Origin: a virus
Length of the DNA stretch: 31,721 nt
Reading direction: 5' to 3' (one strand)
Virus record (IMG/VR): IMGVR_UViG_3300027659_000133
Location: 1 to 31,721 of that record
Shown: positions 1 to 31,721 of the stretch, in pieces
Layout: each line of letters opens with the position of its first letter
How positions within the stretch are numbered: the stretch's first letter is position 1
Program-made: the position numbers and the translations under genes
The notes under the pieces: generated by a model
Told to the model about the DNA's origin: nothing
The model's database searches: none
Seen by the model: the letters and a program-made list of their open reading frames with translations, nothing else

Positions 1-300
1 ATCATCAGCGCCAAGTGGTTTACCACCTTCAGCTAACATATATTGGCCTTCAAACTTAAAGAGATTTTCTCCATCCTCACGATGCACAGTGTCTACGTGA
101 GCAGTAAACATAGTCTCGTTAGACGAATCATCTCTCATATCTACATGGATATTACCACAAAAGTCTACTGATAAATCACCTTCACCAATACGTTCTACAA
201 TATAGTTACATAGCATTGTAACTCCTGTGCCACCATGTGGTCTCCTAAGAGATAATGCAAACTCTAAGTCTTTAATCAATTGAGATTTAGTATTCTTCAT
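1..300 (-). CDS. M20/M28-type zinc metallopeptidase, N-terminal part (cut by window edge)
   Basis: The first 100 codons are present and the rest lies beyond base 1. Translation shows FTAHVDTVHR at about residues 66-75 and LGADD at the cut edge. HxDTV followed by a G(A)DD motif is the zinc-ligand pattern of co-catalytic di-zinc peptidases of the M20/M28/M42 type. The GNIHVD stretch just before matches their usual beta strand. Such enzymes trim peptides or deacylate amino acids in the cytoplasm. The ATG overlaps the stop of the upstream gene as ATGA, so the start is firm. The exact family and substrate cannot be decided because the catalytic Glu region and dimerisation domain are outside the window. 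A phage role in scavenging amino acids or in processing a peptide is inference only. Confidence 0.65.
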   Translation of the reverse strand, partial: MKNTKSQLIKDLEFALSLRRPHGGTGVTMLCNYIVERIGEGDLSVDFCGNIHVDMRDDSSNETMFTAHVDTVHREDGENLFKFEGQYMLAEGGKPLGADD

Positions 301-1640
301 TCTGATTCTTCCGTTGTTACTGGCACATGTTCTGGATGATAAGTCTTACCATTTAATTCGATTGGCTCTGCGTCATCTATTAAATACCACTCAGAGGATT
401 CATGGCAAAAATACATTTCATCTTTTGGATAAGCAATATTATTTACTAAAACCCAATCACTATCACTACCTATGTCAGACTTAAGCACATAATCACCATT
501 CATAGTTTCATATGTATCATCTGATTTAGCGTAGTCACCATTATGCAATTCTACTAACTCATGATCATCTAAGTATTCAATATGATAACGATCACCATTG
601 TACTCAATTGTATTATCTTGATGGACACGCTCAGTATAGTGGGTGTTATCAACATAAGCCATTACATAATACTCATCTGCACAACCTTCACAGACATCAT
701 CATCATCATACACACTTCTCATATCATCTGAGTGATAATACTCATCGCAAGAGTTGCAATGACAATCAGCACTGTTAGATGGATTACCATCAGTGTTAGT
801 ACACTCATACTCGCCATCTTCTGCAATATATAAAGAATAAGATACTTCTTTGTATTTACGACCAGAGCTTTGATTAACTCTTTGGGTCTCACCATCAATA
901 TAAGGAGCTAGGAAGTCACCACTAAAACTAAAGTACTTCAGTGGAGTACCATCAGGCCAAGCACTAAAATGTTGGTAGCCACTTTCTTTTAACCAGTACT
1001 CTAATGCTTCGTCAGCATAGCTATAGTCATTACCTCTCTTATAACTGCGGACAAAACCTTTTTCTTTATCATCTTCAGAATGCCATACTAATGCACGACC
1101 ATTAATAAGCTTTGTATCAGGATCAATTCTAACTGCAGCCTTCCAACCTAACTCAGGCGCATAAGCCCGATATGGATGTAAATAGTCTGCCTCGTAATGC
1201 TCATGACCAGGAGTATAGCTATTATCCCAAGTCATGCAAGACTTAGGACCTTTCTGAACGCTTAAAATAATACCATCTGAATCTTCCCAGAGTTCATATG
1301 TATCATTACGGCACTTAGTAGCAAAATCACGGATCTCATGATCCTTTAACTGTGGAAACATTCTACGGATATAACGACCAAACGTAGTAACAGTCTGACG
1401 ATCATCGGTACCTGAACGCTCATCACGAGTGTAGGCAACATTAGAAGCATCCTTAATAGACTGATGTGGATACTCTAATGCTAACAAGCGATAATTTTCA
1501 GGAATATGCTTCTTCATAATCTCTTTGATTACAGGGTGAAACTCATAAGCCCTCTGTTCTCTAGCATGCCAATCTCTTGACATACGTAAGATCTCTAATA
1601 CTACAGGAAATTTAATTTCTAATTCTTGAACTGTTATCAT
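297..1640 (-). CDS. Acidic hypothetical protein with a Cys-cluster zinc-binding motif
   Basis: This 447-residue protein is not recognised as a family of known function. A CxCxxC at residues 293-298 and a CxxC at 317-320, with a histidine at 303 between them, look like a treble-clef or zinc-ribbon site. Around and after it the protein is strongly acidic, with Asp runs and many Tyr-Asp pairs. The C-terminal part has repeated short segments of the type NGDxY/YxxxxxD that may be small beta repeats. The N-terminal 200 residues are mixed charge with many aromatics. There is no signal peptide or membrane segment. Its stop overlaps the peptidase start by 4 nt and its start overlaps the previous gene by about 29 nt, so it is in the same transcription unit. 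A DNA-mimic or nucleic-acid-binding role is possible but unproven. Confidence 0.75.
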   Translation of the reverse strand: MITVQELEIKFPVVLEILRMSRDWHAREQRAYEFHPVIKEIMKKHIPENYRLLALEYPHQSIKDASNVAYTRDERSGTDDRQTVTTFGRYIRRMFPQLKDHEIRDFATKCRNDTYELWEDSDGIILSVQKGPKSCMTWDNSYTPGHEHYEADYLHPYRAYAPELGWKAAVRIDPDTKLINGRALVWHSEDDKEKGFVRSYKRGNDYSYADEALEYWLKESGYQHFSAWPDGTPLKYFSFSGDFLAPYIDGETQRVNQSSGRKYKEVSYSLYIAEDGEYECTNTDGNPSNSADCHCNSCDEYYHSDDMRSVYDDDDVCEGCADEYYVMAYVDNTHYTERVHQDNTIEYNGDRYHIEYLDDHELVELHNGDYAKSDDTYETMNGDYVLKSDIGSDSDWVLVNNIAYPKDEMYFCHESSEWYLIDDAEPIELNGKTYHPEHVPVTTEESE

Positions 1641-1965
1641 TTATTTCTCTTGAAAGATTTAAAATATAATTTGCTTTCTGGAAAACCCAAGGGTTTCTGT
1701 GTGGCAGGTGTGCTCCAGTAGCACCATCCCAATCTCTAAATTCCCAATCGTAAAAATCAATTCTTAAACAACTTGGGTGTTCTTCTTGTAGTTTTTGTAG
1801 TTCATCAGCCCATGCTTGCCACTGATGATCAGAGATTATGCTTTCATTTAGCTCATAGTAGATACATGAATGTATTAACATTTGTGATCTTCGTCTTCTT
1901 ACTAATTCTACTAATTCATCTGAACAAATAGTTTTAGTAGTCGTTATTTTCTTAGGCCGTGGCAT
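1612..1965 (-). CDS. Phage protein resembling subdomain Ia of NAD-dependent DNA ligase
   Basis: This 117-residue protein has a central stretch (about residues 18-64) with the pattern LVRRRRSQ..HS..YYELNESIISDHQW...ELQ.L...HP. It closely follows the Ia subdomain of bacterial LigA (helix, YY.., D..ISD.EYD.L..EL..LE..HP), which binds the NMN half of NAD+. No adenylation lysine motif (KxDG), OB fold, zinc finger or BRCT is present, so it cannot be a ligase on its own. Similar stand-alone proteins with RRRR..HS.IYYELNE and a WDG.TGA tail are, from memory, common in phages and have no assigned function. The gene overlaps both neighbours. It may bind NAD/NMN or act on the host ligase, but that is inference. 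Confidence 0.7.
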   Translation of the reverse strand: MPRPKKITTTKTICSDELVELVRRRRSQMLIHSCIYYELNESIISDHQWQAWADELQKLQEEHPSCLRIDFYDWEFRDWDGATGAHLPHRNPWVFQKANYILNLSREINDNSSRIRN

Positions 1966-2224
1966 CTTCCCTACTTAATATCTCAAAAAGGGTTTCTTGT
2001 CTAAGCTTTGTTGGTGGTCCATCGTCTAACAACTCTAATGTATCTTGAAGCAAGCTAATCTTATCCCATTCAAAACTGTAGTGTTGATGAATACTATTGC
2101 TTGATTTAATCATACGTAATGCAGTGTATGTTAGATACTCAGAGGAATTAATAAAATTATTAGTGTTGTTAATTGCATGAATTTCTTCTAATAACTCATT
2201 TGCTAGTGTTGTCAGTTTTCTCAC
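1952..2224 (-). CDS. Hypothetical protein with GTG start
   Basis: This 90-residue protein is predicted to be mainly helical and soluble, with no recognisable motif. The only start that gives a full-length product is a GTG at 2224, preceded by an AAGGAA-type ribosome binding site about 7 nt upstream. It overlaps the previous gene by 29 nt and the next by 14 nt, the tight packing seen throughout this strand. Function unknown. Confidence 0.6.
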   Translation of the reverse strand: MRKLTTLANELLEEIHAINNTNNFINSSEYLTYTALRMIKSSNSIHQHYSFEWDKISLLQDTLELLDDGPPTKLRQETLFEILSREDATA

Positions 2225-2501
2225 TTGTAAGTTCCTTTATGATATCACATCTCGTATTAAATATTGTGGAGTTATAGGGATTATATGTATCTCTCCAAGT
2301 ATATCTTCTACCTCTAGCTTCCATATCTGCTCTTCGTTTAGAATTAATATTGCTAACAGAGAGAGCTATAATTTTATCTGCAAAGAAATGTTCTCTTCCT
2401 TCTGAAATATCTTTAGTCTTAAAGTCTTTTAAACCTCCAAGTATTCTATATTCTTTTAATACTCTACTAGCTTCTACTGCTAACTGATTTGATTTAGCCA
2501 T
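2196..2501 (-). CDS. Hypothetical protein, basic
   Basis: This 101-residue protein is rich in Lys and Arg, with a RRADMEARGRRYTWRD stretch in the second half. No family is recognised. The ATG at 2501 follows a purine-rich site (AAGAAAGA), and the start overlaps the previous gene by 8 nt. The basic central segment would suit nucleic-acid contact, but no known fold is visible. Confidence 0.6.
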   Translation of the reverse strand: MAKSNQLAVEASRVLKEYRILGGLKDFKTKDISEGREHFFADKIIALSVSNINSKRRADMEARGRRYTWRDTYNPYNSTIFNTRCDIIKELTSEKTDNTSK

Positions 2502-2706
2502 TCATATCTTTCTTACATAAAGCACACACCTTATTTATCTTAGGTAATGAATCTAAAGCTTCTGATAATGTATCATAAGCATAATGACTAGCACAAGCGT
2601 AGCCAGACTCGAAAGCGCCCATTTGATCATTTGCTTTTCTTTCTTCTTTAAATCGTTCTAAAAGTTTAAGTAATATTTTATATTTTTCAATTGGTATTGA
2701 TATCAT
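2494..2706 (-). CDS. Hypothetical protein with C-terminal CxxC
   Basis: This 70-residue protein is helical in its first 55 residues and ends in CALCKKD, a single CxxC knuckle near the C terminus. One CxxC is not enough for a zinc finger in a monomer, so it may bind metal as a dimer or be redox-active. A ribosome binding site (AGAGG) lies about 6 nt before the ATG. The start overlaps the previous gene by 20 nt. Function unknown. Confidence 0.6.
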   Translation of the reverse strand: MISIPIEKYKILLKLLERFKEERKANDQMGAFESGYACASHYAYDTLSEALDSLPKINKVCALCKKDMNG

Positions 2707-2878
2707 TTAACCTCTTTAAAATACGAGTAATTTGACCAAGACTTTTGTTATATGATTGTTTAAGTTCCTCATTAGTACATAGTGAATTAGAAAACTGCCA
2801 ATAATTCTTTTCCATTTGTTGTTCTATATCCTTTAATTCGTAGTGCAACCAATCTTCAATATCTCTTTCACTTATCAT
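2687..2878 (-). CDS. Hypothetical small helical protein
   Basis: This 63-residue soluble protein is probably two helices, rich in Glu, Gln, Asn and Leu, with no known motif. An AAGGA site sits 5 nt before the ATG. It is the first gene after the hairpin that follows the ClpP-like gene, so it heads the last transcription segment in the window unless read-through is high. Confidence 0.6.
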   Translation of the reverse strand: MISERDIEDWLHYELKDIEQQMEKNYWQFSNSLCTNEELKQSYNKSLGQITRILKRLNDINTN

Positions 2879-2895
2879 TTTATCCTTAATAAAAT

Positions 2896-2921
2896 AGCCC
2901 CAACTATTTCTAGCTAGGGCT
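2896..2921 (-). terminator. Stem-loop after the ClpP-like gene, probable minus-strand terminator
   Basis: An 11-bp stem with a GAAA tetraloop begins 5 nt after the ClpP-like stop codon. On the minus-strand RNA it pairs fully using two G-U wobbles. On the plus strand the same positions would be A/C mismatches, so it is built for minus transcription. It is followed by ATTTTATT, a short and imperfect U tract. It could be a weak terminator or a processing/stability element. Confidence 0.6.
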
Positions 2922-2925
2922 TGGG

Positions 2926-3609
2926 TTACGGATTCTTAATTACTTCATCTACAATACCATGTGTGACTGCCTCATCTGGAGAGAAAAAACAATCTGACTG
3001 TTGTAATAAATGTTTACGGATATAGGTTACAGACTTACCTGTGCATTTACGATAGTGCAATAACATTCTTGCTGAATCTAATTGAAAGTCTTTTGAAGCA
3101 GCTGCTATTTCATGTTCTTTGCCAACAACACCTCTAGAGAACTGATGTGACATAACAGAACAATTTTCAGTAATAAATCGATTACCCTTCTGTCCTGCCA
3201 TTAAAAGCATTACACCAGCAGAAGCAATCTCTCCAGTACCAATAGTAACTACGGGAATAGTTGATTGTTTAATAGTATCAATTAAATGATACGCAGAAGA
3301 AACAAAACCACCTGGACTATTAATAAATAATACTAATTTTCCTGGTTGATCTTCTTTAGCCATAAGATTGTATTCCATAATAGCCATAATAATTGGCTGT
3401 ACAGATTCATCTTCTACTTCACCCATAAGATACAGAATACCATTACGCATAATGTTCTTACCAAACCAATAATAACCTCCATCATTATCCTCTGAGTTTG
3501 TAGGTTGCGGAGGGTTAGGAGATTCTGGCGCTTGTGGAGACTTAGGTTTAGCCTTAGCGTTAAGCGTACTTGAATACTTGTTGAACTGGCAACCGAATAA
3601 TTTGCTCAT
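2926..3609 (-). CDS. clpP: ClpP-like serine protease
   Basis: This 227-residue protein has the ClpP/crotonase fold signature. NSPGG at 97-101 is the oxyanion-strand motif. The Ser nucleophile lies in EIASAG (S130), the His in MSHQ (H155) and the Asp in the SDCFFSPDEA segment (D206). The Ser-His spacing of 25 residues equals that of E. coli ClpP (S97/H122). A low-complexity Pro-rich tail of about 45 residues replaces the usual propeptide. ClpP forms a barrel fed by ClpX or ClpA. No Clp ATPase is encoded here, so a phage ClpP would need a host unfoldase or would act on unfolded peptides. A head-maturation role is possible because some phage prohead proteases have this fold, but the gene sits beside ribonucleotide reductase and not beside capsid genes. 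The start has AAGGAA 8 nt upstream and overlaps the previous ORF by 50 nt. Confidence 0.88.
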   Translation of the reverse strand: MSKLFGCQFNKYSSTLNAKAKPKSPQAPESPNPPQPTNSEDNDGGYYWFGKNIMRNGILYLMGEVEDESVQPIIMAIMEYNLMAKEDQPGKLVLFINSPGGFVSSAYHLIDTIKQSTIPVVTIGTGEIASAGVMLLMAGQKGNRFITENCSVMSHQFSRGVVGKEHEIAAASKDFQLDSARMLLHYRKCTGKSVTYIRKHLLQQSDCFFSPDEAVTHGIVDEVIKNP

Positions 3610-3901
3610 CTGATAATTCCTTAGTTGAAATAAATAACTCTGCTGGCTCTAAATAAATATCAGAAGGATTTGTTACCTTCCACCTACCAATAGAGCCTGA
3701 ACGATTAATAATCTTGTTATTTAAGTCGTTCATTGTAACTGGATCCGTAGATCCACTGACAATAAATGTGATACCTGTATCCCATAGATCATCAACAAGT
3801 TTTGAAGTATCTTTATTGATATCTTCAATAACTAGCCTAAATTGAGACACATGTACATTGCTATTATTAACAAAATCTTTAATCTTTTGTATCAATGTCA
3901 T
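3560..3901 (-). CDS. Hypothetical protein, start uncertain
   Basis: This is about 113 residues if read from the ATG at 3901 (MTLIQKIKDF). In-frame ATGs at 3907 and 3919 and longer forms up to 4018 also exist. The shorter forms are favoured because they limit overlap with the preceding gene in another frame. The product looks like a soluble alpha/beta protein with a WDTGITFIVSG strand and no known motif. Its end overlaps the ClpP-like start by 50 nt, an unusually long overlap, so the two may be translationally coupled. Confidence 0.55.
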   Translation of the reverse strand: MTLIQKIKDFVNNSNVHVSQFRLVIEDINKDTSKLVDDLWDTGITFIVSGSTDPVTMNDLNNKIINRSGSIGRWKVTNPSDIYLEPAELFISTKELSDEQIIRLPVQQVFKYA

Positions 3902-4052
3902 CTTCATCTTCGGAACCATACTCGTCCCACCAACGTCCTTGTTGTCGCTCTCGCTTGTAAGGTCGTTTATGTCTGTCGGAGTGAGAGGTTCGCTCATCTT
4001 TAAATTGCTTTTCTTCACGTTCTAATTCCTGCCAATTGTTATTTTTGATCAT
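3879..4052 (-). CDS. Hypothetical very hydrophilic small protein
   Basis: This 57-residue protein is read from an ATG that overlaps the previous stop (ATGATCAAAAATAA). The N-terminal half is mixed charge, the middle is basic (RHKRPYKRERQQGR) and the C terminus is acidic (GSEDEDDIDTKD). The composition suggests an intrinsically disordered protein. It overlaps the following gene by about 23 nt in another frame, so it is less certain than its neighbours. Confidence 0.45.
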   Translation of the reverse strand: MIKNNNWQELEREEKQFKDERTSHSDRHKRPYKRERQQGRWWDEYGSEDEDDIDTKD

Positions 4053-4284
4053 TTGCGTAATTACGTTTAACACCTAATTTATCCGCTTTCTTTTGTAAAT
4101 AAATACCAAAGAAATTAGCTAACTCTTGAGTACTTTCAGGAGAAGAACTTTCCACTATAGATACAGCAACTTTCTCAAAATGATTCATAATTTCTTCTGC
4201 ATTAGTTACTCCAATAGCATCGAGTGTATGATACACACCTTGATCAACCATGTTAGTAAGTTTAATTTTATCTGCTGGACTCAT
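4039..4284 (-). CDS. Hypothetical helical protein downstream of nrdB
   Basis: This 81-residue soluble protein is mostly helical and its start overlaps the nrdB stop as TAATG. An upstream in-frame TTG exists, but the ATG at 4284 is coupled to the nrdB stop and is preferred. No motif is recognised. Its position suggests co-translation with the reductase small subunit, but this does not show a shared function. Confidence 0.55.
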   Translation of the reverse strand: MSPADKIKLTNMVDQGVYHTLDAIGVTNAEEIMNHFEKVAVSIVESSSPESTQELANFFGIYLQKKADKLGVKRNYANDQK

Positions 4285-5234
4285 TACCAATCCCAATCAC
4301 CATTCATACCATTAACACTATACTCAGTTACACGTTTCTCAAAGAAGTTATCATGAGAAACACCTGATAAAACCCAGTCCAACCAAGGCATTGGGTTATC
4401 CCTGTGGTTAAATATAGTTTTCATTCCTAGTTGTAATAGTCGTCTATCAGTAATATATCGGATATAATCTTTTACATCTTTACCTGTAATTCCTTCAATT
4501 TTATAATTTGAGAAAGCAAGTTCAATAAATTTGTCTTCAAGATCAACTGCGTCTCTTGCCATTTGATAAATTTTAGACTTAAGTTCATCGTTAACAATAC
4601 GAGGATGTTCGTTGCAGAACTCTCGGAATAATCTAGCACCACCCTCTACGTGTACTGTCTCATCACGAATAGACCATTCAACTACAGTACCCATACCTTT
4701 CATTTTACCAAACCTTTGAAAGTTTAGTAACATGACAAAGGAAGCAAATAATGCAACACCTTCATTCATTACACCTTTTGCTAATGCAAGTGCAACACCT
4801 GTTTGTGTGTTAGTATCATTATTTTGCATAAAGTCAATCTTCTCAGACATCTCTTTGTAGTCTAAAAATTTATGATACTCTTCATCTGGCAATCCAAGGG
4901 TATCATTTAACAATGCATAGGCTCGTTGGTGTGTACCTTCACGAGAAGCAAAAGAACCAAGCATAACACGTACTTCATTATTTTTAAATCTTGGAATAAG
5001 GAAGTCGTAATAGTTTTGTCCTACTTGAACATCACCTTGAGTAAACAATCGGAGGATATTTGTAATAAACTCTTTTTCGCCTTCATCAAGCTTTAATTTC
5101 CAATCGGACACATCTTCTGATAGGTCAGCTTCATCTTCAGTCCAATGAATTTCTTCATGTTTCTTTGTGATATCTACTGCCCAGTCATGTAGAAATGGTT
5201 TGTATGTTTTATTAAATTCTGTTAGTGTAGCCAT
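4284..5234 (-). CDS. nrdB: Class I ribonucleotide reductase, small (radical-generating) subunit
   Basis: This 316-residue protein carries every iron ligand in the right spacing: D68, E99, H102, E158, E192 and H195, with a radical tyrosine at Y106. The distances D to E (31), E to Y (7) and E to E (34) match E. coli NrdB (D84, E115, H118, Y122, E204, E238, H241). It should build a di-metal tyrosyl radical and pass it to NrdA for reduction of NDPs to dNDPs. The start at ATG 5234 is chosen over an ATG 27 nt upstream because GAAGG lies 6 nt before it and overlaps the nrdA stop, leaving only 1 nt between the genes. The C terminus (NGMNGDWDW) is the likely tail that docks on NrdA. Confidence 0.93.
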   Translation of the reverse strand: MATLTEFNKTYKPFLHDWAVDITKKHEEIHWTEDEADLSEDVSDWKLKLDEGEKEFITNILRLFTQGDVQVGQNYYDFLIPRFKNNEVRVMLGSFASREGTHQRAYALLNDTLGLPDEEYHKFLDYKEMSEKIDFMQNNDTNTQTGVALALAKGVMNEGVALFASFVMLLNFQRFGKMKGMGTVVEWSIRDETVHVEGGARLFREFCNEHPRIVNDELKSKIYQMARDAVDLEDKFIELAFSNYKIEGITGKDVKDYIRYITDRRLLQLGMKTIFNHRDNPMPWLDWVLSGVSHDNFFEKRVTEYSVNGMNGDWDW

Positions 5235-5235
5235 A

Positions 5236-7239
5236 TTAACCTTCGCATGCCTTACATTCATCGTCTATGACGTTATTTTCCACGGAAGCTTTTGATAGTC
5301 TCTTGTTGAGTTCCACAAATCCGCCAATGTATTCCCCATCAAGATAGATCTGTGGGAGAGAACGGACACCTGCTCTTCCAGTAATTTCAGCCGCTGATTT
5401 GCCTGTTGTAGTGATGTCAATGTAGTCGTAGTCGATTCCTCTTGAATTAAGGAGAGATTTGGCCATTGTGCACTGTGGACAGTTTGGTTTTCCATAGATA
5501 ATAGTTTCCTTAATTTCTTTTAATTTATTCTCTTCAACTTTTTGTGAAACATTTTCAGCACGAACTTTAGCCTCTGTACGTAAATAGTATAATCCTTTTA
5601 GTCCAGATTCCCAAGCATTAATATGAGCATCCTTTACAGCAGATTTATCAGCACCTGCAGGGAAGAACAAGTTAACTGATTGACCTTGACAAATATATTT
5701 TTGTCTATCAGCCGCATGTTTAATAATCCAATTTTGATCTAATTCAAAACTAGTTTTAAACACAGATTTAACATCATTATCTAAAAACGGTAAATGTTGT
5801 ATAGAACCACCATGTGTAATAATGTTTGACCACACTTCACTTGTGTTGTAACCAATAGTTTCTAAATACTCTTCAAGATATTTATTTTTAACTAAGAAGG
5901 ACCCTGCACGAGTACGATGCGTATATGCATTAGCTTTATTAGGTTCAATACTTGGGGAAGTACTTAATAAGATACCTGAAGAAGCATTAGGGGCTACTGC
6001 TAACAAGTGTGAATGCCTAATTTTCTTTGGAGCCATGTCAGGTGCTCCGCCACGATCAATTGCAAGCATTTCGGATGCAGATACTGCTCTTGATTTAATT
6101 GTGTTAAACATTTGTTCATTTATTGATGAAGCAAAATCGCTCTCAAAAGGGATATTTATTGATTGTAAATAGTTATGGAAACCCATAGCACCTAAACCAA
6201 TAGATCTTTCTTTTGAAGCACTGTATTTTGCTCTAGCAAGACTATCAGGGGCATTCTCAATAAAGTATTGTAACACGTTATCTAACATAACTACTAAGTC
6301 AGCAATCATGTTAGTATCTTTCCATTGATCAAAATACTCTAGATTGACTGAGCTTAAACAGCACACAGCAGTACGATCTTCTGATGTAGGTAAATGGATC
6401 TCATTACAAAGATTACTACCATGAATCTTAAGACCTTTATCTTTTAACTCTTGAGGTAAGGCATCATTAGCTGTATCAATAAAGTTAAGATAAGGCTCAC
6501 CTGTGCGAAAGCGAGTTTCCAATAACTTGCTAAATACTTTTCTAGCATCGAGAAACTCCCCTGTTGGTCCTTTCTTTGGATCAACCAATTCATATGTAGT
6601 GCCTGTTTTAACAGCCTCCATGAAATTGTCAGTGATATTAACAGCGTTATGGAGGTTAAGACATTTACGATTGTTATCACCTGTGGGTACTCGAATGCTA
6701 ATAAATTCGAAAATATCAGGATGATCAATATTGAGATATGCAGCATAAGAACCTTTGCGTGTTTTACCTTGCCGATAAGCAGTCATATCAGCATCAATAG
6801 TACTCAGGAAAGGTATAGGCCCAGGAGCAACGTCAGATACACTACGGATGTCAGACCAATGACCTCCAACCCCGCCACCCATGACGGATAACCAACGAAT
6901 TTCAGAACTATGATCAATAAGACCAGCGACAGTATCAGGAACATAAGTTAAAAAGCAAGAGATTGGCATTCCTTTACCTTTACCATTAATATCGGGAGCA
7001 TTCGATAATACTGGTGAAGCAAACATAAACCATTTGTTAGAGATATAATTATACAAACGTTGAGCAAGCTCTAAGTTAGTTTTTCCGTTAAATGTGCTCC
7101 AAGCACGACAGGCTCTAGCATAAACCTGTTGAGGAGAAATTTCATCTCCCTGAGCATAAAACTCTAATACCATATCAAAAGCATAATCTGTTAAAAGTTT
7201 ATCTTTTTCTAAATCAATTTCAATGTCGTAATATTTCAT
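5236..7239 (-). CDS. nrdA: Class I ribonucleotide reductase, large subunit, with built-in glutaredoxin domain
   Basis: This 667-residue catalytic subunit has the active-site set N276-L-C278-N-E280, the redox pair C95 (PISC) and C293/C294 (CCLSS), and the radical-relay tyrosines Y551-Y552 in GLYYLRT. Between the end of the catalytic barrel and the C-terminal redox tail (C662-x2-C665) lies a glutaredoxin domain at about 579-648, with CPQC at 587-590, cis-Pro at 629 in SLPQIYL and a GG at 639-640. The N terminus begins almost at the core and is too short for the roughly 95-residue ATP cone of E. coli NrdA, so overall dATP inhibition is probably lost. The fused glutaredoxin would reduce the C-terminal cysteines in cis. 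The gene is directly followed by nrdB. Confidence 0.93.
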   Translation of the reverse strand: MKYYDIEIDLEKDKLLTDYAFDMVLEFYAQGDEISPQQVYARACRAWSTFNGKTNLELAQRLYNYISNKWFMFASPVLSNAPDINGKGKGMPISCFLTYVPDTVAGLIDHSSEIRWLSVMGGGVGGHWSDIRSVSDVAPGPIPFLSTIDADMTAYRQGKTRKGSYAAYLNIDHPDIFEFISIRVPTGDNNRKCLNLHNAVNITDNFMEAVKTGTTYELVDPKKGPTGEFLDARKVFSKLLETRFRTGEPYLNFIDTANDALPQELKDKGLKIHGSNLCNEIHLPTSEDRTAVCCLSSVNLEYFDQWKDTNMIADLVVMLDNVLQYFIENAPDSLARAKYSASKERSIGLGAMGFHNYLQSINIPFESDFASSINEQMFNTIKSRAVSASEMLAIDRGGAPDMAPKKIRHSHLLAVAPNASSGILLSTSPSIEPNKANAYTHRTRAGSFLVKNKYLEEYLETIGYNTSEVWSNIITHGGSIQHLPFLDNDVKSVFKTSFELDQNWIIKHAADRQKYICQGQSVNLFFPAGADKSAVKDAHINAWESGLKGLYYLRTEAKVRAENVSQKVEENKLKEIKETIIYGKPNCPQCTMAKSLLNSRGIDYDYIDITTTGKSAAEITGRAGVRSLPQIYLDGEYIGGFVELNKRLSKASVENNVIDDECKACEG

Positions 7240-7253
7240 TATTTTTATTATTG

Positions 7254-7457
7254 TTAAGCGTTAAAACAAGCACCTGGGGTTAATAGAATCTCTGCTATTT
7301 TCCCTTCCATCAACTCATCTGAAATACATATAAAGGCGTTAATCTCGTACTCAGTAAAGCTTTCAAGAGCCGCCTCACATTCTTTAGTGTTATCATAGAT
7401 ATACTCATTATACTTCTTAGTAGAATAATCATAAGCAAAAACAGAGTACCTCATCAT
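7254..7457 (-). CDS. Hypothetical small protein
   Basis: This 67-residue soluble protein is rich in Tyr and Glu with an alpha/beta pattern (RYSVFAYDYSTKKYNEYIY near the start). It starts with tandem ATGs overlapping the primase-helicase stop and ends 14 nt before nrdA. No family is recognised. A role with its neighbours is suggested only by position. Confidence 0.6.
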   Translation of the reverse strand: MMRYSVFAYDYSTKKYNEYIYDNTKECEAALESFTEYEINAFICISDELMEGKIAEILLTPGACFNA

Positions 7458-9085
7458 ATAGTAAGTTCCTCAAAGTTATCACTTGCATTAATTAGTCTAC
7501 CAGTATCTTCGATAAACCTGTACTTACCCATTGGACCAGTCCTGCCAGTCCAACGATCCTTTAAAACCCAAAGCTTACTAGTGTGCCTTTCAATAGGATC
7601 AGTCTCAAGTTTATTTCTACTAATAGCAATTAGTTGTGCACCAATCTGCTTTAGCGAACCAGAACCTTTTAAGTCATCATCTGAAGGAACAGCACCTTCT
7701 TCAAAAGATTTCTGGTTATTGTTTGTCTTTCTTAGATGACTAACAACTCCAATCCAAATACTATGTCGTTTAGCTAGCTTTAACAAATCAGACATAAGCT
7801 TATCTGTAGCTCGGTTAACATCATTATCTTCAGCATCTGATACTGCAATAGTAATGTGATCAAGATAAATAAACTTACAACCACTTAAAGCCATAAACTC
7901 CATCTTGTCTATTAAGGAGTCATCTCCCATAGATCCTTGATGATCTAAGAACATAATACGACTTGTACCCATTGTTTCAGTCCAAGCAATGCGTTCTTCT
8001 TCCTCAGTAACTTCAACATCAGGTAATTGAATACGCTTGTTTAAATGAAGCGCCATAATACCTTCAACTGTTTCAGATACACTTTCTTCTAAAGAACAAA
8101 TACCGATTTTCTCATTTGTTGTTTTAAGCAAATGATATTGATCTTCCTTTAAGAAAGAACTTTTACCCATGCCAGTACCTGAACAAAGAACTGTAATAGA
8201 CCCTAGACATCTACCATAGATTTTTTTATTTAATTCTACAGCAAAGTCAGGCCAAGGTACATAGTCAATATCTGATTCAGCTTTATACAAATCCCAAGTA
8301 TCTGCTGAGTTAACAATACCTACAGGACTCCACGATTGTGCATCCCATACCTGAGAAAGAACTGCTAAGTGTCCTTCCTTGACGTATAGTTCATTAGCGT
8401 CTTTAAACTTAGTATTTCTTACAATTTTAACTTTATCAAAGCCAATAATTTTAGCAGCTCTATCAGCAGCTTCTTTTCCTGGTTCATCATTATCAAACCA
8501 GATTACTACTGAATCAAAGCTACGTAGCCAATCTCTATTGCTAAGTAGAATATTAGTTTGACTTGCAGAGGGTATAGAAACTACTGGATAAATCTTTTCG
8601 TATTTATCAAACCAAGCTTGAGAAACTGTTAATGCATCAATCTCACCCTCGGTAATTACTAATTGTTTACCCCCATTGCCCGCTTGCATTTGTCCAAAAA
8701 GGCTTTTAATTTTTCCGATAACTGTGAAGTCCTTAGGAAGAATGCGCTTTTTATATCCTGTAATTTCATTAATACCATATGGGTAATAATGCGAATCGAT
8801 ATCACCTTTTTCATTTACTGTAACCTTTATATTAAAGTGTTCTGCAATTTTTCTTGTGATCTTGCGGTCAGCAAAACCTCTTATAGCATAAGTAGAAATC
8901 TCTTCTAATGTTTCAATGCCATAACTTTCCTTTTTAGTTGTCACAAAAGAATCCTTACTTTGATCTGGAAACCAGCCTCTACATGAAAAACAATATGAGG
9001 TTCCATCCTCGTATATCTGTCTAGCATCGCTACTACCACAGTCTTCACTTAGGCAAGGTTGATCCTTTACAACTATTTTTCCCAT
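7454..9085 (-). CDS. T7 gp4-like DNA primase-helicase
   Basis: This 543-residue protein has the full gp4 architecture. A zinc ribbon comes first (C11, C16, C32, C35), then a TOPRIM primase domain with E147 in TEGEIDAL and DND at 198-200. A RecA-type hexameric helicase follows, with Walker A SGTGMGKSS at 302-310, Walker B FIYLDH at 405-410, VVSHLRK at 447-453 and an RWTGRTG segment near 511-517 where T7 gp4 has its arginine finger. It primes and unwinds at the fork with the phage polymerase and ssDNA-binding protein. Length is close to T7 gp4 (566). It follows the small membrane-protein gene with no obvious terminator between them. Confidence 0.95.
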   Translation of the reverse strand: MGKIVVKDQPCLSEDCGSSDARQIYEDGTSYCFSCRGWFPDQSKDSFVTTKKESYGIETLEEISTYAIRGFADRKITRKIAEHFNIKVTVNEKGDIDSHYYPYGINEITGYKKRILPKDFTVIGKIKSLFGQMQAGNGGKQLVITEGEIDALTVSQAWFDKYEKIYPVVSIPSASQTNILLSNRDWLRSFDSVVIWFDNDEPGKEAADRAAKIIGFDKVKIVRNTKFKDANELYVKEGHLAVLSQVWDAQSWSPVGIVNSADTWDLYKAESDIDYVPWPDFAVELNKKIYGRCLGSITVLCSGTGMGKSSFLKEDQYHLLKTTNEKIGICSLEESVSETVEGIMALHLNKRIQLPDVEVTEEEERIAWTETMGTSRIMFLDHQGSMGDDSLIDKMEFMALSGCKFIYLDHITIAVSDAEDNDVNRATDKLMSDLLKLAKRHSIWIGVVSHLRKTNNNQKSFEEGAVPSDDDLKGSGSLKQIGAQLIAISRNKLETDPIERHTSKLWVLKDRWTGRTGPMGKYRFIEDTGRLINASDNFEELTI

Positions 9086-9086
9086 T

Positions 9087-9263
9087 TTATTTATTTATTA
9101 CGTTATTAGCTGCAAAACAAGCGGTTGAGATAAAGCTAAAGGCTACTGAGACTAACAAAAAGTCTGCTGAACTCCATTGCTCTACCCCTGTTAGCAAATT
9201 AACAGCTTGTGCTGATACTATAAGCATTGAACAAAAACCAAATAGAAAACCAATTAATTTCAT
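9087..9263 (-). CDS. Small membrane protein, two predicted transmembrane segments
   Basis: This 58-residue protein has hydrophobic segments at about 3-19 (LIGFLFGFCSMLIVSAQAV) and 34-54, joined by a short polar loop (TGVEQWSSAD). The ATG overlaps the upstream stop as TAATG, and the stop lies 2 nt before the primase start. It is not a signal peptide followed by a mature protein, since the second segment is just as hydrophobic. Holin-like size and topology are noted, but the location in the replication block argues against a simple holin call. Function unknown. Confidence 0.6.
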   Translation of the reverse strand: MKLIGFLFGFCSMLIVSAQAVNLLTGVEQWSSADFLLVSVAFSFISTACFAANNVINK

Positions 9264-9709
9264 TATTTTAATCCTGCTAATTTATTTAATCTCTTACGAT
9301 GTCTAACAGATACTTCTTCAGATGATCTCCATTGAACTTTATCAATAAAACGATTGTACCAAATATGGTTGTTAGTTGGGACTTCTACAAAACATTGAGA
9401 CCATGTTTCAGCCCAACTTAAACCGCCTCTAGTGTAATACTGATCTAATACATAAAATTCAAAAGAATCTTTTCCATTCTCTTCGATTAGGGCATTAATA
9501 TCTTTAGATGAGCTAGTATAGGTTCTCCAATTACTTGGCTTACCTCTGTTTATTTTACCTGTACCTCTAAAGATTTTCTTACCAATATACATCATACCAT
9601 TCTTAGTATCCTTGATTAAATAAACAAAACCAAAAGCGTTATTATAATCTAGTTGTTCAGTAAAGTTCCAATGTCCATTGTCTTTATTCTTTGATTTGGA
9701 AGTGGTCAT
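9263..9709 (-). CDS. GIY-YIG-like endonuclease
   Basis: This 148-residue protein contains FGFVYLIKDTKNGMMYIGKK at residues 26-45. This is the GIY-YIG core in the degenerate form (V-Y-L then Y-I-G) used by phage Seg-like and related nucleases. A Trp-rich segment with a Glu (about 110-117) and an Asn in YNRFI near the end supply plausible metal and active-site residues. The family cuts branched or double-stranded DNA. No T7 endonuclease I homologue appears in the window, so this protein could fill the junction-resolving role, but it could also be a homing-type nuclease. It overlaps the exonuclease gene by 26 nt, which suggests an integrated part of the module and not a recent insertion. Confidence 0.7.
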   Translation of the reverse strand: MTTSKSKNKDNGHWNFTEQLDYNNAFGFVYLIKDTKNGMMYIGKKIFRGTGKINRGKPSNWRTYTSSSKDINALIEENGKDSFEFYVLDQYYTRGGLSWAETWSQCFVEVPTNNHIWYNRFIDKVQWRSSEEVSVRHRKRLNKLAGLK

Positions 9710-10382
9710 TTATATAGCGCCAGATGTGGATCAACCTGCCATTGGCAAGTAAATAAGGTTTCCACTGGTCGCCATATTGTTCTTTGTAAGCATTGATTAC
9801 TGCTGCCTTTCTTTTATTATTATTATCACAGCCCTCTAAGATCTTATTGGCTTTTACTGGACCTACTTTACTAAGTCCAGGAATATTGTCTACCGCATCG
9901 CCCATAAGTATCTGTCGCCAGTAGTGGATGTCTGCAGCATCTTCACTTACTTCATAATGTTCATCTTTTCCTGGTTTGAAATGTCTTCCAGGAATGCAAT
10001 CTAAGTCCTTATCAATTGTACATACAACATAAGGATCACCATCTCTAATAGCCTCTAATGCCCAAATTCGGAGTAAGTCATCTGCTTCAAATCCGTGGGC
10101 AACTACTGCATTAGGGTGTTTACAAAACCAGTCTTTTAATTCATCAAAATGTTCTGCTCTGTTTTTCTTAGATGCGAGTCTTGCTTTACTCTTTTTATAT
10201 TCAGGAAAAAATTCTTCTCTCCAATTATTAAGTCCACCAATTGCAATGAGGTAATCACTGCAAAAGGTGTTTTCAACAACAGCTTCAAGAACTTCGTCTA
10301 ATTTAATTTTAGCTTCTTCTACGTCTTCAGTGCCCCAAATAGCCTGATATAGTAGAACGTCTCCGTCTACTAATGCTATCAT
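9684..10382 (-). CDS. 5'-3' exonuclease / flap nuclease (T7 gp6-like)
   Basis: This 232-residue protein of the FEN/PIN superfamily shows the acidic metal sites in order: VDGDVLLYQ at the N terminus, FEADDLLRIWAL in the middle, then CTIDKDLDCIPG and GDAVDNIPGLSKVGPVKANKIL. The last is the helix-hairpin-helix that grips duplex DNA. It removes RNA primers and resects ends, and in T7 gp6 it also degrades host DNA. It is shorter than gp6 (about 300). It starts in a 4-nt overlap with the preceding small gene. Confidence 0.9.
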   Translation of the reverse strand: MIALVDGDVLLYQAIWGTEDVEEAKIKLDEVLEAVVENTFCSDYLIAIGGLNNWREEFFPEYKKSKARLASKKNRAEHFDELKDWFCKHPNAVVAHGFEADDLLRIWALEAIRDGDPYVVCTIDKDLDCIPGRHFKPGKDEHYEVSEDAADIHYWRQILMGDAVDNIPGLSKVGPVKANKILEGCDNNNKRKAAVINAYKEQYGDQWKPYLLANGRLIHIWRYINDHFQIKE

Positions 10383-10567
10383 ACTGGGTAAGTTACTTTC
10401 TCATAACCATACTTCTTAACACGAGCAAGAAGTTTTTGACCTACTTTGTTACGTACTTTGTATTTAATAATAGTAGGACGATCTACAAAGCTGAGATATA
10501 GATATTTATCTCCACGAGGATAGGTGTATGTTGCGGATGGCACTTGATATACTAATGCTTTTTTCAT
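10379..10567 (-). CDS. Hypothetical small basic protein
   Basis: This 62-residue protein is rich in Lys, Tyr and Val, probably a small beta sheet with a C-terminal helix (KVGQKLLARVKKYGYEK). Both ends overlap neighbours by 4 nt. The family is not recognised. The basic character would allow nucleic-acid binding, but this is only an inference from composition. Confidence 0.6.
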   Translation of the reverse strand: MKKALVYQVPSATYTYPRGDKYLYLSFVDRPTIIKYKVRNKVGQKLLARVKKYGYEKVTYPV

Positions 10568-10980
10568 TTTTGTTGAACTCTTATGTTACTATGAATTAAT
10601 GTTAAAATACCTGAATCTGTTTTATACGGGTCTGAGAAGACAACCCTCTCAATACCCGATTGAATTAGTAATAAGGAACAATTGTCACAAGGAGCAGTTG
10701 TTACATATACTGTTGAACCACGTAAGCTTAAACCTTCTGCAGCTGCTTTAGATACTAAATTAGCTTCAGCATGAATTACATACGATAGTGTTTTATTCTG
10801 ATCGTTCTCGCATTTATTAGGAAAACCTTTAGGTGTTCCATTAAAGCCAAAACTAAGAATATTGTTGTTCTTTACTGCAATTGCACCTACTTTACGCTTC
10901 TCAGCATGTGACATTAGAGCAATCCTCTTTGCAAGATCTAGATAGAGGGAATCGTAGCGATCTTCTTTTGTAGCCACCAA
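10564..10980 (-). CDS. dCMP/cytidine-type deaminase
   Basis: This 138-residue zinc deaminase has HAEAN at residues 70-74 (zinc His and catalytic Glu) and APCDNC with Cys at 98 and 101, the hallmark of the dCMP deaminase family. FGFNGTPKGFPN in front is also typical. It converts dCMP to dUMP, feeding dTMP synthesis. No thymidylate synthase is visible in the window. The start is non-ATG, TTG at 10980 or the adjacent GTG, because the first ATG (10914) would remove the first helix conserved in the family. AGGG lies upstream. It overlaps the previous gene by 43 nt. Confidence 0.88.
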   Translation of the reverse strand: MVATKEDRYDSLYLDLAKRIALMSHAEKRKVGAIAVKNNNILSFGFNGTPKGFPNKCENDQNKTLSYVIHAEANLVSKAAAEGLSLRGSTVYVTTAPCDNCSLLLIQSGIERVVFSDPYKTDSGILTLIHSNIRVQQK

Positions 10981-11429
10981 GGTGCATCCCTATTTGTATA
11001 TTTCATTAAATTAATTTTTTCTGTTAAATAATAATATCGATATGAATTAACAGCATTATCTAATTGACAATGCTCTGGCATAGCTAGAGGTGGATCTTGC
11101 CACCCTAGTGCTTTAATGTCCCTTGGTGTGTTAAACAAAGAATCTTTATGCTCACGTATAGTTTTATGCTCTTTGCCAAAGCGATGTGTATACTCTTTAC
11201 CTAGCTCTATCATTAAAAGATAAAGCCAGTTATAGTGAGCAACAGACTCTCTAACCCATATAGCAGAAGGGTGGTTTTGATGAGTTACTTTATATGGCCC
11301 ACCCTCACCACATAAATGATGAGCAGTGGACAATAGTTGGGCAGACTCTAGAATCATTTTTACTACATGAGTATCGTAGTGATCCATAGCACACTTATCA
11401 GGATCACGATCTAGGAAGAAAATGTTCAT
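10938..11429 (-). CDS. Conserved phage protein of unknown function (HVVKMILESAQLL motif)
   Basis: This 163-residue soluble protein has a strong His/Trp signature: DHYDTHVVKMILESAQLLSTAHH near the N terminus, HQNHPSAIWVRES in the middle, and a YRYYYLTEKI..MKYTNR.APWW ending. I recall similar proteins in many tailed phages annotated only as hypothetical. The clustered His, Asp and Glu residues could form a metal or nucleotide site. The ATG overlaps the preceding stop by 4 nt, and the last 43 nt also encode the deaminase N terminus. No function is assigned. Confidence 0.7.
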   Translation of the reverse strand: MNIFFLDRDPDKCAMDHYDTHVVKMILESAQLLSTAHHLCGEGGPYKVTHQNHPSAIWVRESVAHYNWLYLLMIELGKEYTHRFGKEHKTIREHKDSLFNTPRDIKALGWQDPPLAMPEHCQLDNAVNSYRYYYLTEKINLMKYTNRDAPWWLQKKIATIPSI

Positions 11430-12067
11430 GATTCGTACACAGTAGTAAAGTCAGGATACTTAGCTTTAATTTTTGCTATGTACTTTGGATCATCAGTTTT
11501 TCTAACTAAATGAACTTTAAACTGCTTACTAATATCAAACTCTATACTAGTTCCTAACTCATAGTCTTCTGAGTTCTTTAGGTAGTCCCAATAATAACCA
11601 CGAGTATAAGAAGCCTTAGATAAACTCCCATGAAATGTGTACAACATATCAATTGGATATCTATCACACAATACAATTTGAATTGGCATAAAGCAATTCT
11701 TTACATTTAATACACCAACAACTCCATTATCTATGCTATGCATATAATAAGAATTATTTGTTACATCTTCTAATTCATTATCTTGAAGTTCTAAGGCTTG
11801 TGATATCCTAGCTATAATACTATCTTTAGACTCCTTTGGATATCCATGAAGATAAATATCTAAGTCTCTTGCAGGATTACCTAACTCCCAATCTCGTGGT
11901 GCTCCACCTAAAATACAAGAATCAGGATCTACAATATGCAACATATTTAATGCCGCATGAGCACATGTTTTCTGTGATTCAATAGTTTTCTTTTTCATAT
12001 GGCTATCATTTAAATTTAAGTGATCTAAAAAAGCTTTTTTAATTCTATCGTTTAATTCAGTGGACAT
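11426..12067 (-). CDS. Nucleotidyltransferase-fold protein
   Basis: This 213-residue protein has the pol-beta nucleotidyltransferase signature GGAPRDW at 54-60 followed by DLDIYL at 68-73. This is the GG-x2-RD...DxD layout of CCA-adding and poly(A) polymerase head domains. A third acidic residue probably lies in the strand near 130-140. No tRNA-binding or HD domain follows, so it is a minimal transferase. Substrates of this superfamily include tRNA 3' ends, RNA, proteins and small molecules. In phages such genes are common and mostly unassigned. It sits between DNA polymerase and the conserved His/Trp protein and overlaps both. Confidence 0.75.
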   Translation of the reverse strand: MSTELNDRIKKAFLDHLNLNDSHMKKKTIESQKTCAHAALNMLHIVDPDSCILGGAPRDWELGNPARDLDIYLHGYPKESKDSIIARISQALELQDNELEDVTNNSYYMHSIDNGVVGVLNVKNCFMPIQIVLCDRYPIDMLYTFHGSLSKASYTRGYYWDYLKNSEDYELGTSIEFDISKQFKVHLVRKTDDPKYIAKIKAKYPDFTTVYES

Positions 12068-13934
12068 CGTACCAATCTTTACCTATTTTAGCTTCGCCAT
12101 CCATGATCATTACACCAAACTCTTTAGGTGCATCACGAAAGGCTTCTTTTGCAATTAGAGCAGCTTTTTCAGCATACTCGTGTGGGACTTCAAATTCAAT
12201 CTCATCATGATAAAAAATCAGAGGGTTGAATGGGATACCTTCCTCTTTCAGTCGGGTATATGCAACAGCTGTAGCGGCTTTACAAGTAATAGCTTCACAA
12301 CTTTGTAATAGATAGTTTAAAGATTTATGAGCAGACTCACAAGGTATCTTTCTACCATCAAGAGCAGGAATCCAAGGGTTACCATGGTTTTCTGTTTTGT
12401 TATAGACTGCATTAATACGTTTGATTAATGAGTCTAATCCTGGAATACGCTTTGCAAACTCAGCTTTAATCTTATTGCCTAATTTAGCATTACGGATACC
12501 TGTTAAAATCAAAGAAACTTTCTCACCCCCAGCACCAAACAAATAAGCATAAATAAATGGTTTAGCTAGTTTGCGAGATACGAGAGGGTCTTTGATAATC
12601 TTAGGAAAATTGGCTTGTTCTTCAGTCATTACAGCTGTAAGCACATCTGCATTTTTCTGATGTACATCTCCATTTAAAACTTCATTTGTATATTCATCAT
12701 TCTTTAGATAATGACATAAAGCTCTAAATTGATTACCAGAAGAATCAGCACCAATGATTGTATACCCAGGAGTGGCAACAAATAGTTTCCTAATATCTGC
12801 ACCCCACTCTGAATCAGCACCTGGAACATTGACAATACCACTATGTCTAGCACGACCAGTTGGAGTAGAGATAGTAAAACAACTACCATGTAATCGGTTA
12901 TTCTCATCTAATGACTCCATCCATCCAGACAAAATAGAATGTCTAGATCTAGTAGTGTAGTACTTATCAATTAGCATACCTACTTCACCTAATTTTTCAA
13001 GTGAGCTAGTAGTTAATTTCTCTGATACTTTAATAAACTCGTTTCCTTGTTTCTTCCAGTTCCAGTCGTCAGGTACCCAACCAATTTTATGTAAATACAA
13101 TTTAACTGAATCAATGTTACCTAAGTCAGGTTGTACATACTCAAATCGTTGGTAAGGACCTTCTACCAGACGAACATCCCTGCCATTAGTAGGATCAATA
13201 TTAAAATATCTAGCAGTAACGGCATCATAATTACCGTTCTTAATCCACTTTGGTACTTTAGGTTCTTTATCCACAACTTTAGTTTCGGTACTAAGTCTTG
13301 GCTCAATAACAGACTGAACTTCTGCCATTTGAGTTTCCATAACAGCAAGTAGTTTTGTTGCAGCATCTTTATCAAATTGCCACCCTATATATTCTGCATC
13401 AGCACAGAATTGTGCAGTTAAATGCTCATTTTTAATAGAAGTTTTAAGATACTGTTTCTTTTCAAACATTACCTTTAATTCTTTGTTAAGGCTTTTAAAG
13501 ACCTTCAGATTAATCTTTACGTCTTCTCTACACCGATGTAACATGTCTATTGAGTACTGACTCCAGTCCTCATGATCAACTTTAGAATGCCCAAGGTATT
13601 CACCCCATACAGCTAGAGAATGTTTTCCATTAAATCGATCATAGTTAACTACTTGAGACAATAGCATTGTATCATATAGTTTAGTATCTTTATTTGGAAT
13701 CCAATTGTATAGTTTTCGGAGAACAAGCAGATCATAGCCAATAATATTATGGCCAATCAAGCTTGTTGCTTTCGATAGGTGTTGTAAGCCTTGTTCTAAA
13801 CTTGGATATTGTGGATCATAGTCGGTAAAGATTAACTCTTCACCAGTACTAGTATCATTAGTCACAATCATCCAGACTTTACTTACAGTGTCTAGTAGAC
13901 CATCGCTTTCGATGTCAAATACTAGATTACTCAT
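12057..13934 (-). CDS. T7-type family A DNA polymerase
   Basis: This 625-residue protein has both activities. The 3'-5' exonuclease has D7/E9 (FDIES), GHNIIGYD with D68, and D138 in CREDV. The polymerase has motif A GADSSGNQF (D397), motif B R454-x3-K458-x3-Y462-x3-F466, and motif C YHDEIEF (D577). The residue equivalent to E. coli Pol I 762 is Tyr (Y462), as in T7. The one equivalent to Y766 is Phe (F466). It is about 80 residues shorter than T7 gp5 (704), roughly the size of the thioredoxin-binding loop, so processivity may not depend on host thioredoxin. It works with the gp4-like helicase and the ssDNA-binding protein. Confidence 0.95.
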   Translation of the reverse strand: MSNLVFDIESDGLLDTVSKVWMIVTNDTSTGEELIFTDYDPQYPSLEQGLQHLSKATSLIGHNIIGYDLLVLRKLYNWIPNKDTKLYDTMLLSQVVNYDRFNGKHSLAVWGEYLGHSKVDHEDWSQYSIDMLHRCREDVKINLKVFKSLNKELKVMFEKKQYLKTSIKNEHLTAQFCADAEYIGWQFDKDAATKLLAVMETQMAEVQSVIEPRLSTETKVVDKEPKVPKWIKNGNYDAVTARYFNIDPTNGRDVRLVEGPYQRFEYVQPDLGNIDSVKLYLHKIGWVPDDWNWKKQGNEFIKVSEKLTTSSLEKLGEVGMLIDKYYTTRSRHSILSGWMESLDENNRLHGSCFTISTPTGRARHSGIVNVPGADSEWGADIRKLFVATPGYTIIGADSSGNQFRALCHYLKNDEYTNEVLNGDVHQKNADVLTAVMTEEQANFPKIIKDPLVSRKLAKPFIYAYLFGAGGEKVSLILTGIRNAKLGNKIKAEFAKRIPGLDSLIKRINAVYNKTENHGNPWIPALDGRKIPCESAHKSLNYLLQSCEAITCKAATAVAYTRLKEEGIPFNPLIFYHDEIEFEVPHEYAEKAALIAKEAFRDAPKEFGVMIMDGEAKIGKDWYDVH

Positions 13935-14518
13935 TTTAATAATTTTTCAATATCTTTAATTCGGATAGGTTGATTTCCATTCTTAGTATAGGCAAGTAGG
14001 AATTTTAAATACCATAATGCTTTACCAAGTTCTTGTTGTTCAGCATCTTTACCACCTAAGCGGTCTAGATACTTTCGTACTTGTAACTCTACAGCAGCTT
14101 TAAAGCAAGCAGGGTCACGGAAGCTAGGGAGATACTGCATAGTTTCTAGCCATTGTAAATCCATTACATAACTCTGGTAATGGCTAGGATTAATAGCACT
14201 CTGATAGTTAGAGTTAAGAGTATTACTCTCTACTGTTTGTGGATTTTCTTTTAAGTATTTCATAAGTTGATCTACTTCCCACTCATTATCGCCATCTTCA
14301 ATTGCCCACTCATTTAACAAATTACGATAATCATTTATAGAACCAATATGGTTTAATTCTTTAGAACGATTTTTAGCACTAGTAGGCCAAACACATTTAA
14401 TAGTAAAGAAATCCATATTATCTTTCCATGCAGTAACAGCATGTTCAAAGTCATTATAGGTTGCTACTACACCACGGTTCTTGCCATATGAGTATACTTC
14501 ATAAATCGGCACGTACAT
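13931..14518 (-). CDS. DUF3310 / T7 gp1.7-like protein, possible nucleotide kinase
   Basis: This 195-residue protein has a C-terminal half (about 108-195) with the pattern INPSHYQ...LQWLE.....FR...CFKAAVELQVRKYLDRLGGKD.....LGKALWYLKFLL. It matches the DUF3310 fold found in T7 gp1.7, a nucleotide kinase that acts on dTMP and dGMP. The first 100 residues are a separate segment with no recognised motif. A nucleotide-handling role fits the dCMP deaminase and reductase downstream. The assignment rests on motif memory. The ATG lies in a 20-nt overlap with the previous gene. Confidence 0.65.
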   Translation of the reverse strand: MYVPIYEVYSYGKNRGVVATYNDFEHAVTAWKDNMDFFTIKCVWPTSAKNRSKELNHIGSINDYRNLLNEWAIEDGDNEWEVDQLMKYLKENPQTVESNTLNSNYQSAINPSHYQSYVMDLQWLETMQYLPSFRDPACFKAAVELQVRKYLDRLGGKDAEQQELGKALWYLKFLLAYTKNGNQPIRIKDIEKLLK

Positions 14519-14687
14519 CTATTGTTCCCTCTTCTACTTTATATAATTTACCTTCTGCAAGAGCATCTTTTAGCATCCTAATAAATGCATAATTCATGAG
14601 ATATTCTCTTGCTTCATTGTCTAAATCAAGTACTACGTTAGCACTACCATCTTCATTTTCTGAGATAGTATGAACAGTAAGTTTCAT
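14499..14687 (-). CDS. Hypothetical small acidic protein
   Basis: This 62-residue soluble protein has an N-terminal beta pair (MKLTVHTISENEDGSANVVLDLD) followed by a helix (EYLMNYAFIRMLKDALAEG). Its stop overlaps the DUF3310 gene and its start touches the preceding stop. I recall similar small proteins in other aquatic T7-like and T4-like phages, without a function. Confidence 0.6.
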   Translation of the reverse strand: MKLTVHTISENEDGSANVVLDLDNEAREYLMNYAFIRMLKDALAEGKLYKVEEGTIDVRADL

Positions 14688-14950
14688 TAATAAACATCTC
14701 CATTTTCTAAGATCTTTTTATCTTCATATGGTGCGGCTACTCTACGATAGAATTCAATCTTAGCGCCTTCAAGAGCACCTACAATATCATTAATTGCTTG
14801 GTAGTTACCCTTGTCTGTACGATTGAAATAGTCTCGTACAATAGATGTAACAACAAAGTTTAGTTCTCCTGGGGTAGTACATAAGTCACCTACCTCAGCT
14901 ACACTTTTTGTGTGTAGAAACTGTTTAAAATCCTGTCTAATATATGGCAT
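14687..14950 (-). CDS. Conserved small phage protein (DUF6899-like)
   Basis: This 87-residue protein starts at the ATG giving MPYIRQD, which overlaps the upstream stop as TAATG. A longer TTG-started form adds five residues and is not favoured. The pattern MPYI..D......GELNF..T.....Y........Y..IND..GALE.AK.EFYRR...PYED.KI..NGDVY is, from memory, a widespread phage family of unknown function. It is predicted to be helical and soluble. Confidence 0.68.
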   Translation of the reverse strand: MPYIRQDFKQFLHTKSVAEVGDLCTTPGELNFVVTSIVRDYFNRTDKGNYQAINDIVGALEGAKIEFYRRVAAPYEDKKILENGDVY

Positions 14951-15141
14951 TATTTTTCTTCCCAAAGGCTTGCATGATAAACCTTAACTTTTAATTTTGG
15001 ATAGTGAGCTTTAACATCTTTTACTTTAACCTCTACTTGTCTCAAACTAGTAAAAACACATTCCTGAGTTGCTTTGCTAATAGGGATATTATGTTCTATA
15101 GCAGGGTCATCAGGGTCTACATAAGTAATAAAGAAAGGCAT
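14950..15141 (-). CDS. Hypothetical small protein
   Basis: This 63-residue protein has an N-terminal beta strand (MPFFITYVDPDDP) and a Lys/Val-rich C-terminal half. No motif is recognised. It shares TAATG-type junctions with both neighbours, so it is probably translated in a coupled chain. Confidence 0.55.
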   Translation of the reverse strand: MPFFITYVDPDDPAIEHNIPISKATQECVFTSLRQVEVKVKDVKAHYPKLKVKVYHASLWEEK

Positions 15142-15557
15142 TAATCAATATACTCCGTAATAATTGTGTCGCATGCCTTATCTACTGTTGATCTCCACTC
15201 TGTAACTAAAGATTCAAAGAATGGGTGTATCGTATCAGCAGAAGCTTTAAATGCAACTACTGGTTTACGTAGTACATAAGCAGCATAAAACACTTCCATA
15301 GAAGTACCGTGTTTAGCAATAGCTGGATTATTTAAGTTAACAAGAATCAAGTCTGACTCTTGGATATCACGAAGATCTAATTCAAAAATTCTCTTCATGT
15401 ACTTAGCTTGAAAGTCATGAACCCTACGAGTAGGATCAAGAACTTTCTGATCTGCTTGTTGAAGTAGTTCAGTAGCAATATTACGCCAACCTTTTGCATC
15501 TTCAATAGAGACATGCTCCATTGGCCCTGCTAAATATATTGTTCTTTGTTTAGTCAT
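15141..15557 (-). CDS. Nucleoside 2-deoxyribosyltransferase-like protein
   Basis: This 138-residue protein has the Rossmann-like layout of the family: IYLAGPM at 7-13, W24R in the first helix, VLDPTRR at 39-45, a DLRDIQESDLILVN strand at 61-74, GTSMEVFYA with the probable catalytic Glu at 88, and RKPVVAF at 98-103. Enzymes of this type move deoxyribose between bases or hydrolyse (deoxy)nucleoside monophosphates. In a phage this would help salvage or rebalance dNTP precursors. It overlaps the following and preceding genes by 1-4 nt. Confidence 0.75.
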   Translation of the reverse strand: MTKQRTIYLAGPMEHVSIEDAKGWRNIATELLQQADQKVLDPTRRVHDFQAKYMKRIFELDLRDIQESDLILVNLNNPAIAKHGTSMEVFYAAYVLRKPVVAFKASADTIHPFFESLVTEWRSTVDKACDTIITEYID

Positions 15558-15853
15558 AGTTCGTTTAAAATACGCATGTAATTAGCGGTATACCACAAGC
15601 CACCTTGACTTTGTGGTCTTTGATGCCTAGTGTAATCCTGAATTTCGATCCTACACCATGTTCTATCTTTATAGCTCAAATGAGGAGCATTAGGAGTAGA
15701 ACAACAATGCCATCCAGGGCGATAAGCATAACCTACAGTAGGGTGTGACTCTGCTCCGTAGAGAACCCCTGATTGTATTTTCTGTTTTCTGTTAATAAAC
15801 AATGGACCGTAAGTTCCATCTTTTCGTTTCTTAAAAAGTTTATATGCAATCAT
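15554..15853 (-). CDS. Conserved phage protein of unknown function (RPGWHCC motif)
   Basis: This 99-residue protein has YKLF.KRKDGTYGPLFINRKQ near the start, YRPGWHCCSTPNAPHLS in the centre and QRPQSQGGLWY near the end. These three blocks are, from memory, conserved in a phage family spread across unrelated hosts. The Cys-Cys and His residues in the middle may bind metal. No function is known. It is packed with 4-nt overlaps. Confidence 0.68.
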   Translation of the reverse strand: MIAYKLFKKRKDGTYGPLFINRKQKIQSGVLYGAESHPTVGYAYRPGWHCCSTPNAPHLSYKDRTWCRIEIQDYTRHQRPQSQGGLWYTANYMRILNEL

Positions 15854-16128
15854 TATGAATTATAGTTTAACCAGTCGGGTTCCATAGTTACAAGGTGTTG
15901 AATTAACCCTATGTTTTCTACTTGAGTAATGTCTGAGAGTTCTTGTAGGAATTCTCTTTCACTAATTGATGTTTCAACTGTACAGACTGTAAAGTCTTCA
16001 TTATAAGAAAAATCATCACCAAGTTTACATATTAACAACATTTCAAACTCACTAATAGGATCAGTGAATGTTATAGTGTATTCAGAAGTAACCAAGAATT
16101 GCTCCAATAAAAGGTACAAAGACTCCAA
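15853..16128 (-). CDS. Hypothetical acidic protein
   Basis: This 91-residue protein is acidic and soluble, with alternating beta-like and helical segments and no known motif. The start lies inside the end of the preceding small membrane-protein gene (47-nt overlap in another frame). Small acidic early proteins of T7-like phages often bind host enzymes, but nothing in this sequence shows that directly. Confidence 0.5.
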   Translation of the reverse strand: MESLYLLLEQFLVTSEYTITFTDPISEFEMLLICKLGDDFSYNEDFTVCTVETSISEREFLQELSDITQVENIGLIQHLVTMEPDWLNYNS

Positions 16129-16261
16129 TAATTCTTCCGATAATCCAACCTAACGGAGTATCATTATTCATAAATAGAATAGCTACAAAGTTTGCTATCC
16201 ACCCATAAATAGAAGCGGCTACAATACCTAAACCAACTATACCTGCAATTATATTATTCAT
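16082..16261 (-). CDS. Small membrane protein, two predicted transmembrane segments
   Basis: This 59-residue protein is Gly- and Ile-rich, with hydrophobic segments at about 4-30 and 38-59 separated by a short polar turn (MNNDTPLG). The second segment contains GWIIGRIIGVFVPFIGAIL, with small residues spaced for helix packing. The reading frame is open from ATG 16261 to TGA 16082. It sits between the ssDNA-binding protein and the next small gene. Function unknown. A role in membrane association of replication or in lysis cannot be told apart here. Confidence 0.55.
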   Translation of the reverse strand: MNNIIAGIVGLGIVAASIYGWIANFVAILFMNNDTPLGWIIGRIIGVFVPFIGAILGYF

Positions 16262-16309
16262 TTAATATGTTTCTTTAAAATAGGAGACCGAAGTCCCCTA
16301 GTTACTTAA

Positions 16310-16813
16310 TTAATAAGGATTGTCATCTTCATCTGAGTCACCACCATTAGCATCGCTAACACGAATGATCTCAGTATCCGTTAATTCAAAGTCATCATCA
16401 GATGCTTTAGGAATGTACTCTTTTAGCTTAGTAATTTGTACAGCCATTAACATAGATGCAATCTTGTTATCTGGTGGATACTCATACTGGAAAATCTTTA
16501 CATTAGCAATAGAACCATTACCAATACTAGATGGTGCAATAGGAGCTAAAGAACCATCAACAACAGTTACTGGTTGGTTATCAGTACCATCTTTCTTTTT
16601 AGACTTCTTACGAAGAGCTACAGTATAAAATACTCCATCATCATCTTCTACTGTCTTAGGCTTTAAGTTAAGTGCTACCCATTCTGCTTTAACTAGCTTG
16701 TCTCGAGTGCGAATCTGAACATCCCACGTAGGTTGTTCTTTGTTAAATTTAGAATTAGGTTTCTTAGGGTCTAATTGTGCCCAGAATAACTCAACGTTCT
16801 TTAAAATAGCCAT
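16310..16813 (-). CDS. ssDNA-binding protein, T7 gp2.5-like
   Basis: This 167-residue protein has an OB-fold-type body (VELFWAQLDPKKPNSKF, WDVQIRT, VKIFQYEY, MAVQITKL) and a flexible acidic C-terminal tail ending DSDEDDNPY. A terminal acidic tail closed by an aromatic residue is how T7 gp2.5 contacts its polymerase and helicase (Phe in T7, Tyr here). It coats single-stranded DNA at the fork. It is the first gene after RNA polymerase, across a 94-nt gap, and has AAGGAAA upstream of the ATG. Confidence 0.82.
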   Translation of the reverse strand: MAILKNVELFWAQLDPKKPNSKFNKEQPTWDVQIRTRDKLVKAEWVALNLKPKTVEDDDGVFYTVALRKKSKKKDGTDNQPVTVVDGSLAPIAPSSIGNGSIANVKIFQYEYPPDNKIASMLMAVQITKLKEYIPKASDDDFELTDTEIIRVSDANGGDSDEDDNPY

Positions 16814-16907
16814 AGGTTTTAGTTTCCTTAATACAATTTAATTTATTTAATATTTAGTATACAAATGATTTTGCATACCTTAGTGCTTTAGCGTATCCTG
16901 GTAAAAC

Positions 16908-19076
16908 TTAACAAAAAGCATAATCGGAATACACAATCTGACCGATATCGAGATTACCCCTTTCAGGGATAAGGTCTTTGCAGTCAAGTTCAGCAAGGAG
17001 TTTCTCAAGAGGTTTGCTCTTATAAAACTCTACAAACTGTTCTCTAACCCTGTAAAATAAATCATCCATATTTCCAGGCAATGTGCCGAAGGAATCATGA
17101 ACAACAGTCATCTCATAGGGTGCAGATACAACAGTCATTGTCAGGTGAGCAGCATCAAAACTATGTACAATGTTTGGTGCAGCACCTGTTCTTTGGGAAT
17201 CTTTGTTAATAGTTGCTTCTTCCCAAGTTTGAAGTTGAACTTTTAATTCTTCTTCACCGTATTTTAATCTAGTGCGAACAATAGAAGGTTTACGATATGC
17301 CTGAACAACTGGGAATTCAGTTACAGGCGTAGTCCATTTAAGAAATACTTCTTTCTCATTAGATCTTTGTGCAAGATTTTGAAACATACGTAGCATAGTA
17401 GCTGGTCCTTTGAGTTTCTCATAACAAGTCTCAAATACCAAATCACCTAGCATAGCACCCCACAAATGTTCTTTGTCACGGAGATACTCTGACATATCTC
17501 TAGTGTCATCAATAATTTGTTGACCCATGCCATAAGCTGTACCACCATAGCCGAGAGTCATTACGTTTCGTTTAACTATTTTACGTTGATCTTTAGGACT
17601 ATCAATATTAAGCCAATAAATTGGAAATAATTTTTCTCGTATATCTCTACTTTTATTTCTCCATTCTTGAGCAGCAGCATAAGCTAAAGCTTTTTGTTCT
17701 GTCTTGTCTGGGGCATCAAAGTATGCCTTCTGCAATGTTTTTGCTGTATTATAAACATTATCAAATTGATCTTTATCTTTTTGACTAAGTCTATCTGCCA
17801 TCTCTTGAAGACGTTTCCAGACATATCTTGCGATATACATGTAAACATCCCCTGGTAGTTCTTGTGGTACTAAATTAACTAGAGGAGCAATATCTTCATC
17901 TTTCGACATAGCTACTAAATGCTGAACTCCGTTATTTGAACCATCAATATAAACAGGCAAAGAGCATTGATATTCTTCTAGCTTATTACCTTCCATCAGC
18001 CATTCTTTAATTTTCTTTAACTCATTACAAGCAGCTAAGAATGAGAATGGGGCATCAGTATCAATCCATCCTTGGTTTAAAGTTGGTTTCTCTGCATATG
18101 ACAAAAATAAATTAATATTCTCATCTACAAATTCAGCTCTATTCTTTAGTGTAACTTTGTCATTACCAAAAGAATTCGCAGTATGTACTTTTAACCAGAA
18201 TAAACCATTTTGACCTAGTGGAATAGCTTTGTCTAGCATTAACAAACCTTTAGCATTATCACTAGACTGCTCATGTAGAAATGCTGTATTTACATATACA
18301 CGACCACGGAAGTCAAAATTGTATACATGATAGAATGCATTATCTAAGTGGCTTAAGGCAAGCTGCTCAATAGCTTCTGCCTCAATCATTAATGATCTCT
18401 TTTTCTCTTCATCAATCTCTGAATGAAGTTTAAAAGGGCTAACAGGATTGTCTTTTGTTAGAAAATATTGATATACCTTAAATACATCTTTATTAATCCG
18501 CCATCCAATACATTGCAGTTTATTAAGTGTATCATACAACATTTGCTTCTCTCCATCTTTGAATTGAGCTAACGCTGTAGAATGACCTTTCTTAATAATA
18601 GGAATACCTAGATTGTTATGCGAAGAAGTCCATAAAGCTGGTGCTTCCCTCATTGGGAAAATATCAACCTTTGTTTGATCAATTAAACCCCATAGTTCTT
18701 TAATTGATTTCCAATCTTTAACTTGAAAGAAATAAGCTTGATATTTACTTTTCTTACCATTCTTGTATGTATGTTTTAATCTAAAAGATAAGACATTACA
18801 TTCAATATAAGCAATACAAATAAACCAGCCTACTTGCGCATCAGAGATTGTGTCGTTAGGTAAGTCAAGCATTTGCCTAACTCTACGACCAATAGTAGCA
18901 ATAATGTCTACTAAAGTACCTTGTCTCTCTAATCCACGAAGGATGTGAGGATATGAGATATCTATTAGTGTTTTTGCTTCTACGTCTTTCAAGTAATGAG
19001 TGTAAATATTTCTATCTGCACGTAGCATAGCTTGACGTAGTGTAATATCATTAACTAATTTATCCAGAATATTCAT
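16908..19076 (-). CDS. Single-subunit phage RNA polymerase (T7 gp1-like)
   Basis: This 722-residue enzyme has the catalytic set of T7 RNA polymerase. D378 lies in DGSNNGVQHL (T7 D537), K502 and Y510 in KRNVMTLGY (T7 K631/Y639, same 8-residue spacing) and D661 in HDSFGT (T7 D812). FRGRVY at 256-261 is the conserved template-contact motif. The C terminus YAFC replaces the T7 FAFA foot. It is about 160 residues shorter than T7 (883), with the loss in the N-terminal half that makes promoter contacts and clears the promoter. It transcribes the middle and late phage genes, but its promoter sequence cannot be read from this window. Start and upstream stop overlap as TAATG. Confidence 0.95.
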   Translation of the reverse strand: MNILDKLVNDITLRQAMLRADRNIYTHYLKDVEAKTLIDISYPHILRGLERQGTLVDIIATIGRRVRQMLDLPNDTISDAQVGWFICIAYIECNVLSFRLKHTYKNGKKSKYQAYFFQVKDWKSIKELWGLIDQTKVDIFPMREAPALWTSSHNNLGIPIIKKGHSTALAQFKDGEKQMLYDTLNKLQCIGWRINKDVFKVYQYFLTKDNPVSPFKLHSEIDEEKKRSLMIEAEAIEQLALSHLDNAFYHVYNFDFRGRVYVNTAFLHEQSSDNAKGLLMLDKAIPLGQNGLFWLKVHTANSFGNDKVTLKNRAEFVDENINLFLSYAEKPTLNQGWIDTDAPFSFLAACNELKKIKEWLMEGNKLEEYQCSLPVYIDGSNNGVQHLVAMSKDEDIAPLVNLVPQELPGDVYMYIARYVWKRLQEMADRLSQKDKDQFDNVYNTAKTLQKAYFDAPDKTEQKALAYAAAQEWRNKSRDIREKLFPIYWLNIDSPKDQRKIVKRNVMTLGYGGTAYGMGQQIIDDTRDMSEYLRDKEHLWGAMLGDLVFETCYEKLKGPATMLRMFQNLAQRSNEKEVFLKWTTPVTEFPVVQAYRKPSIVRTRLKYGEEELKVQLQTWEEATINKDSQRTGAAPNIVHSFDAAHLTMTVVSAPYEMTVVHDSFGTLPGNMDDLFYRVREQFVEFYKSKPLEKLLAELDCKDLIPERGNLDIGQIVYSDYAFC

Positions 19077-19198
19077 TAAGCGAAATTAAGATCCATCTGT
19101 TGGTTGATTGAATTTTTTACTGTAATCTTTTTGTAGAGCCAAATTATAAGCGCCTCTAAAAATAAAACTAGAACTTCAAATAGGATTGCTTTTGTCAT
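19076..19198 (-). CDS. Micro membrane protein upstream of RNA polymerase
   Basis: This 40-residue protein has one hydrophobic segment (about 4-22, AILFEVLVLFLEALIIWLY) followed by a basic-polar tail (KKITVKNSINQQ). AAGGATAATAATAATG gives a ribosome binding site, and the stop overlaps the polymerase ATG as TAATG. It is the first gene after the 19.2 kb terminator. It is a single-pass protein, probably with the N terminus outside by the positive-inside rule. Function unknown. Confidence 0.5.
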   Translation of the reverse strand: MTKAILFEVLVLFLEALIIWLYKKITVKNSINQQMDLNFA

Positions 19199-19223
19199 TA
19201 TTATTATTATCCTTATTTTGATT

Positions 19224-19266
19224 AAAAAAGAGAGAGGAGCCCCAAGGCAAACGCCTCGGGGTCTCT
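19224..19266 (-). terminator. Rho-independent terminator between small early genes and RNA polymerase
   Basis: A 9-bp GC-rich stem (CCCC-x-AGGC paired with GCCT-x-GGGG, AAAC/GTTT loop) is followed on the minus strand by CTCTCTTTTTT. The one non-Watson-Crick position is a G-U wobble in minus-strand RNA and an A/C mismatch in the other direction. This shows it serves minus transcription. It separates the leader genes from the RNA polymerase operon. Confidence 0.82.
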
Positions 19267-19273
19267 TTCTGTT

Positions 19274-19492
19274 TTAGGAAACAGCTTTAGCTTCCTGTAG
19301 TAAAGACTCATCCACTTCAATAGCTTCAGTGTCGATTACTTTGTTTCTTTCTTGATACCAATTAACAACTTTGTTTGCCACATAAAAGGAAAAACCCATT
19401 ATGAGAACTTCTTTAGCAAAACTTAAGGTTAACAGCGCAGCTAAGAAGCCAAGCAACCAACCTAAGAAATAACCAACTGTTGTCATAGCCAT
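19274..19492 (-). CDS. Small membrane protein with acidic cytoplasmic tail
   Basis: This 72-residue protein is read from ATG 19492, which has GGAG 8 nt upstream. A longer GTG form is not supported. A hydrophobic region of about residues 7-40 (GYFLGWLLGFLAALLTLSFA and following) can form one long or two short membrane helices. It is followed by a charged tail with many Glu residues. It is the last gene before the terminator. Function unknown; small T7-like early membrane proteins often act on the host envelope. Confidence 0.58.
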   Translation of the reverse strand: MAMTTVGYFLGWLLGFLAALLTLSFAKEVLIMGFSFYVANKVVNWYQERNKVIDTEAIEVDESLLQEAKAVS

Positions 19493-19505
19493 TTTTAATA
19501 CTCCA

Positions 19506-19640
19506 TTAAATAAAAGGTTTAGGATAGGGACCACTGAATAAAATCAAAAAGATATAAGCAATTAGTACTATAAAGAATAATGGTCTAGCCACTACAAATA
19601 GTACAAACATAATAAGCAGAAATATTACAAAGAGGCTCAT
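19506..19640 (-). CDS. Micro membrane protein, almost wholly hydrophobic
   Basis: This 44-residue protein reads MSLFVIFLLIMFVLFVV, then ARP, then LFFIVLIAYIFLILF, then SGPYPKPFI. Two membrane segments are separated by a short Arg-Pro turn, so a hairpin topology is likely. The ATG overlaps the upstream stop as TAATG. The short size and lack of charge resemble small holins or membrane toxins, but no function can be assigned. Confidence 0.55.
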   Translation of the reverse strand: MSLFVIFLLIMFVLFVVARPLFFIVLIAYIFLILFSGPYPKPFI

Positions 19641-19873
19641 TACTTCCTCATTGTATTAACATGACCTACTCGCTTAAATCTTTGGTTTATGTTAGCTAAG
19701 GGGTTAGCCTTCCATAAATCTAGTTCTTGACCAACTTTGTTAAAGAAGTCTAAACTATGTGGTTCATGACGAACCTTGACGTAGTTAACGATCTCTTTGC
19801 TGACTTGGTAGACATAACCTTCCTCATCAGCAATTCGAACATCGGAATACACAGGTGGACATTTAGTACACAT
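19640..19873 (-). CDS. Hypothetical protein with CxxC near N terminus
   Basis: This 77-residue protein is read from ATG 19873, which has GGAG 6 nt upstream. A TTG four codons earlier is less likely. It opens with MCTKCPPVYSD, then a mixed alpha/beta stretch and a basic C terminus (NQRFKRVGHVNTMRK). A single CxxC could bind metal in a dimer. No family is recognised. Confidence 0.55.
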   Translation of the reverse strand: MCTKCPPVYSDVRIADEEGYVYQVSKEIVNYVKVRHEPHSLDFFNKVGQELDLWKANPLANINQRFKRVGHVNTMRK

Positions 19874-19874
19874 T

Positions 19875-20129
19875 TTAAACTCCAAGTTTTTTATCTACGA
19901 AAACTAAATCTTCAACTGCTTTAAAAAGCCTACTAAAATCTTCAGCAGACTCTGTAAGAACCGAAGCAACACTTTCGCCTGTCATGTATGCTGATTTAAC
20001 GTCATACAGTGAAGGAGAAACTACAGCTTGCAGGAAGTCATCATATACAGTTACTTCAACAGAGTCAAAGGCATTGTATTGGACGGCTTCAATTGTATAG
20101 TCACCAGCTTTTAAAGTTAATCTAGGCAT
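19875..20129 (-). CDS. Hypothetical small protein
   Basis: This 84-residue protein starts with beta-rich MPRLTLKAGDYTIEAVQY, followed by VEVTVYDDFLQAVV and a C-terminal helix (EDFSRLFKAVEDLVFVDKK). It is acidic and soluble. No known family is recognised. It lies in the leader gene run between the two strong terminators. Confidence 0.55.
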   Translation of the reverse strand: MPRLTLKAGDYTIEAVQYNAFDSVEVTVYDDFLQAVVSPSLYDVKSAYMTGESVASVLTESAEDFSRLFKAVEDLVFVDKKLGV

Positions 20130-20131
20130 TT

Positions 20132-20425
20132 TTAACTTTCAAAAACTTGATCATATATAGCAGTATACTCAATTATAGAACCGTCAAGTTCTACAGTAGT
20201 ACACATTTGCTCTAAGGCTTTTTTAGAAACAGCCGTAGCATAATACATCACCTGACCTGTAGTGTCTAATGATGAAATATAACTACAACCAAACTCTTCA
20301 AGAGCTTCTAGCATCTCTTCAATAGTACAACCAAAGTTATAATTGTCGAGAGGGTTTAATAACAAATACTTATGCATCGTTTTCCTTTTATCAAGTTCTT
20401 TAATCCGATTTGAATTAATATTCAT
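20132..20425 (-). CDS. Hypothetical small protein
   Basis: This 97-residue soluble alpha/beta protein contains NFGCTIEEMLEALEEFGCSY in the middle and ends in a mixed strand/helix segment. Its ATG overlaps the preceding micro-gene stop as ATGA, so the two are coupled. No recognised motif. Confidence 0.55.
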   Translation of the reverse strand: MNINSNRIKELDKRKTMHKYLLLNPLDNYNFGCTIEEMLEALEEFGCSYISSLDTTGQVMYYATAVSKKALEQMCTTVELDGSIIEYTAIYDQVFES

Positions 20426-20541
20426 GCTATAACTACCTCTACTAATTCTGGAAGATATTTTTCAAGATCTTTTAAATTATTTGTTTTGGTAATTAAGTAT
20501 CCATTACTTCTAGAGTAAATGTAGTACATTATTTCAGTCAT
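20422..20541 (-). CDS. Micro-protein, hypothetical
   Basis: This is a 39-residue soluble peptide (MTEIMYYIYSRSNGYLITK, then NNLKDLEKYLPELVEVVIA). Support comes from the continuous frame, the ATGA overlap with the next gene and a purine-rich AAAGAAAC upstream. The Tyr-rich start and acidic helix resemble small YcgL/DUF-type peptides only in general. Function unknown. Confidence 0.42.
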   Translation of the reverse strand: MTEIMYYIYSRSNGYLITKTNNLKDLEKYLPELVEVVIA

Positions 20542-20557
20542 ACAGTTTCTTTATCAA

Positions 20558-20665
20558 TTAAAATAAAGCATCAAGACCATGTAATACTAATGCACAAAGA
20601 CCTAGGCCAATAGCAATAGCAGTAACTACATCCGCAAATGTTTCAGATTCAAAAAACTTTTTCAT
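20558..20665 (-). CDS. Micro membrane protein
   Basis: This is a 35-residue peptide with a basic-acidic start (MKKFFESETFAD) and one hydrophobic segment (VVTAIAIGLGLCALVLHGL). AAGAAAG lies about 6 nt before the ATG. It is one of several tiny single-pass proteins in this leader. It could be translated, but so short a frame is uncertain. Confidence 0.4.
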   Translation of the reverse strand: MKKFFESETFADVVTAIAIGLGLCALVLHGLDALF

Positions 20666-20696
20666 TTTAAACTTTCTTAAAGTAAACAATTATATT

Positions 20697-20792
20697 TCAA
20701 TATCCAACTGTTTTGCAGATGGTATAGAAATCAAACAACCGCATGATCAAAAGACCAACAGCCAAACCAGCAAAAAATGTTAATACAATCAT
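20697..20792 (-). CDS. Micro membrane protein, first gene of the leader
   Basis: This 31-residue peptide (MIVLTFFAGLAVGLLIMRLF, then DFYTICKTVGY) has one membrane segment at the N terminus and a short polar tail. TTGAAAGG lies about 5 nt before the ATG. It is the first open frame after the candidate promoter, so the leader transcript probably begins with it. The short length keeps confidence low. Confidence 0.38.
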   Translation of the reverse strand: MIVLTFFAGLAVGLLIMRLFDFYTICKTVGY

Positions 20793-20824
20793 ATAACCTT
20801 TCAAGTTAATAAAGATTAGAGTCC

Positions 20825-20838
20825 TATCTTTTAAGATA
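20825..20838. promoter_or_regulatory. Palindrome TATCTT-TT-AAGATA next to the candidate start site
   Basis: A 6-bp perfect inverted repeat with a 2-nt centre lies just downstream of the -10 box on the minus strand, near where transcription would begin. The geometry suits an operator for a dimeric regulator or a short 5'-end hairpin. No known operator is matched. Confidence 0.35.
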
Positions 20839-20845
20839 TTCTTCT

Positions 20846-20851
20846 ATTATA
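20846..20851 (-). promoter_or_regulatory. Candidate host-type -10 box (TATAAT)
   Basis: On the minus strand a perfect TATAAT lies in the only gene-free stretch between the late-region terminator and the first leader gene. No good -35 box is seen at 16-18 nt (AAAAGT at the expected place), so it would be a weak or activator-dependent promoter. In an AT-rich genome a chance match is possible. Confidence 0.35.
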
Positions 20852-20880
20852 GATACGTCATTTTTCTCACTTTTTTTGAT

Positions 20881-20910
20881 AAAAAAGGCCACCCTTTTTA
20901 CGGGGTGACC
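20881..20910 (-). terminator. Rho-independent terminator at the end of the tail gene region
   Basis: An 8-bp stem GGTCACCC/GGGTGGCC with an AT-rich loop is followed on the minus strand by TTTTTTATC. It lies 23 nt after the stop of the last tail gene. The single wobble is G-U only in minus-strand RNA, which confirms its direction. It separates late from early-type genes. Confidence 0.85.
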
Positions 20911-20932
20911 ATTTATTTTTCTATCACTTATT

Positions 20933-23047
20933 TTACCACAATATTAAAACAGAGCCATTATAACCTGCTCCGCCAGACCAGTTGTTTCTTGCTGCACCTG
21001 CAGTAGAAGGTACTCCATAAGTAGTTGCATTACCACCATTAAGTGTATGCTGATTTGGAGCTGCATAAGCTGTTAAAATAGGGTTAGCGTCTGATAAATA
21101 ACCAAAAGCTGCTCCACTACCACCACCTCCACCACCTGCATAAAATCCACTACCACCACCACCAAATCCACCGCCTGCACTAGAAGAACCGTGACCCCCG
21201 CCACCGCCGCCAGCTAGACTTATGCCGTTAAACATAAAACCATTTCCGCCTACGGATTGACCTACACTGTATTGACCTCCCAAACCTGGTCCCGAATTAT
21301 TGTAAGTAGGAGAGCCTCCATAGTTAGCAGATCCACGTCCACCACCAATTGATGAGTTTGGATTTTCTCCAGCAGATGCGGATGCACCTTTTTCTCCACC
21401 ACCGCCACCACCAGCTCCACGACCACCACCAGCTCCAGCAACATAGCTTCCGCCGTATCCTTCATTAGCAACACCACCACCATTTGCGTTACCAGTAACA
21501 GCAATTGCAGGACTATTACTAATCATGTCACCACCATGACCGTTTAGCTTTCCGCCTTGAGTAGTAATTCCCGTAAAATAGCTAGCAGTACCACCAGCAA
21601 TTCCATAGCCATTTATGCCAGCAATTGTAGTTACAGCAGCATTTCCTCCACTACCACCGTTGCCTTCTCCACCAGTACCACCAGCACCGGCACTACCGCC
21701 TCCGCCAGCTATAACAAAACCTTTTTGGAATAGCGTTGATTCGGAAGACACTAAAGTGCCAGAACTATTAGCGGCATAAAAAATACCACTACCAGCACCG
21801 CCAGATCCATTATCATTTCCGTCTTGGGCACATCCTCCGCCTAAACCAGTACCACCACTACCGCCAGAATTATTAAAAGCAGTTGCAGCATTTGCAACAA
21901 TTACTTTGAAATATTCAAGTGGTTGCACTCGTAAGATAGCACTGCTAAAACCGCCTCCGCCGCCTGTATTACCGTTATTCCATACACCGCCACCACCCCA
22001 AACAAGAACACGTATTGCATAAACATTTGCAGGAATTCTGAACGTAGAATTTGCGTGATTTAAATCAGTTAAATTAGTTAAAGAACCGGTCCAACCAGTA
22101 TTATATACTGCATAATTAGAGCCACTCAATGGGTAAGCCCCTATTGTTGGAACGGTAGGCCTTGTGATAATACTAAAGCTACGTGAAACGCTTTGATTGC
22201 CAGCATTATCTGTTGCTATGGCTGAAAAGTTATAAGTTGTTTGAGCCGTAACATTTGCGGTAAGCCCTGTTATTACTCCAGTAGATGAATTGATTGAAGT
22301 ATTTGCAGGAAGACCTGTTGCAGCATATGTGATTGTTGCTCCACTATCTGGGTCAGATGCAAGCAACGTTGCATTAATGCTTGTATCATCAGCATTATCC
22401 CAAACAGCACCAGAAGCAGTTGTCCAAGTTGGAGTACTTCCACAATCAATTGAAGCTATAGCAGTATAAGTAGTTCCAGTAGGATTAATCACTTTAACAC
22501 TTAAAGGTTCTTCGGCAATTGAAAAATCTCTTGGAGTTACTGCAGTTATTTGTGCTGTATTAAGATACGTTACTGTTGATGCAGTGTACTCTACGTTTGT
22601 GTTAGTTAAAAACTTAACAATTATTCCTGGTTGAAAGTTTGCTCCATTAATAGTAAAAACAGTACCTTGTTCTCCACTAAAAGTTACTGGAGTAATTGAG
22701 CTAATTGCTGGAGGAACAGATAACTCTGTCCATCCATAGGCAGTTGAATATGTTTCAAAGCTTCCATTTGTAGTGTTATGTCTTGTCATACCATTAACAG
22801 GACTTGCTGGGCGTTGTGCTGTAGTTCCTGAAGGTATTTGGAAATATCCTGTAGAACTATTTGCCGTATCACTTACTGCGGTAGCTGTTGGAGGGGTAAC
22901 AGTACCCCACGATGGACTTGTACCATCTGTTGTTAAAAATTTACCTGAGTTACTTGTTTGAGTTGGTAACCCGCCAGCAGTGGGTAATAGTTTTCCTGAG
23001 GAGTCTATATCATCCGCTAGCTTAGATAGGTTTCTTGAAAAGCCCAT
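20933..23047 (-). CDS. Tail fibre/adhesin with IPT and Ig-like domains and glycine-rich C-terminal half
   Basis: This 704-residue protein has an N-terminal GKFLTTDGTSPSW linker, a GTTAQRPASPVNG tail motif near 74-86 and an IPT/TIG-type Ig domain (about 112-200, beginning AISSITPVTFSGEQGTV). A putative cadherin/He_PIG-type domain follows (about 210-295, with DPDSGATITYAATGLPANTSI). The last 340 residues are a long GGGG-rich region. It differs from the seven paralogues upstream: it lacks the VEYLVVAGGGG entry and the SGIVIIRYP exit, and ends in GSVLILW. Ig-like domains in phage tails bind cell-surface sugars weakly, and glycine-rich bundles can form the tip. It is the last gene before the terminator. 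Confidence 0.78.
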   Translation of the reverse strand: MGFSRNLSKLADDIDSSGKLLPTAGGLPTQTSNSGKFLTTDGTSPSWGTVTPPTATAVSDTANSSTGYFQIPSGTTAQRPASPVNGMTRHNTTNGSFETYSTAYGWTELSVPPAISSITPVTFSGEQGTVFTINGANFQPGIIVKFLTNTNVEYTASTVTYLNTAQITAVTPRDFSIAEEPLSVKVINPTGTTYTAIASIDCGSTPTWTTASGAVWDNADDTSINATLLASDPDSGATITYAATGLPANTSINSSTGVITGLTANVTAQTTYNFSAIATDNAGNQSVSRSFSIITRPTVPTIGAYPLSGSNYAVYNTGWTGSLTNLTDLNHANSTFRIPANVYAIRVLVWGGGGVWNNGNTGGGGGFSSAILRVQPLEYFKVIVANAATAFNNSGGSGGTGLGGGCAQDGNDNGSGGAGSGIFYAANSSGTLVSSESTLFQKGFVIAGGGGSAGAGGTGGEGNGGSGGNAAVTTIAGINGYGIAGGTASYFTGITTQGGKLNGHGGDMISNSPAIAVTGNANGGGVANEGYGGSYVAGAGGGRGAGGGGGGEKGASASAGENPNSSIGGGRGSANYGGSPTYNNSGPGLGGQYSVGQSVGGNGFMFNGISLAGGGGGGHGSSSAGGGFGGGGSGFYAGGGGGGSGAAFGYLSDANPILTAYAAPNQHTLNGGNATTYGVPSTAGAARNNWSGGAGYNGSVLILW

Positions 23048-23056
23048 ATTCGTTCC

Positions 23057-23947
23057 TTAAAATGTTATAGACCCTGAGGAAGTCCACTTGTAAATCCTGA
23101 AGCCGCCTGTTGTAGATATTGTTGGGGAGCCTGTTGTTGATGTGGCTAAGTTGAATGTGTCAGGGTATCGGATGATTACGATACCGCTACCGCCAGAACC
23201 ACCATTTGCATAAGTGGATCCAAATCCACCGCCTCCACCGCCGCCGCCTGTGTTTGCTGTGCCTGCTGTGCCTGTGGTGTTGTTGTTAGTGCCACTGCCG
23301 CCGCCGCCTACACCACCTGTTCCTGCTGTTTGACCTTGCGAACCACCGCCACCGCCTCCAGCGTAAGTAGTTACTGTTCCGCTAATTGAACTAGCTATTC
23401 CAGCGCCGCCATTACCCGAAGTTGTACCACCAACGCCACTAAGACCAACAGTACCAGCACCGCCTCCACCGCCTGATGGATAACCTGTGCCTGAAATTGA
23501 TCCAAAACCACCAGCATTACCTTGTCCTGATATGCCTGAACCCGGTAGGCCACCTGCTGTGCCTGATGAAGCCACACCGCCACCAGAACCACCAGCCACA
23601 CCTGACCCACCAGCACTAGGAGCACTTGAGTTCGAACCAGCACCGCCGCCGCCAGATGCAGTAAAGTTACCAAATACGCTATTTGAACCCGAAAAAGCGG
23701 CATCCTGTGGAGATACTGAACCGCCACCCCCGGCACCTACGGTTACAGTAATTGCGGAGCCTGTAGCTACACCTGAAAATCCCGCAAGTAAACCACCTGC
23801 ACCGCCGCCTCCACCAGTCTTACCACCACCACCACCCCCTGCCACAACTAAATACTCGACATTCTGTGGAGGAATTCCAGTCCAATTATTATCTTTGATA
23901 GCTTGGCTTGCCTGACTTAACGTCCAAATGCCTGAGTATTGTGGCAT
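23057..23947 (-). CDS. Glycine-rich tail adhesin paralogue, class A N terminus
   Basis: This 296-residue protein begins with the class A start (IWTLSQASQAIKDNNW) and enters the glycine domain at VEYLVVAGGGGGG. It runs through repeated GGGGAG blocks separated by short variable loops, and closes with SGIVIIRYPDTF, TTGSPTIST and YKWTSSGSITF. The pattern matches the glycine-rich phage domain whose blocks can fold as polyglycine-II helices, as in the S16 gp38 tip adhesin. The loops would face the receptor. The stop TAA lies inside the TAAGGA ribosome binding site of the next gene. Confidence 0.78.
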   Translation of the reverse strand: MPQYSGIWTLSQASQAIKDNNWTGIPPQNVEYLVVAGGGGGGKTGGGGGAGGLLAGFSGVATGSAITVTVGAGGGGSVSPQDAAFSGSNSVFGNFTASGGGGAGSNSSAPSAGGSGVAGGSGGGVASSGTAGGLPGSGISGQGNAGGFGSISGTGYPSGGGGGAGTVGLSGVGGTTSGNGGAGIASSISGTVTTYAGGGGGGSQGQTAGTGGVGGGGSGTNNNTTGTAGTANTGGGGGGGGFGSTYANGGSGGSGIVIIRYPDTFNLATSTTGSPTISTTGGFRIYKWTSSGSITF

Positions 23948-23948
23948 A

Positions 23949-24311
23949 TTAAGCTCCTGTAGGTGGTGTTACTTCAACCCATGCTGTTGTTGGTTCATCC
24001 CATGTGTACATCTTGCCGTCTGTAGGCATTGCAACAGGTGCAGACCACAGGCAAGTGTCTTCACTAAGTGTCCATGATGGAAATGGCTTAGGAGGAATGA
24101 ATGCATCTCGTTGTGCATCATAACTATAACCAATACCTGCATAGTTCTTACGTAGTGGAGTACCACCATTAGAGTGTACACCACCATGTGTATTATAGGA
24201 TGTTTGAATCCATTGACCTGGGCTTGTATCCACGAATGTTGTAAAAAATTCTGGTTCAGCAACGATTACTTGTGTTACTTTACCATCTGTTACTTTTGCA
24301 AAATGTGCCAT
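23949..24311 (-). CDS. Conserved tail-associated small protein (MAHFAK family)
   Basis: This 120-residue protein is read from ATG 24311, which has AAGGAA at good distance. The 14-codon longer form overlaps the previous gene. MAHFAKVTDGKVTQVIVAE, WIQTSYNTHGGVH, LRKNYAGIGYSYD and DAFIPPKPFPSWTL are blocks I recall from proteins in many aquatic phages, usually near tail fibre genes. It is a compact soluble protein without known activity. Its place between two adhesin paralogues suggests a structural or assembly role. Confidence 0.75.
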   Translation of the reverse strand: MAHFAKVTDGKVTQVIVAEPEFFTTFVDTSPGQWIQTSYNTHGGVHSNGGTPLRKNYAGIGYSYDAQRDAFIPPKPFPSWTLSEDTCLWSAPVAMPTDGKMYTWDEPTTAWVEVTPPTGA

Positions 24312-24322
24312 ATCTAATTTCC

Positions 24323-25195
24323 TTAAAATGTTACTGAACCACTTGAGGTCCAAATATATATCTGATAACCGTTTGCATAACGGATTTGTGGGTTGCCTGT
24401 TGTTGCGGTTGGTGCTGATAATGATTGTGGGTAACGAATTATTACAATGCCAGAGCCTCCATTACCACCATAAGCAAGAGGATACCCACCTCCGCCTCCG
24501 CCTCCGCCAGTATTTGACAATCCAGAATTACCGCTAGGTCCAACTCCATTAATTATAGTTGCACCATTACCACCACCAGCAGTTCCTAAACCACCAATAC
24601 CAGTAGCAGTAGTACTATCTCCGCCAGAACCACCACCACCGCCTGCATAAAAAACACTCTGACCTGTAATAGTTGAGCAAATGCCTGTTCCACCTCTACC
24701 ACCTGAAAAACTATCTGAAACTGTGCCAGCAGGAAGGCCAACAGATCCTGCTCCGCCTCCACCACCTCCGCCACTGAAAGAGCCACCGCTATAACCGCCC
24801 CCTGCATTGCCTTGGCCAGAAGTTGCAGCACCACCAGTAGTACCTTGACGACCTGCTCCACCTCCAGAGCCTCCTGCACCAGGAGTACCTAATGCACCTA
24901 AACCACCGCCATCAGAGATAATAGAGGAAAAAACAGAATTTGAGCCATTAGCCCCGCCATAACCACTATCAGAAAAACCACCGACTCCGCCAGCACCAAT
25001 AGTAATTGTGTAAGAAGTTCCAGTTGTAACTGCAAATCCTGCAGCAGATCTAAAACCACCTGCTCCACCGCCTCCGGCACCATTTCTAGCAGCTCCACCA
25101 CCCCCACCAGCAATTACAAGATATTCAACTGTAGATGGTGAACCACTTAAAGGATTATATGTGGCAGATAAAATACCACCTAATAAACTACTCAT
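24323..25195 (-). CDS. Glycine-rich tail adhesin paralogue, class B N terminus
   Basis: This 290-residue protein begins with the short class B start (GGILSATYNPLSGSPSTVEYLVIAGGG), like the copy at 26758-27660 and unlike classes A and C. The glycine domain follows the family plan: a SYTITIGAGG strand, NGSNSVFSSI, many GGGG blocks, FYAGGGGG, NTGGGGGGGG and SGIVIIRYPQ. It ends TTGNPQIRYANGYQIYIWTSSGSVTF. The variable loops differ from all siblings. Confidence 0.78.
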   Translation of the reverse strand: MSSLLGGILSATYNPLSGSPSTVEYLVIAGGGGGAARNGAGGGGAGGFRSAAGFAVTTGTSYTITIGAGGVGGFSDSGYGGANGSNSVFSSIISDGGGLGALGTPGAGGSGGGAGRQGTTGGAATSGQGNAGGGYSGGSFSGGGGGGGAGSVGLPAGTVSDSFSGGRGGTGICSTITGQSVFYAGGGGGSGGDSTTATGIGGLGTAGGGNGATIINGVGPSGNSGLSNTGGGGGGGGYPLAYGGNGGSGIVIIRYPQSLSAPTATTGNPQIRYANGYQIYIWTSSGSVTF

Positions 25196-25206
25196 GTTTG
25201 TTTCCT

Positions 25207-26748
25207 TTAAAAAGTGATTGAACCACTAGATGTAAATGTGTATACACGGTTTTTATAACCTAAACCTGTAGCAAATGGTGATGATTGATTCCATGTAGGC
25301 GTACCGACTAATACAGGCGCAAAATTATTAGTTGAAAAATCTAAATAGCCATTTGGTGATATCGCACTAACCAATACTTGTGTTCCAATAATAGGTGTTA
25401 ATGGTGTTGTTGGTGTTGTAAAGTTAGCAGTATAAACAGCTGTTCCTGTAACGTATCTAAAATTAGATATATACCCATCAAAATAAGATGAATTAGCATT
25501 ACCGGGGCGACCTATTGCTATTGGAGCACTTGCGCCAACTGAGCCAGAGATAGCAGTGGTTCCAGCCGACACCCCATTGACATACAAAGTCAGCGTAGTA
25601 GTGGTTCTAACAAGAGCAACGTGATACCAAGTGTTGAGACTTATTGTTGATGCTGAGTTAATTAAATAAGTGACCCCACCATCAATTCGCCCATAAATTT
25701 GATTACTAGCATTTGCGCCAATAGCAAATGACCTAACAGTTAAACCTGAATTATTTGCTCCTGCAAATACCTGAGTGCCAGATGACGTTTTATAAAACCA
25801 TAGCTCAATAGTAAAATCGTTTGAGCCTAAAGTAAAAGCAGAATTAGCAGCAAATTGAACTGCTTGGCTTGATGCGCCTACAAAACTCAAACTACCCGAC
25901 CCACTTGTACTTACAGTTGGTGAACCTGTTGTAGATGCTGGTACTGCAAATGTATCTGGGTATGAAAGAATAACAATACCAGAACCACCAGCACCGCCAA
26001 TACCATCACCAACAGCGCCATTGTACCCAGCTCCACCTCCACCTCCACCTGTGTTAATAAATCCTGCTGTAGCAGTTCCACCGTATTTTCCAAGGCCACC
26101 TCCGCCAATTCCACCCAACCCTTGAGTGTTCGTAGAAGCACCTCCTCCACCACCCGCATAAGATGTAACAGCGCCAGAAATAGCGGACGCAATACCTGCA
26201 CCTCCATTACCACCAACAGCGCCAGTGCCATTTGAAAACCCATTAAATCCAACAGTTCCTGCTCCACCACCACCGCCAGAAGCATCTGAGGTTGTTTGCG
26301 TTAAAGTCCCACCACCGCCATTATTACCTTGATTAAAAGTATTACTTCCACCCCGAGTAGCTGGACCAGAAAGTGAATAATTTCCATTTCCTCCACCAGA
26401 GCCACCAGAATTAACTATACCAAAACGACCCCCACCACCTCCGCCAGTAGAAGATATAGAACCAAAAACAGAATTTTGACCATTTGTTCCTACACCGTTT
26501 GATACCGCAGCGCCACCTGCACCAACAGTTACTGTGTAAGAAGCACCAGTAGTAACAGGCACAATACCTGTTAACAATCCACCAGCACCACCTCCTCCGC
26601 CAAAAGAGTTGCCATTTGCCTGAGAACCACCAGCACCACCACCTGCAACAACAAAGTATTCAACCCATTTAGGTGTTGCATAATTTGACCAACCGCTTTG
26701 TTGAACAGCTTGGTTAACTTGTTTAAGTGTAAATAATCCACTTGCCAT
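25207..26748 (-). CDS. Glycine-rich tail adhesin paralogue with inserted LamG-like domain, class A N terminus
   Basis: This 513-residue protein has a class A start (GLFTLKQVNQAVQQSGW) and an ordinary glycine domain to about residue 283 (SGIVILSYPDTF, TTGSPTVSTSG). It then has about 200 extra residues with a LamG/concanavalin-like pattern: FTLGSNDFTIELWFYK, YHVALVRTTTTLTLYVNGVSAGT, IAIGR, FDGYISNFRYVTGTAVY. The common C-terminal strand (YTFTSSGSITF) resumes after it. The extra domain sits exactly between TTGSPTVST and the last strand, as if inserted as a unit. LamG folds bind glycans, so this copy may add a sugar-binding head. Confidence 0.8.
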   Translation of the reverse strand: MASGLFTLKQVNQAVQQSGWSNYATPKWVEYFVVAGGGAGGSQANGNSFGGGGGAGGLLTGIVPVTTGASYTVTVGAGGAAVSNGVGTNGQNSVFGSISSTGGGGGGRFGIVNSGGSGGGNGNYSLSGPATRGGSNTFNQGNNGGGGTLTQTTSDASGGGGGAGTVGFNGFSNGTGAVGGNGGAGIASAISGAVTSYAGGGGGASTNTQGLGGIGGGGLGKYGGTATAGFINTGGGGGGAGYNGAVGDGIGGAGGSGIVILSYPDTFAVPASTTGSPTVSTSGSGSLSFVGASSQAVQFAANSAFTLGSNDFTIELWFYKTSSGTQVFAGANNSGLTVRSFAIGANASNQIYGRIDGGVTYLINSASTISLNTWYHVALVRTTTTLTLYVNGVSAGTTAISGSVGASAPIAIGRPGNANSSYFDGYISNFRYVTGTAVYTANFTTPTTPLTPIIGTQVLVSAISPNGYLDFSTNNFAPVLVGTPTWNQSSPFATGLGYKNRVYTFTSSGSITF

Positions 26749-26757
26749 ATCTACTCC

Positions 26758-27660
26758 TTAAAATGTTATTGTGCCAGAGGCAATGAATTTGTATACACGC
26801 CAGAAGCCTGATATGTATGTCTCTGGAGAACCTGTTGTTGATGTAGCAGGTGCGTAGTAGGATGGATAGCGTAGGATTACGATGCCAGAGCCGCCAACTC
26901 CACCAAAAGCGGTAGCAGATGGAAAACTGCCACCACCACCACCACCGCCTGTATTAGCAAGTCCATTAGAGCCACTATTTGTGCCAGTTCCACCAAAAGT
27001 AGCACCATTATTTGTGCCACCAGCACCGCCGCCAGCACCGCCGCCAATGTTTGCTCTTCCTGAACTATTAACGGAAGAACCACCACCACCACCTGCCAAT
27101 TGAAGTGGTGAACCAGTAATGCTTGTTGTTATTCCTGCACCGCCTTGTCCTGCAAGTGGAGGAGTACCTGTAGATGCTTGACCAACAGAACCTGCGCCGC
27201 CTCCACCCGCACTAACCCATGTACCTCCTGCTGTTGCATTAGATACTGAATTTCCACCAGCATTCCCTTGACCGGCTGTGCCCGCTGCTCCAGAAGTAGT
27301 CCCAGAGTCTGGCGCTCCCGCCCCTCCACCAGAACCAAAAGTCCCTGTTGGTGCGCTAGCATAATTACCGCCGCCGCCGCCACCATAAGCGGTTATGGAG
27401 CCAAAAACAGAACTTCCACCGGCTCCTCCAGCAGAATTTGAAGTAACCGATCCGCCAGCACCAACAGTTACAGTAATTGCAGAACCAGCAGTAACAGCAT
27501 ATCCAGTAGCAGACAAAACTCCGCCAGCACCTCCACCACCACCAACATAAGAACCACCACCACCACCGCCAGCCACGACAAGGTATTCCACCGTTGATGG
27601 TGCTGTTTTAATTCCATCTACACTTGCAGACAATACATTACCTGTATATCTTAGAGACAT
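26758..27660 (-). CDS. Glycine-rich tail adhesin paralogue, class B N terminus
   Basis: This 300-residue protein has a class B start (YTGNVLSASVDGIKTAPSTVEYLVVAGGG). It has the shared strands AITVTVGAGG, SSVFGSITAYGGGGGG, GQGNAGGN, ITTSITGSP, SGIVILRYPSYY and TTGSPETYISG, ending YKFIASGTITF. Glycine blocks include GGGGGAGGV and GGAGGGAGG. AAAGGAGG upstream of the ATG is one of the best ribosome binding sites in the region, so expression may be higher than that of its siblings. It heads the first B-A pair. Confidence 0.78.
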   Translation of the reverse strand: MSLRYTGNVLSASVDGIKTAPSTVEYLVVAGGGGGGSYVGGGGGAGGVLSATGYAVTAGSAITVTVGAGGSVTSNSAGGAGGSSVFGSITAYGGGGGGNYASAPTGTFGSGGGAGAPDSGTTSGAAGTAGQGNAGGNSVSNATAGGTWVSAGGGGAGSVGQASTGTPPLAGQGGAGITTSITGSPLQLAGGGGGSSVNSSGRANIGGGAGGGAGGTNNGATFGGTGTNSGSNGLANTGGGGGGGSFPSATAFGGVGGSGIVILRYPSYYAPATSTTGSPETYISGFWRVYKFIASGTITF

Positions 27661-27672
27661 ATTGTGCCTCCT

Positions 27673-28050
27673 TTATGGTGATGTAATAGTTTCGTAGCTA
27701 GCAACAAGTTCAATAGCGTTTGTAGTGCCTGAAGTTACTACTACAGACTGTGCTTCACCCACGTAGAATGATGTTGTCTTATCTGTAATAATAAGAGAAG
27801 CATTAGGGGGAATACTAATTTGATATGCAATACGATATGCTGTACCACCACCTGCAGTAGCTGTGTTAACTGATACTGTAATATTAGCAGCAGATGCTGT
27901 TACATTAGACGCAACAATAGAACCTACTTTGTTTACTGAACCAGCTGCTGGAGTAAGGGCTGTCCAAGCAGTAGCTGAAGTAGCCGTAGGTACGAGATAA
28001 GACGTAGCACCATAAATAGCGCTTACGTTAACAATATTTGGATTAGCCAT
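27673..28050 (-). CDS. Small tail/virion-associated protein
   Basis: This 125-residue beta-rich protein (MANPNIVNVSAIYGATSYLV, GSVNKVGSIVASNVT, ANITVSVNTA, YRIAYQISIPPNASLIITDK) is rich in Ala, Thr, Ser and Val with no charged helix. Proteins of this type next to tail fibres in aquatic phages are, from memory, usually annotated as virion or decoration proteins. The sequence itself shows only a beta-sandwich-like pattern. TTTTAAGGAG of the junction contains the stop of the upstream gene. Confidence 0.62.
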   Translation of the reverse strand: MANPNIVNVSAIYGATSYLVPTATSATAWTALTPAAGSVNKVGSIVASNVTASAANITVSVNTATAGGGTAYRIAYQISIPPNASLIITDKTTSFYVGEAQSVVVTSGTTNAIELVASYETITSP

Positions 28051-28059
28051 GCTTACTCC

Positions 28060-28329
28060 TTAAAATCCGAAAATGAGAGACATGGCGATTGCCTTGCCAG
28101 TTGATGCGTATGCAGGTGTTACCCAAGTAGGAACACTTGTACCGTTTGATTGTAATAGTTGTCCAGATGTACCTGCAGAGGTAAATCCAGTTGTACTAGC
28201 AGCACTCTGCCAAGGAATAGTTCCTGCAGTTCCGCCTGTTAAGCTAGCGATAGAACCCAAGAGAGAGTCACCGTTTTGTAACTCTTGAATCTGGGTTCCA
28301 TTAATTGTTAGAGAATATTTGGTTGCCAT
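28060..28329 (-). CDS. Small tail fibre-like protein
   Basis: This 89-residue protein has MATKYSLTINGTQIQEL at the start, a GQLLQSNGTSVPTW linker like the fibre repeats in neighbouring genes, and the C terminus GKAIAMSLIFGF, which I recall from small fibre proteins of marine phages. It probably forms a trimeric tip or connector. Function inferred from motif and context only. Confidence 0.6.
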   Translation of the reverse strand: MATKYSLTINGTQIQELQNGDSLLGSIASLTGGTAGTIPWQSAASTTGFTSAGTSGQLLQSNGTSVPTWVTPAYASTGKAIAMSLIFGF

Positions 28330-28338
28330 TTAAAATCC

Positions 28339-28869
28339 TTATGAGGTAATAGATACATTTACTGTACCGCCAGCGTTTGTTGTTACTGGTAGATAGCCCT
28401 GTGCAACAGATACCGATGCTGTTGAACCATTGTTTAATGTTACAGGCATATTATTCAATACAGTAAGTGTAGCCCAAGATGCTGTTGATCCATCTGTCTT
28501 TAAATACTTGTTAGCATTGCTTGCTTGAGATGGGAGAGCATCTACAGTTTCCCATGAATTTGTAGTACCATTTGTTTTGAGAAATTTACCTGCATTTCCA
28601 GATGGGTTTGGAACTCCATCATACAGGTTAACAGTATAAGTTGTGAATCGTAATTCATCATTCAGTACTGCGGCTGAGTTGAGAACAACAGACAAACCAT
28701 CTGATGCAGTATAGTCTGTTGCTAATAGTGTGATACCATTTAGTGTAACATCGATGTAACCTACAGCATAGCCTCCATTAGGATAGAATGTAGTCTGTCC
28801 AGATGTAGCGATTACTTCGGTCACAGTTCTAGCTGTTCTACCAAATGGTGGAATACCTAAGTATGACAT
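28339..28869 (-). CDS. Tail fibre-like protein with GKFLKTNGT linkers
   Basis: This 176-residue protein has an N-terminal beta domain (TYFYPNGGY-like TTFYPNGGYAVGYIDVTLNG) followed by two copies of the GKFLKTNGTTNSW / NKYLKTDGSTASW linker and a beta-rich end. These linkers recur in the 20933-23047 product and in many phage fibres. It lacks the glycine domain. It may be a fibre shaft or a carrier to which adhesins attach. Confidence 0.68.
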   Translation of the reverse strand: MSYLGIPPFGRTARTVTEVIATSGQTTFYPNGGYAVGYIDVTLNGITLLATDYTASDGLSVVLNSAAVLNDELRFTTYTVNLYDGVPNPSGNAGKFLKTNGTTNSWETVDALPSQASNANKYLKTDGSTASWATLTVLNNMPVTLNNGSTASVSVAQGYLPVTTNAGGTVNVSITS

Positions 28870-28888
28870 GTTTTATTTTCCTTTTTTG

Positions 28889-29896
28889 TTAGGCTATGTA
28901 TGTACCTGATGAAGTGAATGTGTGGATAGTGTAGCCATTATTAGAAGAAACTACACCACCTGTTCCTTTTTGAGTACCAAGGTATCTAATAATTACAACG
29001 CCAGAACCACCAGCACCTCCTAGACTAGCAGGATTTCTTTCAGAACCACCACCACCACCACCTGTGTTAGTTGATCCTGCAACTCCTTGTCCTTGGGAGC
29101 CGTTTCCCCCACCTCCTGATCCACCAACACCAAATTGTGTTGATGTTGCATAAGCAGAGCCTCCACCACCACCAGCTCGGAAAGTAGCAGTACCATTAAT
29201 AGAGGATTGAACACCTACACCACCATCACCACCTTTAGAGGTTGTACCAACTTGCCCAATAGCTCCAGCACCACCGCCACCACCAGCACCGTAAACTCCT
29301 GAATTTCCACTACTAGCAAGACCACCAGCAAAACCTTGTCCAGCAGTACCTGTGCCAGCAGTGCCAATACTAGCAGAATAAGTTCCACCACCACCACCTG
29401 AACCACCATTTTTTGCATTTTCAGCAGGTGGGTTATTTCCTCCTGAACCAGCGCCTCCACCCCCAACTGAAGTTATAGCATTAAATGAAGAATCATTTCC
29501 AGAAAAACCTGTGCTATCAGTAGAAAAAGAAGGACCGCCTGCTCCACCAGCTCCAACAATTACTGTATAAGAAGATTGGCTAGTAATTAATATAGTAGAT
29601 TCAGCAGAAGCTCCCCCACCAGAAGGCGCACCAACAACGGAAGATCTATAACCTCCAGCTCCTCCACCTCCACCATGATAATCTCCACCACCACCTCCAC
29701 CACCTGCAACTATTAAGTATTCAATAGAATAAGAAGTTGGAACTGAAAAACTTAACCAACCAGTACTACCGTACCATTCAGGATTTCCAGTAGTTGTATT
29801 ATAACCCATTTGACCAACACTAGGATTCAATGGGCGTTCAGCCGTGGTCCAAGATGCGGGTGTTGTACCCTTTGTACCATCTAAAATAATTGCCAT
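28889..29896 (-). CDS. Glycine-rich tail adhesin paralogue, class C N terminus
   Basis: This 335-residue protein has a class C start with TTAERPLNPSVGQMGYNTTTGNPEW, the GTTAQRP-type phage tail motif, then IEYLIVAGGGGGGG. The glycine domain carries the usual strands (SYTVIVGAGGAGG, SFNAITSVGGGG, GQGFAGG, FRAGGGGG, SGVVIIRYLGTQ), and the ending YTIHTFTSSGTYIA differs from the class A/B ending. The N-terminal module probably docks on the fibre, the rest forms the tip. Confidence 0.78.
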   Translation of the reverse strand: MAIILDGTKGTTPASWTTAERPLNPSVGQMGYNTTTGNPEWYGSTGWLSFSVPTSYSIEYLIVAGGGGGGGDYHGGGGGAGGYRSSVVGAPSGGGASAESTILITSQSSYTVIVGAGGAGGPSFSTDSTGFSGNDSSFNAITSVGGGGAGSGGNNPPAENAKNGGSGGGGGTYSASIGTAGTGTAGQGFAGGLASSGNSGVYGAGGGGGAGAIGQVGTTSKGGDGGVGVQSSINGTATFRAGGGGGSAYATSTQFGVGGSGGGGNGSQGQGVAGSTNTGGGGGGSERNPASLGGAGGSGVVIIRYLGTQKGTGGVVSSNNGYTIHTFTSSGTYIA

Positions 29897-29905
29897 GTTG
29901 TTTCC

Positions 29906-31003
29906 TTATGCTGTAAATGTACCTGAAGATGTGAATGTATGTGTAGTATATGCACCACTTACTAGAACAGTACCGCCAGTAGCTCGTTGGGCACCAAGGT
30001 ATCTGATTATCACAATTCCAGAACCCCCATTTCCACCAACACCACCAACACCACTACTTCCATTAGCACCGCCTGCACCGCCACCGCCACCTGTGTAAGC
30101 TGTCCCAGATGTTCCATTATTAACGCCAGAGCCGCCAGCTCCGCCACCACCTAAACCGCCTGTTGCAGGGGTTGGTGCACCATACTGGTTACACCCAGCT
30201 CCGCCTCCTCCTGCATAATACACAGAAGTTCCTGATAATGACGAAGTAAGGCCTATACCTCCCGATCCATTTGTTGCTCCAGAAGCGTCTCCGCCTGCTG
30301 CACCAGCTCCACCGCCACCACCGCCTGCATACGGACTAGTTGTACCACCACCACCACGGTTACCTTGACCACTAGTTCCAGCACCTCCAGCACCTGGAAG
30401 AGGAGATCCACCACCAGCACCGCCACCACCAGAACCACCAGAACTACCTGCATTACCATCTTGTGCTCGTCCTGCACCACCTGCAATTGCTGTAGCAAAA
30501 GTTGAGAATTGCGAATTATTTCCATTTACACCATTTCGGTTATTAGATGCACCGCTGTTAACTCCACCATTTCCACCAGCTCCAACAATTACAGAATAAG
30601 AAATTCCCGCAGATAAATTGCTTGTTGTGCCAGTAAGAAATCCTCCAGCACCGCCTCCACCAGAAGAACCGTCACCACTCTGTCCTCCTGCTCCACCGCC
30701 ACCGCCAGCAACCACAAGATAGTCGACTGGGTATGCTAGTTGATCAGAAAAGTTTGTCCACCCAATACCATCAAACCATTCAGGATTATTAGTAGTAGTA
30801 TTAAATCTAGCTGTTCCAGTAGAAGGATTAGAAGGTCTTTGTGCAGTAGTTCCCCGAGGAAAAGAAATACCTCCGGTATTGTTAGCTAAAGTAACTAAGC
30901 CAGTACTAGCCTGTAACTCAAGTATTCCCGTACTATCTGCTGTGCTTTTAAGTCCTGCAGAACCGGACACAACACCGTTATCGGCATTAATTATTGTTGT
31001 CAT
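29906..31003 (-). CDS. Glycine-rich tail adhesin paralogue, class C N terminus with extra leader
   Basis: This 365-residue protein begins MTTIINADNGVVSGSAGLKS, a common phage fibre leader, then RGTTAQRPSNPSTGTARFNTTT (about 50-72), then VDYLVVAGGGGGAGG. The glycine domain follows the class C plan and ends SGIVIIRYLGAQRATGG, YTTHTFTSSGTFTA. Of the complete copies with the family signature, it has the longest N-terminal segment. The start has AAGGAC upstream, overlapping the stop of the next-upstream gene. Confidence 0.8.
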   Translation of the reverse strand: MTTIINADNGVVSGSAGLKSTADSTGILELQASTGLVTLANNTGGISFPRGTTAQRPSNPSTGTARFNTTTNNPEWFDGIGWTNFSDQLAYPVDYLVVAGGGGGAGGQSGDGSSGGGGAGGFLTGTTSNLSAGISYSVIVGAGGNGGVNSGASNNRNGVNGNNSQFSTFATAIAGGAGRAQDGNAGSSGGSGGGGAGGGSPLPGAGGAGTSGQGNRGGGGTTSPYAGGGGGGAGAAGGDASGATNGSGGIGLTSSLSGTSVYYAGGGGAGCNQYGAPTPATGGLGGGGAGGSGVNNGTSGTAYTGGGGGAGGANGSSGVGGVGGNGGSGIVIIRYLGAQRATGGTVLVSGAYTTHTFTSSGTFTA

Positions 31004-31012
31004 GTTATGTCC

Positions 31013-31721
31013 TTAAGATAATGCAAATGTGCCAGATGAATTAAATGTGTGAATAGTGTAGCCACCTATTGATGTTATTACACCACCAGATCCTCTTTGT
31101 GCACCAGCATATTTAATAATTACAACACCTGACCCACCATTTCCACCACCTCCACCGCTTTGACTGTTGTAGTTTGAGCCACCACCTCCACCACCTGTGT
31201 TTGCAGATCCTGCATTTCCTCTAGGGTTAGAAGTACTATTATTTCCAGTATTGGAACCTGCCCCACCACCGCCTAATCCCCCCGCACCTTGTGGTGGAAC
31301 AGTGTTTGCTGAATCTTGTAAATTACCGCCACCACCTCCGGCATAGTATGTTGCTGTCCCATTAATTGAATATTGTAATCCAATGCCACCGTTACCGCCT
31401 TGGCTATTACTTCCACCACCACCAACAGCACCTGCACCGCCTCCACCACCACCTGGATACTCACCGCCTGATACGTTTGGAAATCCTCCAGCAAAACCTT
31501 GACCTGTTGTCCCTGACCCCGCTAATGCTCCGGTTCTACCTCCACCGCCACCTGAACCACCTGATAATCCATTTGTGTTGTTTCCACCTGAACCCCCACC
31601 ACCACCACCAAGCGCAATATAATTTGCTGTAAATGAAGAATTAACTCCATTACTTCCAGCACCTGAAACAGCAGTGTACGGATTTGAAGCGCCAGCACCT
31701 CCAGCACCAACAACAACGGAA
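31013..31721 (-). CDS. Glycine-rich tail adhesin paralogue, C-terminal part (cut by window edge)
   Basis: The last 236 codons are present and the N terminus lies to the right of the window. The frame shows SVVVGAGGAGASNPY, many GGGGG blocks, YYAGGGGG, NTGGGGGGS, SGVVIIKYAGAQRGSGG, and the class C ending YTIHTFNSSGTFALS before TAA. The reading frame was followed by hand from the right edge to the stop. It is the first adhesin copy in transcription order within the window. Confidence 0.72.
   Translation of the reverse strand, partial: SVVVGAGGAGASNPYTAVSGAGSNGVNSSFTANYIALGGGGGGSGGNNTNGLSGGSGGGGGRTGALAGSGTTGQGFAGGFPNVSGGEYPGGGGGGAGAVGGGGSNSQGGNGGIGLQYSINGTATYYAGGGGGNLQDSANTVPPQGAGGLGGGGAGSNTGNNSTSNPRGNAGSANTGGGGGGSNYNSQSGGGGGNGGSGVVIIKYAGAQRGSGGVITSIGGYTIHTFNSSGTFALS

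Follow-up and report, generated by a model that had tools for sequence, protein, structure and literature searches.

Slot-specific glycine-rich proteins, putative polyglycine-II tip adhesins, form a packed bank in the tail region of a phage genome

Introduction

The adhesin gp38 of T-even phages (S16, T2 and PP01; PMC12892980) is a polyglycine-II (PGII) sandwich, in which hypervariable loops between the glycine motifs set the host range; it is a lone adhesin, encoded after gp37. The fibre protein of cyanophage Pam3, gp24 (PDB codes: 7YFW and 7YPX; PMC9608196), combines a conserved stem with a glycine-rich distal domain and a variable tip, and its gene is paired with that of a chaperone, gp25, which has a β-sandwich domain for fibre binding and a helical trimerisation domain at its C-terminus. 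At the siphophage tail tip, the brush and wing proteins of the mycobacteriophage Bxb1 (PDB code: 9D93; PMC13243192, PMC13243795) contain PPII-bundle domains. Haloarchaeal hafunaviruses carry a glycine-rich tail-end protein next to a small neighbouring gene, the pair being tied to host range (PMC8651126), and the same article cites a phase-variable adhesin system in phiCh1. Lastly, the metaviromic islands and host recognition clusters of marine phages are loci for host recognition that are exchanged between close phages (PMC3909814, PMC7029224).

Here, we compare with these systems a locus in IMG/VR record IMGVR_UViG_3300027659_000133; the whole stretch analysed, 31,721 nucleotides, is referred to as the window. 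Whereas T-even phages have a lone gp38 after gp37, the window has a bank of glycine-rich proteins and no gp37 was seen. Instead of the lone fibre protein of Pam3, which bears a long N-terminal helix, there are at least four slot-specific proteins, all devoid of such a helix. The Bxb1 proteins have no sequence match to the bank and belong to a phage of a mycobacterial host, and no four-slot operon is described in PMC13243192 or PMC13243795, whereas the hafunaviruses have one adhesin per virus and archaeal hosts. No mention of the P125-G-G-G-P134-G cassette described below was found in PMC3909814 or PMC7029224, and the word 'glycine' is absent from the former. From its identity to DSS3_VP1 (Naomviridae) in RNAP (50%), DNAP (39%) and helicase (35%), the window phage is likely to be a relative in a separate genus or family.

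Results

Composition of the bank

The initial annotation described seven paralogues and one diverged relative in a phage tail region, and this bank is confirmed. All of its members lie on the minus strand. In a Pfam scan, seven of the eight ORFs match PF21722 (Gly_rich_2) with 54–75 bits against a curated cut-off of 24.3 bits (E 2.6e-14 to 9.6e-21), and these share 45–62% pairwise identity; the eighth (20933–23047) has no PF21722 match, only TIG (E 1.7e-5), and none of the bank ORFs matches the GP38 family. The window ends within the first copy (31013–31720; E 2.6e-14), which lacks its 5' end and a start codon, and which occupies the position of the first bank gene, G31795, in the nearest relative, G007 (IMGVR_UViG_3300021963_000146), where the bank order is complete with seven glycine ORFs plus one. 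The next two members, 29906–31003 (E 7.4e-18) and 28889–29896 (E 6.1e-19), have N-terminal adaptors of the TTAQRP and TTAERP types, respectively; the initial 58 nt of the former are identical with those of its positional orthologue G32881, and the latter resembles its positional orthologue G33985 at the N-terminus and differs from it at the C-terminus. These three upstream adhesins lie outside a conserved four-slot core, which comprises G1 (26758–27660; E 4.7e-18), G2 (25207–26748; E 2.8e-19) and G3 (24323–25195; E 4.9e-19), all with slot-specific ends, and G4 (23057–23947; E 9.6e-21). Additionally, G2 carries a Laminin_G_3/lectin-like domain (E 6.2e-22). In the diverged last slot, a conserved N-terminal anchor and the TIG domain are combined with a glycine-rich C-terminus of a different kind; the N-terminal 48 residues of this protein are almost identical to those of G43033, in which the remainder consists of Ig/LamG domains.

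Two details of the initial description need amendment. Of the framework strands described as fixed, VEYLVVAGGG (with the variants VDYLVVAGGG, IEYLIVAGGG and VEYFVVAGGG) and SGIVIIRY are general across the bank, but the TSSGSITF ending, together with ASGTITF and TSSGSVTF, is confined to the downstream members, the three upstream members ending in TSSGTFTA, TSSGTYIA or NSSGTFALS. Moreover, the bank spans the 10.8 kb that it was said to fill, but four non-glycine genes, missed earlier and amounting to 1.5 kb, are interleaved. The first, P176 (28339–28869), is a small fibre-adaptor-like protein with a weak PHROG tail fiber match, whereas P89 (28060–28329) and P125 (27673–28050) are small conserved proteins, the latter heading the cassette; all are on the minus strand and are, respectively, 92%, 94% and 92% identical in G007. 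A PDB match of P125 to a penton base was weak (E 0.015) and was set aside. The fourth gene encodes P134 (23949–24311, minus strand; phrog_7759, E 3.4e-33), with an ATG start and a Shine-Dalgarno site; a longer TTG ORF begins at 24353. The P125 and P134 families have at least 560 and at least 598 related stretches, respectively, in the viral collection.

In G007 the bank follows a J-like hub gene and large fibre-like genes, with the tape measure gene also just upstream, which supports the assignment to the tail region; the two large upstream proteins have no Pfam match, and no gp37 was seen there. Contrary to expectation, the bank is not present in every close relative: in sister phages the whole locus is replaced, and the fibre genes of G003, G004 and G009 are different ones, accompanied by a single glycine ORF. 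A scan of genome contigs yielded four MAG contigs, without host indication.

A conserved four-slot cassette

The core P125-G1-G2-G3-P134-G4 occurs with the same order and adjacency, all gaps being <700 nt, in 23 distinct contigs, among them contigs with podophage-type, UvsX-bearing and jumbo-phage neighbours. Slot identity is retained throughout: the nearest neighbour in another phage comes from the same slot for 88 of 90 N-terminal ends, 89 of 90 C-terminal ends, 74 of 90 glycine middles and 81 of 90 sets of non-glycine middle positions, where ~25% would be expected in each case. An anchor profile built on G1 matches only G1 (23/23) and G3 (15/23), and one built on G4 matches only G4 (23/23) and G2 (19/23), with 3 and 1 of 590 shuffled controls matching, respectively; thus, two anchor types, A and B, alternate as A-B-A-B along G1–G4. 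Minimal P125-G-P134 cassettes with a single adhesin also occur. The suggestion that this adhesin combines both anchor halves is only partly supported, as both score at least 6 bits in 5 of 26.

A glycine-rich ORF lies directly upstream of P134 in 58 of 70 loci, against a background of 7/476, and, in loci found by P125, directly downstream of P125 in 40 of 63 and directly upstream in 0 of 71. The pairing with P134 is also present in cultured phages, including Roseobacter phage CRP-143, Synechococcus phage Bellamy and Methylophilales phage Melnitz; in Melnitz, three separate pairs are dispersed over the tail genes. Searches of named phages by tblastn with the glycine-rich proteins themselves gave little, probably through low-complexity masking of the glycine tracts, and the small partner genes served as queries instead. 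That the bank is an artefact of composition is argued against by the ends conserved per slot across phages and by the Shine-Dalgarno sites before the genes; chance composition is ruled out by the slot-specific ends, the low background adjacency and the shuffled anchors.

Expression signals

The bank genes are tightly packed, with gaps of 1–19 nt, and an AAGGA/AGGAG Shine-Dalgarno site precedes every gene that starts inside the window, which together argue for co-expression. Promoter-like sites in the bank region fall below the shuffled mean. Just past the last gene, on the same strand, lies a terminator-like hairpin (20887–20910; an 8-pair stem with 6 G-C pairs, followed by TTTTTT), whose support is modest, as the region contains 20 such sites where 10.2 are expected.

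Hypervariable middles

Between the window and G007, DNA identity is mostly 83–100% at the interleaved genes and outer slot ends, but ~45–70% in the middles of the glycine-rich genes. Correspondingly, dN is 0.40 in the middles, against 0.03–0.07 in the interleaved genes and 0.05–0.09 in RNAP, DNAP and helicase, and it is lower in the N- and C-terminal ends than in the middles; dS in the middles is 1.29, in part owing to uncertain loop alignment. In the close pair L310 and L312, the non-glycine proteins are 94.5% identical and the glycine-rich proteins 53–61%. The sequence comparison indicates that the variable domains undergo rapid replacement or divergence between phages.

Predicted folds

An AlphaFold model of the G4 monomer, from an alignment rich in paralogues, has a pLDDT of 92.2 and a pTM of 0.89. 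In Foldseek its best PDB match is the Bxb1 tail tip (9d93_Qb; E 9.5e-4, probability 1.00), and it also matches the Pam3 fibre (7ypx_A; E 3e-3) and the glycine-rich domains of ALK/LTK, albeit with low TM-scores (0.30–0.36) for these three top matches; the matched structures have been described as PPII bundles or glycine-rich lattices (PMC13243192, PMC9608196). S16 gp38 (PDB code: 6F45) is absent among the 50 fold matches listed, and the sole PDB sequence match of the glycine profile is again Pam3 (7yfw; E 0.1). The model thus supports the assignment of the bank proteins to a predicted class of PGII/PPII-bundle-type tip adhesins, the layout that had been proposed for them.

The model of P134 (pLDDT 87.9) has strands rather than helices at its C-terminus. 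Its best PDB match is a 162-residue chain of Pam3 (7ypx_a; probability 0.99, E 0.17, 78 columns aligned, TM-score 0.36), which has the length of gp25, although the C-terminal helical trimerisation domain of gp25 is absent from the P134 model. No Pfam family, and hence no chaperone profile, was matched among the 40 P134 members scanned. At the bank locus of sister phage G009, the gene after the lone glycine-rich adhesin matches a tail assembly chaperone family of Pfam (PF16778; E 3.7e-14). Together with the pairing of adhesin and partner gene, which recalls that of gp24 and gp25, the modelled fold is suggestive of a fibre chaperone resembling gp25.

Discussion

We consider it probable, at about 0.62, that the bank is a co-expressed operon of slot-specific PGII tip adhesins that are displayed together, with P134 as their chaperone and with domains replaced between phages. 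Several polyglycine-II adhesins would then be made and shown jointly on the tail: the conserved N-terminal anchor would set the place of each in the virion, the receptor would be contacted through the loops of the glycine-rich bundle (~230 residues), and the protein would end in a conserved β cap. P134 would serve the bank adhesins as a folding or assembly chaperone, the part that gp25 plays for the fibre of Pam3. The core would be inherited and transferred between phages as one unit. Its glycine domains would be replaced or diverge rapidly from phage to phage, and homology for exchange would come from the conserved ends and the interleaved genes. Among the three options in the initial annotation (joint assembly, alternative expression or a store of loops for recombination), the first is favoured by the slot order and anchors held in 23 contigs, the packed operon with its ribosome sites, the lack of a promoter excess and the terminator-like hairpin. 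Moreover, the occurrence of the four-slot set in very different water phages suggests that they share a kit of several parts for host recognition, not a switch that selects single adhesins. For many phages a single glycine adhesin suffices, and four slots are thus no general requirement.

More tentatively, and with the odds against it, the core may encode an undescribed yet widespread four-subunit complex: an A-B-A-B heteromeric tip that has a chaperone of its own, descends from one two-anchor adhesin, as the minimal cassettes suggest, and is exchanged whole between podo-, sipho- and large phages. Somewhat less probable is an arrangement in which all of the adhesins are made at once, each capping a separate fibre or position on the baseplate and binding a different receptor, such that the phage is polyvalent. 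Slot-specific anchors would suit different docking sites, the pairs of Melnitz are dispersed, and minimal cassettes carry one adhesin; the invariable adjacency of the four core genes in fixed order with their small partners, and the hint of partnership in the anchor alternation, count against separate fibres, although both are compatible with them too. It seems improbable that the proteins bind no receptor and are virion decoration or structural filler diverging quickly under weak constraint. Glycine-rich low-complexity proteins can drift, but here the ends have lower dN than the middles, without loss of frames, glycine blocks or slot identity; furthermore, the fold matches are tip and fibre proteins or ligand-binding glycine-rich domains, and a lectin-like LamG domain is fused within G2.

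The possession of many paralogous adhesins with variable loops had suggested an undescribed receptor-switching system, in which one adhesin would be presented at a time through inversion, a diversity-generating retroelement or phase-variable expression, as in the phase-variable systems of other viruses (phiCh1, cited in PMC8651126). As a switch within one genome, this is very unlikely. Of the two enzyme profiles covered, RVT_1 (reverse transcriptase) and Resolvase (serine invertase), neither had a match in the window and five relatives, which are incomplete records; the inverted repeats in the bank are weak, do not flank genes and are not convincing as invertible elements; and no extra promoters were found. 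Instead, the co-oriented genes each have their own ribosome site, and their order is fixed across phages. A reservoir of loops, from which extra copies donate to a main adhesin by gene conversion, is the least probable of these alternatives: the shared framework strands could act as homology, and domains clearly differ between close phages, but no two copies in the window share an exact DNA stretch of more than 22 nt, which argues against conversion between them, no copy has a broken frame or lacks a ribosome site, and the nearest neighbour of a glycine domain lies in the same slot elsewhere, a paralogue from its own phage being nearest in just 1 of 90 cases. The same short matches and same-slot kinship also leave switching unsupported; thus, the proposed tail region and PGII-type fold stand, whereas receptor switching gives way to the replacement or divergence of domains between phages.

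If the reading of jointly displayed adhesins is correct, the cassette would represent a kit for host recognition that is common among uncultured aquatic phages. Its proteins, at present labelled hypothetical, would be recognizable by their gene order, position-specific anchors and candidate chaperone, and tips, anchors and chaperones could be named in many metagenomic phages. This would point out the part of the genome that varies with the host, and would let the joint display of several PGII adhesins be tested; moreover, the unnamed P125 and P134 families would gain a place in virion biology.

Phage setting

The window spans the full length of a viral record of 31,721 bases. Its RNA polymerase is 50% identical to the counterparts in DSS3_VP1 and DSS3_PM1, roseophages of the Naomviridae, and weaker matches to the same phages extend to further proteins, among them the DNA polymerase, the helicase and the ribonucleotide reductase. 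Scanning viral contigs with the window RNA polymerase yielded 31 loci, many of them 82–89% identical, such that close relatives of the window can be compared with it. The large subunit of the ribonucleotide reductase (5236–7239) carries a C-terminal glutaredoxin domain fusion (Pfam). A 117-residue ORF (1612–1965) matches NAD-dependent DNA ligase in its N-terminal Nlig-Ia domain alone (E 3.4e-30), and homologues of Clp protease and a SegE-like GIY-YIG endonuclease lie at 2926–3609 and 9263–9709, respectively. Also encoded are a nucleoside 2-deoxyribosyltransferase (PF05014; 15141–15557) and a homologue of dCMP deaminase (10564–10980); as dU-DNA occurs in the related phage DSS3_VP1, base modification is possible.

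Organization of the bank and predicted structures

The glycine-rich array reported in the initial annotation is real: seven ORFs score above the Gly_rich_2 (PF21722) cut-off in a profile search, and a diverged eighth (20933–23047) combines a TIG domain with a differing glycine-rich end. Four small genes absent from that annotation lie between the adhesins, namely, P176 (28339–28869), P89 (28060–28329), P125 (27673–28050) and P134 (23949–24311). All bank genes lie on the minus strand, 1–19 nt apart; AAGGA, AGGAG or a closely similar motif precedes their starts, often overlapping the stop codon of the gene upstream, and a terminator-like hairpin (20910–20887) follows the last gene.

The model of G4 (23057–23947), built from a 62-sequence alignment, has a pLDDT of 92.2 and a pTM of 0.89; its glycine region contains few strands. 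In the PDB, the model best matches chains of the Bxb1 tail tip (E 9.5e-4 and 1.2e-3), followed by the Pam3 fibre (E 3.0e-3) and the glycine-rich domains of ALK/LTK (E 0.36 and above). Glycine-rich PPII bundles are described for Bxb1 gp33, 7YFW, S16 gp38 and ALK (PMC13243192), and the Pam3 fibre has a glycine lattice of four layers with a variable distal tip (PMC9608196); the earlier proposal of polyglycine-II tip adhesins would thus appear a good guess at the fold class. A viral model library gave 143 matches to G4 at E <0.001; most of those listed are named glycine-rich domain-containing proteins, from uncultured phages.

P134, which probably initiates at the ATG at position 24311, belongs to phrog_7759, a family of no assigned function. 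Of the 70 loci found by P134, 58 have a glycine ORF as its direct upstream neighbour, versus 7/476 for other ORFs of the same size. The pairing occurs in the named phages CRP-143, Melnitz (three pairs), Bellamy, zth2-2, phiPsal1 and MW202674, where it is annotated as hypothetical or lacks annotation. The P134 model (pLDDT 87.9) has a single high-probability PDB match, a 162-residue Pam3 chain (0.99 versus ≤0.08 for the others; E 0.17), equal in length to the Pam3 chaperone gp25 (PMC9608196), although the helical domain of gp25 is missing from P134. Our best guess is that P134 is a putative chaperone.

A conserved cassette with slot-specific ends

Related stretches in the viral collection number at least 560 for P125 and 598 for P134. 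Profiles built from the window and its nearest relative, G007 (IMGVR_UViG_3300021963_000146), were run over the fetched loci, and recovered P125-G-G-G-P134-G, with all genes adjacent, in 23 distinct contigs; no description of this cassette was found in the open-licence papers searched. Each slot has recognisable ends: MSxRYxGGILSA..GINSPVTT and ..WRVYKFVASGTITF for G1 (26758–27660), ..GGFxSATFNPLSG and ..GYQIYTWTSSGSITF for G3 (24323–25195), and YSGMWTLSQVSQAVKNLNWTG for G4. Anchor profiles divide the N-termini into two types, A (G1 and G3) and B (G2, 25207–26748, and G4). Simpler P125-G-P134 cassettes occur in 10 of the 50 loci with room; several of their anchors resemble A then B, but only 5/26 score 6 bits or more in both halves. 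In Phage DSL-LC04, a single 561-residue protein (L359, 11517–13202) contains two Gly_rich_2 stretches and tandem anchor-like motifs of both types, and is possibly an unsplit form. The largest bank seen, with about a dozen or more glycine-rich ORFs, is in IMGVR_UViG_3300027782_000046 (L114 and L128; 113,678 bases).

The cassette occupies quite different phage backbones, because its neighbours range from the virion protein family phrog_3287 (near the cassette in several contigs; its DSL-LC04 counterpart is annotated as a stabilization protein) to UvsX and an ATP-dependent protease in a 335-kb contig; any morphotype read from these neighbours would be presumptive.

Comparison with related phages

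In G007, whose RNA polymerase is 87% identical to that of the window, the bank is complete and in the same order, with portal, capsid, tape measure, J-like and two large fibre-like genes upstream. The interleaved proteins are 92–94% identical, whereas those glycine proteins with alignments spanning their length reach only ~58–76%: positional orthologues are close at the N-terminus and usually at the C-terminus, but not in the glycine domain. DNA identity is mostly 83–100% in the interleaved genes and at either end of a slot, and drops to roughly 45–70% in the middles. The middles have a dN of 0.40 (0.025–0.066 in interleaved genes) and a dS of 1.29 (0.19–0.45); allowing for uncertain loop alignment, these values point to a glycine domain that is replaced or changing very fast, rather than to amino-acid selection alone. 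In the last slot (20933–23047), the first 48 residues are common to both phages, and the body beyond is unrelated (Ig and LamG in G007).

The dS of the interleaved genes (27673–28869 and 23949–24311) is also below that of the RNA polymerase, DNA polymerase and helicase (0.60–1.33), which suggests a more recent transfer between lineages for the bank than for the backbone. Three sister phages (G003, G004 and G009; RNA polymerase ~88% identical) lack the bank and have in its place another fibre-gene set, which includes only one glycine ORF; the locus therefore seems to be exchanged as a block. In G009, this ORF matches Gly_rich_2 (E 4.5e-6), and next comes a separate Phage_tail_APC chaperone (E 3.7e-14), so that the pairing of glycine adhesin and chaperone apparently recurs.

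Other contig pairs also differ in their glycine genes. Between L310 and L312, the other proteins are 94.5% identical and the glycine proteins 53–61%. L127 and L131 (3112–4107 versus 3745–4641) are 99% identical elsewhere, with one of two neighbouring glycine genes kept and the other replaced; the variable middle of the retained partner is 100% identical, and the difference is a natural single-slot swap.

Switching, storage or joint use

Receptor switching, as proposed initially, is not favoured: neither a reverse transcriptase nor a resolvase was found in the window and five relatives, no invertible repeats were convincing, and promoter-like sites number 23 against 27 expected by chance. The suggestion that the copies form a store of loops fares no better. 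The longest exact match between copies inside the window is 22 nt, whereas five copies share matches of 32–69 nt with the ends of their positional orthologue in G007, which argues for sequence exchange between phages, or for rapid change from one phage to the next, and not for shuffling inside the genome. Moreover, the nearest neighbour comes from the same phage in 0–2 of 90 cases for the N end, middle or C end, and from the same slot in 88, 74 and 89 of 90, respectively. Overall, this comparative evidence favours the view that the adhesins would be used jointly, each in its own slot, over switching or storage.
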